Shown here: positions 1-64,000 of the stretch, piece by piece | How positions within the stretch are numbered: position 1 is the stretch's first letter | How the letters are laid out: every line of letters starts with the position of its first letter | Origin: Clostridium sp. | GTDB lineage: Bacteria > Bacillota > Clostridia > Clostridiales > Clostridiaceae | Reading direction: 5' to 3' | Assembly: GCF_030532265.1 (NCBI RefSeq) | Contig: NZ_JAUNLM010000003.1 | Coordinates: 28,517 to 92,516 of the forward strand | DNA: 64,000 nt | Position numbers and translations under genes: made by a program | The notes under the pieces: generated by a model | Told to the model about the DNA's origin: nothing | Database searches by the model: none | The model's input: the letters and a program-made list of their open reading frames with translations, nothing else

Positions 1-26
1 GGCTATTGATTTAATATTATCTAAAC

Positions 27-67
27 ATAAAAAAAGTTAGAATGAGATAAACACTCCTTCTAACTTT
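27..67 (-). terminator. Rho-independent terminator after the transglutaminase-like gene
   Basis: Perfect 10-bp inverted repeat, AAAGTTAGAA at 33-42 and TTCTAACTTT at 58-67, with a 15-nt loop. Read on the minus strand the stem is followed by a run of seven T. It begins at the stop codon of the gene ending at 66, so it is that gene's terminator. Positions 1-26 hold nothing I can name. Confidence 0.85.
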
Positions 68-902
68 ACCACTCTCCAGCAATGCTCTTACTTTTATGAT
101 CATTATTAAAATATTTATTATCAAAGTAATTTCCTGCTGAATAAAATGTTGGATCTACATTAATCCACTTTCCTTCATTACTTAAATATACTTGATTCCA
201 TGCATGATTTATGTATTCATGTCCATTATAAGCTTTACCAATTATCATTCTAACCCTTATATTATTAGCCCTACACATCGCTACAAAAAGACATGCATAA
301 TCAAAACATATTCCTTTCCTTTCATTAAAGGCAACTATAGCTCCACTACTATTTAAACTACTATTTTGAATATTTTCTGCCTTTTCAAAATCATACTTTA
401 TATTACTTCCAATCCATTTATAAAGCTCTTTGGCCTTTTCTCTATCTGTTTTTAAGCCTTTTGTTATTTTTATAGCCTTACTATCTATAAAATTGTTAGA
501 TTCTATCCCCTCATCTAAAGTTACACCATTATAATAAATTATTGTTTTTAATGAATTATCTTCAAATAATCCATTTTTTATTTTATCTACAGTTTTATTA
601 TCAATAGAAGATGCTATTTTACTATAAATATTTAGTTTATCAAAAAAATTTATTTCAAATTTTTTATCAACTAATCCATTATAAAAGATTATTCCTATTA
701 AAATGCTTATAACTATTAAAAAACCTCTTAAAATACCAAGAAAGGAACTTAATGTTATAAGTAATGCTTTTTGAGAATTTGAATTTCCATTAAATTCAAA
801 ATTAAAAAACATTCTATCTATAAAATTTAATATAAAATATATAATACACTTTATAGTCCAAAATATTATTATAAATCCTATTAATCTAAATAACACTAAC
901 AA
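66..902 (-). CDS. Membrane-anchored transglutaminase-like (papain-fold) protein
   Basis: 278 residues. Two hydrophobic segments (about 3-27 and 46-74) suggest membrane anchoring, with a C-terminal transglutaminase-like domain probably outside the cell. The catalytic triad of the superfamily is visible: Cys199 in GICFDYACLF, His233 in NHAWNQV and Asp250 in NVDPTF. In bacteria this fold usually belongs to peptidases or protein-modifying enzymes, so cross-linking should not be assumed. The start is TTG at 900-902, with a weak GGGAAAAG-like ribosome site upstream. The gene stands alone between recX and a terminator. Fold and triad are seen in the sequence; the substrate is unknown. Confidence 0.75.
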   Translation of the reverse strand: MLVLFRLIGFIIIFWTIKCIIYFILNFIDRMFFNFEFNGNSNSQKALLITLSSFLGILRGFLIVISILIGIIFYNGLVDKKFEINFFDKLNIYSKIASSIDNKTVDKIKNGLFEDNSLKTIIYYNGVTLDEGIESNNFIDSKAIKITKGLKTDREKAKELYKWIGSNIKYDFEKAENIQNSSLNSSGAIVAFNERKGICFDYACLFVAMCRANNIRVRMIIGKAYNGHEYINHAWNQVYLSNEGKWINVDPTFYSAGNYFDNKYFNNDHKSKSIAGEW

Positions 903-998
903 ACTTTTCCCACTATAAATATTATATAAATTTATACTTACACAATCGTAAAAATAATTATAAAATTAAAATATTTTAAAAAACATTAAAATCCTTTA

Positions 999-1124
999 TT
1001 AACTTCCTATTATAGAATTTTTCACATAAAAAAGACTTTTATTTAAAAATGAATCCTTTATACTTTTTAATGTAATCATAAAAATTATAGTAAAAATAAC
1101 TAATTCAGGTAGAGTAAAATTCAT
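999..1124 (-). CDS. Small membrane protein (41 aa) translationally coupled to recX
   Basis: ATG at 1122-1124 begins one base after the recX stop codon. The ribosome site AAGGGAG is formed by the last codons of recX (spacing about 7). The 41-residue product starts MNFTLPELVIFTIIFMITLK, giving one predicted membrane segment at about residues 5-20 followed by a basic tail, and ends in TAA at 999-1001. The good ribosome site, tight coupling and membrane-like composition support a real small gene. I recognise no family, and chance in AT-rich DNA cannot be ruled out. The rest of the gap to 902 shows nothing clear. Confidence 0.5.
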   Translation of the reverse strand: MNFTLPELVIFTIIFMITLKSIKDSFLNKSLFYVKNSIIGS

Positions 1125-1125
1125 A

Positions 1126-1764
1126 TTATTCTCCCTTGTATTGTAAATAAATTTTAGACACAACATTTCGTGCTACTTCATATTCATATCCTCTTCCTAA
1201 CATATATCTTATAAGCTTATTTTTTATTTTGAAATCATCCTCCTCTCTTTTACATATTGATAAATATTTTTTTTCGCATATTAAAAGTGCTCTCTCTTCT
1301 TCATCATTTCTATCTAACTCTTCTAATACTTCATCTACTAAATATTTATTAACACCTTTTTGTATTAATGCATATTTAATTTTATTTCTTCCTTGAGTTC
1401 TTATTCTATCTTTAACATACATCTTAGTAAACTTTAAATCATCAATAAAAGTGTACTCTTTTAAAAAATTTATTGTTTTTTCAACAGTTTCTTCATCGAA
1501 TTCTTTATTTAAAAGTTTATCTCTAATCTCTTTCTCTGTTTTATAACTTCTTTCTATAGTTTTTAAAGCACTATCTTTACATTTAGATAAATTTTCAACC
1601 TTTGCAATTTCTATAAGTTTTTCTTTATTTACTTCTTCATTTACCTTAAGATTAAATCTATATACAAGTTCCATATATATTGCAAAAACAAATTCTTCAT
1701 CTATATAAATATTTACTCTCTCTTTATTTCTTTTACACTGTTCTATTTTTGTTATCTTGCTCAA
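1126..1764 (-). CDS. recX: RecX, regulatory protein of RecA
   Basis: 212 residues with the three-helix repeats typical of RecX: the central block with RSYKTEKEIRDKLLNKEFDEE and FIDDLKFTKMYVKDRI, and the C-terminal block ending in YMLGRGYEYEVARNVV. RecX binds RecA filaments and limits their extension, tempering homologous recombination and the SOS response. The length is normal for Firmicutes. The start is TTG at 1762-1764 with AAGGTG five bases upstream. The gene begins nine bases after the M16 peptidase ends, so the two form one operon, followed by a small coupled ORF. recA itself is not in the window. Confidence 0.9.
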   Translation of the reverse strand: MSKITKIEQCKRNKERVNIYIDEEFVFAIYMELVYRFNLKVNEEVNKEKLIEIAKVENLSKCKDSALKTIERSYKTEKEIRDKLLNKEFDEETVEKTINFLKEYTFIDDLKFTKMYVKDRIRTQGRNKIKYALIQKGVNKYLVDEVLEELDRNDEEERALLICEKKYLSICKREEDDFKIKNKLIRYMLGRGYEYEVARNVVSKIYLQYKGE

Positions 1765-1773
1765 AATTTCACC

Positions 1774-3018
1774 TTATTTCTCTCTTCTTAAAATATGAAT
1801 TGTTGGATTTTTAAGAACTTTTTTGGAAACCTCATAAATTTCATTCTTTTCTATATTATTGATTCTATCCATATCATCAACAAATTCTAGTAAATTTTCA
1901 TTTTCAAGTTCTTGATGAAGTATATAATTACAAAGGTCTGCTGAATCTTCAAGTGTACTTATAACTGCTGTTTTATGAACCTTTTTCATAATATTTAAAT
2001 CTCTATCTGTAAACTTTATTTTGTTATTTAATATTGAAGATATAACACTATCTATAGCTTCTTTTGCTTCTTCTACATCTTCATCACCTACTGAAGTATA
2101 TATATATAATGATTTATAATCTTTATTTATATCTAAATGTGTAAATATATCATAAGCTAATCCTCTATTTTCTCTAACCTCTCTAAAAAGCAGTGAGTTA
2201 GCACTTTCTCCAAGTCTATGATTTAATATTCTAAGTGGAAGTTCATCATCTTTTTTAAGGTTATCAAAAGTATATAAGTATACTATTGTACTTTGTTCAA
2301 TTTCATTTTTATAACTTGTAACTTCTTCATTTTTATTTTTTTCTGATATTACTTCTTTTTTTCTAGTTTCTTTCATTTTCCAATTAGAAAAGGATTCTTT
2401 TATTATATTTAATGCTTCATTATGTTCAAAAGAAGATACCATTACAATAACAGAATTATTAGGTCTATAATTTTCTTTATAATATTTATATAAATCTTCC
2501 CTATTAAATCTATTTACATTTTCTTCGAAACCTATAACATCAAATTTTAAATAACTTTTATCAAATGCTACTTCACTTGTTTTTTTAAAGCTTAAATCCT
2601 CTATATCATCTTTGCTAGTTCTTATTTCAGCAAGTATTACACTTCTTTCTTTTTCTATTTCATCTTCTGGAAAATTTGAATTTATAATCATATCACCAAG
2701 TAAAATAGTAGCATTTTTAATTTCATCTTCTAAGCAACTTATAGTGTATACTGTTGATGCATAATCAGTATATGCATTATATTCTCCTCCTAAATATTCT
2801 AATTCTTCATTTAATTCTTTATTTGATCTAGAGCTTGTACCTTTAAACAACATATGTTCTATAAAATGACTTATTCCTTTTTCATCCATTCTTTCATACA
2901 TTGCCCCAATATTTACTCCAATATTTATTGATGCTATCTTTGTATCTTTTTTTACTGTTATTACTTTTAATCCGTTTTCTAATACTTTTTTATTTATATC
3001 GAAATTTAATTTAATCAT
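1774..3018 (-). CDS. M16 family zinc metallopeptidase (insulinase/processing-peptidase type)
   Basis: About 414 residues, typical of a single-chain bacterial M16B peptidase. The inverted zinc-binding motif HFIEH (in GISHFIEHMLFKGT) lies near residue 55, and a downstream EIRTSKDD segment can supply the distal Glu ligand. The C-terminal half carries the expected RGLAYD-like block (ENRGLAYDIFTHLD). These enzymes cleave short or unfolded peptides; the specific substrate is unknown. I start at ATG 3016-3018 because GGAG then lies six bases upstream. The ATG two codons earlier would sit directly on the ribosome site. It is the first gene of a unit with recX. Confidence 0.88.
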   Translation of the reverse strand: MIKLNFDINKKVLENGLKVITVKKDTKIASINIGVNIGAMYERMDEKGISHFIEHMLFKGTSSRSNKELNEELEYLGGEYNAYTDYASTVYTISCLEDEIKNATILLGDMIINSNFPEDEIEKERSVILAEIRTSKDDIEDLSFKKTSEVAFDKSYLKFDVIGFEENVNRFNREDLYKYYKENYRPNNSVIVMVSSFEHNEALNIIKESFSNWKMKETRKKEVISEKNKNEEVTSYKNEIEQSTIVYLYTFDNLKKDDELPLRILNHRLGESANSLLFREVRENRGLAYDIFTHLDINKDYKSLYIYTSVGDEDVEEAKEAIDSVISSILNNKIKFTDRDLNIMKKVHKTAVISTLEDSADLCNYILHQELENENLLEFVDDMDRINNIEKNEIYEVSKKVLKNPTIHILRREK

Positions 3019-3031
3019 ATCCATCTCCTAT

Positions 3032-3048
3032 TTGTAATTTAATTACAA
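3032..3048. promoter_or_regulatory. Palindrome in the M16-recX leader, candidate operator
   Basis: Perfect palindrome TTGTAATTTAATTACAA, with 8-bp arms and a single central base. It lies just upstream of the M16 ribosome site and downstream of a TATTAT/TATATT-rich stretch that could hold the minus-strand promoter. A repressor site is plausible. It could also be chance, since it is almost all A and T. Confidence 0.3.
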
Positions 3049-3101
3049 CCTTTAATATAATATGTTTTCATAAATAATACAACATAAACCTTGTGAAACC
3101 C

Positions 3102-3129
3102 TTCAAATATTTTTATATTTGTATATAAT
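3102..3129 (+). promoter_or_regulatory. Putative promoter of the two-component system
   Basis: A consensus TATAAT -10 box at 3124-3129 and a weak TTCAAA -35 box at 3102-3107, spacing 16. It lies 35 bases upstream of the response regulator start, which has GGAGG at 3151-3155. Confidence 0.5.
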
Positions 3130-3163
3130 GTAATTAGGTTAAATAAAATGGAGGGTTAATATT

Positions 3164-3835
3164 ATGAAAAAATCAATACTTATTGTAGAAGACGAAATAA
3201 GAATTAGATTTTTAATTAGAGATTATTTCATAAATGAAAATTTTAATGTATACGAAGCTGAAGATGGTGAAAAAGGTATTGAAGTATTTTCTAAAGAAAA
3301 AATTGATTTAATAATTTTAGATATAATGATGCCTAAAATGGATGGAATATCTTTTTTAAAGAAAATCCGTTCCGTATCATCAGTTCCTGTTATACTTCTT
3401 ACAGCTAAAAGTGAAGAAGATGATAAGTTACAAGGTTATGAAGTTGGTGCTGATGATTATATGACAAAACCATTTAGCCCTAAAGTATTAGTTGCAAAAA
3501 GTAAGGCTTTATTAAAAAGAACTAGAACAGATATAGACTCTAGTTCACAAGATTTTAATGGACTTACTATAAATAAAATGTCTCATGAAGTTAAAGTAAA
3601 TGAAACTGAAATATCACTATCTCCAAAAGAATATGAACTATTATTATATTTAATATCTAATGAAGGAATTGCACTTTCTAGAGACACAATTTTAGATAAC
3701 GTATGGGGAATAGATTACTATGGAGATATACGTACTGTTGATACAAATATAAAAAGGCTTCGTGAAAAACTTTTAGATAAAGCAAATTATATAGTTACAG
3801 TTCGTGGTAGTGGATATAAGTTTGAGGTAAAGTAA
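3164..3835 (+). CDS. OmpR/PhoB-family response regulator
   Basis: 223 residues. The N-terminal receiver domain (about 1-115) has the acidic pocket VEDE at 9-12, the phosphoacceptor Asp53 in LDIMMPKMDG, the conserved Thr in VILLTAKS and Lys in MTKPF. The C-terminal winged-helix DNA-binding domain (about 130-223) ends with the usual VRGSGYKF. It overlaps the sensor kinase start by one base (TAATG), so the two are translationally coupled and presumably form a cognate pair. No target gene or signal can be deduced from the neighbourhood. It is transcribed divergently from the M16-recX unit. Confidence 0.93.
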   Translation: MKKSILIVEDEIRIRFLIRDYFINENFNVYEAEDGEKGIEVFSKEKIDLIILDIMMPKMDGISFLKKIRSVSSVPVILLTAKSEEDDKLQGYEVGADDYMTKPFSPKVLVAKSKALLKRTRTDIDSSSQDFNGLTINKMSHEVKVNETEISLSPKEYELLLYLISNEGIALSRDTILDNVWGIDYYGDIRTVDTNIKRLREKLLDKANYIVTVRGSGYKFEVK

Positions 3836-5349
3836 TGAAAGAAACTTTATCAAAAAAATTATTTATAATAACAGCTTCATTTTTAGTTTCTTTTATGGCT
3901 TTAAGTTTAATTTTTCAAACCTTTATATTTGAAGACTTTTATGAGCAAAAAAAAATCAAAGATTTAACTTACAAAATTGAAAACTTTTCTAAGGCAAATT
4001 CTTTTCAATTAAATAATTTGCCAGGCCTTTATAAAGCACTAAAAAACTTTGAAAATACAAACAATGCAAAAATCGCAATATTTTCAGTAGATGGAAGCTT
4101 AAGATATATATCTAATAATTTAGAAAATGATAAAGATGATATAAAAATACTTAGTGATTTTTGTTCTACTTTGATAAATAACAAAGATATTTTATTTAAA
4201 CTTTTAGCAAGTAATAAACCAATATCAACTATATTTTCAACTGATAATAGTCAAATTAAAAACATAGGCGTTGCCTCATCAATGTCTTTAAATTATAAGC
4301 ATGACTCTATAGTGCTTGCTGTATCATCAATTCAACCAATAATAGAAGCTGGAAATGTTATAAGTGAATTTTATATTTATGTATTTATAGGAATAATGTT
4401 TATTGCTTTAATTATTTCATTAATTTTTGCAAAATTAGTTACTAATCCATTAAAAAAGATTAATCATGTAGCTACAAAATTATCTAATATGGATTTTTCT
4501 GAAAAGTGTACTAATATAAGTGATGACGAAATTGGTAATTTAGGAAAAACACTAAATTTCTTATCTGAAAATTTACAAAAATCATTAAATGATTTAAAAA
4601 TGCAAAATAAAAAACTTGAAAAAGATATTGAAAAAGAAAGACAATTAGATATTATGAGAAAAGACTTTGTTGCTAATGTAAGCCATGAATTAAAAACGCC
4701 TATAGGTATAATAGAAGGATATGCAGAAGGTATTAAAGATGGTATTGTTACTGGTGATGATTTAAAACTTTATCTTGAAACAATAATAGATGAATCTAAA
4801 AAAATGGGAAAATTAGTTGCTAATATGCTAGAGCTTTCAAAACTTGAATCAGGAGTTATAAAATCTAATTTTGAAATATTTAATATAAACAGACTTATTA
4901 ATAAAGTTGTAAAAACACTTAAACATGAATGTATAGAAAATGGACTTTCTATAGAATTCAATCCTAAAACTGATTATTCATATGTTAAAGCTGATATTTT
5001 TCAAATGGAACAAGTTTTAACTAATATTATTACCAACGCTATAAAATATACAAGTGAAAATAATTCAATATATGTATCTATAGAGGACTTTGATGAAAAT
5101 AACTTTAAAATTTCTGTATTAAATACAGGTTCATCAATACCAGAAGGAGAAAATATAAATTTATTTGATAAATTTTTTAGAGTAGATAAATCAAGAAATA
5201 GAAAAGATAATAGTACTGGACTTGGTCTTGCTATAGTAAAAAATATATTAGATCTTCATAATTCAAAATATAGTATTAAAAATGTTAAACTTGGAGTTTT
5301 GTTTGAATTTACACTAAAAAAAGCTGAACAAAGTGAAATGGAGGAATGA
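3835..5349 (+). CDS. Membrane sensor histidine kinase
   Basis: 504 residues. Transmembrane segments at about 8-30 and 177-200 flank an extracellular sensor region of about 145 residues. A HAMP linker (about 200-252) follows. The HisKA dimerisation domain has the phosphoacceptor His284 in NVSHELKTPIGIIEG. The HATPase domain has the N box (TNIITNAIKYT), a degenerate G1 box and DKSRNRKDNSTGLGLAIVK. Coupled to the response regulator by a one-base overlap. The stimulus is unknown. Its last codons form one arm of a palindrome shared with the convergent SDR gene. Confidence 0.93.
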   Translation: MKETLSKKLFIITASFLVSFMALSLIFQTFIFEDFYEQKKIKDLTYKIENFSKANSFQLNNLPGLYKALKNFENTNNAKIAIFSVDGSLRYISNNLENDKDDIKILSDFCSTLINNKDILFKLLASNKPISTIFSTDNSQIKNIGVASSMSLNYKHDSIVLAVSSIQPIIEAGNVISEFYIYVFIGIMFIALIISLIFAKLVTNPLKKINHVATKLSNMDFSEKCTNISDDEIGNLGKTLNFLSENLQKSLNDLKMQNKKLEKDIEKERQLDIMRKDFVANVSHELKTPIGIIEGYAEGIKDGIVTGDDLKLYLETIIDESKKMGKLVANMLELSKLESGVIKSNFEIFNINRLINKVVKTLKHECIENGLSIEFNPKTDYSYVKADIFQMEQVLTNIITNAIKYTSENNSIYVSIEDFDENNFKISVLNTGSSIPEGENINLFDKFFRVDKSRNRKDNSTGLGLAIVKNILDLHNSKYSIKNVKLGVLFEFTLKKAEQSEMEE

Positions 5350-5369
5350 TGTTTAAATCATTCCTCCAT
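5338..5369. terminator. Perfect palindrome joining two convergent gene ends
   Basis: Arms at 5338-5350 (ATGGAGGAATGAT) and 5357-5369 (ATCATTCCTCCAT) are perfectly complementary over 13 bp, with a 6-nt loop. The left arm encodes the last residues and stop of the histidine kinase. The right arm encodes the end of the SDR reductase on the other strand. It probably halts transcription from both sides, but neither side has a clean T run, so classification as an intrinsic terminator is tentative. Confidence 0.5.
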
Positions 5370-6090
5370 CTATTCTAATTACTTGTCCTGTTATATATGA
5401 TGAATCTTCAGAGCATAAAAATAAAACACACTTTGCAACTTCATTTCCTTCTCCAAATCTTCCCATTGGTATTTCATTTTCTAGTTCTTCCTTATCTTCA
5501 TTAGTTAAAAAAGCATTCATACTTGTATTTATAACTCCTGGAGCTATAGCATTTACTCTTATATTAGATGGCGCCATTTCTTTTGCTAAAGCCCTAGTAA
5601 ATAAATTAATTCCACCTTTTGATGTAGAATATATAACTTCACAAGAAGCCCCTACATCTCCCCACATAGATGAAATATTTATTATACTTCCCCCATTATT
5701 AAGCATATACTTAAGTCCATGCTTTGATATATACATAGCTCCTAAAAGATTAGTTCTAATAAGATTATCTATGTCCTCTTTAGTTGAATCCATAAATAAC
5801 CCTATATTGCTTCTTCCCGCATTATTTACTATAATATCTAATCTTCCAAAAGTCTTAACTGTTTCATCAACTAATTTTTTTGAATCTTCGTAATCTCCAA
5901 CATCAGCCTTAATTTTTATTGCGAAATTACCATTACTTTTTATTATATTTAATGTGTCACAAGCTCCATCTTCATCTTTTGAATAATTTATAACAACACT
6001 TGCTCCACTTTTTGCAAGTTCTATTGCAATATCTCTCCCAATACCTCTTGAAGCTCCTGTTACTATTGCAACCTTTCCCAATAATTTCAT
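5353..6090 (-). CDS. SDR-family oxidoreductase, FabG-like
   Basis: 245 residues, a classical short-chain dehydrogenase/reductase. It has the nucleotide-binding TGASRGIG at 11-18, NNAG at 89-92, catalytic Ser141, and Tyr154/Lys158 in YSTSK. The C-terminal GQVIRIDGGM is typical of 3-oxoacyl-ACP reductases. A FabG role in fatty acid synthesis is possible, but no acyl carrier protein or fab gene is nearby. Pairing with a dipeptidase makes a separate ketone/alcohol oxidoreductase equally likely. The start ATG has AAGGAG upstream. It follows the dipeptidase gene by five bases, so the two are co-transcribed. Confidence 0.85.
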   Translation of the reverse strand: MKLLGKVAIVTGASRGIGRDIAIELAKSGASVVINYSKDEDGACDTLNIIKSNGNFAIKIKADVGDYEDSKKLVDETVKTFGRLDIIVNNAGRSNIGLFMDSTKEDIDNLIRTNLLGAMYISKHGLKYMLNNGGSIINISSMWGDVGASCEVIYSTSKGGINLFTRALAKEMAPSNIRVNAIAPGVINTSMNAFLTNEDKEELENEIPMGRFGEGNEVAKCVLFLCSEDSSYITGQVIRIDGGMI

Positions 6091-6095
6091 TTAAT

Positions 6096-7037
6096 TTACT
6101 CCTTATTACATTCTTTTAATACTCTTATTATGTTCTTATAAAATACCTTTTCTATTTCATCATCAGTAAACCTTTCTTTTTTAAGAGCATAATAAAGCTT
6201 GTTCATTTCACTAGTATCTTTAATCTCTACTTCATTTTCTATTCCATCAAAATCACTTCCTAAAGATAATACATCTATTCCTCCAACATTTTTTATATGT
6301 GTTGCATGTTTTACTAAGTCATCTATCTTTGTTATCTTGCTTTCTCCTACAAAATCACTACAGAAATTTAGTCCCATAACTCCACCTTTTTCTGATAATT
6401 TTTTAATCATATCATCAGTTAAATTTCTAGGATGATTTTTAATTTCTCTTGCATTAGAGTGAGTTGCTATAAATGGCTTTTTACAAATTCTTAAAAGATC
6501 ATAAAATCCACCATCTGACAAATGTGATGCATCTGGAATTATATTATACTTTTCCATTTCCTTTACTATTTCTATTCCTTTATCTTTAAGACCTTTATCT
6601 TTAAATTTAAAATTGTAGTTTGGATATCCAATAGTGTTTTCATAATTCCAAGTTAATGTTATTATTTTGATTCCGAGATCTGAAACTTTAGACACATTAT
6701 TTATATCCCCTTCTAAAACTTCTCCCTCTTCTATTGATAGAATTGCACCTATCTTTGAATCATTTTCTATAGAATCTAATCTTTTTATATCTTTTATTAC
6801 TTCTATTTTATCCTTGTTTTTATTTATTTCTTTCATAAAATTATTATACATTTTATGAAATTCCTCAAAAGGACTTCTTTTTATTTCTTCTAAATCTATA
6901 AAAAACGCAAATATTTGTGAAAGTGCCTCACCTTTTTTTAATTTATCTAATGTTACTTTACATATACTATCTTTAAGTTCTAGATTTTCATTTAACATTC
7001 TATATGCAGTATCGCAATGTAAATCTATATATTTCAT
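6096..7037 (-). CDS. Membrane-dipeptidase-like (M19) metallopeptidase
   Basis: 313 residues, matching the renal dipeptidase family (M19). The N-terminal metal site HCDT at 7-10 (in IDLHCDT), the bridging Glu in LSIEEGEVLEG, DASHLSD, and THSNAR with its metal-binding His are all visible, with GSDFDGIE near the C-terminus. These binuclear-zinc enzymes hydrolyse dipeptides, often those with a D-amino acid at the C-terminus. No signal peptide is seen, so a cytoplasmic enzyme is expected. GGGGGAAT precedes the ATG. It is first in an operon with the SDR gene. Confidence 0.88.
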   Translation of the reverse strand: MKYIDLHCDTAYRMLNENLELKDSICKVTLDKLKKGEALSQIFAFFIDLEEIKRSPFEEFHKMYNNFMKEINKNKDKIEVIKDIKRLDSIENDSKIGAILSIEEGEVLEGDINNVSKVSDLGIKIITLTWNYENTIGYPNYNFKFKDKGLKDKGIEIVKEMEKYNIIPDASHLSDGGFYDLLRICKKPFIATHSNAREIKNHPRNLTDDMIKKLSEKGGVMGLNFCSDFVGESKITKIDDLVKHATHIKNVGGIDVLSLGSDFDGIENEVEIKDTSEMNKLYYALKKERFTDDEIEKVFYKNIIRVLKECNKE

Positions 7038-7077
7038 AAGCTATTCCCCCAATCACAGATAAACTTTATTACTAATA

Positions 7078-7106
7078 ATTATATTATAACTTTTAGTTAT
7101 TAACAA
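7078..7106 (-). promoter_or_regulatory. Putative promoter of the dipeptidase-SDR operon
   Basis: On the minus strand, TTGTTA (7101-7106) and TATAAT (7078-7083) are 17 bases apart, about 40 bases before the dipeptidase ATG. The -35 box lies inside the 3' end of the metallophosphoesterase gene. Confidence 0.5.
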
Positions 7107-8004
7107 AATTTAAATAACTATCTAACCTTTCAGGTCCTTCTAGAAAACTTCTTTTTATATAAAGATTGTTATCTTTCCCAATATCTATATTCCATTTAAC
7201 TAAAGCTATAAGCCCTTTATTTATTTCTATTGATGTTATACTATGTGGAAGTACACAAGAACCATCATTAAAATAAGTTCCTTCTCCAACCTTAGGAAAT
7301 CTCACTCTATGAGTATGTCCACATATAAGTATTATTTTATTTTCACTTGCCCAATCATTTAGGTCTTTATCTATTTTATTTCCTTTTTTATAACTGCTTG
7401 CTGGGCTATTAGGAGCTTTGAAACCAAAAAATCCTTCCATAACTCTCCAAAAATATCTTACTAAAAATCTACTAAAAAAAGCTAATTCATTATTCATAAT
7501 ATCAAGTTGATGTCCATGAACTACTAATCCTTTTTTATTATAAGGCTTAAAATTTATTACTAATCCTTCATAAAACTTAGTTTTGGATATAAGATTAATA
7601 AAATCTTCTCCAAAATTCCCTCCAATTTTTTGAAATTTTTTTCTTTGCTGTTCTTTAAAATCTTTTTTACTTTTAATTTTATCATGATTTCCATATATCA
7701 TATAAAGTCTATTATCACTGTTAAATCTATTATATATGCTAAACACATCTTTATAATTATATGCTATATCTTTGCAATCTTTATTTTTCCAAAGCTCATC
7801 TCCATCTCCAATTTCAATTAATGTATATCCTTCTTTATAATAATAATTTATAGCCGCTAAATATATATTTTTATTTCCTACTAGAGAATCTGATGTTCCA
7901 GCATCCCCTCTATGAACATCACTAATAAAAACTATTTTAGAATTTATACTAATATCTAAAGTTTCGCATTTTTTTAATATTCTTTTTAAGTCCCTCTTTC
8001 CCAT
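7093..8004 (-). CDS. Calcineurin-like metallophosphoesterase
   Basis: 303 residues with the full set of metallophosphoesterase motifs: DVHRGD (Asp29, His31), GDGDE, GNHDK, VHGHQ and CGHTHR. The order and the extra helices resemble the UDP-2,3-diacylglucosamine hydrolase (LpxH/YbbF) branch. A Clostridium makes no lipid A, so the physiological substrate must differ and is unknown. No signal peptide or membrane segment is evident. The ATG is preceded by TAGGATG. It is a single gene lying just downstream of the glyA terminator. Confidence 0.85.
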   Translation of the reverse strand: MGKRDLKRILKKCETLDISINSKIVFISDVHRGDAGTSDSLVGNKNIYLAAINYYYKEGYTLIEIGDGDELWKNKDCKDIAYNYKDVFSIYNRFNSDNRLYMIYGNHDKIKSKKDFKEQQRKKFQKIGGNFGEDFINLISKTKFYEGLVINFKPYNKKGLVVHGHQLDIMNNELAFFSRFLVRYFWRVMEGFFGFKAPNSPASSYKKGNKIDKDLNDWASENKIILICGHTHRVRFPKVGEGTYFNDGSCVLPHSITSIEINKGLIALVKWNIDIGKDNNLYIKRSFLEGPERLDSYLNFVNN

Positions 8005-8057
8005 AATACATCCTACTTAAATTATTTTATAATATATTATATTATCAGTGTTTCCTA

Positions 8058-8097
8058 AAAAATTAAGCGAGTAGAAAAATCTACTCGCTTAATTTTT
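8058..8097 (-). terminator. glyA terminator
   Basis: An 18-bp perfect stem (8058-8075 and 8080-8097) containing the GC-rich core AAGCGAGTAGA, with a 4-nt loop. It ends in T runs on both strands and starts two bases after the glyA stop. It may also act in the reverse direction, but there is no plus-strand gene to its left. Confidence 0.92.
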
Positions 8098-8098
8098 A

Positions 8099-9334
8099 TT
8101 AAATATACATTCTATGTTTAGAGCTTAATTTCTTAACTCTATTAATTAATTCTTCATCACCATAAACTTTTTTATTTATAGCATCATTTATAATTGATGC
8201 TATTTCTTTCATATCTTCTTCTTTATATCCTCTTGTAGTTACAGCAGCAGTTCCTATTCTAACTCCTGATGTTACAAAAGGACTTCTTGTTTCATTCGGA
8301 ACTGTATTTTTATTTAAAGTTACTCCTATTGAATCTAAAAGTTTTTCAGCATCTTTACCTGTTAAATCTTTATTAGTTAAATCAACTAATATTAAATGAT
8401 TATCTGTTCCTCCTGATACTAATTTGAAACCATACTTAACAAGTTCTTCTGCTAATACATTACAATTTTTAACTACTTGCTCTATATACTCTTTAAAACT
8501 AGGTTCTAAAGCTTCTTTAAAGCATACAGCTTTTGCTGCTATTATATGCATTAAAGGTCCACCTTGCATTCCTGGGAATATATTTTTATCTAATTCTTTA
8601 GCATATTTTTCTTTACAAAGTATAAGACCTCCCCTTGGTCCTCTTAAAGTTTTATGCGTAGTTGATGTAACAAAATCAGCATAAGGTACAGGTGACATAT
8701 GTAGTCCTGCTGCAACAAGCCCTGCTATATGTGCCATATCAACCATAAAATATGCCCCAACTTCATCACAAATCTCTCTAAACTTTTTAAAATCTATTTC
8801 TCTTGAATAAGCACTAGCTCCAGCAACTATAAGTTTTGGTTTATTCTCTAATGCTATTTGTCTTACATTTTCATAATCAATTACTTCTGTTTCTTTATCT
8901 ACTCCATATGATATAAAGTTAAATAATCTTCCTGAAAAATTTACAGGTGAACCATGAGTTAAATGCCCTCCATGACTTAGATCCATTCCTAAAACAGTAT
9001 CTCCTGGCTTAAGTACTGAAAAATACACAGCCATATTAGCTTGTGAGCCTGAATGAGGTTGAACATTAGCATGCTCTGCATTAAATAATTTTTTAGCCCT
9101 ATCTCTTGCTATATCTTCTACTTTATCAACTATATGACAGCCTCCATAATATCTTTTGTCTGGATAACCCTCGGCATATTTGTTAGTAAGATATGATCCC
9201 ATAGCTTCCATTACTGCTTCACTTGTAAAATTTTCTGATGCAATAAGTTCTATTCCTTCTTCCTGTCTTTCAACTTCTTCCATTATTAATTCATAAATAT
9301 CATTATCTTCTTCTTTAATTTTTTCAAAGTTCAT
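8099..9334 (-). CDS. glyA: Serine hydroxymethyltransferase
   Basis: 411 residues, full length. This PLP enzyme interconverts serine and glycine, loading one-carbon units onto tetrahydrofolate. Visible features are the [10 protein letters not shown]-terminal motif, SGSQAN at about 95-100, VDMAHIAGL, and the PLP-binding Lys228 in [21 protein letters not shown] lies seven bases before the ATG. It is a monocistronic unit with its own terminator. It is divergent from a threonine/serine exporter, which fits shared serine metabolism. I see no glycine or tetrahydrofolate riboswitch in the leader. Confidence 0.98.
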
Positions 9335-9478
9335 TATAACACCCCAATTTTATTTATTTTTATTAGATTATACGGTTCTTCTTTAATTTTTTCAACATAT
9401 TTTTAATAAATTTATAAGTATATATAATAAATATCATATTTTATTAATTATATATACAATATTTATTTTATATATTTA

Positions 9479-9487
9479 TGCTATAAT
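9479..9487 (+). promoter_or_regulatory. Extended -10 promoter of the ThrE-type exporter
   Basis: TGCTATAAT (TG at 9479-9480, TATAAT at 9482-9487), an extended -10 element about 33 bases upstream of the TTG start. The -35 region is only AT-rich. The rest of the glyA/exporter gap is featureless AT DNA. Confidence 0.5.
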
Positions 9488-9519
9488 TTATTTATAAATT
9501 TACACAAGGAGTGATTATA

Positions 9520-10284
9520 TTGAACGTAAATAAATTGCTTCATCTATCTACATATGCAGGTATTGTTATGCTTCAAAGTGGTGCTGAAATATATAGAGTT
9601 GAAGAAACTATTTGTAGAATTTGTCAATCCTATGAAATTGATGAAGCTAATAGCTTTGTTACTCCTACTGGAATAATGGTGTCTATTTGCTATAAAAATC
9701 AAACTTACTCTATAGTAAAAAGAGTAACTATACGAGGAGTAGATTTACATAAAATCGAAAGAATAAATGACTTATCAAGAAGAATTGCAAGTACTAAACC
9801 TCCTCTTGATAAAATTGAAGCTGAATTAAAAGATATAGATAATACTGAAAGATATTCTTTATTATCAACTTTATTTTTTTCTGGTATAGCAGCAGGATTT
9901 TTTTCAATACTTTTTGGTGGAAACTTAAAAGACTTAATTGCATCTTTTTTTATAGGTGCATTTATTAAATATCTTTCAATGATATTCACTAAAATGTCAA
10001 TTAACGACTTTTTTATAAATACTATTTGTGCTGCAGCTTCTGCCGCTTTTGCAATATTATTTTTACACTTAGGATTTATAGATAATATTGATGAAACTAT
10101 AATAGGTGCAATAATGATACTAGTTCCAGGACTTGCTATTACAAATGCAATAAGAGATACAATAGCTGGAGATTATTTAGGTGGAATTATAAAAGCTAGT
10201 GAAGCTTTTTTAGTTGCTATTGCAATTGCTGTTGGTACAGGTGGCGTAATAAGTTTCTGGCTTAAGATATTAGGAGGTATATAA
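9520..10284 (+). CDS. Threonine/serine exporter, ThrE-type N-terminal subunit
   Basis: About 254 residues from TTG at 9520-9522. I prefer this start over the GTG at 9511 because AAGGAG (9506-9511) then lies at proper spacing. A hydrophilic N-terminal domain of about 115 residues carries the family signature LQSGAEIYRVEETICRI. It is followed by about five membrane helices with GAIMILVPGLAITNAIRD. In Corynebacterium ThrE, this half and the next gene's product are fused into one exporter of L-threonine and L-serine. Here the transporter is split, as usual in Firmicutes. The second subunit follows four bases downstream. Confidence 0.88.
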   Translation: MNVNKLLHLSTYAGIVMLQSGAEIYRVEETICRICQSYEIDEANSFVTPTGIMVSICYKNQTYSIVKRVTIRGVDLHKIERINDLSRRIASTKPPLDKIEAELKDIDNTERYSLLSTLFFSGIAAGFFSILFGGNLKDLIASFFIGAFIKYLSMIFTKMSINDFFINTICAAASAAFAILFLHLGFIDNIDETIIGAIMILVPGLAITNAIRDTIAGDYLGGIIKASEAFLVAIAIAVGTGGVISFWLKILGGI

Positions 10285-10288
10285 TAAT

Positions 10289-10750
10289 ATGACTATATTT
10301 ATTCAAACACTTTGTTCTTTTATTGCTACTATTGGTTTTGCTGTAATATTTAATATTCATGGTAAAAATCTAATTTTTGCTGGTATAGGCGGTGGAATAA
10401 GTTGGTTTGTTTATAGTTTATGCTTAAAAATTCACTTTTCTCAAACCACATCTTTTTTTATATCTGCTGTTATTTTTAGTATTTATTCTGAAATACTAGC
10501 TAGAAAATTAAAAACTCCTGTTACAACATTAGTAGTTTGTGCATTAATCCCTTTAGTTCCTGGATCTGGAATGTATTATACAATGTATGAAGCTGTAACT
10601 GGAAATATCATTCATTCAATAGAATTAGGATTAAATACTTTATCAAGTGCAGGAGCTTTAGCTCTTGGAGTTATATTTGTCTCTACAATTACTAGACAGT
10701 ATTATTTAGTTAAAAATAAAAGATATAAAAAAAAGATTGAGAAAATTTAA
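10289..10750 (+). CDS. Threonine/serine exporter, ThrE-type C-terminal subunit
   Basis: 153 residues with about five membrane helices and almost no soluble part. This is the DUF3815/ThrE_2-type partner of the preceding gene. The family motif ALIPLVPGSGMYYTMY is visible and mirrors the VPGLAITN motif of the other subunit, suggesting the two halves are related inverted modules. It overlaps the operon's terminator at its 3' end. The substrate assignment to threonine/serine rests on the family and on the divergent glyA. Confidence 0.87.
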   Translation: MTIFIQTLCSFIATIGFAVIFNIHGKNLIFAGIGGGISWFVYSLCLKIHFSQTTSFFISAVIFSIYSEILARKLKTPVTTLVVCALIPLVPGSGMYYTMYEAVTGNIIHSIELGLNTLSSAGALALGVIFVSTITRQYYLVKNKRYKKKIEKI

Positions 10751-10775
10751 TTCTCAATCTTTCACTTTTTATTTT
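10732..10775 (+). terminator. Terminator of the exporter operon
   Basis: Stem AAAGATTGAGAA (10732-10743) and TTCTCAATCTTT (10751-10762), 7-nt loop, followed by a T-rich tail on the plus strand. The left arm is inside the last codons of the gene. Confidence 0.85.
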
Positions 10776-10779
10776 AATA

Positions 10780-11048
10780 TTAATAAAATTACTCACTATA
10801 TAAAACAAATATATACTTTACTATTAGCTTTTTATAATTTCATTTATTAATTATGAATAATTTCCTTCAAATTTATTATTCATAATTACAATATAATATT
10901 GTTTTTATAACTTTTTTACTTCTTCTTTATTTTATATATTTGAAATTATTATTTCATCTAGAATACCTTTAGTACTTTCAATAGCTTATTTAATAAAATT
11001 TGTATTATCTTTAAATATAATACAACCACTTATAAAGATATCTTTCAT
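10780..11048 (-). pseudogene. Decayed family 2 glycosyltransferase fragment
   Basis: In one minus-strand frame from ATG 11046-11048 the translation reads MKDIFISGCIIFKDNTNFIK, then a TAA stop, AIESTKGILDEIII, and further coding-like blocks (NKEEVKKL, KQYCNYE, NYKKLIVKYIFVLYS) broken by more stops. The order ISGCIIFKDNxxFIKxAIESxKGxxDEII closely matches the conserved start of GT2 glycosyltransferases (MIVKNEExxIxxxLESxxxxxDEIIVVD). The catalytic Asp residues and everything downstream are lost. A 12-bp inverted repeat lies within it (10849-10860 and 10876-10887). The remaining stretch 11049-11208 is AT-rich with nothing I can name. Confidence 0.5.
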
Positions 11049-11208
11049 AATAATTCTTTTTATAATATAAAATCCTTCATATTATTTATATTATCTTTTT
11101 TACCTTTAATTATCTTATAATTATAAAATTCTAATTTTATATATTCAAATAAATATTTTTGTATTAATTAAATATTTATTTGATAACTATTAATTTATTT
11201 ATAAATTA

Positions 11209-11242
11209 AAAAACTAGCCTTTAAATTTAAAGGCTAGTTTTT
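11209..11242 (-). terminator. Terminator of the lysine-regulated permease
   Basis: A 34-nt perfect palindrome with core ACTAGCCTTTAAA and runs of A and T at its ends, giving a T tract on the minus strand. It lies two bases from the permease stop codon. Confidence 0.9.
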
Positions 11243-11244
11243 AA

Positions 11245-12570
11245 TTAATTAATTTCAACTTTATTTTTATGATAATTATATATATAAAAAGGAACGCCTA
11301 TAAGCATTAATATAAATCCCCACATTACAGTTTCTGCACCTGAACCATATATTGTCCAAATTGAATATATAAATGCTAATAATGGAACTATAGCTTTTTT
11401 TATGAAAATTCCAAAATTAAATTCTTTTGTTCCTTTAAACATAAGCATTATTTCTGCTGCTGCTGTTAAAAGATATATTGGTAAAAATGAAAGTGTTGCA
11501 AGTATTGTTATAAATGTAAATGCTGATACCATACTCTTTTGATAATTCATTATTAAAAGTATATTTACTAAAATTGATCCAACTATTAAAGCATTTGCTG
11601 GAGTTCCATACTTAGGATGAAGTTTTCCAAAAAATTTAGGAAAAACTCCGTCTTCTCCTGCCGCAAAAGCTACACGTGCTGTTGATAAAAGCCACCCAAT
11701 GGTTGTACCTAAAATACATATTACAACTGCAATAGTAATTGGCTTACCAATTGAACTACCTAATATTCTAGTTAATATATCAGTTAAAGGTGCTTGACTA
11801 TTTGCAAGTTCTGAATTTGGCATAGCACCCATACTAGCTACACTTATTAACATATATATAACAGATGCTATAATCATTCCATAAATTGTACTCTTTCTTA
11901 CATTTTTCTCTGGATTTTTAATTTCCCCAGCTGTAACAGTTGCACTTTCAAGACCTACAAAAGCCCAAAGCGTTGATGTTGCTGCAAGTGATATTGTAGA
12001 AAGTCCCTTTCCTTGAGGAAGTAATGGCATTATATTTACAGTATCAAAATTAATTAATGCTACTATTATGAATATAGCAAAAAATGCAATCTTAAACACT
12101 GTAGCTACCGTTTGAATCTTTCCTGCTTTTTTTACTCCAATTATATTTATAATTGTAAAGAACCAAAGTATGGCACTTGTATAAATTATAGAGATAAGTG
12201 GATCTCTTAAAGCTGGTATAACTGCTGCACTATAACTTGAAAGTGCTACTATTATTGCTGCATTTCCTATCCATGAACCATTCCAATATAACCATGCACT
12301 TAAAAATCCTGCAAATTCTCCAAAAGCAATCTTAGTGTATTGATATGCCCCTCCAGTTGAAGGATATTTAGATCCTAAGTTAGCAAATGACATTGCAATA
12401 AGTATTGATCCTGCAGATGTTAATATCCATGCAATTATTGTTGCAAGTGGTCCTGAAAGCTGTGCAAGTGTTGCTGGAAGCATAAACACACCTGATCCTA
12501 TCATATTACCACACACAAGCATAGTTGCCATGAAAAGACTAATTTCCTTTTTTAAATTTCTCTCTTCCAT
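11245..12570 (-). CDS. APC-superfamily amino acid permease, probably for lysine
   Basis: 441 residues, about 12 membrane helices. The first helix has GNMIGSGVFMLP, the substrate-binding unwound segment of the amino acid-polyamine-organocation superfamily, and STGGAYQYTK follows. Sequence style is close to the basic amino acid/polyamine antiporter branch (AdiC, PotE, CadB-like). A lysine riboswitch directly upstream argues for lysine import, or less likely lysine/cadaverine exchange; no lysine decarboxylase gene is nearby. AAAGGAGG precedes the ATG. It is monocistronic, with promoter, riboswitch, gene and terminator all visible. Confidence 0.88.
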   Translation of the reverse strand: MEERNLKKEISLFMATMLVCGNMIGSGVFMLPATLAQLSGPLATIIAWILTSAGSILIAMSFANLGSKYPSTGGAYQYTKIAFGEFAGFLSAWLYWNGSWIGNAAIIVALSSYSAAVIPALRDPLISIIYTSAILWFFTIINIIGVKKAGKIQTVATVFKIAFFAIFIIVALINFDTVNIMPLLPQGKGLSTISLAATSTLWAFVGLESATVTAGEIKNPEKNVRKSTIYGMIIASVIYMLISVASMGAMPNSELANSQAPLTDILTRILGSSIGKPITIAVVICILGTTIGWLLSTARVAFAAGEDGVFPKFFGKLHPKYGTPANALIVGSILVNILLIMNYQKSMVSAFTFITILATLSFLPIYLLTAAAEIMLMFKGTKEFNFGIFIKKAIVPLLAFIYSIWTIYGSGAETVMWGFILMLIGVPFYIYNYHKNKVEIN

Positions 12571-12602
12571 TTAGTCCTCCTTAAAGTATATCTTTATAAA
12601 GG

Positions 12603-12830
12603 TAAAATAAAAGCTCAGAGAAGTATTCTAATCTCTGAGCCCGAATAACTAAAATTCAAAACACAAAGATAGCTCTCCACAAAACTTGTGACAGTTTTAC
12701 ATATATTTTATGTAAACCCAACATACAATTTTAAAGCTTCCATTGTACATTTCGGCAATAATACCTTTCCTTAAAAATCATCGTGCTTACCTCATTAAAA
12801 GTACTGATTATTATTGCAACCTCTATCTTA
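12603..12830 (-). ncRNA. Lysine riboswitch (L box) with terminator platform
   Basis: On the minus strand the aptamer runs from 12830 to 12664. P1 is formed by AAGATAG and CTATCTT. Conserved blocks are AGAGGTTGCAA, GGAAAGGTATTATTGCCGAA and TGGAGAGCTATCTT, which match the lysine riboswitch consensus I know. Downstream, arms at 12632-12640 and 12613-12621 (GCTCAGAGA) form a terminator with TTTTATTTTA. Established behaviour of this class: lysine binding favours the terminator and lowers expression of the downstream gene. Confidence 0.95.
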
Positions 12831-12852
12831 CCTATTTTTTAGTGACTATGTA

Positions 12853-12881
12853 ATTGTAGACAAAATTTTTAATAATGTCAA
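12853..12881 (-). promoter_or_regulatory. Promoter of the lysine riboswitch-permease unit
   Basis: On the minus strand a consensus TTGACA (12876-12881) is separated by 17 bases from TACAAT (12853-12858). Transcription would start about 15-20 bases before the riboswitch P1 stem. Confidence 0.85.
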
Positions 12882-12882
12882 T

Positions 12883-13221
12883 TTATTTTATATTATTTTT
12901 TATATTCATATAAGTGCTTTTTTTTATATTTATACTATTTATATCAATATTATTGGGATTAGTAGTTAATTTATAATCTTTTATCCAATAGTTTCCGTCA
13001 ACATATGTACCTTCTTCAACTAATTCGCTTGGATTTTCATCATATACTTCTTCAATATTATTATCAGGTGTTAATATAACCAAACGTCTACATGCTTCCT
13101 CAGCATCATCAAATATATTATAAAATGCATTATAATTATTAAAAGATCTTACTGATGTAACTACTTTTATATTCAATCCTAATTCTTTTGCAACATCTGT
13201 TAATTTAATTGTATCTTTCAT
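12883..13221 (-). CDS. Hypothetical protein, 112 aa
   Basis: 112 residues, soluble, no recognised family. The N-terminus (MKDTIKLTDVAKELGL) looks like a short helix-turn-helix-type segment, as in 'TDVAKELG'. It is followed by an acidic middle region (IFDDAEEACRRLVILTPDNN) and an Asn/Lys-rich tail. AAAGGAGAG lies properly before the ATG. It follows the flavodoxin-like gene by 23 bases and is probably co-transcribed with it. The stop codon touches the permease promoter. Function unknown. Confidence 0.7.
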   Translation of the reverse strand: MKDTIKLTDVAKELGLNIKVVTSVRSFNNYNAFYNIFDDAEEACRRLVILTPDNNIEEVYDENPSELVEEGTYVDGNYWIKDYKLTTNPNNIDINSINIKKSTYMNIKNNIK

Positions 13222-13244
13222 ATTAAACTCTCCTTTTATTATAA

Positions 13245-13727
13245 TTAAAATAGTTCTTTAACTTTCTTAGCTATTCTTTCTCCAAATATCATAGGTGTTT
13301 CTTTGTCTTCATCATTAACACCATTTACACTAACATAACCTAAATGTATAAAAGGTTTACCATGTGCTGACCCTCCAGAATATAAAAGCATTCCTTTTAC
13401 AATTAAATGATTCATTAATGTTAAAATAGCAGTATCTGCTCCTCCCCATATGTAATCAGCTGTAGCATACATAGCTCCTATCTTACCTTCTAAATTAACA
13501 TTACGTGAATTATCTAACCAATTCTTAATATTAGAAGTAGTGTTAGCTAAATATGTTGGTGTACCAAATATTACCGCCTTACTTTCATTTAAAAAATTTA
13601 TATCAATGTTATTAATATTCATACATTTTACTTCAATTTCACTTACTCTCTCAGCACCTAGCTTTATTGTTTCTCCAATTCTTTTAGTATGCCCACTTTT
13701 TGAATCATATAATATAGAAATTTTCAT
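13245..13727 (-). CDS. Flavodoxin-like / NAD(P)H-dependent FMN oxidoreductase
   Basis: About 160 residues from ATG 13725-13727, which has GGAGGG seven bases upstream; a TTG five codons earlier would remove the ribosome site. The N-terminal ILYDSKSGHTKRIGETI is the phosphate-binding loop for FMN in the flavodoxin/WrbA fold. FGTPTYLANTTSNIKNWLD and MYATADYIWGGADTAILTL are the usual flavin-contacting loops. The family transfers electrons to quinones, flavins or other acceptors. Partner and substrate are unknown. It is likely co-transcribed with the 112-residue gene downstream. Confidence 0.85.
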   Translation of the reverse strand: MKISILYDSKSGHTKRIGETIKLGAERVSEIEVKCMNINNIDINFLNESKAVIFGTPTYLANTTSNIKNWLDNSRNVNLEGKIGAMYATADYIWGGADTAILTLMNHLIVKGMLLYSGGSAHGKPFIHLGYVSVNGVNDEDKETPMIFGERIAKKVKELF

Positions 13728-13763
13728 AAATTTACCCTCCAACCTTTATCTTTTGTTTTATAT

Positions 13764-13798
13764 AAAATAGGTGTAAGCATTAATCTTACACCTATTTT
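13764..13798 (-). terminator. Terminator between the 149-aa gene and the flavodoxin-like gene
   Basis: Perfect 14-bp stem AAAATAGGTGTAAG (13764-13777) / CTTACACCTATTTT (13785-13798) with a 7-nt loop. It lies 19 bases after the stop of the 149-residue gene. Confidence 0.8.
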
Positions 13799-13817
13799 TA
13801 AATTAAAAATTTTTTAA

Positions 13818-14267
13818 TTAAATTTCTTCTATCTCATCAATAGATTCAATTTCTTCTAAATTTTCTTCTTTTTCTTTTGAAGCAATAAATGAGCTTAAAT
13901 CATTATATGTACTTTTAGCAAATTCTAAAAATAACTCTTCATCAATTTCTTTAAATTCTCTGCTGTTAACTACAACTAAATCTCTCATTAAAAGATTTAC
14001 ATCTATTCTACCAACAACTTTAGCAAGATTTGCTGAAGTTATAGCATTTAATATTCCTTCACATTCGTTTCTATTATTTATGATTGCGTTGTTTGATTTT
14101 GGTAAGCTTTCTTTATAATCTAGTGTAACACACTCATAAAATTCACCGTACTCATCATATACCTCTAAAGCTATATTATTAGTATCTAAATATCTTTCCA
14201 TTACACAAGTTAAATTTAAACCATCCCAGTGTATTTTTTTATTAAATACTTTTATAGTTTCCATCAT
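13818..14267 (-). CDS. Hypothetical protein, 149 aa, acidic C-terminus
   Basis: 149 residues, soluble. The N-terminal half is beta-rich (WDGLNLTCVMERYLDTNNIALEVYDEYGEFYECVTLDY) and the C-terminus is strongly acidic (KEEENLEEIESIDEIEEI). The first half faintly recalls DUF4313-type proteins, but I cannot confirm this. Two adjacent ATG codons are possible starts; AAGAAGG is upstream of both. It stands alone with its own terminator. Function unknown. Confidence 0.65.
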   Translation of the reverse strand: MMETIKVFNKKIHWDGLNLTCVMERYLDTNNIALEVYDEYGEFYECVTLDYKESLPKSNNAIINNRNECEGILNAITSANLAKVVGRIDVNLLMRDLVVVNSREFKEIDEELFLEFAKSTYNDLSSFIASKEKEENLEEIESIDEIEEI

Positions 14268-14429
14268 TTCTACCTTCTTCCAAATATACTTTTATTAAGT
14301 GCATATAAATACTATAATATGTCTAACTGTAAAAGAAGTTAGCTTATTCACTTAAAATAAATTACTTATATATTATACATTAAAATATATGTTTTTTGAA
14401 ATATTTGCTGAAATTCTTAAATAAATATA

Positions 14430-14666
14430 TTAATTTTGCTCATTATAAACTATTTTATCTAATATATCTTTTCTATCTTCACCTAAAAAATTAGCTAATT
14501 TTGATGGCATATGTCCATCCTTATAAACAGCATTTTTATTTGCATCTACTATTCTTAGTACTTTTTGTGCTAATTTTTCATAAGTAATAAGGTCTTCTAA
14601 ATATTGGTCTATTAAGTCTTTTAAACAAGTTGCTAATTCCTTAGGATTTCTATAAACTGCTCTCAT
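14430..14666 (-). CDS. Small conserved clostridial protein, 78 aa (TIGR04540-like)
   Basis: 78 residues, helical and soluble, starting MRAVYRNPKELATCLKDLID and containing YEKLAQKVLRIVDANKNAVYKDG. The MRxVYxNPKELAxxLKDLxDQYL start resembles the small clostridial family I remember as TIGR04540, of unknown function. AAAGGAG lies six bases before the ATG. No obvious partner gene. Confidence 0.7.
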   Translation of the reverse strand: MRAVYRNPKELATCLKDLIDQYLEDLITYEKLAQKVLRIVDANKNAVYKDGHMPSKLANFLGEDRKDILDKIVYNEQN

Positions 14667-14743
14667 AATTTACTCCTTTGTACTAATAAATTTCTTAAAT
14701 ATATAATACCATATTTTATTATTATTTCAATCTTACATTTAAA

Positions 14744-15085
14744 CTACTTTATCTTTATTAAATTATTAGGATTTAAAATATCCATTTCATAAAGATTACC
14801 ATCTACTGTAACATAAAAAAATCCTAATGATGATGTATGCATATCCATTATAACCCTTGGATTAAAGCCATAAGCTTTTTTTCCATTTAATTCAATATCA
14901 TCAATACTATCAATAATTATTTCTTCTTGAATATTATTGTTTAATTTCACATATTCATAAACTATATTTTTAGCTTCATCTTTTGATATTTCACTTTGAA
15001 ATTTGTTAAAAGTCTCTTTACTACAACCAAAAATACTTAAAGTAATTATTAAAAAACTAATTATTAAAAGGTTTATTTTTCTCAT
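14744..15085 (-). CDS. Putative lipoprotein with PepSY-like domain
   Basis: 113 residues. The N-terminus MRKINLLIISFLIITLSIFGC is a lipoprotein signal peptide with a lipobox-like SIFGC, so Cys21 would be lipidated and the protein anchored outside the membrane. The remainder (KDEAKNIVYEYVKLN to VTVDGNLYEMDILNPN) follows the helix-strand-strand plan of PepSY domains, which often inhibit or modulate secreted peptidases. AAGGAG precedes the ATG. Function is inferred only from the fold. Confidence 0.7.
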   Translation of the reverse strand: MRKINLLIISFLIITLSIFGCSKETFNKFQSEISKDEAKNIVYEYVKLNNNIQEEIIIDSIDDIELNGKKAYGFNPRVIMDMHTSSLGFFYVTVDGNLYEMDILNPNNLIKIK

Positions 15086-15218
15086 AGTTGCTCCTTAAAT
15101 ATTAATTACTTATAACTATGAGTATTTTTTTATTTAAATACTATTTATAATTATTTTAAAAATTAAATTTATTTAAACCTATTTTTATATAATTATAAAT
15201 TTAATAATTATATTATAA

Positions 15219-15254
15219 AAAGAGAGCAATTTAAACTTTAAAATTACTCTCTTT
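15219..15254 (-). terminator. pepD terminator
   Basis: Stem arms at 15219-15232 and 15241-15254 (AAAGAGAG...CTCTCTTT) with one G-U wobble and an 8-nt loop, followed by T on the minus strand. It is 33 bases after the pepD stop. Confidence 0.75.
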
Positions 15255-15287
15255 AAATATTAATAAATTTATATTTCTAAAATATAT

Positions 15288-16739
15288 TTAATTGATTTCC
15301 TTTAAAAGTTCTACTAAGAATTTATACATTCTTTCAGCTGATGATATACTTAAATGTTCTGTTGGAGTATGAGCATTAAATATATATGGTCCAAAACTTA
15401 TCATATCAGTATCTTTCATAGTTTCTTTAAATAATCCACACTCAAGACCTGCATGAATTGCTGAAATTTCAGCTTCTTTATGGAACATATCTTTATATAC
15501 CTTCTCACAAAGCTTTCTTATATTTGAGTTTGGATCATATTCCCACTCAGGATATTCACTAACCTTTTCTATTGAAGCACCTGCTCTTTCAGCTATTACT
15601 GATAATTTATTAAATACTTCATATTTTAAACTTTTAATTGAACTTCTTATAGAAGTGATTATAGAAATATTATTTTTAAAAGTCTCTATAACTGCAACAT
15701 TTAAACTAGTTTGAACTAATCCTTTTATATCTTCACTCATATTTTGAACTCCATTTGGACACATAACTAAGAAATCTATTAAGTTAGAAGTTGTGCTTAA
15801 ATTAAATTGTTTATCTACACCTTCATTATAATCATAAACTTCAACATTTAATCCTTTATCTGCTATTCTATATTCAACCTTAAAATCTTTTGCAATATTT
15901 TCTACTATTGCTTTTACTTTGTTAATATCATCTGAATTATTTAAAGTAAGTAGAACCTCACATTTACGTGGTATAGCATTATGTTTTGTTCCACCATTTA
16001 TACTTACTAAATTAAATGGTACTTCTTTTCTTAATTCAAATAATATTCTTCCTATTAGCTTATTGGCATTAGCTCTTTGTTTTATTATTTCTAATCCTGA
16101 ATGACCACCAAGTAAACCATTTACTTCTAATTTAATACACCTTCCATAAGCTTCTTCTAATTCACCTTCAAATATAACTTTAGTATTTATTCCGCCAGCA
16201 CAAGCTGTTAAAAATATTCCTTCTTCTTCTGAATCAATATTTAATAATATCTTTCCTTTTAAAAGACTAGTATCTAATGCCATAGCACCATCCATACCAA
16301 CTTCTTCTGATGTAGTAAATACTGCTTCTATTTCAGGATGATTAATATCATCTGAATCTAATATAGCAAGTGTATATGCAACTGCTATTCCATCATCTGC
16401 ACCTAGTGTAGTATCATTTGCATATAAAAAATCACCTTCTACTTTTAATTCTAAAGAGTCTTTATCAAAATCATGCTTACTATTAGCTCCTTTTTCACAA
16501 ACCATATCCATATGTCCTTGTATTATTACAGGTGTCTTATTTTCATAACCTTTAGTTGCAGGTTTTTTTATAATTACATTTAATGCATTATCTTGTATTA
16601 CCTCAAGGCTTCTTTCTTTTGCAAAATTAACTAAGTAATCACTTATTTGTTTTTCTTTATATGAACCATGAGGAATTTTAGTTATTTCTTCAAAAAACTT
16701 AAATACTTTTTTTGGCTCTAAATTTTTACATACTGACAT
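15288..16739 (-). CDS. pepD: Aminoacyl-histidine dipeptidase (PepD, M20 family)
   Basis: 483 residues, the normal length for PepD. M20 motifs are visible: the first metal site IQGHMDMVCEK, the bridging TLGADDGIAVAY, the catalytic Glu pair TSEEVGMDGA, IDSEEEG, and near the end IHAGLECGLF with HTPTEHLSI, the last metal His. The lid/dimerisation domain carries NGLLGGHSG and GGTKHNAIPR. It cleaves Xaa-His and other dipeptides in the cytoplasm after peptide uptake. AGAAGGAG precedes the ATG. It appears monocistronic. Confidence 0.94.
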   Translation of the reverse strand: MSVCKNLEPKKVFKFFEEITKIPHGSYKEKQISDYLVNFAKERSLEVIQDNALNVIIKKPATKGYENKTPVIIQGHMDMVCEKGANSKHDFDKDSLELKVEGDFLYANDTTLGADDGIAVAYTLAILDSDDINHPEIEAVFTTSEEVGMDGAMALDTSLLKGKILLNIDSEEEGIFLTACAGGINTKVIFEGELEEAYGRCIKLEVNGLLGGHSGLEIIKQRANANKLIGRILFELRKEVPFNLVSINGGTKHNAIPRKCEVLLTLNNSDDINKVKAIVENIAKDFKVEYRIADKGLNVEVYDYNEGVDKQFNLSTTSNLIDFLVMCPNGVQNMSEDIKGLVQTSLNVAVIETFKNNISIITSIRSSIKSLKYEVFNKLSVIAERAGASIEKVSEYPEWEYDPNSNIRKLCEKVYKDMFHKEAEISAIHAGLECGLFKETMKDTDMISFGPYIFNAHTPTEHLSISSAERMYKFLVELLKEIN

Positions 16740-16876
16740 AATAATCGCTCCTTCTTAATGTCAAATTTTATTAAATTTATTTTACTTATAAAAAAATTGT
16801 AATTATTTTTAAATTAATAATCAATATATTATTATAAATTTGATAAAATTTATATTTTAATAATAGTTTTTTTATA

Positions 16877-16912
16877 AAATAAAGAGCACTATAATAATAG
16901 TACTCCTTATTT
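16877..16912 (-). terminator. Terminator of the cobalamin operon
   Basis: Arms at 16877-16892 and 16897-16912, 16 pairs with two G-U wobbles, a 4-nt loop and a short T-rich tail on the minus strand. It sits five bases after the cbiP stop. Confidence 0.7.
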
Positions 16913-16917
16913 TCTAG

Positions 16918-18423
16918 TTAATTATTATTTATTATACTTTCTATCTTACTTACATCTATATTTTCTTCTAAAATACTAGATATTCTATCATATTCTTTAT
17001 TTTTATATTCTCTATAAGATTCTTCTTCATTTAAATTGAAATCTTTTATATTATTCTTATTGCAAATAACCTTAATAAGATTTTCATTAAATTCATCAGA
17101 ATCAAATATACCATGAAGATATGTTCCTATTACAGTACCACTTTTATTTATGGAACCAACTATTCTATTATTTTCTCCATATATAAATGGAATTACATTT
17201 TCATTATATTCATTAAATCCATTATGAATTTCATATCCATTTACATTCAAATCTTTAAAGTATTCATTAATTGGATTATCAATATTTATTTTTCCTTCTG
17301 TTTGAATCGTAGTTTTCTCTCTGCTAAATTTAGTCTTAAAATTTAATAAATTAAAACCTTCTTCTCTCTTAGAGCTTCCTTCTATTTGCATATCATCTAA
17401 AATTGCCTCTCCTAGCATTTGATATCCACCACATACTCCAAATAAAATAGTTCCTTGTTTATTTAAATCTTTTAGCCTATTAAAAAATCCTTTTTCTTTA
17501 ATAAACTTTAAATCTTCTATACTATTTTTACTTCCTGGAATAATTATCATATGAGGATTATTTAAATCTAAAACATTATCTACATATCTTAAATTAACAT
17601 AATTAATCCTTTCTAAATTATTAAAATCAGTAAAATTAGACATGTGTGGAAGCTTCAAAACTGCAATATCTATTTTATAATTATCTCTATAATTATTAGT
17701 AGTTCTATATGTTACACCATCTTCATCTTCAATATTTAACTTAGTATATGGCATAACTCCAAGTACAGGTATATTTATTATTTTTTCTAAATCTTTCATT
17801 GCTCCTTTAAAAAGATCTACCCTACCTCTAAATTTATTTATAATTACACCTTTAACTCTTTTTCTATCTTCTTCATCTAAAAGCATAAGAGTTCCAACTA
17901 CAGAGGCAAAAACTCCTCCTCTATCAATATCTGCAACTAATATAACAGGTACATCTGCCATTCTTGCCATTTCCATATTAGCTATATCTGTATCTTTTAA
18001 ATTTATCTCTGCACAACTACCTGAACCTTCAAGAACCATTAAATCATAATTATTTTTTATGTTATTATATGTATTTAATACTTCTTTTTTTAATTCTTTA
18101 TTTATTTCTTTGTATTTATAAGCATCCATTATAAATTTAACTTTTCCATTTACTATAACTTGAGTTTTTCCTCCATTTGGCTTTAAAAGTAATGGATTCA
18201 TAAAGCTTTCTGGTTCAATATTACATGCTTCAGCTTGCACAACTTGAGCTCTTCCCATTTCATCTCCTGATTTTGTAACAAATGAATTTAAAGATATATT
18301 CATAGCCTTGAAAGGGCAAACCTTTAAACTTTTATTTGTAAAATATCTGCATACAGCTGTTGCTAAAGTACTCTTTCCTACCGATGAAGCCGTTCCAAGA
18401 AACATTATCCCTTTAGTTTTCAT
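16918..18423 (-). CDS. cbiP: Cobyric acid synthase
   Basis: 501 residues (CbiP/CobQ). It amidates positions b, d, e and g of adenosylcobyrinic a,c-diamide using glutamine and ATP. The N-terminal synthetase domain has the P-loop GTASSVGKSTLA and the family block KAMNISLNSFVT. The C-terminal class I glutaminase domain has the nucleophile Cys in LFGVCGGYQMLG and a catalytic His in GTYLHGIF. It is the last gene of the operon, preceded by the phosphoglycerate-mutase-like gene with a 12-base gap, and followed by a terminator. Confidence 0.97.
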   Translation of the reverse strand: MKTKGIMFLGTASSVGKSTLATAVCRYFTNKSLKVCPFKAMNISLNSFVTKSGDEMGRAQVVQAEACNIEPESFMNPLLLKPNGGKTQVIVNGKVKFIMDAYKYKEINKELKKEVLNTYNNIKNNYDLMVLEGSGSCAEINLKDTDIANMEMARMADVPVILVADIDRGGVFASVVGTLMLLDEEDRKRVKGVIINKFRGRVDLFKGAMKDLEKIINIPVLGVMPYTKLNIEDEDGVTYRTTNNYRDNYKIDIAVLKLPHMSNFTDFNNLERINYVNLRYVDNVLDLNNPHMIIIPGSKNSIEDLKFIKEKGFFNRLKDLNKQGTILFGVCGGYQMLGEAILDDMQIEGSSKREEGFNLLNFKTKFSREKTTIQTEGKINIDNPINEYFKDLNVNGYEIHNGFNEYNENVIPFIYGENNRIVGSINKSGTVIGTYLHGIFDSDEFNENLIKVICNKNNIKDFNLNEEESYREYKNKEYDRISSILEENIDVSKIESIINNN

Positions 18424-18435
18424 TTTATCATTCCT

Positions 18436-19569
18436 TTATTTAAATATATTTATAAGTGAATTATCTAATGCTTTATTTTTTATTTTATTAGATGATAAGA
18501 TAAAATAACATGTTTCACCTTTCTTATGTTTACCAGTTATAGAATCAGTTATATGATCTCCAGTTATAATTATAGAATAATCTTTATAATTTTCTTTAAT
18601 ATGATTTGCAAAAGGAAAAATAAATTCATTAAAGCATTTATTTATAAAGTTAGCTTTTCCTTTTAAATCATAAATGTGAGCTAATTCATCACAACCATTT
18701 ATATGAATAAATAAAAAATCTTTATCTTTTATTTCTTCTTTTGATTTAATTAATTTTTCATCTAAAGAAGTATCAAAGTTTCCAGTAGCTTTTTTTAAGT
18801 TAACTGCCTTTAAACCTAATGCTAACCCCATACCTTTTATTAAATCTATTCCTGCTACAACAGACCCACTTAAAAAATATTTTTTGTATAAAGTTTCTAT
18901 ATTAGCCCTTTTAGATAATCCCCATGGAAATAACATAAGACCATCATAGCCTTTTATTTTAAAATATTTCTTTGATAATTCCATCATTAAAGTTATTTTA
19001 TAAAATATATCATTTTTAATATTACTTTTTGGTAATATAGCATTTATTTTCTCTCCAACATTTTCATGTGGTTTAAAAAAATTTATTTGTTTAATATTTT
19101 CATACTTTTCTTTTATAAATAGTAAATTTCTATAATGACTACAATTCACAAGCTTAAAGTAATCTTTAAACTCACCTTTTATCATTATATCTTCTATAAA
19201 ATTATTTATTAACTTTTCTTCACACTCTTTATCTAATCCACCAGTAAAATCATGTAATTTATTTTTATGTACTTTAATTAAATTGCATCTAAGAACAGAT
19301 TCATTATCATCTATATTATATCCTTTTGATAACGCCTCAAAATATGCTCTTTCATATATTTTTTCTTTATTAAGTTTGTATCCTAATATATTAAAAATAC
19401 AACTTAAGCTATCAACATCGTATCCATCTATTGAATTGTCTATATATCCTTTTTTAGTAAATGATGAAAATCCTATTAATTTATCAAAGTTCTTATTTAT
19501 TTCTTCTTTAATAATAGTATTTTCTTCATAGTATCCATCTAAAACAATCAGTATTTTTTTACTTTTCAT
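18436..19569 (-). CDS. ApgM-like alkaline-phosphatase-superfamily protein in the cobalamin operon
   Basis: 377 residues, resembling archaeal-type cofactor-independent phosphoglycerate mutase (ApgM). Matching features are LVLDG at the N-terminus (metal Asp), the DSLSCIFNILGY segment with a candidate active-site Ser, VLRCNLI, HDFTGGL, FLFIHINGCDELAH (metal Asp and His) and ITGDHITD. Identity to true ApgM appears low. It overlaps cobD by 11 bases and precedes cbiP, so a cobalamin role is more likely than glycolysis. Two candidates are kinase chemistry making L-threonine phosphate for CobD (ApgM relatives include an alternative homoserine kinase) and phosphatase chemistry on alpha-ribazole phosphate. 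Both are inference. Confidence 0.7.
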   Translation of the reverse strand: MKSKKILIVLDGYYEENTIIKEEINKNFDKLIGFSSFTKKGYIDNSIDGYDVDSLSCIFNILGYKLNKEKIYERAYFEALSKGYNIDDNESVLRCNLIKVHKNKLHDFTGGLDKECEEKLINNFIEDIMIKGEFKDYFKLVNCSHYRNLLFIKEKYENIKQINFFKPHENVGEKINAILPKSNIKNDIFYKITLMMELSKKYFKIKGYDGLMLFPWGLSKRANIETLYKKYFLSGSVVAGIDLIKGMGLALGLKAVNLKKATGNFDTSLDEKLIKSKEEIKDKDFLFIHINGCDELAHIYDLKGKANFINKCFNEFIFPFANHIKENYKDYSIIITGDHITDSITGKHKKGETCYFILSSNKIKNKALDNSLINIFK

Positions 19570-20638
19570 TTAAGACCCTATTTAATACTTTTAATATTTT
19601 ATCATTTTCTTCTCTTGTTCTAACTGCAATTCTATAAAAACTATTATCTAATCCATTATAATTACTGCAACTTCTAATTATTATTCCATGTTTTAATAAT
19701 TCTTTTTTTAAATCAATATCTTTATCTATACTAAAAAATATAAAATTTACAGAAGGTTCAAAAATATTTATACTTTTTATTTTACTTAAATTATTACATA
19801 AATACTCTTTTTCTTTTTGTACGTAATCTATAGTTTCTTCTATGTATTCTTTATCTCTTAACCCACTTATAGTGGCTTCTGAAGCTAAACTATTAACATT
19901 CCAAGCCATAGTTACAGAATCTACATTTTTTAATAACTCTTTATTTTTTGTAATTCCAAAACCCATTCTAAGTCCTGGTATTGCATAAAATTTAGTTACT
20001 GATTTTATTATTATTAAATTAGTATAATTATTTAGTAATTCCTTTACTGAATACTTATAGCTATCTTTAACAAAATCCATAAATGACTCATCTACAACAA
20101 CATATATATTATTTTGACTTGCTTTTTTTATTATTTTTTCTAAATGTATTTTTGATGTTAAAACACCTGTTGGATTATTTGGATTACATATAAATAAAAG
20201 ATCTATATCATTATTTAATTTATTTAATATTTCATCATCTATTTTAAATTTATTTTCCTTTTTTAAAAAATAATATTCTATATTAGATTTTATACTTTTT
20301 ATTGCTTCTTCATATTCTGAGAAACTTGGTGCTAAAAGAAGTGTATTTTTAGGATTTATAGCTCTTACTACATTAAATATACACTCAGCAGCTCCATTAC
20401 CTAAAAATAAATTTTCCATATTTATATTTTCATAATTACTTATTTCCTTTTTAAGATTATAATAAGTTATATCTGGATAATTAACTATTATATCTATACT
20501 TTTTAATATAGATTCTTTAACACTGTTACTTAATCCTAAAGGGTTTATGTTAGCTGAAAAATCTATAATATTTTCTCTATCTATACATAGTTCTCTACAA
20601 ACTTCATCTATATTCCCACCATGAGTAAATTTTTTCAT
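19559..20638 (-). CDS. cobD: L-threonine-O-3-phosphate decarboxylase
   Basis: 359 residues, fold type I PLP enzyme. It makes (R)-1-amino-2-propanol O-2-phosphate, the linker later attached by CbiB. The family start HGGNIDEVCRELCID and FSANINPLG distinguish it from histidinol-phosphate aminotransferase. CNPNNPTG and the PLP-binding Lys216 in IKSVTKFYAIPGLRMGF are present. The ATG overlaps the end of cbiB by four bases (ATGA), and its own end overlaps the next gene, showing tight translational coupling. No pduX-type threonine kinase is in the window. Confidence 0.94.
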   Translation of the reverse strand: MKKFTHGGNIDEVCRELCIDRENIIDFSANINPLGLSNSVKESILKSIDIIVNYPDITYYNLKKEISNYENINMENLFLGNGAAECIFNVVRAINPKNTLLLAPSFSEYEEAIKSIKSNIEYYFLKKENKFKIDDEILNKLNNDIDLLFICNPNNPTGVLTSKIHLEKIIKKASQNNIYVVVDESFMDFVKDSYKYSVKELLNNYTNLIIIKSVTKFYAIPGLRMGFGITKNKELLKNVDSVTMAWNVNSLASEATISGLRDKEYIEETIDYVQKEKEYLCNNLSKIKSINIFEPSVNFIFFSIDKDIDLKKELLKHGIIIRSCSNYNGLDNSFYRIAVRTREENDKILKVLNRVLNEK

Positions 20639-21582
20639 AAAATCACCTCAATAAACTTGTTTATAATACAAGCTAATATGATACCTAAAAAAGAACTTAA
20701 ATATAATATTTTATTTACTAAATAAACTTTATTTAAAGTTATTTTTTCTATATCATCACCTATTCTAGGCTTTTGAACTATTTTACCAAAATAATAATTA
20801 TCTCCTCCAAGCATTATATTTAAAGCTCCAGCTACTGCCGCTTCTGGATGAGCACTATTAGGACTTGTATGATTATTTTTATCTCTTTTATATATGTATA
20901 AAGCTTTTTTATAATCTAATCTAAGTACAAATGATGATATTATAATTAAATAAGCTGTAATTCTTGCTGGTATATAATTAAATACATCATCAAGTTTTGC
21001 TGGAAAATATCCAAAATCTTTATATTTTTCATTTTTATATCCAAACATAGAATCCATTGTATTTACAGCCTTATATACAAAAATTAAAGGTGCACCACCA
21101 ATTCCTGCAAAAATTATAGGTGCGATAACTCCATCAGACATATTTTCTGCCACTGTCTCAATAACAGCTCTTATTATTGAAGTTTCATCTAAATTTTCAG
21201 TATCTCTTCCAACTATATAAGATAATCTATGTCTTGCTCCATTTAAGTCATCTTTTTTTAAATATTCTATTACTTTTAATCCTTCATCTTTAAGAGATTT
21301 TGTTGCTATACAAAAATATATAGCTAAGGCTTCATAAATAAAAGCTAAATATACATTTATATTTCCTAATAATTTTATTATTATAAAATTAATAAAGAAA
21401 GTTATTAATATAACAAATATCCAAGTTATAAGTCCAGCTAACTTTAAACTATTTTTAAATATTTTTCTAAATAAATTTTCACTAAACTTTGCCAAAGCTC
21501 CTATAAATCTAATTGGATGATATGGATTTTGTGGATCCCCTATTATTAGGTCTAATATATATCCAAGTATTATTTTAAACAT
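20635..21582 (-). CDS. cbiB: Adenosylcobinamide-phosphate synthase
   Basis: 315 residues, integral membrane protein with about five helices. It joins aminopropanol phosphate to adenosylcobyric acid. Family motifs are DLIIGDPQNPYHPIRFIG near the N-terminus, VIETVAENMSDGVIAPI, VNTMDSMFGYKNEKY and NSAHPEAAVAGALNI. AGGAG lies upstream of the ATG. It is coupled to cobD by overlap, which fits substrate hand-over between the two enzymes. Confidence 0.96.
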   Translation of the reverse strand: MFKIILGYILDLIIGDPQNPYHPIRFIGALAKFSENLFRKIFKNSLKLAGLITWIFVILITFFINFIIIKLLGNINVYLAFIYEALAIYFCIATKSLKDEGLKVIEYLKKDDLNGARHRLSYIVGRDTENLDETSIIRAVIETVAENMSDGVIAPIIFAGIGGAPLIFVYKAVNTMDSMFGYKNEKYKDFGYFPAKLDDVFNYIPARITAYLIIISSFVLRLDYKKALYIYKRDKNNHTSPNSAHPEAAVAGALNIMLGGDNYYFGKIVQKPRIGDDIEKITLNKVYLVNKILYLSSFLGIILACIINKFIEVIL

Positions 21583-21592
21583 ATTAAAACTC

Positions 21593-22363
21593 CTAAACTA
21601 AATTATATTTATCTATTAAATAATCTACTAGTTCTTTTTCATCTGAAAATGTTATTCCATATTCTATCTTAGGCTTATCTATAACTATAATATCTATATT
21701 TTCATCCATACAAGCTTTAAGCTTTTCAATAGTTCCACCAGCTTTTCCGCTGTCTTTTGTTATTAGTGCCTTTGCAGAATATTGATTTATAAAAGCTCTA
21801 TTTAATTCATAACCTATAGGTCCTTTTATAGCTATAACATCTTCTACCTTAACTCCAATATTTAAAACATCTTGAAGTATTTTTGCGCTTGGAAGTATTC
21901 TATGTATTATTCTATTTTTTATATTAAGATTATAAATTGTTTCTATGTTTCTACTACCTGTAGTATTTAAAATATTTCCATCAATATTTTTAATTGTATC
22001 TTTTAATTCATCATATCCACTTATATAAGAAATCTTTTTATAATTTGATTCTTTTAAAACTCCAAGTCTTTCATATCTTATATAATCTATATTACATTCT
22101 TTAGCACTATCTATAGCATTTTTACTAACTTCCTTAGCGTAAGGATGACTTGCATCAACTAGAACCTTGATATTAAATTTATTTATTAAATTAACTAAGC
22201 CATCTTTATCAAGTGGCTTAGTGTTTAAATGTTTAAATTTATATTTTTTAAGTAATTCTCCACCATATTCTGTTGCAGTTGAAACTACAACTTCATCAGT
22301 AAATCTATTAATATATTTTAAAATATTTTTACCTTCTGATGTTCCAAGTATAAAACCTATCAT
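21593..22363 (-). CDS. cbiJ: Precorrin-6A / cobalt-precorrin-6A reductase
   Basis: 256 residues (CbiJ/CobK). It reduces the corrin ring precursor using a nicotinamide nucleotide. The glycine-rich start GFILGTSEGKNILKYI, VDASHPYAKEVSKNAI, NILNTTGSRNIE, RILPS and ITKDSGKAGGTIEKLKA are characteristic. The ATG overlaps the cbiH stop by one base (TAATG). In the anaerobic route it acts on cobalt-precorrin-6A. Confidence 0.93.
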   Translation of the reverse strand: MIGFILGTSEGKNILKYINRFTDEVVVSTATEYGGELLKKYKFKHLNTKPLDKDGLVNLINKFNIKVLVDASHPYAKEVSKNAIDSAKECNIDYIRYERLGVLKESNYKKISYISGYDELKDTIKNIDGNILNTTGSRNIETIYNLNIKNRIIHRILPSAKILQDVLNIGVKVEDVIAIKGPIGYELNRAFINQYSAKALITKDSGKAGGTIEKLKACMDENIDIIVIDKPKIEYGITFSDEKELVDYLIDKYNLV

Positions 22364-23088
22364 TACTTATCACCTATTTTATATCCTCTTGGAGTTATAA
22401 ATTTTCCATCCTTTATATAACTTTTTGAATTCCCAACTATAACAATACTCATCATGTCTACTATTTCTACATCAAATTTTTCTAAAGTAGTTATAGTATA
22501 ACTCATATCATCTCTTAAGGCATTTCTAACTACTGCAATTGGAGTATTTCCATTTCTATAATTTTTAATTATATCTAAACATTCCTTTAAATACTCTGGT
22601 CTTCCCTTACTCTTTGGATTATATAAAGATATTATAAAATCACCTTCTGCTGCAAGCTTTACTCTTTTCTTAATATCTTCATAAGGAGTCATTAAATCAC
22701 TTAAACTAATATTACAATTATCATGCATAAGTGGAGCACCTACAACTGAACCTGCTGCACTTGATGCTGTAAGTCCTGGTATTACTTCAACATTCTCATC
22801 TTCTCTAAGCTCTAATATAAGTCCTGCCATTCCATATATGCCTGAATCTCCAGTACTTATTAAAGCTACATTTTTATCTTTTGAAAGTTCTAAAGCTTTT
22901 TTACATCTTTCAACTTCCCCCCTCATACCAGTCTTAAATACTTCTTTTCCATCTACTAATTCTGAAACCATATCAATATACTTAGTATATCCAACTACTA
23001 TATCTGCATTTGATATAGTTTCCTTAGCCTTTAATGTCATATGTTCTAATCCACCTGGACCAATTCCTATTACATATAATTTTCCCAT
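22363..23088 (-). CDS. cbiH: Cobalt-precorrin-3 C17-methyltransferase
   Basis: 241 residues, tetrapyrrole methylase fold using S-adenosylmethionine. It methylates C17 with ring contraction. The start is GKLYVIGIGPGGLEHMTLKA; STGDSGIYGMAGLILE and VVGAPLMHDNCNISLSDLMTPYEDIKKR are diagnostic of CbiH/CobJ. The start codon directly follows the cbiG stop. No C-terminal fusion is present, unlike some longer clostridial CbiH proteins. Confidence 0.96.
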   Translation of the reverse strand: MGKLYVIGIGPGGLEHMTLKAKETISNADIVVGYTKYIDMVSELVDGKEVFKTGMRGEVERCKKALELSKDKNVALISTGDSGIYGMAGLILELREDENVEVIPGLTASSAAGSVVGAPLMHDNCNISLSDLMTPYEDIKKRVKLAAEGDFIISLYNPKSKGRPEYLKECLDIIKNYRNGNTPIAVVRNALRDDMSYTITTLEKFDVEIVDMMSIVIVGNSKSYIKDGKFITPRGYKIGDK

Positions 23089-24075
23089 TTATTCTTCTCC
23101 TTCACTAATTATCTCACCTATTGCTAATGTCATTCCATTAAATTTTATTTTCTTAACCGTAACAAAGCTATTTAATAAAGAAATTACCGGTTCACAAACT
23201 CCATAAACACCTAAAGTTTTAAATACAAAGTCACTTTTTTCATAATCTAAATTAACACTATTTATACTATCTCTATTAAATGTTATAAAATCACAGTTTA
23301 ACTTTTTAGAAAGTTCTTTAATTGCTTTTTCATCTTTTTTTATATCTACAGAACCTATTTTACATACAGCTCTATAATCATAACCATGATTTTCTAATGT
23401 CTTTAACACGAATTTTTCTAATTCTTTAGGATTTGTTTCTTTTCTACAACCAATTCCTAAAACAACATCACGTCTTATAAGTTTTAAAATATTTTCTTCA
23501 TTATATTTTTTATTTTTATTAGTAATTAAAACAGTGTTGCAATTTATATCTTCTGAATTAATATATCCATTCTCATTCTTTATAATATTTTTTTCATCTT
23601 TTATGAATACCTTTTTATTATTTACAAGTAAAGAGGCTATATTTTTACATATTTTAAAATTATCAATTATAAATCCATTTTCTTTTGCAATAACGTCTGG
23701 AGCTTTTATATTCATTCCATCAGTTGCGGTTGTAATAACTGGAGTATTCTTTAATATATTAGCTACCTTTAAAGTTAATTCATTAGCTCCACCTAAGTGT
23801 CCACTTAATAAGCTTATTGTAAAATTATTATTTACATCAACAACAACTACTGCAGGATCCTTTGATTTCCCTTTTAAGAGATTTGCAATCATTCTTATAG
23901 CTATTCCTGTTGAACTTATAAAAATGATTCCATCAAATTTTTCAAAATAATCACAAGCTACGCTTTTAATATCTAAATCTTCCTTAGATTTTAAAAATAT
24001 TTCCGAACTTAAATTTTCTTTTAATTTATTAGCTAAAATATCTCCCTTTTTAGTAACACTAATAATTCCAATCAT
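23089..24075 (-). CDS. cbiG: Cobalt-precorrin-5A hydrolase
   Basis: 328 residues. CbiG opens the lactone of cobalt-precorrin-5A and releases the two-carbon fragment as acetaldehyde in the anaerobic pathway. The N-terminal domain contains FISSTGIAIRMIANLLKGK and SGHLGGANELTLKVA. The C-terminal domain starts VVLGIGCRKETNPKELEKFV, both typical. Presence of CbiG together with CbiK and CbiD marks the cobalt-early, oxygen-independent route. Confidence 0.95.
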   Translation of the reverse strand: MIGIISVTKKGDILANKLKENLSSEIFLKSKEDLDIKSVACDYFEKFDGIIFISSTGIAIRMIANLLKGKSKDPAVVVVDVNNNFTISLLSGHLGGANELTLKVANILKNTPVITTATDGMNIKAPDVIAKENGFIIDNFKICKNIASLLVNNKKVFIKDEKNIIKNENGYINSEDINCNTVLITNKNKKYNEENILKLIRRDVVLGIGCRKETNPKELEKFVLKTLENHGYDYRAVCKIGSVDIKKDEKAIKELSKKLNCDFITFNRDSINSVNLDYEKSDFVFKTLGVYGVCEPVISLLNSFVTVKKIKFNGMTLAIGEIISEGEE

Positions 24076-24077
24076 TT

Positions 24078-24824
24078 TTATTCCTTTGCATCTCTAAACA
24101 TATGTGTAAATGACTTATCATATAATTTACTTTTTTCATAATCACAGTTTATAAAATCTCCAACTAATATTTGAGCACATTTTGTAATTCCAGCTTCTTT
24201 AACTTTTTCATTTATATCGTCAAGTGTTCCTAAAATTATTCTTTCATCTTCCCAAGTTGCTCTCTCTACAACAGCAATATTTACATTTCTTCCATAACCA
24301 TTTCTTAACTTTTTAACTACTTTATCTATCATTGATATAGATAAGAATATTGCCATTGAAGCTCCAATACTTGCAAGCTTTTCTAAGTCCTCTCCTTCTG
24401 GAACCGGAGTTCTTCCTTCAACTCTAGTAAGTATTACTGTTTGAGTTACACTTGGAAGAGTAAACTCTTTTTTTATTGAAGATGCAGCTGCTGTAAATGA
24501 ACTTACACCTGGAATAACTTTATATTCTATATTAAGTTTATCTAACTCATCCATTTGTTCTTTTATAGCACCATATATAGCTGGATCACCTGTATGTAAT
24601 CTAACTATAATCTTATCTCTATTTTCTTTCATAACTTCTATAACTTCATCTAAAGTCATTTTAGCTGAATTATATATTTTCGCTGAACCTTTGCAAAACT
24701 TTAAATGTTCATTTGATACTAAAGAACCTGCATATATAACTACATCAGCACTTTCTAAAGTTTGTCTTCCTTTAACCGTAATTAAATCAACATCTCCTGG
24801 ACCTGCTCCTATAAAATAAACCAT
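24078..24824 (-). CDS. cbiF: Cobalt-precorrin-4 C11-methyltransferase
   Basis: 248 residues, tetrapyrrole methylase fold. The start VYFIGAGPGDVDLITVKGRQ, YAGSLV, RLHTGDPAIYGAIKEQMDEL and the PGVSSFTAAA loop are the CbiF/CobM signature. It transfers a methyl group to C11. It is separated from cbiG by two bases and from cbiL by 13, inside the operon. Confidence 0.96.
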   Translation of the reverse strand: MVYFIGAGPGDVDLITVKGRQTLESADVVIYAGSLVSNEHLKFCKGSAKIYNSAKMTLDEVIEVMKENRDKIIVRLHTGDPAIYGAIKEQMDELDKLNIEYKVIPGVSSFTAAASSIKKEFTLPSVTQTVILTRVEGRTPVPEGEDLEKLASIGASMAIFLSISMIDKVVKKLRNGYGRNVNIAVVERATWEDERIILGTLDDINEKVKEAGITKCAQILVGDFINCDYEKSKLYDKSFTHMFRDAKE

Positions 24825-24837
24825 AAATTATTCCTCC

Positions 24838-25503
24838 TTAGTCTCTACTTGCTATTATTAATGACATATATTCTCTTGAATTTATAATATCATCTCTATT
24901 TTCTAAAACTCTTTCTCCATCTCTACCAACTTTTTGAACACAAACATAGTCAAAACCTTTTTCTTCTAATAAATTTAAAACTTCCTCTTCTTTTTTATAT
25001 ACCTTCATTATTACAACATATTTTTCATCTTTAATATCAGAAATTCTTGCTGCTGGAAGTATTAGTAAAGGCTCATTTCCTATTACTAATGTTCTATTTA
25101 CAAGACTTGCTGCTGCACAAAATGATGTTACTCCTGGTATAGTTACAACTTCTATTCCATTTTCTTTCATGTGTTTAAGCATATGTATGTATGTACTATA
25201 AACGTATGGATCTCCTATAGTTAAAAAACCTACAGTTTTTCCTGAATTTATTTCGTTTTCTATGTATTTATAAGCATCTTTTGCTTTTTCCACTCTATCT
25301 TTTTTTCCCATTGGAAAATGTTTAAGTATTACTTCTGTGTCTTTACCTATATATTCTTTTGCTGTTTCATAAGCTACACTTTCACCACCTTCAACAGCCA
25401 CTGGTGAAACTATTATATCACATTGTTTTATTGCATTTACTGCCTTTATAGTTAAAAGTTCTGAATCTCCTGGTCCTACACCTATTCCATATAACTTAGC
25501 CAT
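24838..25503 (-). CDS. cbiL: Cobalt-factor II / precorrin-2 C20-methyltransferase
   Basis: 221 residues, tetrapyrrole methylase fold. AKLYGIGVGPGDSELLTIKA, FLTIGDPYVYSTYIHML and PGVTSFCAAASLVNRTL identify CbiL/CobI, which methylates C20 as the first committed step of cobalamin synthesis. The start overlaps the 3' end of cbiT by eight bases, indicating coupling. Confidence 0.96.
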   Translation of the reverse strand: MAKLYGIGVGPGDSELLTIKAVNAIKQCDIIVSPVAVEGGESVAYETAKEYIGKDTEVILKHFPMGKKDRVEKAKDAYKYIENEINSGKTVGFLTIGDPYVYSTYIHMLKHMKENGIEVVTIPGVTSFCAAASLVNRTLVIGNEPLLILPAARISDIKDEKYVVIMKVYKKEEEVLNLLEEKGFDYVCVQKVGRDGERVLENRDDIINSREYMSLIIASRD

Positions 25504-26080
25504 TTATGTCTTCCTTTCTACACTCTACTATAAATATTGGATTATTTGCTATAAGCATTAAACTTTTACCTTTTGATTTACTTACTTGTAACATTGTTAC
25601 ATATACTTTATAATTCAAGTTTTCTATAACTTTAATTGCATCATAAACATTTTTTAACGTTATAAAATTCATTACAAGTTTTCCAGAAGATTTAATTAAT
25701 TTATTAGATAGTTTTAATATTTCTTCTAGTGATCCGCCACTACCTCCAACAAATATAGAATCAAACTTAATATTTTCATTTAAAAGTTTATTTAAATGTT
25801 CTACTGCATCTCCTTCTAAAAACTTTATATTATTACAATTAAACTTATTAAAATTTTTCTTACTTACATCGATAGCATCTTCATCTTTCTCAATTGAATA
25901 TACAGTTCCCTTTGGGCAAAGCATTGAACACTGAACTGTAATTGAACCTGTTCCACTTCCTATATCTAATACATTAGAATCTTCTTTAATATCTAACTTA
26001 CAAATAGAGTTTATTCTTATGTCCTCTTTTGTCATAGGACAATTTCCTCTTATAAACTCTTCATCTTTTATAAATTTCAT
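25496..26080 (-). CDS. cbiT: Cobalt-precorrin-6B C15-methyltransferase (decarboxylating)
   Basis: 194 residues, class I SAM-dependent methyltransferase. It has a start block typical of CbiT (KDEEFIRGNCPMTKEDIR), the SAM-binding VLDIGSGTGSITVQCSM, and IFVGGSGGSLEEIL. It methylates C15 and decarboxylates the ring C acetate. In aerobic organisms it is usually fused to the CbiE part as CobL; here the two are separate adjacent genes. Confidence 0.95.
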   Translation of the reverse strand: MKFIKDEEFIRGNCPMTKEDIRINSICKLDIKEDSNVLDIGSGTGSITVQCSMLCPKGTVYSIEKDEDAIDVSKKNFNKFNCNNIKFLEGDAVEHLNKLLNENIKFDSIFVGGSGGSLEEILKLSNKLIKSSGKLVMNFITLKNVYDAIKVIENLNYKVYVTMLQVSKSKGKSLMLIANNPIFIVECRKEDING

Positions 26081-26096
26081 TTCATCACTATCCTCT

Positions 26097-26699
26097 TTAA
26101 ATATGCTCTATAATTATTACAGATAATTTATCATAATCTCCATTTTTTAAATCATTAGGATTACCTATAGTAATTTTTTCATCTTCATATGATAAATTTT
26201 CTCCAATATACACTTTTGAACAAACTTCATTTTCACTTAATAAATTGCATAATTTTTTTGGAGTATTTATAGTATCAGTTAACCAAACTGTTATTTTATT
26301 TTCTAATACTTTCTTTAAAAACTCATCTTCTCTTCCGTGTAAACTACTAAGATAAGCCTTGCTCCACATTATACCTACTTTACTTGCGAAGTATTGAAAA
26401 GAACTGATTCCAGGTATAACTTCTATATTTTCATCTATATTTTTCTTTAAATAATCTGTTATTCCATAAAATAATGGATCTCCTGATGCTATAACTGATA
26501 CTACTTTTTCTTTATTTTTATTTATTTCATTTATTATTTCCTTAATTGAACTTACACATATAAAATCTTTTTTTAAAAATTCTATTGATTTTAAAGCTCT
26601 AGAAAATCCTATAATTATATCACTTTCATTTAAAGTAGAAATAGCCTTTGGTAATATATAATCCTTATTTCCAGGACCTATTCCAACTATATAAACCAT
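26097..26699 (-). CDS. cbiE: Cobalt-precorrin-7 C5-methyltransferase
   Basis: 200 residues, tetrapyrrole methylase fold. VYIVGIGPGNKDYILPKA, VSVIASGDPLFYGITDYL and PGISSFQYFASKVGIMW with SLHGRE are typical of CbiE. It methylates C5. It sits between cbiD and cbiT with short gaps (12 and 16 bases), consistent with one transcript. Confidence 0.95.
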   Translation of the reverse strand: MVYIVGIGPGNKDYILPKAISTLNESDIIIGFSRALKSIEFLKKDFICVSSIKEIINEINKNKEKVVSVIASGDPLFYGITDYLKKNIDENIEVIPGISSFQYFASKVGIMWSKAYLSSLHGREDEFLKKVLENKITVWLTDTINTPKKLCNLLSENEVCSKVYIGENLSYEDEKITIGNPNDLKNGDYDKLSVIIIEHI

Positions 26700-26711
26700 A
26701 AAATCCCCTCC

Positions 26712-27794
26712 CTATATAGAGCTCCATAAAACTTTAGGACTTAATGGATCATAATACATAATAGCTTCACACTTCATTTCATTATAAGTGTAAATTTCCA
26801 TTCTCTTTTTTATTTTTTCTACTATATTTTTGTATAATTCATTGTATCCATCACCTAAAAATTTAACTGCGCCTTCTGATGTTTTTTGTTCTAAAACTTC
26901 TTTAACAAAACCTATATCATAACCTAATAGTGCAAGCTCTAATCCTATTACTTCTAACCTTACATCGCTAACTCTACTATGAGTATTAAAACATCCATAA
27001 GCAATTTTACTAACTTTTCCTATATGACCAACTAAAATTACTTCTTTTATATTTAGATTTCTACAGCAATCAAGTGCGTATCCTACGAAATTAGATATTA
27101 TAACTATTTCACTTTCTTCATATCCAAGTTGTTTACAAAGTCTTTCACCCATATTTCCAAATGTTAATATAAGTCTTTCATTATTTACAGCCTTTTGATT
27201 TATTTCTAGATTTATAGATGCTTTTAAAGCATCTTCAGACATTGGATATACTATTCCTGTTGTTCCAAGTATAGATATTCCTCCAACTATACCAAGTCTA
27301 GGATTAAAAGTTTTTTTACTAACTTCTTCTCCTTTTGGTATAAAAATTGTTATTTCCACCCCTTTATCTTTAGGCTTAACTTTCATAACTTCTTTTTTTA
27401 TACAGTCTCTTGGTACTTTATTTATTGCAGGTTCTCCTTTTGGTATAAAAAGGCCATCTAAAGTAACCTTTCCTACCCCTTCTCCACCTTTTAATTTATA
27501 TCCATTATCAATAATTTTAGCTCTTGCCCAAATATCTAAACCACTTGTTACATCTATGTCATCTCCACCATCTTTAATAATAGAGCATTCCACATAATCA
27601 CTACCAAATTTTATATCATTTATTTCTAAATTTAATTTTATTCCTTTTGGAGTATCTATCTCTATATTTGTAATTTCTTCTTTATTAAAAAGCATATAAG
27701 TAGCTGCCTTTGCAGCTGCTGATGCACAAGAACCCGTTGTATATCCACATCTTAGTTTTTTTCCATCTGGACCTTCAACATACAAATCAAGCAT
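26712..27794 (-). CDS. cbiD: Cobalt-precorrin-5B C1-methyltransferase
   Basis: 360 residues. The start [17 protein letters not shown] and [23 protein letters not shown] are specific to CbiD, which methylates C1 in the anaerobic pathway only. [19 protein letters not shown] lies in the C-terminal half. It follows cbiC by five bases. Confidence 0.97.
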
Positions 27795-27799
27795 ATTAA

Positions 27800-28426
27800 T
27801 TACTCTCTTTCATAAAGCATATACATAATAGCATTAACTATTGCTGTTGCAACTGTACTTCCACCTTTTCTTCCGTTTACTCTTATAAAAGGTATATTTA
27901 AATCCTCAAGCCCAACTTTACTTTCAGCAGCACCAACAAAACCTACTGGAACTGCAATTATAAGTTTAGGATTAGCTTTTCCTTCTTCTATAAGTTCTCT
28001 TAATTTAAAAAGTGCTGTAGGTGCATTCCCAAATACAAATATATCAACATTTTCTATTGATGCTCTCTCAACTCCAGCCATAGATCTAGTTATTCCTTTT
28101 TCTTTTGCTTCTTTGTGAACTTCCTCTAAGTTAACATAACATTTAGCTTCAGAATTTAAACTATTTAATGCTCTTTTATTTATTCCAGATACAATCATAT
28201 TAGTATCTGTGTAAAGTTTTGCTCCTTTTTTAAAAGCTTCTTTACCAGCTTCTATTGCACCTTCACTTATATCTAATAAATTTTTGTACTCAAAATCAGC
28301 CGTTGTATGAATAACTCTTTTAACTATAAGAAGTTCCTCATCAGAAAAATTATGGTCTCCAAGTTCTTCTCCAATTATTTCAAAACTTCTTTTTTCGATT
28401 CCCATAGGATTTTTTATATAACTCAT
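27800..28426 (-). CDS. cbiC: Cobalt-precorrin-8 methylmutase
   Basis: 208 residues. It moves the C11 methyl group to C12, giving cobyrinic acid. The catalytic His is seen as His40 in [40 protein letters not shown] and [10 protein letters not shown] are family signatures, and the [10 protein letters not shown] stretch is near the end. ATG start inside the operon, 29 bases after cbiA. Confidence 0.97.
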
Positions 28427-28455
28427 TAAATTTACCTTCTTTCAAAACAATATCT

Positions 28456-29760
28456 TTAGTAATTTTTATATCCTATAATTTCTTTTAAAAATTCTATATT
28501 TCCTAAAAAATTAACATGAGGATATCCTGCTATAGTATTATTTTTTTCATACCCACATGTCCACTCAACTTTTTTACCTAAAAAATTCTCTTTAGTAATT
28601 TTATAAACTTTTTCTTCATTTAAGTTAACTTTAGATTTATGGAACTCATGACAATTTATAGTTAAATTTTTATTATCCTTTAGTATAAGATTTGCATATC
28701 CAAATCTTTGTAATTTCCCAGTCATTTCACTATTCCCATCAAAAAAACCTACCATATCATACCCATCAATATTTTTTGTTAAATACATAAGTCCACCACA
28801 TTCAGCAAAACACCTCAATCCACTTTCTAAAGATTTTTTAATACTATCTCTCATAGACTTATTTTTAGAAAGTTTTTCTTTAAATACTTCAGGATATCCT
28901 CCACCTAAATACAAGAAATCTAAATTTTTTGGTATTTCTTTATCATGTAATGGACTAAAATATATTAAGTTACCTATTTTTTTTAATATTTCTATATTTT
29001 CTTCATAATAAAAGCTAAATGCTTCATCTAAAGCAATACCTATATTTATGTTTTTATATTCTATATTTAAATTTTTATTTTCACTTTCAATACTCTTAAA
29101 TTCATTTAATAATGCATCTATATCAATATTTTTTTCTATAATACTACTACAATAATCTATTTTTTCTTTTAAGTTACTTACTTCAATACTTTGAACTAAG
29201 CCAAGATGTCTACTTTCTAAGGATAAATTCTCATCCTTTTCTATGTATCCAAACACCTTAATATTACAATTTTTCTCTATAGCAGCTTTTAAAAGCATAT
29301 AATAACTTTTACTTATTGAATTTAATATAACTCCTACTACATTAGCCCCTTTAAAATTAATTATTCCATTAATCTCTGCACAAAGAGTTACACTTTGTGC
29401 TCCTGGGGTAATAACCAAAAGTATTGGCATATCTTCAAGAACCTTTGATACATGATAAGTTGAAGCAAATGTGTCTATTCCTTTTCCATCATAAAGACCC
29501 ATAACACCTTCTATTATTCCTAAATCTCCAGAGCCTTTTGAGTAAGTATATTTAACACCATCTTCTCCAATCAAAAATAAATCTAAATTTCTAGATGGTT
29601 TTCCTGTAATAAATTTATGAAAAGCTCCATCAATATAATCAGGACCAACTTTATATCCTTGTACATCAAATCCCTTTTTCATTAGCAAATTCATAAGTCC
29701 TAATGTAAAAGTTGTTTTGCCACCACCACTTTTATTTGAAGAAATAATTAAAGATTTCAT
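28456..29760 (-). CDS. cbiA: Cobyrinic acid a,c-diamide synthase
   Basis: 434 residues. The N-terminal ATP-binding domain has the P-loop SSNKSGGGKTTFTLGL and the GPDYIDGAFH and EGVMGLYDG blocks. The C-terminal glutaminase domain has YLGGGYPEVF and the nucleophile Cys in CFAECGGLMYLT. It amidates the a and c side chains using glutamine and ATP. Slightly short for the family but complete. Second gene of the operon, 11 bases after cbiK. Confidence 0.96.
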   Translation of the reverse strand: MKSLIISSNKSGGGKTTFTLGLMNLLMKKGFDVQGYKVGPDYIDGAFHKFITGKPSRNLDLFLIGEDGVKYTYSKGSGDLGIIEGVMGLYDGKGIDTFASTYHVSKVLEDMPILLVITPGAQSVTLCAEINGIINFKGANVVGVILNSISKSYYMLLKAAIEKNCNIKVFGYIEKDENLSLESRHLGLVQSIEVSNLKEKIDYCSSIIEKNIDIDALLNEFKSIESENKNLNIEYKNINIGIALDEAFSFYYEENIEILKKIGNLIYFSPLHDKEIPKNLDFLYLGGGYPEVFKEKLSKNKSMRDSIKKSLESGLRCFAECGGLMYLTKNIDGYDMVGFFDGNSEMTGKLQRFGYANLILKDNKNLTINCHEFHKSKVNLNEEKVYKITKENFLGKKVEWTCGYEKNNTIAGYPHVNFLGNIEFLKEIIGYKNY

Positions 29761-29771
29761 ACTTTAATCTC

Positions 29772-30605
29772 CTATCCTTTAAGTTTCTTAGTTTCTCCGA
29801 TACCTTTAAACTTATCTTCTATTGCATCATTAATATGTTCTATGTATATGTCTCTAAAGCTTTTTTCTTCTCCTAAACCTTTCATATGTATATCTACTTC
29901 TATACCTTTACTTTCTAATATAGTTTTCCATGAATCTTCTTCATCTGATGCCATATCATTTTTAACATGATCTCCTGCAACTACCATAAGAGGTGCAAGC
30001 TTTACTTTTCTTATATTGTTTCTTTCTAATCTACTTATAACTGTATCTATTGTTGGGTAACCTTCTACTGTACCAACAAAAGCTCTTTCATATCCTTCAT
30101 CATAAAGCATTGATTGAAGTGCCCCATATACAGCATTTGAATAATGCATACTTCCATGACCAAATAAAACTACTGCTTCATCTTCTTTTGAATCTAATAC
30201 ATGCTTTATACTATCTATAAATATAGAATAGTCATTTGGTGCTTCTTCTTCTCCTTGATAAAAGAATATTGGTCTTCCAAATTTTAAAACTCTAAAATCA
30301 TCTTTAAATTTTAATACATTTCCTTTTACATAATCATATTCTTCTCCAGGTATAATATGAAGTGGTTGTACTATTACTTCCTCATAACCTAATTCTTTTA
30401 ATTTCTCAAGTATAAACTCTGGTTTATCAACTTGTATATTATGTACTCTTTTTAATTTATTAATTATCATATGAGAAGTAAAAGCTCTAAATATATCGTA
30501 TTCATTAAAATTTTCTTTTATTTCTTTTTCTATTTTTTCAATTGAGTTTTCTAATGCATCTAAATAACTTGTACCAAAACTAACTACTAAAATTGCCTTT
30601 TTCAT
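29772..30605 (-). CDS. cbiK: Sirohydrochlorin cobaltochelatase
   Basis: 277 residues, first gene of the operon. It inserts cobalt into sirohydrochlorin, defining the cobalt-early pathway. The two metal-binding His of the family are visible as His150 in LFGHGSMHYSNAVYGALQ and His213 in VVAGDHVKNDMASDEEDSW. No signal peptide is present, so it is the cytoplasmic type. AGAGGTG precedes the ATG, immediately after the riboswitch-linked attenuator. Confidence 0.96.
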   Translation of the reverse strand: MKKAILVVSFGTSYLDALENSIEKIEKEIKENFNEYDIFRAFTSHMIINKLKRVHNIQVDKPEFILEKLKELGYEEVIVQPLHIIPGEEYDYVKGNVLKFKDDFRVLKFGRPIFFYQGEEEAPNDYSIFIDSIKHVLDSKEDEAVVLFGHGSMHYSNAVYGALQSMLYDEGYERAFVGTVEGYPTIDTVISRLERNNIRKVKLAPLMVVAGDHVKNDMASDEEDSWKTILESKGIEVDIHMKGLGEEKSFRDIYIEHINDAIEDKFKGIGETKKLKG

Positions 30606-30619
30606 TTTTCACCTCTAAA

Positions 30620-30667
30620 CTTATTTTTAAAAACAAAAGCACCTTTACCTCAAAGGATAAAAGTGCT
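30620..30667 (-). terminator. Attenuator of the cobalamin riboswitch
   Basis: Stem formed by AGCACTTTTA and the facing AAGGTGCT (within 30638-30667), followed on the minus strand by TTTTGTTTTT. It lies between the cobalamin aptamer and cbiK, so it is the likely expression platform: cobalamin bound, transcription stops; unbound, it reads into cbiK. Confidence 0.75.
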
Positions 30668-30760
30668 AATAAATTGCAACATATAAGTAAAAAATTAAAT
30701 ATCATCTTAAATATTACTAAATATAACCTATATTCCTTCCCTCCGAAGAATAGATACTTA

Positions 30761-30924
30761 TTTATAGGCAGGTTTCCTGACTTAAGGGTCACTCTTGTTT
30801 AATCCTTCCCGAAAAAATTCAGTGGTTATATTAAACTTGTCTCCTATTCACAGTAGCGGGGGCTGTAATGGTCTCACACCATTTTCCCTTTTAAAATATA
30901 ACTTTATTTATATTCACCTATAAA
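30761..30924 (-). ncRNA. Cobalamin riboswitch
   Basis: On the minus strand, P1 arms TTTATAGG (30917-30924) and CCTATAAA (30761-30768) enclose the conserved blocks AAAAGGGAAAATGGTG, GCCCCCGCTACTGTGA, CCACTG, CGGGAAGG, GTGACCC and AAGTCAGGAAACCTGCC. These are the hallmark B12-box elements. The aptamer is complete. The known ligand is adenosylcobalamin or a related cobamide. Confidence 0.97.
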
Positions 30925-30951
30925 ATATTTATTTACTTTTCTCGTTCATTA

Positions 30952-30980
30952 ATTATATATTAATTTTTAATAATATTCAA
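30952..30980 (-). promoter_or_regulatory. Promoter of the cobalamin operon
   Basis: On the minus strand, TTGAAT (30975-30980), 17 bases, TATAAT (30952-30957). The start would fall about 15-20 bases before the riboswitch. Confidence 0.8.
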
Positions 30981-31004
30981 CTTTCTTTACTACTTAATTT
31001 TAAA

Positions 31005-32051
31005 TTATTCTTTTATATAAAATTTATATATAGTTTGCTTTTTATATTCATTATCTTTAAGAAGTATAGAGTCTTCTATAAAGGAATTATTTCTTCCAAT
31101 TGGAGGACTTTGCGTTTCTATAGCTATCCCACTTCTAATATTTGCACACTTTCCATTTTCAATAACTCTATCATCTGGAAAGTTTAAAGAATATAAAACT
31201 ACTGCCTTTTGATTTGTATAAACATCCATGCATCTTCCTGAAGTCTCATCCCAAAGCCTTACTTTAACATTATCTCCTTCGTGAAGTAGCCAAGGGTGAT
31301 CATATCCTGAACCAATTTTTAATTGATAATTATTTTTTTCTATATCTCTCCCTATAGTTTTTGGTATTATAAAATCAAATGGAGAATAAGTTAAATCTAT
31401 TAAATTTCCAGTTGGAACTTGTGTATTATCCAATTCTATTAAATAATCACTATCTACATATAAACAATGATTTAGTACAGTTTCTTTTTTATATCCAGAT
31501 AAATTAAAATAACTATGATTAGTTAAGTTTAAAAGAGTATCTTCATCTGAAATTCCTCTATAATCAATCTTTAATGAACAATCTTCTGTTACTGTATATC
31601 TTACAATAACATCTAAATTACCAGGATATCCTTCTTCTTTGTTTTTACTTTTAAAAGAAAATTCCATATAACTTTCTTTTGGGCCAATATTTGTTTTTAC
31701 ATCCATTACTTTTTTATCAAAGCCCTTGTCCCCTCCATGACCTTGATGAATTCCATAATTTTTATTAAACTCTAAAACCTTATTATTAAATAGTACTTTT
31801 CCTTCACAAACTCTTCCAGAAGTTCTTCCAATTAGAGCACCAAAATAAGATGGATTATCTTTATAGTCATTAATATCTTTGTATTTCAGAACTACATTTT
31901 CTAACTTGCCATTTTTATCTTTCACCATAATATCTGTTATTATAGCTCCATAATTAAGAGCTGTTACAGAAAAACCTTTAGAATTCGTTATAGTATAACT
32001 TTTAATTTCATTTGAATCAAACTTTGCAATTACCTTTTTATCTAATTTCAC
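31005..32051 (-). CDS. galM: Aldose 1-epimerase (mutarotase)
   Basis: 348 residues, GalM family. It interconverts alpha and beta anomers of sugars in the cytoplasm. FGALIGRTSGRV, the substrate-binding HQGHGGDKGFD, the catalytic His in NLTNHSYFNLSG and the catalytic Glu in GIAIETQSPP are visible. The start is GTG with GAGGG upstream. It has its own promoter and lies beside the glucuronide genes, so it may serve glucuronate or another released sugar; this is inference. Confidence 0.9.
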   Translation of the reverse strand: MKLDKKVIAKFDSNEIKSYTITNSKGFSVTALNYGAIITDIMVKDKNGKLENVVLKYKDINDYKDNPSYFGALIGRTSGRVCEGKVLFNNKVLEFNKNYGIHQGHGGDKGFDKKVMDVKTNIGPKESYMEFSFKSKNKEEGYPGNLDVIVRYTVTEDCSLKIDYRGISDEDTLLNLTNHSYFNLSGYKKETVLNHCLYVDSDYLIELDNTQVPTGNLIDLTYSPFDFIIPKTIGRDIEKNNYQLKIGSGYDHPWLLHEGDNVKVRLWDETSGRCMDVYTNQKAVVLYSLNFPDDRVIENGKCANIRSGIAIETQSPPIGRNNSFIEDSILLKDNEYKKQTIYKFYIKE

Positions 32052-32216
32052 CTTTTCACCCTCACAAAATAAAATTTATATTACATCCCATACATATTTA
32101 TTAATTTTTCGTAATGAATAGTCCTCTTTTAAATTTAATTCTAGAAATTTATATAATTATCAAAAGCTAACATACCCTCCTTAAATAATTTTAATTTAAA
32201 TATATTTTTAAATTAT

Positions 32217-32231
32217 AGAAAATGTTTTCAT
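32217..32231 (-). promoter_or_regulatory. Candidate catabolite-responsive element at galM
   Basis: The minus-strand sequence TATGAAAACATTTTCT differs from the CcpA site consensus WTGNAANCGNWNNCW only in the central CG (CA here). It lies just downstream of the galM -10 box, a usual roadblock position. In such AT-rich DNA a one-mismatch hit is weak evidence. Confidence 0.35.
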
Positions 32232-32243
32232 AACTGTGATTTA

Positions 32244-32272
32244 ATTTTAGTAAAATATTATCTTAGTGTCAA
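32244..32272 (-). promoter_or_regulatory. galM promoter
   Basis: On the minus strand, consensus TTGACA (32267-32272), 17 bases, TAAAAT (32244-32249). It implies a leader of about 185 bases before galM, in which I see no riboswitch. Confidence 0.7.
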
Positions 32273-32371
32273 TTACATATAAATGTTTTTTCACAAAACT
32301 TTTTTATTTAAATTAATTAAAATTTATTTATTATTTAAAGCAAATTTTGCCAAAAAGTAAATATATATATC

Positions 32372-32405
32372 AAAAGGACTTTTTCTTTTATGAAAAAGTC
32401 CTTTT
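32372..32405 (-). terminator. Terminator of the glucuronate operon
   Basis: Stem AAAAGGACTTTTTC (32372-32385) / GAAAAAGTCCTTTT (32392-32405). It lies 84 bases after the symporter stop. Nothing else is visible in that 84-base gap. Confidence 0.85.
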
Positions 32406-32488
32406 AGTTAAAATCTAATCTCTACTTAACTAAATAGTATTACTTTTAAAATTAAATATTTTTATTTAAATCTATATATAAATTATTT

Positions 32489-33892
32489 TTATTCTGCACA
32501 TGCTTCCATTCTCTTTTTATTTAATTCTTCATTTACTTCTAAAAGCTTATTTTTAGAAAGATTATATACAAAAATTAATATTAATGTTGTAAAAGCTAGT
32601 CCAACAAAATTTGCTCCACAAATTATATTTTTTATTCCAACACCTACTGCCTCAACTTGAGCAGAAGCGCCTGATTCATACCCTAAAAATCCTAAAGCAA
32701 ATCCTCCAACACCACCAGCAATTGCTTGTGATAATTTTCTACATAATGAGTAAGAAGAATATACTATTCCCTCATTTCTTTCTCCACTTAAATATTCTTG
32801 ATAGTCAATAACATCTGAAACTAATGCCCATATTAATGCATTTACAAGTCCTGTACCTAATCCAGCTATCATAGTTAATCCAATATATAAATAAGGATTA
32901 GTTATTGGCATAATAAATAATACTAAATAAACTAACATTGCTAAAATTGAACCACCAATTGTTGCCTCTTTTTTTCCGAACTTTCTCACTATTATTCCAA
33001 CAAAAGGTAATATAGCAAATGTAGGTAATATAGTAGCTATTCCCCCTAAAGTAATAAGCCCTGCATTATGAAAATATTCTTTATATAAATATGCATTTAG
33101 TGAAGCTCCTGTGAACATAGCAGCAAGCATAGTAAATGATGCTAAAGTTACTCCTATAAACGCTCTATTTTTTATAAGTATTTTTATTGTGCTACCTACA
33201 TTTACCTTTTTACTATCATTTGCTTTATAAACTATTCTTTCTGTTGTTAATCTAAACGTTATCATATAACTTATAGAAGATATTATTGCAAATATTACTG
33301 CACATTTAAAGAATCCTCCTGCTGTTACTACACCATCAGTAAATACTATTTTAGGAACTACTAACATTACTAATAAATTTGCTCCAATTGAACCAATATT
33401 TCTAAATGTTGAAAGTGCTGTTCTTTCATTTGGATCTGATGTCATAACTGAAGCTAAAGATCCATATGGTATATTAACAGCTGTGTATAACATACCGAAA
33501 GCAATATATGTTACATAAGCATATAAAACTTTCATATTATCTGGAAGACCTGGAATAGCTGTAAATGCTAGAACTCCAACTAAACTCATAGGTATTCCAA
33601 ACTTAACTACATAAGGTTTAAATTTTCCATGTTCTGTATGTTTGTTTTTATCAACAATAATTCCCATTATAGGATCGTTTATAGCATCCCATATTCTAGC
33701 AACTATAAACAAAGTACCTACGGCCGTTGCACTTATTCCTAATACATCTGTATAAAATAGCATTAAGTAACTACTAACAAACATAAAGAATGCTCCACAC
33801 CCAAAATCTCCAAAAGCATATCCAATTTTATCCCCATTATTAAATTCTTTTGTTTTGTTTCCTTTTGCACTAATAATATCTAAAACGCTCAT
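32489..33892 (-). CDS. Glycoside-pentoside-hexuronide:cation symporter, UidB-like
   Basis: 467 residues, 12 membrane helices, GPH family (MelB/GusB fold). Typical segments are KIGYAFGDFGCGAFF at the start, ARIWDAINDPIMGIIVDKN, PYGSLASVMT, SVMTSDPNERTALSTFRNIG and DYQEYLSGERNEGIVYS. The family imports sugars or glycosides with Na+ or H+. Last gene of the uxuB-kdgA-uxuA-uxaC unit, so glucuronides or free glucuronate are the probable cargo. The start lies three bases after the uxaC stop, with the ribosome site inside uxaC. Confidence 0.9.
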   Translation of the reverse strand: MSVLDIISAKGNKTKEFNNGDKIGYAFGDFGCGAFFMFVSSYLMLFYTDVLGISATAVGTLFIVARIWDAINDPIMGIIVDKNKHTEHGKFKPYVVKFGIPMSLVGVLAFTAIPGLPDNMKVLYAYVTYIAFGMLYTAVNIPYGSLASVMTSDPNERTALSTFRNIGSIGANLLVMLVVPKIVFTDGVVTAGGFFKCAVIFAIISSISYMITFRLTTERIVYKANDSKKVNVGSTIKILIKNRAFIGVTLASFTMLAAMFTGASLNAYLYKEYFHNAGLITLGGIATILPTFAILPFVGIIVRKFGKKEATIGGSILAMLVYLVLFIMPITNPYLYIGLTMIAGLGTGLVNALIWALVSDVIDYQEYLSGERNEGIVYSSYSLCRKLSQAIAGGVGGFALGFLGYESGASAQVEAVGVGIKNIICGANFVGLAFTTLILIFVYNLSKNKLLEVNEELNKKRMEACAE

Positions 33893-33895
33893 ATG

Positions 33896-35299
33896 TTAAC
33901 CCCTTCCAAAATACTTAACAGAATTTTTATAACAAATATTTTCTACTATTTCACCTAATATTTCTTCATCATAAGGATATTGTCCACTTTCAACTAATGC
34001 TCCAATGTAATTGCATAATATCCTTCTAAAATATTCATGTCTTGTATAAGACAAAAAGCTTCTTGAGTCTGTAACCATACCAACAAATTGACTAATAAGC
34101 CCAAGTTGTGATAATGCAGTCATTTGTCTTTCCATTCCATCCTTTTGGTCATTAAACCACCAACCTGATCCAAATTGTATTTTTCCACAAATATTTTGAC
34201 CTTGAAAATTTCCAATCATAGTTCCTATAACTTCATTGTCCTTAGGATTTAAACAATACAAAATCGTCTTTGGTAGATTATCTTCTTTATCTAATTCATC
34301 CAATATTCTTGAAAGTGAATATGCTATTTCTCCGTCATCAATACTATCAAATCCAGCATCTGCTCCCACTTTATTGAACATTTTAGTATTATTGTTTCTT
34401 AAAGCTCCTATATGTAATTGCATTATCATATTTCTCTTTGAGTACATTTTTCCCAAAGAAATTAATAGTGCTATAGAATATATTGATGCTTCTTTTTCAG
34501 AAATTTCTTTACCATCTAATGCTTTTATAAATATCTCATTAACCTCTTCATATGAAAACTTCAAAAAGTTTATTCTCTCCAAACTATGATCTGTAATCAT
34601 ACAACCATTTTCATAAAAATAATCTAATCTAAATTCAAGTGCTTTTTCTAAATCATTAAAACATTTTATTTCTAAATTACTTACTTCTGATAATAATTTT
34701 ATATATTCTATAAATCCTTCATTTTTAATCTTCATAGCCTTTTCAGGTCTAAATGTTGGTGCAACAATACATTTAAAACTACTATCTTCTTTAATTTGCT
34801 TGTGAAACCTTAAATCATCTATAGGATCATCTGTAGTACCTATATACTCTACATTTGCCATTTCGATAAGCTTTCTTGCTGTTAATTTATTATCTTTTAT
34901 TGACTTATTACATTTATCCCATATAACCTTTGCTGTTTTTTCACTTAAAATTTCTTCCACACCAAAGAATCTTTTAAGTTCTAAATGAGACCAATGATAA
35001 ATTGGATTTCCAATTAAATATGGCATCATTTTAGCAAATTCATAAAATTTTTCATAATCACTAGCATCACCAGTTATATACTTTTCATCTATACCATAGC
35101 TTCTCATAGCCCTCCACTTATAGTGGTCATGGTATAGCCACATTTCAGTAATATTTTTAAACTCATGATCTGTGGCTATTTCCATTGGGACTAGGTGACA
35201 GTGATAATCAAACACTGGCACCTTTGAAGCATAATTATGATATAAAACTTTTGACACTTCATTTTCTAGTAAAAAGTCTTTATTCATAAATTTCTTCAT
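33896..35299 (-). CDS. uxaC: Glucuronate isomerase
   Basis: 467 residues. It converts D-glucuronate to D-fructuronate (and galacturonate to tagaturonate). Family signatures are VFDYHCHLVPMEIA near residue 30 with the metal-like HCH, EMWLYHDHYKWRAMRSYG, TDDPIDDLRFH, MQLHIGALRNNN, VTDSRSFLSYTRHEYFRRI. An amidohydrolase-fold enzyme of normal length. AAGGGGAG precedes the ATG. First chemical step after glucuronate release by UidA. Confidence 0.97.
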   Translation of the reverse strand: MKKFMNKDFLLENEVSKVLYHNYASKVPVFDYHCHLVPMEIATDHEFKNITEMWLYHDHYKWRAMRSYGIDEKYITGDASDYEKFYEFAKMMPYLIGNPIYHWSHLELKRFFGVEEILSEKTAKVIWDKCNKSIKDNKLTARKLIEMANVEYIGTTDDPIDDLRFHKQIKEDSSFKCIVAPTFRPEKAMKIKNEGFIEYIKLLSEVSNLEIKCFNDLEKALEFRLDYFYENGCMITDHSLERINFLKFSYEEVNEIFIKALDGKEISEKEASIYSIALLISLGKMYSKRNMIMQLHIGALRNNNTKMFNKVGADAGFDSIDDGEIAYSLSRILDELDKEDNLPKTILYCLNPKDNEVIGTMIGNFQGQNICGKIQFGSGWWFNDQKDGMERQMTALSQLGLISQFVGMVTDSRSFLSYTRHEYFRRILCNYIGALVESGQYPYDEEILGEIVENICYKNSVKYFGRG

Positions 35300-35321
35300 A
35301 TTAAAAAACTCCCCTTAAATT

Positions 35322-36371
35322 TTATTTTTCCCCTTTATTAATTGCTTCTATTAACCCATTAATATAAACTGCTCCTAAAGCTCTGTCATATAGTCCGTAT
35401 CCTGGTCTTCCAGTTTCTCCCCAAATCATTCTTCCATGATCTGGTCTATATGGTCCATCAAAATCATAATCACAATATGCTTTCACAATTTTATAAAAAT
35501 CTAAAGAACCTGATTCTGATAAATGAGAAACTTCATTAAAGCTGCTATCTCCAGTTATCTTAACATTTCTAAGATGGGCAAAATGTATTCTATTTCTTTC
35601 TTTACCAAAATAATTTATCATTTCAACAATATCATTTACCTTTGTACAGCCTAATGATCCTGTACATAAAGTTACTCCATGATATGGACTATCATATAAA
35701 TCTATAAATCTCTTTAAATTTTCAAAATTTGTTATTATTCTTGGAAGACCAAATATTCCCCATGGTGGATCATCTGGATGTATAGCCATTTTCATTTTAA
35801 CTTCATCAGCTACTTTCATTATTCTTTGGATAAAATAATTTAAATTTTCCCATAAAGCTTCTTCATCTATATTTTTATATTGATCTAATAATCCTTTAAG
35901 TCCACCTTCACCATAAGATGTATCCCAACCAGGTAATTCTAATTCACCTAAAGCAGGATCCATTTTCTTTACTTGTTCTTCATCATATATTAAACATGTT
36001 GAACCATCTTCTAATTCATAATTTAAATCAGATCTTGTCCAATCAAAAACTGGCATGAAATTATAGCATATTGTATCTATACCTGCCTCTGCTAAATTTC
36101 TAATAGTTTGTATATAATTATCTATATACTTATCTCTTGTAGGTAATCCAAGTTTTATATCTTCATGAACAGGTACACTCTCAATTACTGAAAGCTCTAA
36201 TCCATGACTTTCAACTTCATTTTTCAATTCTAAAATTCTCTCTAATGGCCACACTTCACCGACTGGAATATCATAAATCGCTGTTACTATACCTTTCATT
36301 CCTGGTATTTGTTTTATGTATTCAATTTTTACAGGATCATCTTTGCCATACCACCTAAATGTCATTTTCAC
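35322..36371 (-). CDS. uxuA: D-mannonate dehydratase
   Basis: 349 residues. It dehydrates D-mannonate to 2-keto-3-deoxy-D-gluconate, using Mn or Fe. TFRWYGKDDPVKIEYIKQIPG, CYNFMPVFDWTR, AIHPDDPPWGIFGLPRI, TLCTGSLG and IHFAHLRN with YRPDHGRMIWGE are the family motifs. The start is GTG with AGAGGTG upstream. It lies between kdgA and uxaC in the operon. Confidence 0.97.
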   Translation of the reverse strand: MKMTFRWYGKDDPVKIEYIKQIPGMKGIVTAIYDIPVGEVWPLERILELKNEVESHGLELSVIESVPVHEDIKLGLPTRDKYIDNYIQTIRNLAEAGIDTICYNFMPVFDWTRSDLNYELEDGSTCLIYDEEQVKKMDPALGELELPGWDTSYGEGGLKGLLDQYKNIDEEALWENLNYFIQRIMKVADEVKMKMAIHPDDPPWGIFGLPRIITNFENLKRFIDLYDSPYHGVTLCTGSLGCTKVNDIVEMINYFGKERNRIHFAHLRNVKITGDSSFNEVSHLSESGSLDFYKIVKAYCDYDFDGPYRPDHGRMIWGETGRPGYGLYDRALGAVYINGLIEAINKGEK

Positions 36372-36385
36372 GATTTTATCACCTC

Positions 36386-36994
36386 TTACCCTTTAATTTT
36401 TTTAAATTTTGAAATAAACTCTTTTGCTGTGTTTTCTATATCATTAAGAGATCCTTTAATTAATGAACTACCAACTCCAACACAAGCAACCCCATTCTCA
36501 AACCATTCTTCAATATTATCTACTGATACTCCACCAGTTGGCATTACTTCAACATTTGGAATAGGTGCTTTTATTGCCTTTACAAATTTTGCACCAAATA
36601 AATCTCCTGGGAATAACTTAATCATTTTATTTCCAGCATCCATAGCTTTCATTATTTCTGCAACAGTCATACAACCTGGTAAATATAAAACATTCATTGC
36701 TTTACAAACTGTATTTATTTCTTCGCTATAACCTGGACTTACAACATATTTTGCACCTGCTTCAATTGCATCAGAAGCCATTTTTCCATTTAAAACACTA
36801 CCAACTCCAATTAAAGCTTGTTCATTTGAACTATATTCCCTTATAAGTTCAACTACATTAGGTATAGTGTAAGTAAGCTCTAATGATTTGATTCCACCTT
36901 TTAAACAAGCTTCCATATATCCTTTTGCTTGTTCATGGCTTTCTCCTCTAATTACAGCTACGATACCATTAGCTTTTAATTCATCTAAAATCAT
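36386..36994 (-). CDS. kdgA: 2-keto-3-deoxy-6-phosphogluconate aldolase
   Basis: 202 residues, class I aldolase (KdgA/Eda). It splits KDPG into pyruvate and glyceraldehyde 3-phosphate, closing the pathway. Catalytic Glu39 in LELTYTIPN and Schiff-base Lys126 in MIKLFPGDLFGA are seen, with the phosphate site MPTGGVS. TAGGAGG precedes the ATG. It follows uxuB by 11 bases. Confidence 0.95.
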   Translation of the reverse strand: MILDELKANGIVAVIRGESHEQAKGYMEACLKGGIKSLELTYTIPNVVELIREYSSNEQALIGVGSVLNGKMASDAIEAGAKYVVSPGYSEEINTVCKAMNVLYLPGCMTVAEIMKAMDAGNKMIKLFPGDLFGAKFVKAIKAPIPNVEVMPTGGVSVDNIEEWFENGVACVGVGSSLIKGSLNDIENTAKEFISKFKKIKG

Positions 36995-37005
36995 TCACAT
37001 TCCTC

Positions 37006-37857
37006 CTAAACCCCTGAGTAAGCTGAAAATGCTCCATCAACTGGAATAACAACTCCATTTACAAAGCTTGATGCTTCTTCAGATACTAAGTACAATAATG
37101 TTCCTATTAACTCATCAGCTTCACCAAATCTTTTCATTGGTGTACTATTAAGTATTTTTTCTGTTCTCGCAGTTGGTGTTCCATCTTCATTAAATAATAA
37201 TTTTCTATTTTGATCTGTTACAAAAAATCCTGGTGCTATTGCATTTACTCTAACACCAACCTTTGACATATGAACTGCAAGCCATTGAGTAAAATTACTT
37301 ACTGCTGCCTTTGCACCTGAATATGCAGGTATTTTTGTAAGAGGTGTAAATGCGTTCATTGATGATATGTTAATTATTGTTGCACCTTTTTTATTTATCA
37401 TATCTTTACTAAACTCTTGTGATGGAAGTAAAGTTCCTAAGAAATTTAAGTTAAATACAAATTCTACTCCTTTAGGATCTAAATCAAAAAATGTTGTTAA
37501 ACTCTCATTTTCTATATCCTCTGCATCTAAGTACTCCTTAGTAGTAGTTCCCTTTGGGTGATTTCCACCAGCACCATTTATTAAGATATCAACTGTTCCA
37601 AATTCATTAAGTATTATTTCATGAGCTTTCTTTAAGCTTTCTTTATCTAAAACATTAGCTTCAATTCCTATTGCAATTCCGCCTTTTTCATTTATCTCTT
37701 TTGCCTTGTTATCGCAAGCTTCTTGACCTAACGCTAATATTGCAACTTTAGCTCCACATTCTGCTAAAGCATCAGCCATAGCCCCACAAAGAATTCCTGT
37801 TCCACCTGTAACAACACAAACTTTATCTTTTAATTCAATATTAAATGGTAATTTCAT
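37006..37857 (-). CDS. uxuB: D-mannonate oxidoreductase, SDR family (fructuronate reductase)
   Basis: About 283 residues from ATG 37855-37857, which has GGGGAGG at proper spacing. The upstream ATG would place the ribosome site inside the gene. SDR features are TGGTGILCGAMA, NGAGGNHP, NISSMNAF and AYSGAKAA with the catalytic Tyr and Lys. It is the SDR type of fructuronate reductase (as in Firmicutes), not the long-chain UxuB of E. coli. The role is assigned from the operon: it links uxaC and uxuA. First gene of the unit, behind a GntR-type operator. Confidence 0.88.
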   Translation of the reverse strand: MKLPFNIELKDKVCVVTGGTGILCGAMADALAECGAKVAILALGQEACDNKAKEINEKGGIAIGIEANVLDKESLKKAHEIILNEFGTVDILINGAGGNHPKGTTTKEYLDAEDIENESLTTFFDLDPKGVEFVFNLNFLGTLLPSQEFSKDMINKKGATIINISSMNAFTPLTKIPAYSGAKAAVSNFTQWLAVHMSKVGVRVNAIAPGFFVTDQNRKLLFNEDGTPTARTEKILNSTPMKRFGEADELIGTLLYLVSEEASSFVNGVVIPVDGAFSAYSGV

Positions 37858-37883
37858 TCTTATTCCTCCCCACATCTGTTATA

Positions 37884-37932
37884 CTTGTATACTAGCATAT
37901 TAATATATGAATTTCAATAGTTTTTTGTATAC
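37884..37932 (-). promoter_or_regulatory. uxuB promoter with GTATAC operator
   Basis: On the minus strand, TTGAAA (37912-37917), 17 bases, TAGTAT (37889-37894). The -10 box is covered by the palindromic CTTGTATACTAG (37884-37895). A second GTATAC lies upstream at 37927-37932. It sits in ATGAAAATGTATACA, one base from a CcpA-site consensus. This block of about 60 bp is nearly repeated at 44832-44880. Confidence 0.75.
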
Positions 37933-38078
37933 ATTTTCATAAATATTATAAATTTTTTTAATAAAGTTTATATAATATTAATAAGTAACTAAATTCAATA
38001 CTATTATCTATTTACAATAAATCATTTAGCATTGTAATCTAAGCTATTTAAAATACATTTTTATTTATATAAAATAAA

Positions 38079-38118
38079 AGCACTTAAAATTATTTTTTAA
38101 TCAATAATTTTAAGTGCT
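38079..38118 (-). terminator. Terminator of the GntR regulator gene
   Basis: 16-bp perfect stem AGCACTTAAAATTATT (38079-38094) / AATAATTTTAAGTGCT (38103-38118), T-rich tail on the minus strand. It lies just after the regulator stop. Confidence 0.85.
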
Positions 38119-38125
38119 AAATAAT

Positions 38126-38821
38126 TTATTTTTTATTTTTTATATAACATGCTACATCACTATTTTCTTCTATTAACTTTTCCCACTCCTTAATTGGAGA
38201 CTTTATATGATTAAATACAAATTCCTCAATTACGTCCTTATTTTTATTTTTTATAATATCTAAATACATCATATGCTGATCAATTAAAAACCCTTTATCA
38301 ACTTTCATTTCTGCTAATAATCTCATTCTATTATAATGGGTGCTTATATTACTTATAGATTCCCATATATTATTTTTTGATACTCCTTTAAAAAGTAATC
38401 TATGAAATTCATTATCCAAATTATGAAATTCAAGTAAATTATCAGCCCTATTTTTAGTTATCTTTTGAGCAAATAAACATTTCTCTAATTCTATTAGAAC
38501 ATCTTCTGAAAAATTATCACAAGCTTCCATTAATACTTCTTTTTCCAAATTATATCTCATAAAAACTGCTTCCTCTATTATTTTCCAGTCTATTAATGAT
38601 ACATATGTTCCAGCTTGAGGCTTAACTTCAATTAATTTTTCTCCTTTTAATTTTATTAAAACTTCTCTTATAGGCGTTCTTGAAACATTTAATTTTTTTG
38701 CTAAATCTGATTCACTTATTAATTCTTCTGGCTTTAATTCTAAACACATTATATTATCTTTTAATACTCTATATACATACTCCTTCCCCGTCTCTTTATC
38801 TAACTTTTTATAAATAATCAA
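38126..38821 (-). CDS. GntR-family (FadR/FCD) regulator of glucuronate genes
   Basis: 231 residues. The N-terminal winged helix-turn-helix has ISESDLAKKLNVSRTPIREVLIKLKGEKLIEV, the GntR signature. The C-terminal FCD ligand domain (about 85-215) carries the conserved His in HNLDNEFHRLLF and DQHMMYLDIIK. FCD regulators of this kind (UxuR, ExuR, KdgR-like) bind hexuronate intermediates. The start is TTG with AGGGGG eight bases upstream. It lies between the two catabolic units, and its own promoter holds the same GTATAC operator, indicating autoregulation. Confidence 0.92.
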   Translation of the reverse strand: MIIYKKLDKETGKEYVYRVLKDNIMCLELKPEELISESDLAKKLNVSRTPIREVLIKLKGEKLIEVKPQAGTYVSLIDWKIIEEAVFMRYNLEKEVLMEACDNFSEDVLIELEKCLFAQKITKNRADNLLEFHNLDNEFHRLLFKGVSKNNIWESISNISTHYNRMRLLAEMKVDKGFLIDQHMMYLDIIKNKNKDVIEEFVFNHIKSPIKEWEKLIEENSDVACYIKNKK

Positions 38822-38866
38822 TTATAATACCCCCTATTATAGTATCTAAATTATTCAATACTATCT

Positions 38867-38897
38867 CCAGTATACTAGTATGATAGCTATTATACCA
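38867..38897 (-). promoter_or_regulatory. Promoter and operator of the GntR regulator gene
   Basis: On the minus strand an extended -10, TGGTATAAT (38889-38897), is followed downstream by CTAGTATACTGG (38867-38878). This shares CTAGTATAC with the uxuB and HAD operators. No convincing -35 box. Confidence 0.7.
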
Positions 38898-38986
38898 TAA
38901 AAACTTAGATATACATAATATTCATACGTTCAGAATATTTGAAAATTTTATATATTTTAAGGCAAATTTTTAATTATATAAATTAT

Positions 38987-39018
38987 AAAAAGGACTTTTT
39001 TTATTAAAAGTCCTTTTT
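38987..39018 (-). terminator. Terminator after uidA
   Basis: Stem AAAAAGGACTTTT (38987-38999) / AAAAGTCCTTTTT (39006-39018), T tract on the minus strand. It ends 13 bases from the uidA stop. The hairpin is almost the same as that at 32372-32405. Confidence 0.85.
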
Positions 39019-39031
39019 ATATTATTTAAAA

Positions 39032-40831
39032 TTATTTTTTATATCCAAACTCTGGAATATTTGTCCATCTCTCACGTAATGAATGAGCTATCATTTTAGG
39101 TCTTCTTTCTCTTGTAAATATACCTTTTTTATTTCCTTGAACTCTTATAATCCCCTGACTTGTAGCAAAGTCAGCAAAATTCCATACTTGTTCCCCAACA
39201 AAGTTTTTGCATTTATCTACTACTTCATGGTTTGCCTTATAGTATTCTACTTGATATTCTTCAGTAAACATAACTGGAAGTGTATCATGCATACCAGCAA
39301 CAGTATCAGCTCCATATTCAGTGAACATAATAGGTTTATTTGGGCATCTTTTTTCCCAACCATTTAGTTCTTCTTGAAGCATTCTCTTAGCTTCTTCTAA
39401 ATCTCCACCTGCAACATACCATCCATAGTATCTATTAAGACATAATACATCTACAATATCTCCAACTTTACATCTATCTGGAGTAGACATTAAATATGTT
39501 ACCACTGTAACAGGTCTCTTTTGTGGATCTAGTTCCTTTGTTAATTTAATTAATGGTTCAAAATATTCCTTTGCACCTTCTGAATCTGAATCTGGCTCAT
39601 TTGCTACAGACCACATTACTACAGATGGATGATTTTTATCTCTTTTAACTAGTTCTTTTAATATTTGTTCATGTGCTTCTTTAGTTCCTATTTCTTTCCA
39701 TGTATCTCTTTTAACACTTTCACCAAATAATCCTGTAGCCATAAAGTTTAAATGTAATCCAACTGCTGGAGTTTCATCTATTACAACTATTCCTTCTCTA
39801 TCTGCAAGTCTCATTATTTCTTCTGAATATGGATAATGTGAAGTTCTAAATGAATTTGCACCAATCCACTTCATTAAATTAAAGTCTTTTACATTAATAG
39901 CTTCATTAAATCCTCTTCCATTAACATGTGAATCTTCATGTTTACCAAATCCTTTAAAATAGAAAGGCTTATTATTTATTAAAAACTTACCCTCTTTAAC
40001 TTCTACTGTTCTTACTCCAAACTCTTCTGAATATGTGTCAATTAAAATATTATCCTTAACTAAATCAACTTTTAATTTATATAAATAAGCATTCATTGGT
40101 TCCCATAATTTAACGTCTTTTATAACAACTTGTCCATTTTTCCCTTTAGAAGTTGCTACTATATTATTATCTTCATCAATTATTGATACGTTAATATCTG
40201 CTTCTCCAATAAAATTAACATCATAGTCTACATAACCATTTGTATCTTCAAATTTAGTTACAATAGTTAAATCATCAACATAAGTTTTTGGTGTTGTATA
40301 AATTTTAACTGGTCTATGAATTCCTGCGTAATTGAAAAAGTCAAAATTAACAAGATTTTTCATAACCTTTTTGCCGTTAACTTCAGTTTCTTTTAACATT
40401 CCAACTGGTAGTGTAGTTTCATCAATTATATTGTTTACAGCAACAGTTAATCTATTTTCACCAGAAACTAATAGTTCATTTATTTCAGCTTCAAAAGGAG
40501 TAAAACCACCTTTGTGTTCAACTAAAAATTTACCATTTAAATATACTTTTGCTTCATGTGTTGCTGAACCAAATCTTAATACTATTCTTTCATCTAATAA
40601 GCTTTTATTAAGAGTAAAGCTTCTTTCGTACCAAACCCAACCAACATGATCTCTTACTTCTTCAGCTTCAACTAAATCATTATATGATGATGGTACTGCC
40701 ATTTTTATTGTATCTTTTAAGTTTGATTCATACCATTTTTCAGTAAATCCATTTCCCTTATCTAATTTAAAATTCCATATACCATTTAAGTCTATAACAC
40801 TTCTTGATTCTGTCATTATTGGATATAACAT
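39032..40831 (-). CDS. uidA: Beta-glucuronidase (GH2)
   Basis: 599 residues with the three GH2 parts: sugar-binding domain (about 1-185), Ig-like domain (about 186-280) and TIM barrel. The acid/base is Glu412 in SVANEPDS and the nucleophile Glu505 in MFTEYGAD. Asn567 and Lys569 in GNKKG form the N-x-K motif that selects glucuronate. Residues about 360-382 form a long insertion that aligns with Loop 1, seen in gut enzymes acting on small drug glucuronides. No signal peptide, so cytoplasmic. GGGAGG precedes the ATG. Last gene of the kdgK-GH3-uidA unit. Confidence 0.97.
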
Positions 40832-40875
40832 AATAAAAAACCTCCCAAATTTTCTTTATTTATATAATTTATTTA

Positions 40876-42630
40876 TTATAATCTAGTTTCCCATCTTCCG
40901 CAGAATACAGTATCATTATATTCTCCTTCAAATTCTTCTTCACCTTTTATTTTCTTTATAGTTTCTTTTAATACAGTTCTTGTTGAACCATATGCATTTA
41001 TAAATGTTTTCATCATAGGTAAATCAAACAAATTAGTAGTTTGATTTAATGATACACATATTGTTGGAAGTTCCCTAACATACCAAGGTATTTCATTACC
41101 ATGTCCTATTGACCACTGAACTCTAACAACATTTTCTTGACAATATCCTTTCATATTTACAAACATAATAACTGCATCATAATTACTTTTCATTTCTTTT
41201 ACACTTTCGCTAAACATTGAATTCATTATATCTTTGATATTATGACCATTCTTAGCTGATAAATCATGATAAGATTCATGCATATCAACATTAAATCCAG
41301 CTTCTTCAAGTTCTTCTTTTATAGCTTCTTTTGTAGAATTATTTCCCATAATCATATCAAGTGGTTGAGGATTAGTTATATAATAAACTTTTAATCTTTT
41401 ATGAGTTTCTGGTTTTAAAGGAAGATTATTCTCTGTATCTTTAACTAAAGTTACACTTCTTTTTGCTGCATCAACAGCTAAATTTTTATGTTCTTCACAA
41501 CCTAATAAATTTAAATCTTCCTTAGGAGGCATCATTTCTCCTCTTTCTTTTTCTTTGTGTAATCCTATTGATGCTTTTAATCCTAAAATTCTCTTTAAAG
41601 CATTTTCAAGTCTTTCCTCTGTAATTATTCCTTCTTTATATCCATTCATCATATATTCAAAATCTTCTTCTGGATGATGGAAGAATAAAAACATATCACA
41701 CCCTGCAGCAATAGCTCTTGGAACTTGCTCTTTTCTTGGCATAGCACTTGTTAAACCTAGCATATGAGATGCATCAGTTACTATTAGCCCATTAAATCCT
41801 AATTGATCTCTTAATAAATTTTGTAATATTTCTGGTGATAGTGTTGCTGGTTTTATTTCAGCATCAGTAATTTCTGGAATAAACTTTCTTGAATATGAAG
41901 GTAAAGCTATATGTCCTATCATTATACTTTTAAGACCATCTTCTATTAATCCTTTATAAACCTTTCCAAAACTATTATCCCATTCCTCACAACTTTGATC
42001 ATTTACTCCCATAAGTAAATGCTGATCTCTTTCTTCTACTCCATCTCCTGGAAAATGCTTAGTACAAGCTATCATTTTACTTTCTTCAAGTCCTTTTATA
42101 TACGCTCTTGAATATTCTAATACCCTATCTGGATCATTTCCATAAGATCTAGTATTTATTATTGTATTTCTCCAATTTAAAAATATATCTGATACTGGCC
42201 CAAACGCCCAGTTACATCCTACTGCTGCAGATTCTCTACCTGAAACATATCCTACATTATAAGCTACTTGATTGTCTTTAACAGCTCCAGCGGCTGCTTG
42301 AGTTGCTATATAAGTCCCTCCTTGAGCTGCCCCATCTCCACCTGATTCACAATTACAAGCTACTAATAAAGGTAATTTAGATGCTTCTTTATATTTCTTT
42401 ATTTGCTCATATACATCAGAAGCTTTTCCCCCCATATATCTTGCAGCACCAGGTTGATATTTCTTTATTGTTTCTACAGCTGATTTACCTCCATCTAGAG
42501 TTTTATCCATTATTACAAATAATTGACCTATTTTCTCTTCTATTGTCATATTACTTATAGTATCTTCTACCCACTTTATATCTTCATCTGATAAATAAAA
42601 TGGTTTTCCTTTTAAATCTACTTCTCTCAT
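40876..42630 (-). CDS. GH3 glycosidase, NagZ-like catalytic site
   Basis: 584 residues: TIM barrel (about 1-350) plus a C-terminal alpha/beta domain (about 380-560), as in two-domain NagZ. The nucleophile is Asp286 in LIVTDASHML. The loop KHFPGDG (191-197) with Asp202-x-His204 keeps the Asp-His dyad of beta-N-acetylhexosaminidases, although the usual H-G-x-T part is changed to D-G-V-E. No signal peptide. It lies 22 bases from kdgK and 45 from uidA. It may remove an N-acetylhexosamine or another residue next to glucuronate; the substrate is inferred. Confidence 0.85.
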   Translation of the reverse strand: MREVDLKGKPFYLSDEDIKWVEDTISNMTIEEKIGQLFVIMDKTLDGGKSAVETIKKYQPGAARYMGGKASDVYEQIKKYKEASKLPLLVACNCESGGDGAAQGGTYIATQAAAGAVKDNQVAYNVGYVSGRESAAVGCNWAFGPVSDIFLNWRNTIINTRSYGNDPDRVLEYSRAYIKGLEESKMIACTKHFPGDGVEERDQHLLMGVNDQSCEEWDNSFGKVYKGLIEDGLKSIMIGHIALPSYSRKFIPEITDAEIKPATLSPEILQNLLRDQLGFNGLIVTDASHMLGLTSAMPRKEQVPRAIAAGCDMFLFFHHPEEDFEYMMNGYKEGIITEERLENALKRILGLKASIGLHKEKERGEMMPPKEDLNLLGCEEHKNLAVDAAKRSVTLVKDTENNLPLKPETHKRLKVYYITNPQPLDMIMGNNSTKEAIKEELEEAGFNVDMHESYHDLSAKNGHNIKDIMNSMFSESVKEMKSNYDAVIMFVNMKGYCQENVVRVQWSIGHGNEIPWYVRELPTICVSLNQTTNLFDLPMMKTFINAYGSTRTVLKETIKKIKGEEEFEGEYNDTVFCGRWETRL

Positions 42631-42651
42631 ATGTTATTCCCCTTCTTTAAT

Positions 42652-43674
42652 TTATCTTTTTATATTACATAGCCCACTATCCATTAATGATTCTACTGTA
42701 TACTCATCAACAAGATTTATATCGCCTAATATTGAATGTTTTAATGAACTAGAACATATTCCAAATTCAATAATTCTTTCCTCTTTCATCTCTTTTAAAA
42801 TCCCATGTAAAACACCTGCTGTAAATGCATCACCTCCACCAACTCTATCTAAAATATCAAAGGTATATTCATTAGACTTAAAAAGCTTCTTCCCATTAAA
42901 TAAATATCCTTTTAATGTATTATTATTTATTGAATTTACTTTTCTTCTAGTACATGCAGTATATTTTAAATTTGGATATTTTTTAAATAATTCTTTATAA
43001 AGCTCTTCTAAATTTTCTTCAAATTCTAAATTTTTATCTTCAAATTTTAATATATTAATCATATCTAGATGACCTAAAAAAGCAAAATCAATATATGGTA
43101 ATATCTCTTTTAAAAAATTTCCCGCTTCTTCAATAGACCATAATTTATTTCTATAGTTAGAATCATAGGATACTAGTATACCCTTTTCCTTACAAGCTTT
43201 AATAAAATCAATTAAAAATTCATATAATTCATTACTTAAAGCTGGAGTTATACCAGATAAATGAACAATTCCTACATTTTCTAACATTTTATTTATATTA
43301 AACTCATCCTTAGAAGCCATAGATATTGCTGAATACTTTCTATCATATATAACTTCTGTACTCCTTAATCCATGTCCTATTTCTGAATAATATATACCTA
43401 ATCTACCTTCACCTAAAATAATATCTTGAATGTCAACATTATATCCTCTAAATTTATTTATAACCTTTTGTCCTAAATAATTATTAGGAAGCTTTGTTAC
43501 AAACTTAGTATTGTGTCCAAACATAGCAAGACTAGCTATTACATTAGCTTCTCCTCCTGAATAAACTGCATCAAAAGAATTTGCTTGGATTATCTTTTGA
43601 TTATTTGGAGGTGTAAGTCTTAGCATTATTTCACCAAAACCTAAAACTTTTTTATCCTTTAAAGATAACTTCAT
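42652..43674 (-). CDS. kdgK: 2-keto-3-deoxygluconate kinase
   Basis: About 340 residues, PfkB carbohydrate kinase family. It phosphorylates KDG to KDPG, the substrate of KdgA. GEIMLRLTPP at the start, YSGGEANVIASLAMFG, and the ATP/catalytic site DRVGGGDAFTAGVLHG are typical. Two adjacent ATG codons fit; I use 43672-43674 because GGGAGG then has seven-base spacing. It is first of the kdgK-GH3-uidA unit, apart from the other pathway genes but on the same strand. Confidence 0.93.
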   Translation of the reverse strand: MKLSLKDKKVLGFGEIMLRLTPPNNQKIIQANSFDAVYSGGEANVIASLAMFGHNTKFVTKLPNNYLGQKVINKFRGYNVDIQDIILGEGRLGIYYSEIGHGLRSTEVIYDRKYSAISMASKDEFNINKMLENVGIVHLSGITPALSNELYEFLIDFIKACKEKGILVSYDSNYRNKLWSIEEAGNFLKEILPYIDFAFLGHLDMINILKFEDKNLEFEENLEELYKELFKKYPNLKYTACTRRKVNSINNNTLKGYLFNGKKLFKSNEYTFDILDRVGGGDAFTAGVLHGILKEMKEERIIEFGICSSSLKHSILGDINLVDEYTVESLMDSGLCNIKR

Positions 43675-43726
43675 CATACTTCCTCCCACCAAACTTTATT
43701 AAAGTTTTGTATTCCTTATTTCACAA

Positions 43727-43756
43727 AATATATTATCTCTTTAATTGTTTTAACAA
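43727..43756 (-). promoter_or_regulatory. Possible promoter of the kdgK unit
   Basis: On the minus strand, TTGTTA (43751-43756) and TATATT (43727-43732), spacing 18. Weak. I see no GTATAC operator here, and no convincing terminator between 43756 and the HAD gene end, so readthrough from the HAD promoter is an alternative. Confidence 0.35.
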
Positions 43757-43914
43757 AATTTTATATATTACTTTTTAACTTGCTATTTATAATTTTATAA
43801 ATAATTATCCAAATTTTTCTTTATAAAATATACTTTAAATTATTCTTAAATACATTTATAAACATTTAACATAAATATTTTAAAAATAATATTTTTTTAT
43901 TTTGTCTATAATTT

Positions 43915-44766
43915 TTATTTATCCTTTGATAAATTTCTTTCAAATTCTAAAATAACAGTTTCTTCATATTTACCCTTATATGTATTTTTAATAAATTTAT
44001 CTATTACTTCATCATGAAACCTTTTCCATGACTCTTTTTCTTTTTTAACTAATATTGGATAATATAATACTTCATTTAATTTAGCTGCATCATAATCACC
44101 TAATGCATCTCCAACCATTAGAATATTGTCTCTTCTATAGCCCTTTTCAATAAGCTTACTTATGCAATAAGATTTAGACCCAATATTTTGAGTTAACACT
44201 ATATCAACATTTTCTAAAAGATTATGTTTTTTCCATTCATCTAACACAGCTTGTTCATTTGCAGAAGATACTATTGCTATATCAGCAAATTTTTTAGCTT
44301 CCTTGATTCCTTCAGCAACTCCTTTAAATGGAATTTTTTCATCATCACTTAATAAATTAATTGCTTCATTAACATTTTTAGACCAATCTAAAGCTTTCTT
44401 TAAACAAATATTATAATTTTCTCTTATTTCAGCTTCTAAAGCTTCATTAGAAAGCTCTTTTGTTTCATTAGTCCATTTTACAAAATCATCAATACCGTCT
44501 ATATTTTTATATTTTTCATTAACTTCAGTAAGTGCTAAAGCCAAACCTTTAAATCTATTTATTCCTCTAGTTATTGTATAAAGATTAACCTCATTCCATC
44601 TATTTAATATTGGAATTTCCCACTCTTGAAGATTCCATTCTGTTATCATACATGGTCCAAAACATTTAATATGTTTAATATCCATTGTATCTATTGCACA
44701 TCCATCAGAATCTATACAAATAAGAAAATCTTTATTTTTAACAAACCCTTCTAAAACATTTCCCAC
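43915..44766 (-). CDS. HAD-superfamily phosphatase co-regulated with glucuronate genes
   Basis: 283 residues. HAD motifs: the nucleophile region CIDSDGCAIDTM (DxD), motif II VSSANEQ, a Lys in SKSYCISKL, and motif IV VGDALGDYDAA. The insert between motif I and II is helical, so a C1-cap enzyme. The start is GTG at 44764-44766. It is the sole gene directly behind a promoter nearly identical to that of uxuB, with the same GntR operator. A role in glucuronate catabolism, such as removing an unwanted sugar-acid phosphate, is inferred. I know no close named relative. Confidence 0.8.
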   Translation of the reverse strand: MGNVLEGFVKNKDFLICIDSDGCAIDTMDIKHIKCFGPCMITEWNLQEWEIPILNRWNEVNLYTITRGINRFKGLALALTEVNEKYKNIDGIDDFVKWTNETKELSNEALEAEIRENYNICLKKALDWSKNVNEAINLLSDDEKIPFKGVAEGIKEAKKFADIAIVSSANEQAVLDEWKKHNLLENVDIVLTQNIGSKSYCISKLIEKGYRRDNILMVGDALGDYDAAKLNEVLYYPILVKKEKESWKRFHDEVIDKFIKNTYKGKYEETVILEFERNLSKDK

Positions 44767-44831
44767 ACCTTCACCTACTTTTATATTTTTTAATAATTAT
44801 GTCTTCTGAATTAAAATATATAACTAATATA

Positions 44832-44880
44832 CTTGTATACTAGCATATTAATATAAACATTTCAACTATTTTTTGAATAC
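44832..44880 (-). promoter_or_regulatory. HAD gene promoter with GTATAC operator
   Basis: On the minus strand, TTGAAA (44860-44865), 17 bases, TAGTAT (44837-44842). CTTGTATACTAG (44832-44843) covers the -10 box. The run from 44829 to 44855 is identical to 37881-37907 at uxuB. Just upstream is TTGAAAAGGTATTCA, one mismatch from a CcpA site. Confidence 0.75.
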
Positions 44881-44949
44881 CTTTTCAAAAAATATGTATT
44901 TTATTTATTAATTAATCTCCAATTTTAATCTTTTTATAAAAATATGTAA

Positions 44950-44986
44950 TTTAAAAGGCATAAGTTTAAAACTTATGCCTTTTAAA
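44950..44986 (-). terminator. Terminator after the pseudouridine synthase gene
   Basis: An 18-bp nearly perfect palindrome (TTTAAAAGGCATAAGTTT and its complement), 52 bases after the stop at 45039. The gap between them is plain AT-rich DNA. Confidence 0.75.
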
Positions 44987-45038
44987 TAATTACTTTATTT
45001 AACTATTTTATATACTTTAACCCTTATATTACTTAATA

Positions 45039-45719
45039 TTAATAATTTATAATTTCTTTAACTTCTTCTTTCGTTAAACTTCTGTATTTACCATACCCTA
45101 TTCCATCTATAGTTATATTCATTATTCTTATACGTTCTAATTTTAAAACTTTATATCCAAAAGCTAAACACATTCTTCTAATTTGTCTATTAAGACCTTG
45201 AGTTAATATAATATTAAAAGAATTACTATTTATTTTTTTAATTTTACAAGGTCTTGTTATAGTGTTTAATATCTCTACACCACTTTCCATTTTCATAATA
45301 AACTCATTATCTATTTCTTTATCTACAGTAACTATATATTCTTTTTCATGATTATTATCAGATTCTAAAATCTTATTTGAAAACTCTCCGTCATTAGTTA
45401 GTATTATTAACCCTTGAGATTCTTTATCTAATCTACCAACTGCAAATATATAATCTTCATAATTTACAAAATTTATTATATTATTTGAAACATCTAAAGA
45501 AGCTGTGCATGTTATTCCAACTGGCTTATTTAACGCTATATATATCTTTTCTTTTTTCTCGATTTTTTTACCATCTAAGCATATAAAATCAGTTTCTTCA
45601 ACCCACTGACCCTTTTCAGCTAATTTGCCATTTACTAAAACTCTTTTTTCTTCAATCAGCTTATTAGTTTCTTTTCTTGAACATATACCATAGTTACTAA
45701 AAAGTTTATTTATTCTCAT
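45039..45719 (-). CDS. rluF: rRNA pseudouridine synthase, RluF-like
   Basis: 226 residues. An N-terminal S4 RNA-binding domain (about 1-60; MRINKLFSNYGICSRKETNKLI) is followed by the RsuA/RluB/E/F catalytic domain. The catalytic Asp lies in AVGRLDKESQGLIILTNDG; LTQGLNRQIRRMCLAFGY is the second family block. The 'DKESQGL' wording favours RluF, which modifies 23S rRNA at U2604 in E. coli. RsuA-type specificity cannot be excluded. AAAGGA precedes the ATG. Confidence 0.88.
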   Translation of the reverse strand: MRINKLFSNYGICSRKETNKLIEEKRVLVNGKLAEKGQWVEETDFICLDGKKIEKKEKIYIALNKPVGITCTASLDVSNNIINFVNYEDYIFAVGRLDKESQGLIILTNDGEFSNKILESDNNHEKEYIVTVDKEIDNEFIMKMESGVEILNTITRPCKIKKINSNSFNIILTQGLNRQIRRMCLAFGYKVLKLERIRIMNITIDGIGYGKYRSLTKEEVKEIINY

Positions 45720-45737
45720 TTATTATATCCTTTCAAT

Positions 45738-46952
45738 TTAACAATCTAGACCAGCTAAATACCCTGTTGAATATGCTATTTGTAAATTATAACCTCCAGT
45801 TTCAGCATCTATATCAATAACTTCTCCAGCAAAAAATAAATTTTTTATTATTTTTGATTCTAATGTAGATGAATTTATCTCCTTTACACTAACTCCTCCA
45901 CTAGTTACCATAGCAGCTTTTATAGTTAATGTTTCTATTACCGTAAGATTCATTTCTTTTAAACTATTTATTAATTTATTTTCATCTTCTTTTTTAAGCT
46001 CTGAAGCTTTAATATCTGTTAAACTTAAATTTTCTAATATTTCTTTAATAAATTTTTGAGGTAATAAACCCTTTAAATTATTAAATATTGTTTTATTATT
46101 ATTTTCTCTAATTATTTTAGATAATTCTTCTTTTGTTTTGCCCTTAAGAAAATCTAATGTTATTAAAACTTCTTCATTTTCTAATATTTTATTTATGTAA
46201 GATGATAACTTTAAAACACCAGGACCTGATATACCAAAATGAGTAAATATCATATCTCCTTCTATTTCTATTTTTTTCTTTTTTATCTTAGTTTTTAAAA
46301 CTACATCTTTTAAAGAAATTCCTTGTAGATTTTTTATAAATCCCTCTTTTATTACCAATGGTATTAATGCCGGATAAAATGGTTTTATATCATGTCCATA
46401 CTTCTTTAAAATATCAAACATACTTCCATCAGAACCCGTTACTGGATAACTTTTTCCACCTGTAGTAACTATAACTTTATCCCCATAAATCTTTCTATTG
46501 TCTTCAAGTATAACTCCTTTAACTTCACTATCTTCAATTATAAGATCTATAACCTTAGAATTATATATTAAATTAACACTATTCTTTTTCAAATCTTCTT
46601 TAAATACATTTATAACATCTTCTGCTTTATCATTTTTTGTATAAACTTTATTATCATTATCATATTCAATTTTATATTCTAAATTATGTTTTTTAAAATA
46701 TTCTAAAATATCTAAATTAGAAAAAGTGTAAAAAGCACTATATAAAAACTTTTTATTTGTAACAATTTTATCAAAAAATTCTTCTATATCTCTATTATTT
46801 GTTATATTGCATCTACCACCACCTGTAAGTTTTAACTTTTTACCTATTTCATTATTTCTTTCAAGTAAAGTTACTTTATTTCCTGACTTTGCTGAACTTA
46901 AAGCTGCCATTATACCCGATGGTCCAGCACCAACAACTATTACATTTTTCAT
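45738..46952 (-). CDS. YhiN/HI0933-family FAD-dependent oxidoreductase
   Basis: About 404 residues from ATG 46950-46952, chosen because TTGGAG lies nine bases upstream; an ATG nine codons earlier lacks a site. FAD-binding VVGAGPSGIMAALSSA opens the protein, then LERNNEIGKKLKLTGGGRCNITN, VTTGGKSYPVTGSDG, and the C-terminal FFAGEVIDIDAETGGYNLQIAYSTGYLAG. It belongs to the BaiN/YhiN group of flavoproteins. Some members reduce bile-acid intermediates, but most have no known function. It is followed by the pseudouridine synthase gene 18 bases downstream. Confidence 0.88.
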   Translation of the reverse strand: MKNVIVVGAGPSGIMAALSSAKSGNKVTLLERNNEIGKKLKLTGGGRCNITNNRDIEEFFDKIVTNKKFLYSAFYTFSNLDILEYFKKHNLEYKIEYDNDNKVYTKNDKAEDVINVFKEDLKKNSVNLIYNSKVIDLIIEDSEVKGVILEDNRKIYGDKVIVTTGGKSYPVTGSDGSMFDILKKYGHDIKPFYPALIPLVIKEGFIKNLQGISLKDVVLKTKIKKKKIEIEGDMIFTHFGISGPGVLKLSSYINKILENEEVLITLDFLKGKTKEELSKIIRENNNKTIFNNLKGLLPQKFIKEILENLSLTDIKASELKKEDENKLINSLKEMNLTVIETLTIKAAMVTSGGVSVKEINSSTLESKIIKNLFFAGEVIDIDAETGGYNLQIAYSTGYLAGLDC

Positions 46953-47112
46953 AAAATTAATCTCCAATCTATAAATCAAATTCCATTTATTTTTAGTAAA
47001 ATATATAATATTATACTATATAATTATTATCTAAATAAACAATAAAGAGTATTTTACTATGATATAAAATTTTAATATTTTAAATTATCATATTTTCAAA
47101 GTTTTTAATAAT

Positions 47113-47145
47113 AAAAAAGATACAGTAAATTACTGTATCTTTTTT
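47113..47145 (-). terminator. Terminator of the glyoxalase-like gene
   Basis: Palindrome AAAAAAGATACAGTAA / TTACTGTATCTTTTTT (47113-47128 and 47130-47145), T run on the minus strand. It ends just before the stop codon at 47150. Confidence 0.85.
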
Positions 47146-47149
47146 ATTA

Positions 47150-47530
47150 TTAGCATCTTATTACTTCAATCATATATCCATCTGGATCTTTTACAAAAAA
47201 ATACTTAGGTGCTTCTCCTGGTAATCCCTTTAAATCTGTAACTTCATATCCTAATTTTATATGTTTGTCTCTCATACCTTCTAAATCTTTAGTACCAATT
47301 GCTATGTGACTAAATCCATTTCCAAGTTCATAAGGCTTTTCAGGATTATAATTGTAAGTTAACTCTATTTCATATCCATCTTTTTCATTTGATAAATATA
47401 CTAAAGTAAACTTATGCTCCTTAAAATCTTTTCTTCTAGTTTCTATAAGCCCTAAAGCTTCCTTGTAAAACTTTAAAGACTTTTCTAAATCCATTACTCT
47501 TATACATGTGTGTAACATTTTAACTCCCAT
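47150..47530 (-). CDS. gloA: Lactoylglutathione lyase-like VOC protein
   Basis: 126 residues, vicinal oxygen chelate fold made of two beta-alpha-beta repeats. Metal-site positions are visible: His in KMLHTCIRV, Glu in YEIELTY, His in FSHIAIG and Glu in GYMIEVI. This is the full ligand set of glyoxalase I, which detoxifies methylglyoxal. Since clostridia generally lack glutathione, another thiol or substrate is likely. GAGGAG precedes the ATG. Single gene. Confidence 0.85.
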   Translation of the reverse strand: MGVKMLHTCIRVMDLEKSLKFYKEALGLIETRRKDFKEHKFTLVYLSNEKDGYEIELTYNYNPEKPYELGNGFSHIAIGTKDLEGMRDKHIKLGYEVTDLKGLPGEAPKYFFVKDPDGYMIEVIRC

Positions 47531-47592
47531 ATTACTCTCCTCTTTTTTTTTAATTATTTATACCAAAATTTATACAATACTATTATTACACA

Positions 47593-48207
47593 TTACATTA
47601 AAATTTTAAATCCTATAATAATTAATATTATTCCGCCTAATAATTCAGCATATTTACTAAATATACCTCCAAGTTTTTTGCCAAGTATAACACCAAATAA
47701 GCATATTATAAATGTAACCAAAGCTATTATTGATATAGCAACTAATATATTAACTTTTAAAAACGCAAAACTAACTCCAACTGCTAATGCATCAATACTC
47801 GTAGCAATTGCAAGTAATATTATACTTTTAGTTGATAGCTCATCATTACTTACATTTTTTATTTGCTCTTTATAATTAGTATTTATTTCATAAGCTAATT
47901 CTTCTTCAACATTTTTTAATTCTCTATCTCTTAGGCCTTTTATAAACTCATAAATCATTTTTCCTCCTATAAATAATAGAAGTATAAAAGCTATAAGTGT
48001 ACCAAATCTCCCCATATATTCAGTGAAATATCTTCCACCAATCCATCCTAAAAAGGGCATAATACCTTGAAAAATTCCAAAATATAATCCTATTTGTATA
48101 GCTTTTTTCTTTAAATTTTTCCTTATTGTCATTCCTTTTGCTAAAGATACAGCAAATGCATCCATAGCCAATCCTATACCTGTAAAAATAATAGAAAAAA
48201 TACTCAT
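47593..48207 (-). CDS. mntP: Manganese efflux pump MntP
   Basis: 204 residues, six membrane helices. The two conserved Asp-containing motifs, AMDAFAVSLAKG near the start and TSIDALAVGVSFA near residue 140, mark the MntP family, which exports Mn2+. The central cytoplasmic loop is Glu-rich. GAGGAG precedes the ATG. A stable hairpin lies in its leader (48236-48279), which could be an attenuator. Confidence 0.94.
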   Translation of the reverse strand: MSIFSIIFTGIGLAMDAFAVSLAKGMTIRKNLKKKAIQIGLYFGIFQGIMPFLGWIGGRYFTEYMGRFGTLIAFILLLFIGGKMIYEFIKGLRDRELKNVEEELAYEINTNYKEQIKNVSNDELSTKSIILLAIATSIDALAVGVSFAFLKVNILVAISIIALVTFIICLFGVILGKKLGGIFSKYAELLGGIILIIIGFKILM

Positions 48208-48235
48208 TACAAAACTCTCCTCTTATATAAATTAC

Positions 48236-48279
48236 AAAAAAATGAGACTTATGAACAGCAAAAGCTATACGCAAGTCTC
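48236..48279 (-). terminator. Hairpin with T run upstream of mntP
   Basis: Outer stem GAGACTT (48273-48279 region) / AAGTCTC (48244-48250) with an inner ATAGC/GCTGT helix, followed by seven T on the minus strand. It is 29 bases before mntP and 121 after the Cof-type gene. It either terminates the Cof-type gene or attenuates mntP. I do not see the conserved yybP-ykoY aptamer here. Confidence 0.65.
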
Positions 48280-48399
48280 GTTATTTAATATTAAGTAATA
48301 GAAAACCTATTTACCTAATAACTCATCCTAATTTGTTTAAATATTTTCTTAACACACAAATTAAACACTTAAATATGATATCAAATACACTTAATAAAA

Positions 48400-49236
48400 T
48401 CAATATTTTTTATCTAGTATAAACTTTTCTATGACTTTTGAAACTCCGTTATTCTCATTTGTATCAGTTACATAATCTGCATATTTCTTCACGCTATCTT
48501 CCGCATTACCCATAACAACTGCAAATCCCGCCTCCTTAAGCATTGATAAATCATTTTCACTATCACCTATACACATAATCTCTTCTTTTTTTATATTAAG
48601 TCTTTTTGCAATAAGCTTTACAGCTTCACCTTTTGAAGTTCCCTTTGCCATTACTTCTATAGCTCCATTCCATGAATGTACAATATCAATATCTTCTTTT
48701 AAACTTTCCACATCCCCTTTAATTTCATCTATTTTACTACTATTCTTAGTCTCTATAATTATTGCTTTTAATATATCATTTTTATAAAGATTAAAAGCTT
48801 CTTTAAAATCAGAAAACTCATAAAACTTAATCTTGTCTTCATTCTTTACCAACTCATTCATAATTCTATGACTATCATTTTCTGGTATTTTAGTATCACT
48901 TATTATTCCATAAGGAGTGTCGAAATAAGCTAACAAATTATGTTTTTTTATTATATTATAAATACTATTTAAAACTTCTTCATTTAATACCGATTTAAAT
49001 AATATTTCATCATTATCTTTTTCTCTAACATAAGCTCCATTAGAACATATAAGTGGAGCTTTAATTCCTGTTACATTTGCATATATTTTAGCTGATGCAA
49101 ATATTCTACCTGTTGATATAGCAATATTTACTCCTAATTCAGTAGCCCTTTTTAAAGCTTTTTTATTTTCTTCACTAACAAAATGATTTTTATTTAATAA
49201 TGTTCCATCCATATCTATACAAACTAATTTATACAT
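48400..49236 (-). CDS. Cof-type HAD-IIB family phosphatase
   Basis: 278 residues. HAD motif I VCIDMDGTLLNKNH, motif II AISTGR, a Lys in TSKGEAVKLIAKR, and motif IV CIGDSENDLSMLKEAG. The large cap between motifs II and III is the C2B type. Members dephosphorylate sugar phosphates, flavin or pyridoxal phosphate; the substrate is unknown. AAAGGAG lies 11 bases before the ATG. Confidence 0.92.
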   Translation of the reverse strand: MYKLVCIDMDGTLLNKNHFVSEENKKALKRATELGVNIAISTGRIFASAKIYANVTGIKAPLICSNGAYVREKDNDEILFKSVLNEEVLNSIYNIIKKHNLLAYFDTPYGIISDTKIPENDSHRIMNELVKNEDKIKFYEFSDFKEAFNLYKNDILKAIIIETKNSSKIDEIKGDVESLKEDIDIVHSWNGAIEVMAKGTSKGEAVKLIAKRLNIKKEEIMCIGDSENDLSMLKEAGFAVVMGNAEDSVKKYADYVTDTNENNGVSKVIEKFILDKKY

Positions 49237-49340
49237 TCTTAAAAATACTCCTTTTTAACTTAAATTATCTTCAAATTATATCACCTTTATAAAAATTAAA
49301 ATAGAATTAATTTTTATTTTAAAATTTAATTTTATAAATT

Positions 49341-49374
49341 AAAAAGGCTTTTCCAATTAAGGAAAAGCCTTTTT
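49341..49374 (-). terminator. Terminator of the hydroxyacid/glycyl radical operon
   Basis: Stem AAAAAGGCTTTTCC (49341-49354) / GGAAAAGCCTTTTT (49361-49374), 6-nt loop, T-rich tail on the minus strand. It lies 69 bases after the dehydrogenase stop. Confidence 0.85.
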
Positions 49375-49442
49375 TCTTAAAATCTTATACCATTTAAAAA
49401 ATATCCCAAATTAATAATTAACATCTTTATTTTTAAATTTTA

Positions 49443-50843
49443 TTATTCACATACCTTACCTGGATTTAAAATATTTTTAGGGTCAAAAGTTAATTTAATA
49501 CCCTTCATAATGCCAACTAATTCATCACTTAATGATTCATTTAAATATTCTTTCTTAGCAAATCCGATTCCGTGTTCTCCAGATACTTGTCCTTTTAATT
49601 CTTTTGATTTATCATACATACATTGCATAACTTTTTGAAGTTTTTCACCCCAAGTATTTTCATTTAACTTATCTCTTAATATATAAATATGAAGGTTTCC
49701 ATCACCAGCATGTCCAAAACTCTTAATTCTAATATCATATTCTTTTTCTAACTTATTAGTATACTTAACAAATTCAGCAACTTTATTTCTTGGTACAACT
49801 ACATCAACTTCATCCATTTCAGTAGTTGAAGCTTTTATAGCTTCTAAGAAAGCTCCTCTTGCAGACCAAATTGATTCTTGTCTTTCTTCAGTATCTGATA
49901 TAAATGCATCTATAGCACCTTCTTTAAGACATATATCCGCAACCTTTTCATAATCTTTTTCTATTTCTTCTCTTGAATTTCCATCAAAAGTTAAAAGTAA
50001 ATATGCATCTGAAGTATGATCTGGGAATTTCTTTCCTAAATATTCTTCTGCTGCAACTATTGCTTCTTTTTGCATAAATTCTACAGCTGTTGGAATTGAT
50101 TTTGATTTAATTATCTTAGGAACTGTTTCTATTGCAGTTTCTAAGTTTTCAAAAGGAACAAGTAAACTAATTGCTTTTTTAGGTAATGGTAATAATTTAA
50201 GTGTAGCTTTTGTAATTATTGCTAAAGTACCTTCAGCACCTACAATTAAATCTTTAATACTATATCCTGAACTATTTTTAACAACTTTACCACCTAAATT
50301 CATTACATGTCCATTAGGTAATACAACCTCTAAACCTCTTACGTAATCTCTAGTTACTCCATATTTAACAGCTCTCATACCACCTGCATTTGTACTAATA
50401 TTTCCTCCGATAGTTGCTGTTTTTTCTCCTGGATCTGGTGGATAGAATAAATCATGTTCCTCTACAAACTTTGCAATTTCCATTAATAACACACCAGGCT
50501 CTACAGTTAATGTTAAATTTTCTTCATCAAGTTCTAATATTTTATTCATACCACTTAAATCTAAAACTATTCCTTTATGAATAGCAACTGCTGCTCCAAC
50601 AAGTCCTGTTCCTGATCCTCTTGCAGTTACTGGAATGTTATGTTCATAAGCATATTTCATTATTTCTGATACTTCTTCTGTAGTTAAAGCTTTAACTACT
50701 ATATCAGGAAATTCTTTTATAGAGCCTAATTCATCGTGACTATAATCTTCACTTATATTTTCCCCATAAAATACTCTATCACTGTCATTAATTATATTTT
50801 CAATATCTTTTATAGTATTTTCTGTAACTTTTCCGTAACTCAT
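49443..50843 (-). CDS. FAD-binding 2-hydroxyacid dehydrogenase (GlcD/LctD-like)
   Basis: 466 residues, PCMH/vanillyl-alcohol-oxidase fold. The FAD-binding loop is [15 protein letters not shown], then [17 protein letters not shown]. The C-terminal FAD-oxidase domain has [14 protein letters not shown] with a candidate metal/catalytic His, and SGEHGIG. It closely matches the dehydrogenase of electron-confurcating lactate dehydrogenase (LctD with LctB/LctC in Acetobacterium woodii), which oxidises lactate to pyruvate. Glycolate or another 2-hydroxyacid is possible. It starts two bases after etfA ends. AGGGGG is upstream of the ATG. Confidence 0.9.
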
Positions 50844-50845
50844 GA

Positions 50846-52036
50846 TTATTCCCCCTTGCTTTCCTTTATTTCTTCTATTAATTTTGGAACTATTTCATAT
50901 ATATCTCCAACTATTCCATAGTGAGCTACTTTAAATATTGGTGCCTTTTCATCTTTGTTTATTGCAAATATATAATCTGAATTATTCATACCTGCTGTAA
51001 ATTGTACAGCTCCAGATACACCACAAGTTATTATAAGCTTTGGTCTTACAGTTCTACCACTTAATCCAACTTGCTTTTTAGCATCTTCCCATCCAGCTTC
51101 TATTAATGGTCTTGTTACTGCAACTTCTCCACCTAATAAATCTGCAAGTTCTTGTATCATTTCCATATCCTTTTCTGATTTTACAGCTCTACCTGCAACT
51201 ACTAATACATCAGCTTCTGATATACTATGTTCTTTTTCCTTTTCAACAACTTCTTTTACTTCTATATTTGAATTTAATTTTGAAGAATCTATATCACATA
51301 TTGTTAATTTACCACTAACATTTTCACTTCTTTCAGGTGCTGACATTACTTTATATCTAACTGTTGCAAGTTGTGGTCTTGAATTTGGAGTTACTATTTG
51401 GGCCATTATATTACCACCAAATGCTGGTCTTATTTGAACTAAATCTGTATTTTCTTTTATATCTAATATTGTACAGTCTGCTGTTAACCCAGTTCTACAT
51501 CTTGCAGCAACTCTTGGAGCTAATGATCTACCAACTGTTGTTGCACCAACAAGAAGCACAGCTGGTTTAACCTTCTTTATAAAGTCATCAACTACTGCTG
51601 CATATGGTTCTATTCTGAAGTTTTTAAGTTCTTTTTTATCATATACCATTACTTCATCTACACCATAGTGTAATAATTCTTCTGCTTTTTCTTTTATATT
51701 ACTTCCTATAAATAAACAATAAACTTTTTGATTTACCTTATCTGCAAGTTCTTTTGCCTTACCAATTAATTCAAATGTAACTGGATGTATATCTCCATCT
51801 ACATGGTCTACATATACAGCTACTCCATTCCATTTGCTTTTATCTATTTTAACTACTTCTTCCTCTACGTATTCTACTGCTCCTTTAGGACCTTTTCTTA
51901 CACACATTTTACACATTTTACAATTTGCATTTATTTCAAGTTTTCCGTCCTTTTCTTCTAAAGCACCAAATGGACAAATTTTTATAATTTCTTCTATGTT
52001 GCCTACTTTATCTTGATTTATTACTAACTTTGCCAT
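50846..52036 (-). CDS. etfA: Electron transfer flavoprotein alpha subunit with N-terminal iron-sulphur domain
   Basis: 396 residues, longer than ordinary EtfA (about 320-340) because of a ferredoxin-like extension. Cys21 in ICPFGAL plus Cys39, Cys42 and Cys45 in CKMCKMC give exactly four ligands, enough for one [4Fe-4S] cluster; the position where a second cluster would take its Cys is Gly (RKGPKGA). The C-terminal domain has the FAD-binding [23 protein letters not shown]. It pairs with EtfB and feeds or draws electrons from the dehydrogenase. Bifurcation or confurcation with ferredoxin and NAD is inferred from LctBCD. Confidence 0.93.
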
Positions 52037-52049
52037 AATTTACTCCCCC

Positions 52050-52838
52050 TTAAATAAACTTTAATTCCTTTAATTTTTTAGTCATTTTTTCACTTATCTC
52101 ATCTGAACTACCTGTCCACATTTCATGGTCATCATTTGATTCTGGTGGGAATATTCTTTCAACTTGAGTAGGAGATCCATTTAATCCATATTTTTTTTCA
52201 TTTTTATCTTCAAAATCCTTTAAAGATATAACTCTTATTTCTCTATCCTTAGACTCTAAACTTCTTTTATATGAAGGTAATCTTGGTTCAAATATATCTT
52301 TTTCTACTGTTATAAGACATGGGTATTTAACATCTACAATTTCTATTGTATTTGGCATGTCCATTTCCACTGTTATAAAATCATCACTTACTTTTAATAT
52401 TTTTCTTACATTTGCAACATGAGGAATTTGTAGATATTCTGCCATTTCAGGTCCAACCTGTGCTGTATCTCCATCAGTTGTTTGTTTACCACAAATTATC
52501 AAATCAAAATCTCCACATTGTCTTATTCCTTGTGATAGTGTATAAGATGTTGCAAGTACATCAGCTCCTGCAAATTTTCTATCTGAAACTAAAGTTCCTT
52601 CATCAGCTCCCATTGCAAAAGCTTCTTTTATTACTTCCATAGCTTGAGGTGGTCCCATGCTTATTACCTTTATAACTCCACCTTTTTCTTCTTTTATATT
52701 TAATGCAGTTTCTAAGGCATATAAATCATAAGGATTCATTTTTGTATCTATTCCATCCCTTTTTAATACTCCTGTTTTTTCATCAACTTCAACTTTTGAT
52801 GTTCCTGGTACTTGTTTAATACAAACTATAGTATTCAT
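52050..52838 (-). CDS. etfB: Electron transfer flavoprotein beta subunit
   Basis: 262 residues. [24 protein letters not shown] at the start, [31 protein letters not shown] and [22 protein letters not shown] are EtfB signatures. The SMGP and TDGDTAQVG segments bind nucleotide/flavin in the bifurcating type, where beta-FAD splits electrons. It forms the heterodimer with EtfA encoded 14 bases downstream. Confidence 0.95.
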
Positions 52839-52907
52839 AAATTTTCACACCTTTCTATTTTAAAGTAATATACAAGCTACTAATAACGTTTACAGTAATA
52901 TCAGATT

Positions 52908-53837
52908 TTAAACAGCTCCTATATTACACTTTATACCTTCTTTTTCTACAATATTTTTTAGTTTTTCCATAGTTTCTTTATTAGGACTAACTATATTTTC
53001 TGACATTTTATAATCTATTCCTAAACATTCATATTTATTTACTCCTAATCTGTGATAAGGTAATATATGAATTTCAACTAAATTCTTTATAGATTTTGAA
53101 AACTTAGCTATTTCTCTAACACTTTCCTCATCACAATTAAAATTTGGAATTATAGGAACTCTTATTATTATATTTTTGCATAAATTATCTATTAACCTTA
53201 TATTATTAAGTATTTTTTTATTACTTTGTCCAACAAATTTTATATGTTTTTCATCATTTATGCTTTTAATATCTATTAATGCTAAATCCACAAAAGGAAA
53301 AACTTCATTTATAGCAGATTCATCCGCATAAGCAGTTGTTTCTATTGCTGTATTTATTAAAGATTGCTTACAGCATTTAAGTAATTCTCTTGCAAATTTA
53401 GGTTGCATTAAAGGCTCACCTCCTGATAAGGTAATTCCACCTCCTGATCTCCTAAATTGTACAAAATCTTTTTTTACTATATCTAATACTTCTTTTATAG
53501 TTTTATATTCACCAACTTCTACTAAAGAATTAGAATAACATACATCTAAACATTCCTTACAGTTGATACATTTTTCTTTATTTATTATATAATTATTTTT
53601 AAAATCTATAGCATCATGCTCGCATGCATTTTCACAGTTATGGCAACCTATACAGTTTTTACTATTAAACATCAATTCTTCAAATTTATGTTGAGACTCT
53701 GGATTACTACACCATAAACATCTCAATGGACATCCTTTAAAGAAAACAATTGTTCTAAGTCCTGGTCCATCATTTACTGAAAATCTCTGTATATTAAATA
53801 TTAAACCTTTTTCTTCATTGTTAAGTATATTGCTCAT
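52908..53837 (-). CDS. Glycyl radical enzyme activating enzyme (radical SAM)
   Basis: 309 residues. The radical SAM cluster motif is the CxxxCxxC at Cys36, Cys40 and Cys43 (GCPLRCLWCSNPE). An inserted ferredoxin domain carries two more CxxCxxCxxxC sets (62/65/68/72 and 90/93/96/100), typical of activases of dehydratase-type glycyl radical enzymes rather than the short PFL activase. GGGITLSGGEPLMQP is the SAM-binding GGE motif. It would place the radical on Gly779 of the enzyme encoded immediately upstream. Confidence 0.93.
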   Translation of the reverse strand: MSNILNNEEKGLIFNIQRFSVNDGPGLRTIVFFKGCPLRCLWCSNPESQHKFEELMFNSKNCIGCHNCENACEHDAIDFKNNYIINKEKCINCKECLDVCYSNSLVEVGEYKTIKEVLDIVKKDFVQFRRSGGGITLSGGEPLMQPKFARELLKCCKQSLINTAIETTAYADESAINEVFPFVDLALIDIKSINDEKHIKFVGQSNKKILNNIRLIDNLCKNIIIRVPIIPNFNCDEESVREIAKFSKSIKNLVEIHILPYHRLGVNKYECLGIDYKMSENIVSPNKETMEKLKNIVEKEGIKCNIGAV

Positions 53838-53897
53838 ATTATTTACCCTTCTTAAGTAAATTTTTATATTTAATTTATAAAATTAATATTATAAAAC

Positions 53898-56309
53898 TTA
53901 TAATTCTAATTCTGTTCTTTTTATAATGTCATCTTGAACACCTTTATCTAAGCATATAAATTGAGCACTATATCCTGCAACTCTAACTATTAAGTCTCTA
54001 TATTTTTCAGGATGCTTTTGTGCTTCAAGTAAAGTTTCTTTACTTATTATATTAAATTGCATATGCATTCCTTTTTTATCAAAATAGCTTCTAATTAAAT
54101 TCATTAAATTTTTAAGACCATTATCACCTTCAAGTGTTGAAGGATTAAATTTTTGATTTAGTAATGTTCCACTTGGAGCACTAAAATGATCTAATTTTGC
54201 TACTGAATTTGCAGCTGCTGTTGGTCCATTCACATCAGTTCCTCTAGTTGGAGAAACTCCATCTGCAATTGGTTCTCCTGAATTTCTACCATCAGGTGTT
54301 GCACCAACTAATGAACCTAAATGTACATTATTTGATACTGGATATAATCCTGGTAAAAATCTTCCACCACGTTGATTATAATGTTTAAGAACTTCTTCAC
54401 AATATATAAGAGAACCTTCCCTTGTATATTCATCTACTTCGTCTATATCATTACCAAACTTAGGTGCTCTATTTAAAAGCATTTGTCTAATATTTTCATA
54501 TTTCATTTTTTTCTCTTTATCTTCTAAATCTTTACCAAAATTACTATTAAGTGCTTCTTTTAATTCTTCTAAAGAAATTTTCTTTTCATCAAATACTAAT
54601 TTTTTTATTGCCATAAATGAATTTCCGACATTAGCTACACCAACTCCTAAAGGACCTGAGAAGCGATAATGTCCTCCACCTTCTTGTATTGATTTTCCTA
54701 AAGAAATACAATCATCTAACATACATGATAAAAATGGAAGTGGAGCTCTTTCTCTATGTGCAATATCTACGCAGTTATCTGCTGCTACCATATGGTTAAC
54801 AAAGAAATGTATTTGTTTTTTATATGCTTCAATTAAATCGTCAATACTTTCAAACTCAGCAAAACTTTTAGTAGTTGATCCAACTTTCTTTCCATTTTCA
54901 GTTCCATCATTAATTGCAATTTCTAATACTTTAGCTAAGTTAAAGAATGCTGCATCATACCATCCATCTGTTTTACCAGGTTTTTGTGGCTCAACACATC
55001 CAACTATTCCATAATCTCTTGCATCTTCTAAAGTTAATCCTTGATTTACAAGCATAGGAATTATTACTTCATCATTATAAAAAGCAGGTAATCCAGTTCC
55101 TAATCTAGCTACTTCGCATGCTCTTATTAAAAATTCATCAGGTGAATTATTCCAAACCCTAACTGATAAAGATGGCTGTGGTAATTTTAAACTTCCTGTT
55201 GCATCCATACACAAATAAGTTAAATCATTTGTTGCATCCTTTCCATCAGGAGTTTGTCCACCAACAATTAAATTTTGGAACATTGAATATCCACTAAAGG
55301 CTTTAGTTGTAGTTTCATCACGAACTTTTGTTAAGTCATTAAACTTAACCCATAAGCAATGAAGCACTTCTCTATCAAAATCTTTTAATTTTTCTGAATT
55401 TTCCAAATCTTTTTTGTAAAAAGGATACATATATTGGTCAAAACGTGCTGGAGAAATAGCATGGCCATTTGATTCTAAACTAATTATTAATTGAATGAAC
55501 CAAAAAGATTGACAAGCTTCATAAAAAGTTTCAGCTGGATATTCAGGAACCTTATTACAAATTCTTGATATCTCTAATAATTCTTTTTTCCTTGTTTCAT
55601 CTTTTTCTTTACTTGCTAATTCTTTTGCAAGATTTGAATATCTATGTGCATAATCAATTGCTGCATTACAACAAATTAAAATAGCATCCCAAAACATTTT
55701 CTTATGAATATATTCTGGATCACTTTCTTTTGACTTTTTAATTTGTTCTTTTACCTCTTTAATTATTCCAGAAAATCCGTTTTTCAAAACTTTTTCATAA
55801 TCAACTGATATATGACCAAGACCATTAAAATGATAATTTGCAACAGTAAATACATTAGCTTTCATTGCATTTTTTGTTGATTCTGGCATATAAGCTGTAG
55901 CGAGTTCACTAACAGTTTTACCATCCCAGTACTTAAATATTTCTTTCAATTCACTTTTAGTTTCTTCTGAAATTTTAAATGCATCTGATGTTCTTTTCTC
56001 TAATTTATCGAATTCATCTACAAGCCATTTGTTTGAAAATTCTGGATAAACTTGAGCTGATCTTGGATTTTTAGTTAAACTTCCAACAATAAGTTCTCCA
56101 TTTCTTATTGTTATAGGCATTTTTTCTAAAAGAGCTTTTAACGCTTTTGCTTTTCTTATTATTATAGGTTCATTTTCTGTTTTCTTGAAAGAATCAGTTA
56201 AAATTCTAGCTCTATCTACTTCAATTTCAGGAAAAGCAGATAAAATTTCTTCTTTTAAAATTTCCACTCTCTTTGTAGGTTTTTCAAATCCTCTTTGTAA
56301 AGTTTCCAC
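53898..56309 (-). CDS. Glycyl radical enzyme, diol-dehydratase-like, unknown substrate
   Basis: 803 residues. The radical site is Gly779 in RVAGYSAQF. The thiyl Cys438 lies in GCVEPQKPGKTDGW, with Glu440 two residues on, as in glycerol, propanediol, choline and hydroxyproline enzymes, and unlike the Cys-Cys pair of true pyruvate formate-lyase. By my recollection of Clostridium butyricum glycerol dehydratase, His166, His283 and Asp452 match its substrate-binding residues His164, His281 and Asp447, but Ser282 becomes Ala284. Annotation as formate acetyltransferase would be wrong. The start is GTG with GGGGAG upstream. It is flanked by a lactate-type permease and its activase. Confidence 0.88.
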   Translation of the reverse strand: METLQRGFEKPTKRVEILKEEILSAFPEIEVDRARILTDSFKKTENEPIIIRKAKALKALLEKMPITIRNGELIVGSLTKNPRSAQVYPEFSNKWLVDEFDKLEKRTSDAFKISEETKSELKEIFKYWDGKTVSELATAYMPESTKNAMKANVFTVANYHFNGLGHISVDYEKVLKNGFSGIIKEVKEQIKKSKESDPEYIHKKMFWDAILICCNAAIDYAHRYSNLAKELASKEKDETRKKELLEISRICNKVPEYPAETFYEACQSFWFIQLIISLESNGHAISPARFDQYMYPFYKKDLENSEKLKDFDREVLHCLWVKFNDLTKVRDETTTKAFSGYSMFQNLIVGGQTPDGKDATNDLTYLCMDATGSLKLPQPSLSVRVWNNSPDEFLIRACEVARLGTGLPAFYNDEVIIPMLVNQGLTLEDARDYGIVGCVEPQKPGKTDGWYDAAFFNLAKVLEIAINDGTENGKKVGSTTKSFAEFESIDDLIEAYKKQIHFFVNHMVAADNCVDIAHRERAPLPFLSCMLDDCISLGKSIQEGGGHYRFSGPLGVGVANVGNSFMAIKKLVFDEKKISLEELKEALNSNFGKDLEDKEKKMKYENIRQMLLNRAPKFGNDIDEVDEYTREGSLIYCEEVLKHYNQRGGRFLPGLYPVSNNVHLGSLVGATPDGRNSGEPIADGVSPTRGTDVNGPTAAANSVAKLDHFSAPSGTLLNQKFNPSTLEGDNGLKNLMNLIRSYFDKKGMHMQFNIISKETLLEAQKHPEKYRDLIVRVAGYSAQFICLDKGVQDDIIKRTELEL

Positions 56310-56365
56310 TTAAATCTCCCCTATCTTTTAAAATAATTAATTTTAATTATTTTTATTTTTTTAAA

Positions 56366-57886
56366 TTAAAACCCAAATACGGGACCTAATAAATAAGTTA
56401 AAAGTCCAAACAATATTACAAATACCAAGCAAAACTTAAGTGTTGAATTTAATATTTTTCCTTCTTCTCCAACAAGACCTGTTGCAGCAGTAGCAACTGC
56501 TATACTTTGAGGAGATATCATTTTACCAGCAGTTGCTCCGCAAGTATTTGCTGCAGCAAGCCAATATGAATTCAAGTGTAAAGTTTTTGCAACTTCAACT
56601 TGAAGCTCCCCAAATAAAACGTTTGCAGAGGTATCGCTACCTGTTACAAAGGTTCCAAGTGCCCCTATTAATGGTGCAATTATTGGATAAAATCCTCCTG
56701 TTATTGCTACTAACACTATTGACATTGATTTAATCATTCCACTATAGCCCATAACTTTAGCTAGAGCTACTATAGACATTATTGTTATGGCCGTTTTACC
56801 CATTTGTTTACATGTTTTGAGAAGAACTAATGATATCTCTTTAAATTTTGCACCTTGAATTATTCCTCCTATGTATGTTGCTATTATTATTAGTGTTCCT
56901 GGAGTTGCAAGCCATAAAAATGTATAAGGCTTTGCACCAGTTCCTCTGTAAATTTTTATTGATGTTTTCACTAAGGATAACTTTTCATTAATAAATGGGA
57001 AAAGTGATGAAGTGAAAAATATAAATAAAAATACTAATATAAATGGCGTCCAAGCCCAAATCTTCTTTTTTGTAGTTAAACTATTATTTTTACTTGCTGA
57101 TTCTTTATAAAATAACTTAGCAACTAAAACCGTTAAAGCCATTGAAAGAATTGAGCCTAATATAGCTGGTAATTCAGCTCCAATATACTTAGCAATTAAA
57201 ACTTGTGGTAATGCAAAGGATATTCCTGAAACTAATGAAATTCCTAAAACTCCTTTTATTGCCTTAACCGACTTTCCTGTTATCATAACTAATATAATTG
57301 GAACTACAATAATAAATAGAAATAATTGAATACTTACTGCATAGGATAATTCGTTTACATTTAAATTAGCTACTTGAGCAAGAGTTGTTACTGGAAGCCC
57401 TATAGCTCCAAATGCTGTAGGAGTTGTATTTGCTATTAAACAAATTATTGCCGCAAAAAGTGGATTAAATCCAAGCCCAGCCATTATACTAGCTGGTATA
57501 GCAACAGCAGTTCCAAACCCTGCAATAGCTTCTAAAAATCCTCCAAATCCCCATGCAAGAATTAATACCAGAATTCTTTTATCAGTAGTTATTTCCATCA
57601 TCATTTTTTTAATGATTTCCATACTACCAGTATGCAACGACAAATTATAAGTAAATACCGCAGCTATAATTACTATCATTATAGGCCAAATAGCAAGTGC
57701 TATGCCTTCTAATGCTGCTGATAATGACATATCAAACGGCATTTTCCAAATAGTAATCGAAAGTATTATAGTAACTATTAAAGTTATAGGACAAATTTTA
57801 TATCCTGCAACTTTAAATACACCAAGTGCTACCATAAGCAGAATTATTGGTAATAATGCAATTATAAATTTTAAATAAATATTCAT
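56366..57886 (-). CDS. lctP: L-lactate permease family transporter
   Basis: About 506 residues, 12-14 membrane helices, LctP family. Typical segments are GFGGFLEAIAGFGTAVAIPASIM near residue 120, ANTTPTAFGAIGLPV, and the C-terminal GTFVTGSDTSANVLFGELQ with NTCGATAGKMISPQSIAVA. Known members import L-/D-lactate or glycolate with a proton. I use ATG 57884-57886 because AAGGAGG then sits correctly upstream; the first ATG precedes the ribosome site. First gene of the operon. Confidence 0.93.
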   Translation of the reverse strand: MNIYLKFIIALLPIILLMVALGVFKVAGYKICPITLIVTIILSITIWKMPFDMSLSAALEGIALAIWPIMIVIIAAVFTYNLSLHTGSMEIIKKMMMEITTDKRILVLILAWGFGGFLEAIAGFGTAVAIPASIMAGLGFNPLFAAIICLIANTTPTAFGAIGLPVTTLAQVANLNVNELSYAVSIQLFLFIIVVPIILVMITGKSVKAIKGVLGISLVSGISFALPQVLIAKYIGAELPAILGSILSMALTVLVAKLFYKESASKNNSLTTKKKIWAWTPFILVFLFIFFTSSLFPFINEKLSLVKTSIKIYRGTGAKPYTFLWLATPGTLIIIATYIGGIIQGAKFKEISLVLLKTCKQMGKTAITIMSIVALAKVMGYSGMIKSMSIVLVAITGGFYPIIAPLIGALGTFVTGSDTSANVLFGELQVEVAKTLHLNSYWLAAANTCGATAGKMISPQSIAVATAATGLVGEEGKILNSTLKFCLVFVILFGLLTYLLGPVFGF

Positions 57887-57916
57887 CATTTCCTCCTTCA
57901 TTATATATACTAACTA

Positions 57917-57970
57917 GGTGGTATGACCAATTTTCAATTTTATTGTACTCCTTTATTCTAGGTATTTCCA
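57917..57970 (-). promoter_or_regulatory. Promoter and GntR-type operator of the permease/glycyl radical operon
   Basis: On the minus strand, TGGAAA (57965-57970), 17 bases, TACAAT (57942-57947). Downstream lies ATTGGTCATACCACC, whose palindrome TGGTnnnACCA (57919-57929) matches the known PdhR/LldR-type FadR-family operator ATTGGTnnnACCAAT. A CcpA-like TTGTAAACGTATTAACA lies upstream at 57999-58015, with one mismatch. Confidence 0.7.
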
Positions 57971-58013
57971 GTATTGTTATTTTTTTAACACATATTTTTT
58001 GTAAACGTATTAA

Positions 58014-58048
58014 CAAAAAATAAGGGAGTCATCAAATATGACTCCCTT
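58014..58048 (-). terminator. Terminator of the second GntR regulator gene
   Basis: Stem AAGGGAGTCAT (58022-58032) / ATGACTCCCTT (58038-58048), T run on the minus strand. It lies 60 bases after the regulator stop and separates it from the permease operon. Confidence 0.85.
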
Positions 58049-58107
58049 TTAAGAACAAATTATTAACTTTTAATTTCCATTAGTTTCCTTATTACTTTGT
58101 TAATTAT

Positions 58108-58800
58108 TTAACACTTTATATATTCTTTTATTAATTTAAAGTGTTCTTTAAGTGCTATATACGCTTTATAATCATCTTTTGCCTCAAGTGCAAGATAAAT
58201 TCTTTCATGTAAGTCTAATAATTTCTCTTTATTTTCACTACTTTCTAATATATTTTTTCTTAAGTCAGTTATAAATTTGTCCATTAATTGTGATACTACA
58301 TTTAAAAGATTTGTTATAAGTTCATTGTTAGCTGCTTTTACTATAGTATAGTGAAATTCTTTATCTATAATTACATTGTTCGATTCTATATCACTTTCCT
58401 TAAACATATTAATTAAATTCTTTAATTTTTCAAGTTCTTTTTCATTTATTCTTTTAGCTGATAACATTATAGTAGAAAGTTCTAAAACTTCTCTAAGTTC
58501 ATATATATCCATTGATGATCCTTGTTTTAACATAAACATCATTGATAATGGCTCTAAAAGTATATCATTAAAATCTTTTTTTATATAATTTCCCGCACCT
58601 TGTTTGCTTTCTATTAAACCGATTACTTCAAGAGATCTTATAGCTTCTCTTATTGAAGCCCTACTTACACTCAGATCTTCTGCCATAGCTCTTTCTGTTG
58701 GTAACTTTTCTCCCATTTTAAGTTCACCATCTTCAACCATATTTTTTATATGTTCTACTACCTGCTCATAAACCTTTGTGCTTTTTGTTGAACTATTCAT
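58108..58800 (-). CDS. GntR-family (FadR/FCD) regulator, LldR/PdhR-like
   Basis: 230 residues. Winged helix start KVYEQVVEHIKNMVEDGELKMGEKLPTERAMAEDLSVSRASIREAIRSLEVIGLIESKQGAGNY is the classic FadR-subgroup DNA-binding domain. The C-terminal FCD domain has DKEFHYTIVKAANN and LDLHERIYLALEAKD with the metal-binding His residues. The 'PTERxMAxxLxVSRxxVREAIRxL' pattern recognises TGGTnnnACCA sites, and such a site is at the downstream operon promoter. It probably senses the imported acid. It has its own terminator, so it is transcribed alone. Confidence 0.93.
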   Translation of the reverse strand: MNSSTKSTKVYEQVVEHIKNMVEDGELKMGEKLPTERAMAEDLSVSRASIREAIRSLEVIGLIESKQGAGNYIKKDFNDILLEPLSMMFMLKQGSSMDIYELREVLELSTIMLSAKRINEKELEKLKNLINMFKESDIESNNVIIDKEFHYTIVKAANNELITNLLNVVSQLMDKFITDLRKNILESSENKEKLLDLHERIYLALEAKDDYKAYIALKEHFKLIKEYIKC

Positions 58801-58870
58801 CCTTATTCATCTCCTTTATTATTTATTATTTTAACTTATTTTATATTCTATAAATATATTAATAGCATAA

Positions 58871-58893
58871 ATGTATATATAATGTATATACAT
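58871..58893. promoter_or_regulatory. AT palindrome upstream of the second GntR gene
   Basis: ATGTATATA (58871-58879) and TATATACAT (58885-58893) form a 9-bp inverted repeat, about 70 bases before the regulator start. It could be an autoregulatory or other operator. It lacks the TGGTnnnACCA core, and low complexity makes it uncertain. Confidence 0.25.
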
Positions 58894-58980
58894 TTACCTT
58901 TTAATCTAATATTTAATATATTATATACTTTGTTTACTAAATCATTTAAATGTATAAATATAATTAAAAATTACATAATA

Positions 58981-59006
58981 AAAAAAGCTTGCATAAAATG
59001 CAAGCT
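58981..59006 (-). terminator. Terminator of the CaCA antiporter gene
   Basis: Stem AGCTTGCAT (58986-58994) / ATGCAAGCT (58998-59006), followed on the minus strand by a run of T. It ends five bases from the stop codon. Confidence 0.85.
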
Positions 59007-59011
59007 AAAAT

Positions 59012-59989
59012 TTAGTTTCTTATAATTATATAGGATAGATATCCTACATATAAAAGAACTAAAAATGTTCCTTCTATTCTATTTAATTTTTTTATATTTT
59101 CTTTATTATTTATAAATATAATAGCCCCTATTATTAAAGTTGATATTATTAAAAATAATAAATCTATAGATAAATTTCCAGAAGCAACAATTGGGTTTAT
59201 TGTAGAAGACAGTCCTAATATTAAAAGTATATTAAATATGTTAGATCCTAATACATTTCCAATTGCTATCTCTGTTTCTCCTTTAAGAGCTGCAACTATT
59301 GATGTTACAAGTTCTGGAAGTGATGTTCCTACCGCAACAATTGTAAGTCCAACTAATTTTTCACTCATCCCTATAGAGTAAGCTATTTGAGATGCTGAAT
59401 CTACAACAAGCTTTCCTCCTAAAATAATAGCTAAAATTCCAACAATAACTTTTATAACATTAGGTAAAGTTTTAATATTGTTAAATTCTTTAATATCTTC
59501 AGAATTTGATCTTCCTTTTTTTGCACTTAATATTAAAAATATTGTATAAATAATTGCAAATATCAATAAAATTATACCATCTAATCTAGTTATAATTCCG
59601 TCTTTTCCATCAATTGAAAATCCAAAGCAAACAAAATATAAAGCTAATATTACTAAAATATTTATAAAAAAATCTCTTCTAATTACATTTTTCTTTATTA
59701 TTAAAGTTCTAGCAATAGCAGTTCCACCTAAAACTACTAAAGTATTAAATATATTAGAACCAAGTACATTACCAATTGCTATACCATTATTACCTTGAAA
59801 TGCTGAAATTGAACTAACGGCAAGTTCAGGAGCACTTGTTCCAAGTGACACTATCGTAAGCCCTACTATAACAGAAGGTATTCCAGCTTTTTTTGCTATA
59901 CTAGATGCTCCATCAACAAATATATCTGCTCCTTTTATTAAAAGGATAAACCCTACTATTAATAACACCACATATATAAAATTTGTCAT
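59012..59989 (-). CDS. Calcium/sodium antiporter (CaCA family, YrbG-like)
   Basis: 325 residues, about ten membrane helices in two inverted halves. The alpha-repeats are plain: GLTIVSLGTSAPELAVS in the first half and GLTIVAVGTSLPELVTS in the second, each followed by GNVLGSNIFN, the ion-binding region. The family exchanges Ca2+ for Na+ (or K+/H+). It follows the CsoR/CstR-like repressor gene by 25 bases, so it is likely under its control. Confidence 0.92.
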   Translation of the reverse strand: MTNFIYVVLLIVGFILLIKGADIFVDGASSIAKKAGIPSVIVGLTIVSLGTSAPELAVSSISAFQGNNGIAIGNVLGSNIFNTLVVLGGTAIARTLIIKKNVIRRDFFINILVILALYFVCFGFSIDGKDGIITRLDGIILLIFAIIYTIFLILSAKKGRSNSEDIKEFNNIKTLPNVIKVIVGILAIILGGKLVVDSASQIAYSIGMSEKLVGLTIVAVGTSLPELVTSIVAALKGETEIAIGNVLGSNIFNILLILGLSSTINPIVASGNLSIDLLFLIISTLIIGAIIFINNKENIKKLNRIEGTFLVLLYVGYLSYIIIRN

Positions 59990-60014
59990 ATTAAAATTCC
60001 CTTTCTAATAAAAC

Positions 60015-60305
60015 TTATTTAACAAAACTATTTATTTTTTTAACTAAAACTTTTACTTTTTTTTGCTCATCTTCATCATCTAATCCTAAGCAATTTATTG
60101 CATAATTTTCTATAATAAGTCCACCAACATTATTAATTGCAGATCTTATAGCTGCTATTTGAACAAGAACATCACCACAGCAAGCATTCTTTTCCATCAT
60201 ACCTTGTATCCCTTTAACTTGCCCTTCTATTCTTCTTAATCTGTTCATTATATCTTTTCTAAGCTTTTCATTATGCTCATCAAAAGTTAATATATCATTA
60301 TCCAT
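60015..60305 (-). CDS. CsoR/CstR-family (DUF156) repressor lacking the copper His
   Basis: 96 residues, all-helical. RLRRIEGQVKGIQGMMEKNACCGDVLVQIAAIRSAI is the family core. Copper CsoR uses a Cys-His-Cys site with the second and third ligands 25 and 29 residues after the first. Here Cys43 and Cys72 are kept but the His position is Tyr68. This pattern is like CstR, which senses persulfides through two Cys. Adjacent Cys42 is an extra thiol. It precedes the CaCA antiporter. A palindromic site lies just upstream, suggesting autoregulation. Confidence 0.9.
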   Translation of the reverse strand: MDNDILTFDEHNEKLRKDIMNRLRRIEGQVKGIQGMMEKNACCGDVLVQIAAIRSAINNVGGLIIENYAINCLGLDDEDEQKKVKVLVKKINSFVK

Positions 60306-60319
60306 ACGTTGTCCTCCTT

Positions 60320-60336
60320 ATACCTCCCTACGGTAT
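60320..60336 (-). promoter_or_regulatory. Putative CsoR-type operator
   Basis: ATACC (60320-60324) and GGTAT (60332-60336) flank a 7-base centre (minus strand ATACCGTAGGGAGGTAT). Outer TACC...GGTA arms resemble CsoR-family operators. It lies between the repressor's ribosome site and an upstream TATAAT-rich stretch. Confidence 0.5.
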
Positions 60337-60391
60337 TTATTCTTATTATAATATAATACATTATTTTTCTATTTTTTGAAAGTCATTAATA

Positions 60392-60420
60392 TTGTACACT
60401 TTTTCTTTACAAAATATTAT
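60392..60420 (+). promoter_or_regulatory. Putative promoter of the ABC-F gene
   Basis: TTGTAC (60392-60397), 17 bases, TATTAT (60415-60420), 46 bases before the ATG. TTAGGAGG is the ribosome site. No leader peptide or attenuator hairpin of the antibiotic-resistance ABC-F kind is seen in the short leader. Confidence 0.5.
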
Positions 60421-60466
60421 ACTACCATTAAACTTATTGTTAGCAATATATTTTTAGGAGGAAAAA

Positions 60467-62023
60467 ATGAGTATAGTTATTGTTAAAAATATGAATCATG
60501 GCTTTGGAGATAGAGCTATATTTGAAGATGTTTCTTTTAGATTATTAAAAGGCGAACATGTTGGACTTATCGGAGCAAACGGAGAAGGTAAGTCTACTTT
60601 TATGAATATAATTACTGGTAAACTAATGCCAGATGAAGGTAAAGTTATATGGTCTAATAATGTTAGAGTTGGTTATATGGATCAACACGCAGTATTAACA
60701 AAAGGTACATCAATAAGAGATGCACTAAGAGATGCATTTAAATATTTATTTGATTTAGAAGCTGAAATGAATTGTTTATATGAAAAAATGGGTGAAGTTT
60801 CAGAAGATGAACTTAATAAAATGCTTGAAAGAACTGCAACAATTCAAGATATGCTTGATAATAATGGTTTTTATATGATAGATGCTAAAGTTGATGAGGT
60901 TGCTAAAGGTCTTGGTCTTTTAGATTTAGGTCTTGATAAAGATGTTGACGATTTATCAGGAGGACAAAGAACTAAAATTCTTTTAGGTAAATTACTTCTT
61001 CAAAATCCAGATATATTACTTTTAGATGAGCCTACTAACTACTTAGATGAAGAACATATATTATGGCTTAAAAGATATTTACAAAATTATGAAAATGCAT
61101 TTATACTTATATCTCATGATATTCCATTCTTAAATGATGTTGTAAACTTAATATATCATGTTGAGGAAAGAAAACTTACAAGATATGTTGGGGATTACTA
61201 TGAATTTAAGAGAATTTATGATGAAAATAAAAAGAGACTTGAAATAGCCTATGAAAAACAACAAAAAGAAATTGCAAGACTTGAAGATTTCGTTGCCAGA
61301 AATAAAGCTAATGTAGCAACAACTGGTATGGCCAAATCTAGACAAAAGAAACTAGATAAAATGGAAAGAATAGAACTTACTAAAGAAAAACCAAAACCTG
61401 AATTTAATTTTAAATATGGAAAAACTTCTGGAAAAGTTATATTTGAAACTGAAGATTTAGTTATAGGATATGATAAACCTCTTACAAAACCACTTAATCT
61501 ATATATGGAAAGAGGTCAAAAAATAGCGTTAGTTGGAGCTAATGGCCTTGGTAAATCTACTCTTTTAAAAAGTTTACTTGGAAAAGTTAAGCCTTTAAGT
61601 GGTAAAGTCCATTTAGGTGATTATCAACAAATAGGATACTTTGAACAAGAAGATAGAGAAGATAACAATAATACTTGTATCGAAGAAGTTTGGGAAGAAT
61701 TTCCAAGCAAAACTCAATATGAAATAAGATCAGCTCTTGCAAAATGTGGTCTTACAACAAAACAACTTGAATCTAAAATTAGAGTTTTATCTGGTGGTGA
61801 AGCTGCAAAAGTTAGACTTTGTAAAATATTAAATACAGAAACAAATATTTTAATATTTGACGAGCCTACAAACCACTTAGATGTTGATGCAAAAGATGAA
61901 CTTAAAAGAGCTTTAAAAGAATATAAAGGAACGATACTTTTAGTATCTCACGAACCTGAATTTTATAAAGATATAGTTACAGAAATTTGGAATTGTGAAG
62001 ATTGGACTACTAAAATAATATAA
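60467..62023 (+). CDS. ABC-F family ATPase (translation factor type)
   Basis: 518 residues, two ABC domains without membrane segments. Walker A motifs are GANGEGKST (about 36-44) and GANGLGKST. Signatures are LSGGQRTKI and LSGGEAAKV. Walker B motifs are LLLDEPTNYLD and LIFDEPTNHLD. The charged linker (about 240-320) between the domains is the P-site tRNA interaction motif of ABC-F proteins. Length and order suit the YbiT/YkpA housekeeping group, which act on stalled ribosomes; antibiotic resistance is not indicated. Divergent from the CsoR/CstR gene. Confidence 0.93.
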   Translation: MSIVIVKNMNHGFGDRAIFEDVSFRLLKGEHVGLIGANGEGKSTFMNIITGKLMPDEGKVIWSNNVRVGYMDQHAVLTKGTSIRDALRDAFKYLFDLEAEMNCLYEKMGEVSEDELNKMLERTATIQDMLDNNGFYMIDAKVDEVAKGLGLLDLGLDKDVDDLSGGQRTKILLGKLLLQNPDILLLDEPTNYLDEEHILWLKRYLQNYENAFILISHDIPFLNDVVNLIYHVEERKLTRYVGDYYEFKRIYDENKKRLEIAYEKQQKEIARLEDFVARNKANVATTGMAKSRQKKLDKMERIELTKEKPKPEFNFKYGKTSGKVIFETEDLVIGYDKPLTKPLNLYMERGQKIALVGANGLGKSTLLKSLLGKVKPLSGKVHLGDYQQIGYFEQEDREDNNNTCIEEVWEEFPSKTQYEIRSALAKCGLTTKQLESKIRVLSGGEAAKVRLCKILNTETNILIFDEPTNHLDVDAKDELKRALKEYKGTILLVSHEPEFYKDIVTEIWNCEDWTTKII

Positions 62024-62029
62024 AATTTC

Positions 62030-62060
62030 AAGAGTTAGCTAAAATTTAGCTAACTCTTTT
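62030..62060 (+). terminator. Terminator of the ABC-F gene, possibly bidirectional
   Basis: Stem AAGAGTTAGCTAAA (62030-62043) / TTTAGCTAACTCTT (62045-62058), followed by T on the plus strand. It lies between convergent genes ending at 62023 and 62068. Confidence 0.85.
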
Positions 62061-62067
62061 TATAAAT

Positions 62068-63750
62068 TTATTTAACTTTATCTATTTTAATATTATTAAA
62101 TGAATTTACTATTATATATTTACTATCTCCTACATTCATATACTCTATTTTAACCTTATCACCAACACTACTTAAAGCTACTTCTCTAGCTGTTTCTGTT
62201 GATACTGAATATATATTATCTGAACCTTTAAGCTTAATATCATATATACTAGTTCCTTCTTTTATAACAAGACCTATTCTTTCTATTTCTCCTTCTATAA
62301 CTTTAGCGCTATTACTTCCTTCCAAAGAAATGTTTGTGTTAGTTAAAACTTCTAAATATTTATTTAATGTTGCTTGAAGAGAATCTCCAACTGCAACAGT
62401 ATTGTAATTTTTAACATTAACCATAGCATAATTTTTAACTAATCCATTTGCATCTTTTAATGTCATAAAATACGTTGGTTCATTCTGAATATTTATTAAA
62501 TAAGGGAATGTAGCTGTATATTTATATTGCTGAACTTTTCCTTCAGCGGACTTCATTGCAGCTGTTTCAGTTGCACCTGATGTTTTATACATAGTTGTTT
62601 TTCCAGTTCTAGTGTTAGTTAAAGTAAACCCTACTAATCCCTCATCATTTCCAACAGAAGTTATACCAGTATAATAATAACATTCATTTTTGTTATAAAT
62701 AAGATTCATTCCATCTGTTGATACTAATTTATCTTTATCACTAAAATTAAATACTCCATGAACTAATGTACCCCATTTATCAATATAATTTTTTATAAAT
62801 CTATCTGGTTGTATTCTATCAACCCATTTTGGCATATTATCTATATCATAAACTTCTGACTTACCACTTTGTGCATCAATTATTAAAGCACCTATTGCTT
62901 TATATTCTGTAATTCCAATAGCATTATCATATCTTGTTATTACCCAGTATGGCTTTCCACTATCATCTAATTCAAAAGTATAATCTGTATGGGCTTTCTT
63001 CATGTCCCTTAAAAAAGCTGCTCTATTTAAATCTGAAAAAAGATATGCTGAATCTAAATATTTTATCTTTAATGGTTTTCCATCAAGTTCTGTTACAAGC
63101 TGTACATCATTTTGATTAGTTGCACTAACCTTTACATACCCCGCAGTTCCTTCCATATTTGATAACCATTTAAAAAGTGATGAATGTTCAAGAGGTGCTA
63201 CATAACAAAGTTCTCCATTGACACTTTGAAGAGTTAAATCACCTACATAAACTTGGCTTCCAAGGCTTGGTATTTCACCAAGTTTTTTGTCAGCTAATTT
63301 ATCTGCTAGCTCTTTATCTATTGTAGGAAGTTGTTTTAAATCTATGTGATCTATTTGACTTGAAAATTCAACTGATTCAACCGGTCCAATTAAATTTCTA
63401 TGATTTTTATAACTTATAACTGGACTAAAAAATACCATAAGTCCTACATATATTAAAAATACAATAACTCCTGACATAATGTATTTTTTACTAAAATGTG
63501 TAACTCCATAAATTATGCTACAAACTATAAAGGGAAGTATTAATACAAAAAAACTTAATGATAAATCAAGTATAAGCTTACTTTGAAATAATAATATTAC
63601 CCCCAATAATAAATAAGCAATTAAAAGCCATTTTAAAAATTGATTAAATTTAGCAGTTTTATTTTTAATATTTTCCGTAAAACTATTTTTTGCATTTTTC
63701 ATTTTAGATATATTTTCAAATATATCTTCAAAATCACCTCTACCATTCAT
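62068..63750 (-). CDS. Large membrane-anchored protein of unknown function
   Basis: 560 residues. A charged N-terminus (about 1-35) precedes four hydrophobic segments (about 38-58, 62-84, 90-108 region), then about 430 residues likely outside the membrane. The outer part contains a stretch (SGKPYWVITRYDNAIGITEYKAIGALIIDAQSGKSEVYD) that recalls a PepSY-like strand pattern, and a later TNTRTGKTTMYKTSGATETAAM segment. The end looks like an OB-like beta domain (EGEIERIGLVIKEGTSIYDIKL). I recognise no named family. AGGAGG precedes the ATG. Confidence 0.75.
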   Translation of the reverse strand: MNGRGDFEDIFENISKMKNAKNSFTENIKNKTAKFNQFLKWLLIAYLLLGVILLFQSKLILDLSLSFFVLILPFIVCSIIYGVTHFSKKYIMSGVIVFLIYVGLMVFFSPVISYKNHRNLIGPVESVEFSSQIDHIDLKQLPTIDKELADKLADKKLGEIPSLGSQVYVGDLTLQSVNGELCYVAPLEHSSLFKWLSNMEGTAGYVKVSATNQNDVQLVTELDGKPLKIKYLDSAYLFSDLNRAAFLRDMKKAHTDYTFELDDSGKPYWVITRYDNAIGITEYKAIGALIIDAQSGKSEVYDIDNMPKWVDRIQPDRFIKNYIDKWGTLVHGVFNFSDKDKLVSTDGMNLIYNKNECYYYTGITSVGNDEGLVGFTLTNTRTGKTTMYKTSGATETAAMKSAEGKVQQYKYTATFPYLINIQNEPTYFMTLKDANGLVKNYAMVNVKNYNTVAVGDSLQATLNKYLEVLTNTNISLEGSNSAKVIEGEIERIGLVIKEGTSIYDIKLKGSDNIYSVSTETAREVALSSVGDKVKIEYMNVGDSKYIIVNSFNNIKIDKVK

Positions 63751-63857
63751 GGTATATTCCTCCTTTTATTATATTGTTACAATTATATCATAATGTAATA
63801 TTTAATACTATATATTAATAAAATTTATTCATTATTTTTTTAAAATATATAAAAAAA

Positions 63858-63898
63858 AATAATAGCTATGTTATCTTTTAGATAACATAGCTATTATT
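63858..63898 (-). terminator. Terminator of the gene entering from the right edge
   Basis: 18-bp perfect stem AATAATAGCTATGTTATC (63858-63875) / its complement (63881-63898), 5-nt loop, then a run of T on the minus strand. Its right arm overlaps the stop codon of the partial gene at 63894. Confidence 0.85.
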
Positions 63899-64000
63899 CA
63901 AAATTTTCTATTCTTATTATATTTTTTATTTTTATAGATTTTCTTAACTCATATATATAATCTATTGCATCAATTATTTGTATTTCTTTGCATTTATCAG
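63894..64000 (-). CDS. 3' end of a gene cut by the window edge
   Basis: One minus-strand frame from 63998 to the TAA at 63894-63896 is open. It encodes the C-terminal residues CKEIQIIDAIDYIYELRKSIKIKNI and a short tail ending ENFE. The terminator directly behind it supports a real gene. Too short to identify. Confidence 0.5.
   Translation of the reverse strand, partial: DKCKEIQIIDAIDYIYELRKSIKIKNIIRIENFE

Follow-up and report, generated by a model that had tools for sequence, protein, structure and literature searches.

What is a glycyl radical enzyme (GRE) doing between the permease and the electron-transfer subunits of a lactate operon? The locus lies in a 64,000-nucleotide stretch of Clostridium DNA (the window) and comprises six co-directional open reading frames at 49443..57970, all on the minus strand, intact and open throughout. 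An earlier note on this DNA had placed six same-direction genes here, and both the frames and the family assignments hold. The genes encode, in order, the lactate permease LctP (56366..57889; TIGR00795 at 458.8 bits, above cut-off, and PF02652), the GRE (53898..56309; 803 residues, GTG start), a radical-SAM GRE-activating enzyme (52908..53837; TIGR02494 at 369 bits, above cut-off), the EtfB subunit LctB (52050..52838; 7qh2_B, 360 bits), LctC, an EtfA with an N-terminal Fe-S domain (50846..52036; 7qh2_A, 537 bits), and LctD, a GlcD/LctD-like FAD lactate dehydrogenase (49443..50843; 7qh2_C, 699 bits over its whole length). The gaps between them are 56, 60, 69, 13 and 2 bp. The LctP frame opens at 57901, although the likelier true start is 57889, directly behind AGGAGG. 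For the single terminator that had been claimed, an inverted repeat 3' of LctD (AAAAGGCTTTTCC/GGAAAAGCCTTTT, about 49342..49376) is a terminator-like candidate visible by eye but unlisted by the terminator scan.

Judged by sequence, five of the seven proteins at the locus, regulator included, make up an ordinary electron-confurcating lactate operon consisting of an LldR-type regulator, LctP and LctB/LctC/LctD. The regulator gene, left out of the earlier note, lies upstream of LctP (58108..58800, minus strand) and encodes a GntR/FCD-family protein with FCD and GntR domains, whose best NCBIfam equivalog is LldR with a score below its cut-off; a terminator-like hairpin (58022..58048, minus strand; 11-pair stem and T tract) separates the two genes. 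The best solved relatives of the three dehydrogenase subunits are those of Acetobacterium woodii (PDB 7qh2), and the set has the three subunits, the Fe-S domain on EtfA and an LctD of the 7qh2 type that characterize LctBCD. A domain search found no lactate racemase among the seven proteins. Nine of the 16 relatives' loci fetched have the arrangement regulator-LctP-LctBCD with a full-length LctP, and none of these nine holds a GRE inside the operon, which bears out the view that LctBCD and permease form a complete lactate system to which the GRE is an extra. A homologue of the regulator precedes LctP in most of the GRE-less lct loci among the relatives fetched.

A predicted LldR/FadR-type operator, TTGGTCATACCA, was matched at 57919..57930 on the minus strand, and a regulon search with it returned the lct site as the exact match and one site elsewhere with one mismatch. 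The pattern TTGGTNNNACCA occurs once in the window against 0.26 expected and at least once in 19 of 100 shuffles, a count that taken alone is not beyond chance; its position in lct promoters is the better evidence, as the pattern TTGGTNNNACCAA, with up to one mismatch, is found in 10 of 13 of them, including 8 of 10 GRE-less ones. This is the FadR-type operator of the earlier note. A pattern scan also found Rex-like sites at 57974-57991 (2 mismatches) and 57999-58016 (1 mismatch), with a third at 58097-58114 overlapping the end of the regulator gene; there are six in the 64 kb against 3.7 expected, three of them near the lct promoter, and 8 of the 13 lct promoters scanned hold at least one. 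Since Rex-like and LldR-like sites are also present in GRE-less operons, they are uninformative on the GRE, and an argument from the Rex sites for the GRE was dropped. Among 13 stretches upstream of related GREs outside lct operons, three have a Rex-like site (2 mismatches) and one an LldR-type site (1 mismatch), and the GRE-containing lct operon of Eubacterium multiforme has no operator, no Rex-like site and no upstream regulator gene. A promoter scan carried no weight, with 63 promoter-like sites in the window against 59.6 expected.

The GRE-activase pair is an insertion into a normal lactate operon, and a block made up of the LctP 3' end, the GRE and the activase (53000..57700, minus strand) has been exchanged between lineages. 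This block is common to E. multiforme and foreign to its flanks: DNA identity between the two is 82-94% over the remainder of LctP and the GRE and 78-89% over the activase, as opposed to 58-67% upstream, where alignable, and 70-88% downstream, and dS is 0.52 in the GRE against 0.93 in LctB. The break points of the mosaic are clean, lying inside LctP and at LctB, and the moved part of LctP looks like the product of recombination by homology. The six-gene order, the conservation of which the earlier note had proposed to survey, does recur, but in only three genomes; in a fourth (G064) the pair stands beside LctBCD. A GRE inside a lactate operon was not found in the titles and abstract openings of the matching open-licence PMC papers.

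The GRE itself, an oxygen-sensitive radical enzyme, belongs to the eliminase class, with the glycyl loop RVAGYSA, the Cys loop GCVE (a CXE motif), an adjacent radical-SAM activase and matches to PF01228 and PF02901. Its catalytic set is C438, E440, H166, H283 and D452, plus G779; the active-site residues reported earlier are correct in this, the protein's own, numbering, and the assignment to the diol-dehydratase type is supported. The closest solved GRE is 1r8w (1156 bits, 63% identity), the B12-independent glycerol dehydratase of Clostridium butyricum (DhaB1/DhaB2); identities to 5i2a and 9rco are 54% and 56%. In the tree the GRE falls in a clade of 16 members (support 1.0), outside the four-member clade of 1r8w (support 1.0) that delimits the B12-independent glycerol dehydratases, with weak branching order between the two groups (0.48). 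It is a member of an unnamed clade, close but distinct kin of B12-independent glycerol dehydratase. Hydroxyproline, choline, sulfopropanediol, decarboxylase and formate-lyase equivalogs all scored below their curated cut-offs and were rejected, the broad subfamily TIGR01774 alone exceeding its own. The clade is without a characterized member among those that could be placed (1r8w, 5i2a and 9rco as tree tips, others through NCBIfam equivalogs), as the note's reading required. Within 391 sampled genomes of the class, with two candidates scored per genome, no further member of at least 64% identity was found beyond those known.

To define what sets the clade apart, its 16 members were compared with 90 other diol-dehydratase GREs, 18 more distant GREs being set aside. 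The catalytic Cys, Glu, two His and Asp are kept in 16/16. The 90 sequences have 297 positions with a conservation of 90% or more; 15 of these positions are replaced in every clade member, and seven of the 15 (Ser282, Ser329, His446, Asn544, Gln549, Ser696 and Asn697 in glycerol dehydratase numbering) are invariant in 90/90; Ser282, His446 and Gln549, for example, are kept in 0/16 as compared with 90/90. The replacements shared by all 16 include Ser282Ala, His446Tyr, Asn544Arg, Gln549Leu and Gln636Leu/Ile, those at 282, 549 and 636 being clade-wide changes toward less polar residues. The pocket was mapped by way of 4-hydroxyphenylacetate decarboxylase, in which Glu637 aligns with Gln549; a relative of benzylsuccinate synthase, with one below-cut-off match in the 391 genomes, was not used. 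In a homology model of indoleacetate decarboxylase, a related enzyme, Leu616, the counterpart of the Gln549 position, packs on the substrate (PMC6181972), which makes this one of the seven replaced positions substrate-facing in that model. The GRE is under purifying selection (dN/dS 0.07-0.15).

Our preferred reading, to which we give a probability of about 0.45, is that the clade GRE acts as a dehydratase on a small diol, though not on glycerol, and that the resulting carbonyl compound is a sink for the NADH of lactate oxidation. Its parts differ in strength: dehydratase chemistry is likely, a substrate that is neither glycerol nor 1,2-propanediol is slightly favored, and the coupling to lactate oxidation as an NADH sink is tentative. 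Under LldR-type control, lactate would enter through LctP and be oxidized by LctBCD to pyruvate with electron confurcation, releasing NADH. Cys438 would abstract a hydrogen from the carbinol carbon of a small vicinal diol, probably not glycerol because conserved residues are altered; Glu440 would deprotonate the hydroxyl on that carbon, and the neighboring hydroxyl would be expelled on the His283/Asp452 side to leave an aldehyde or ketone. General alcohol dehydrogenases would then reduce this carbonyl with the NADH made from lactate, so that a single lactate-responsive promoter would govern both the donor half and the acceptor half of a fermentation. Alongside the purifying selection, this reading is favored by the co-occurrence of LctD, encoded in 12/12 GRE-containing genomes of the genus against 28/56 without the GRE (a test that ignores phylogeny) and in 4/4 GRE-containing genomes outside it.

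The likeliest alternative, which we consider somewhat unlikely, is that an ordinary B12-independent dehydratase of glycerol or 1,2-propanediol has moved into the lactate operon, where it serves as an NADH sink, and that its residue changes are drift. Glycerol dehydratase is the best solved relative by far and the catalytic residues are kept; the changed positions show no significant sequence clustering near those residues (P 0.09 to 0.23), a result that also counts against the preferred reading, as do the 4 to 12 such changes seen in control clades. Ten of the 16 clade loci have a PocR-type two-component system upstream of the GRE, and PocR-type sensors also occur near glycerol-dehydratase-type loci. 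The GRE further co-occurs with DhaT, a glycerol-pathway gene (8/12 GRE-containing genomes against 1/56 without it, again ignoring phylogeny), as would suit a glycerol role. Drift is, however, hard to square with seven otherwise invariant positions changed throughout the clade, and three genomes (G001, G017 and G065) hold both GRE types side by side. By eye, DhaT adjoins seven of the eight glycerol-dehydratase-type loci but none of the 16 clade loci. The lineage has an operon for B12-dependent glycerol dehydratase that includes DhaT (families above cut-off in G030), the same genes lie on two contigs of this genome, and the window holds a cluster for cobalamin synthesis, where all 10 of the 10 proteins tested score above a family cut-off; a B12-free glycerol backup is therefore not an obvious need, and a backup role for the GRE is less likely.

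It is quite unlikely that the GRE has no functional link to lactate, the pair having arrived when lct genes recombined and been retained for a separate role. Such an origin would fit the clean mosaic, the restriction of the embedded order to three genomes and the 12 of 16 clade loci where no lct gene adjoins the GRE, the last of which also weighs against the preferred reading. Against it, in the three species where the GRE stands between permease and LctB its frame is still open and under purifying selection, and the scan, which covered the window only, found no terminator-like site between the LctP, GRE, activase and LctB genes. The adjacency to LctBCD in G064 is a second one, different from the embedded order. 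A TATAAT seen by eye in the gap there may give the GRE its own promoter, which counts against the preferred reading. In G024 the GRE lies about 10 kb from the lct operon on one contig.

Very unlikely is the entry through LctP of a hydroxy acid such as glycerate that the GRE would dehydrate, giving pyruvate or malonate semialdehyde. In its favor, a glycolate permease belongs to the LctP family (its model matches LctP below its cut-off), part of LctP moved with the GRE, no alcohol or aldehyde dehydrogenase lies within the GRE gene string in the loci inspected by eye, and Arg549, specific to the clade, stands where Asn is otherwise conserved. Against it, the carboxylate-binding residues of HypD are absent, several clade changes go to less polar residues, the LctP block resembles recombination by homology, LctP does not adjoin the GRE in most clade members, and no source found puts Arg549 in the pocket. 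The earlier proposal that the whole operon is a new hydroxy-acid pathway is thus unsupported, both in its substrate, for which the residues offer no support, and in its genes, as permease and LctBCD are ordinary and GRE-less in relatives and the GRE's own relatives are mostly found at other loci, downstream of a PocR-type sensor like glycerol dehydratase. The nearest such enzymes are those of loci L119, with an Fe-alcohol dehydrogenase 3.5 kb downstream, and L120, with a DkgA-like reductase 1 kb past the sensor gene.

GRE eliminases have repeatedly opened unexpected substrates, among them choline, hydroxyproline and isethionate. The boldest form of our reading, that the clade GRE acts on a substrate of no characterized GRE and is wired to confurcating lactate oxidation, with lactate as donor and diol as acceptor co-fermented as a regulated unit spreading by recombination through lct genes, we regard as unlikely. 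If the lactate link is true, the locus would be a case of donor and acceptor fermented together by genetic wiring, and an example of how a metabolic cassette can spread when homologous operon genes recombine. The clade is so near to glycerol dehydratase that the structures can be compared directly, with few fixed differences, and because these form a short list the substrate should be findable by a small screen.

Among known systems, HypD is likewise a GRE eliminase and shares the Ala at the Ser282 position. An alignment that included four HypD proteins scoring above the curated cut-off, two of which were read against the GRE, gives Phe for Ser334, Phe for Tyr450, Ser for Thr645 (a Ser also in glycerol dehydratase), His for Asp278 and Met for Asp339, and the HypD model scores 700 bits, short of its cut-off of 1100, setting the GRE apart from carboxylate-substrate GREs. 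The 1,2-propanediol dehydratase (5i2a) and 9rco-type GREs have the same catalytic residues but occupy separate branches and keep Ser282, His446, Asn544 and Gln549. Propanediol-type GREs are mostly microcompartment-linked; no shell gene was recognized by eye beside the GRE, in agreement with the earlier note. All three subunits of A. woodii LctBCD match near full length, the LctC Fe-S domain included, whereas here GRE and activase sit between permease and LctB. With glycerol dehydratase (1r8w) the GRE shares the CXE motif, counterparts of His164, His281, Asp447, Tyr640 and Gly763, an adjoining activase and, in most clade relatives, an upstream PocR-type sensor with an AraC-type response regulator; it differs in the clade-wide residue changes, in having no DhaT beside it and in standing, at this locus, under a lactate promoter.

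The minus strand of the window carries an LldR-type regulator gene and the six genes LctP, GRE, activase, LctB, LctC and LctD, all six of which are open reading frames, with intergenic gaps of 56, 60, 69, 13 and 2 bp and with LctP probably starting at 57889, just after an AGGAGG, a small correction. The GRE is 803 residues long, and the residues that the earlier note had named in it (C438, E440, H166, H283 and D452) are confirmed, with G779 also present. The lactate part of the operon is, judged by homology, ordinary: LctD, LctC and LctB find their best matches, near full length, in the Acetobacterium woodii subunits of 7qh2 (699, 537 and 360 bits). In the draft genome containing the window (92.7% complete), LctP was found once and LctD once as a strong match, which makes this, within the draft, the sole operon of its kind. 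A glyoxalase/VOC-type protein, lactoylglutathione-lyase-like by eye, lies 1.9 kb downstream (47150-47530, minus strand); one is also downstream in Clostridium sp. Ade.TY (L117 17715-18095), and none was seen in the Eubacterium multiforme stretch L127.

The comparison set comprised 16 loci from relatives, each retrieved for its LctD or LctP, and none of them has a GRE between lct genes: nine (L193-L198, L200, L202 and L208) contain the regulator, full-length LctP, LctB, LctC and LctD, three (L199, L201 and L207) have LctP fragments upstream, with L199 also harboring a full LctP downstream, and four (L203-L206) lack LctP. The slot between LctP and LctB accepts different inserts, as indicated by relative G033: the place that the GRE pair takes in the window is filled there by a 429-codon frame that resembles, by eye, a nickel-type lactate racemase (L200 8150-9513, minus strand). 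Among 13 lct promoters scanned (the window, two further GRE-containing operons and ten GRE-less ones), TTGGTNNNACCAA (one mismatch allowed) occurs in 10 and a Rex-like site (two mismatches allowed) in 8; both are missing from the E. multiforme operon, which also has no regulator gene just upstream. Directly upstream of the lactate regulator in relative G024 lie a YjjI-type GRE (PF11230) and a radical-SAM protein (L193 2062-4387, plus strand), a different GRE from that of the window, yet one that also adjoins the lct operon. Three LctD genes (71-72% identity) occur inside about 15 kb in G143 (C1:239894-255089), and G139 also has three, on two contigs.

The GRE is a newcomer in the lct operon. 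Of 68 genus genomes, 12 contain members of its clade, which comprises the window GRE and 15 relatives, and a family search (206 genomes, genus included) added four. The six-gene order described in the earlier note, with the clade GRE inside the lct operon, was seen in three of 16 contexts (the window; Ade.TY, genome G030; and E. multiforme, genome G017). One further context, G064, has the GRE directly behind LctB-LctC-LctD at about 100 bp, with no terminator found by scan between LctD and GRE and with a TATAAT present in the gap. In ten contexts (G024, G065, G067, G028, G006, G001, G047, G168, G139 and G143) the GRE is preceded by homologues of a PocR-domain histidine kinase and AraC-type response regulator, the domains having been tested in the G024 pair and the others called as its homologues; the G028 kinase contains internal stops, and the G024 GRE pair lies about 10 kb from the lct operon on the same contig. 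Neither lct genes nor the PocR-type pair stand beside the GRE in the last two contexts (G011 and G198). A genome of another genus encodes a pair (L241 220-3623, minus strand) whose GRE is 92% and whose activase is about 80% identical to its counterpart in the window; neither lct nor PocR genes adjoin this pair, which may be a recent transfer or a binning error.

Compared with E. multiforme, the window shows DNA identity of 58-67% in the alignable parts as far as about 57,800, 82-94% across the rest of LctP and the GRE, 78-89% in the activase and 70-88% in LctB-LctC-LctD. The values for the GRE-less G024 operon are 70-88% over the regulator and LctP start, 62-68% in mid-LctP and 85-98% in LctB-LctC-LctD. 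Protein identities (LctP 89%, GRE 93%, LctB 83% and LctD 76% to E. multiforme; 71%, 78%, 96% and 94%, respectively, to G024) and synonymous distances (0.52 for GRE versus 0.93 for LctB and 0.84 for LctD to E. multiforme; 0.26 for LctB versus 1.03 for GRE to G024) are concordant with the DNA, indicating that a block from within LctP to the activase end was exchanged between lineages, probably by recombination through homology in the lct genes on either side. The GRE has a dN/dS ratio of 0.07-0.15 and the activase one of 0.16-0.31. An uncharacterised GRE subfamily has truly been inserted into a known operon; the insertion is retained in three genomes and has spread by recombination.

Among solved relatives, the GRE scores highest with the B12-independent glycerol dehydratase 1r8w (1156 bits, 63% identity), followed by 9rco (1009 bits, 56%) and the diol dehydratase 5i2a (969 bits, 54%). 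In trees of 114 and 124 GREs, the clade sequences (13 and 16, respectively) group together, with support 1.0 in the latter tree; they lie near the 1r8w clade (support 1.0) and near a glycerol-dehydratase-like group that has DhaT, the group order being weak (0.48). Three genomes (G001, G017 and G065) contain the clade GRE together with a 62-63% identical glycerol-dehydratase-type GRE. With 18 more distant sequences set aside, 297 positions reach a conservation of 90% or more among 90 diol-dehydratase GREs; all 16 clade members differ at 15 of these, among them Ser282, Ser329, His446, Asn544, Gln549, Ser696 and Asn697 (glycerol dehydratase numbering), which are invariant across all 90. Control groups of 4, 5, 9 and 2 sequences have 5, 12, 4 and 10 equivalent changes, and the clade changes showed no clustering around the catalytic residues (P 0.09-0.23); the number of changes by itself is therefore no more than suggestive, and the individual changes are more informative. 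Ser282, presumably a glycerol contact in the crystal structure, adjoins catalytic His281, and His446 adjoins catalytic Asp447. Gln549 aligns with Glu637 of 4-hydroxyphenylacetate decarboxylase (numbering via the 2y8n alignment), in place of which a homology model of indoleacetate decarboxylase, described in a passage of PMC6181972, has Leu616 packing on the indole ring.

The co-occurrence of DhaT is evidence for a glycerol link of the clade GRE that cannot be explained away: DhaT (at least 85%) is found in 8 of 12 genomes with the clade GRE versus 1 of 56 without (Fisher P 6e-7, phylogeny not controlled). The corresponding counts, likewise not controlled for phylogeny, are 10 of 12 versus 5 of 56 for LctP (fragments counted; P 6e-7) and 12 of 12 versus 28 of 56 for LctD (P 8e-4). 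In G030, the operon for a B12-dependent glycerol/diol dehydratase is intact: its large, medium and small subunits and reactivase are above family cut-offs, and it also includes DhaT, a MIP-family channel and a PocR-type sensor of its own. The genome containing the window has the same genes split across contigs C54 and C42 (reactivase tested). An anaerobic cobalamin synthesis cluster lies in the window (16918-30605, minus strand), where all ten tested proteins (cobyric acid synthase, CbiB, precorrin-6A reductase, CbiH, CbiG, CbiF, CbiL, CbiT, CbiD and a,c-diamide synthase) exceed a family cut-off, the other genes being called by eye.

The genome containing the window also encodes a second diol-dehydratase-type GRE (L131 6000-8510, minus strand), which falls toward propanediol dehydratase in the tree; inspection of its surroundings by eye recognised no microcompartment gene. 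On contig C37 (L242 6300-10375, minus strand), a GRE passing only the broad TIGR01774 model and its activase adjoin a fructose-6-phosphate-aldolase-like gene, a set that we take to resemble the 1,5-anhydroglucitol-6-phosphate pathway, and on contig C49 (L243 3985-15999, plus strand) the choline lyase CutC (1648 bits, cut-off 1050) sits in what by eye is a microcompartment gene cluster. Also by eye, the window contains hexuronate/glucuronide catabolism genes (32489-43692, minus strand) for a transporter, uronate isomerase, mannonate dehydratase, KDPG aldolase, mannonate oxidoreductase, GntR regulator, beta-glucuronidase, glycosidase and sugar kinase.

In the mechanism we propose, LctP would import lactate, which LctBCD, by homology, would oxidise to pyruvate, giving NADH, as the A. 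woodii enzyme does. The activated GRE would, given its conserved residues, convert a small diol to an aldehyde or ketone, which general alcohol dehydrogenases could reduce with NADH, a coupling to lactate suggested by gene order only. Since 12 of 16 clade loci have no lct neighbour beside the GRE, this coupling would be a local invention at most. The hydroxy-acid substrate put forward in the earlier note is disfavored. Three clade changes run toward less polar residues: Ser282 becomes Ala, Gln549 becomes Leu, and Gln636, present as Gln in 80 of the 108 sequences outside the clade, becomes Leu/Ile. Arg549 of the clade (window GRE numbering), which replaces a conserved Asn, may count against a diol preference. 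According to a passage of PMC7077986, the carboxylate ligands of HypD are Ser334, Tyr450 and Thr645, and these align, with four HypD proteins compared, to Phe, Phe and Ser in the clade. With the HypD ligands replaced and the changes less polar, we favour, as the probable substrate, a diol that has a less polar side rather than an acid. At the three ligand positions, the clade is like glycerol dehydratase and unlike HypD.
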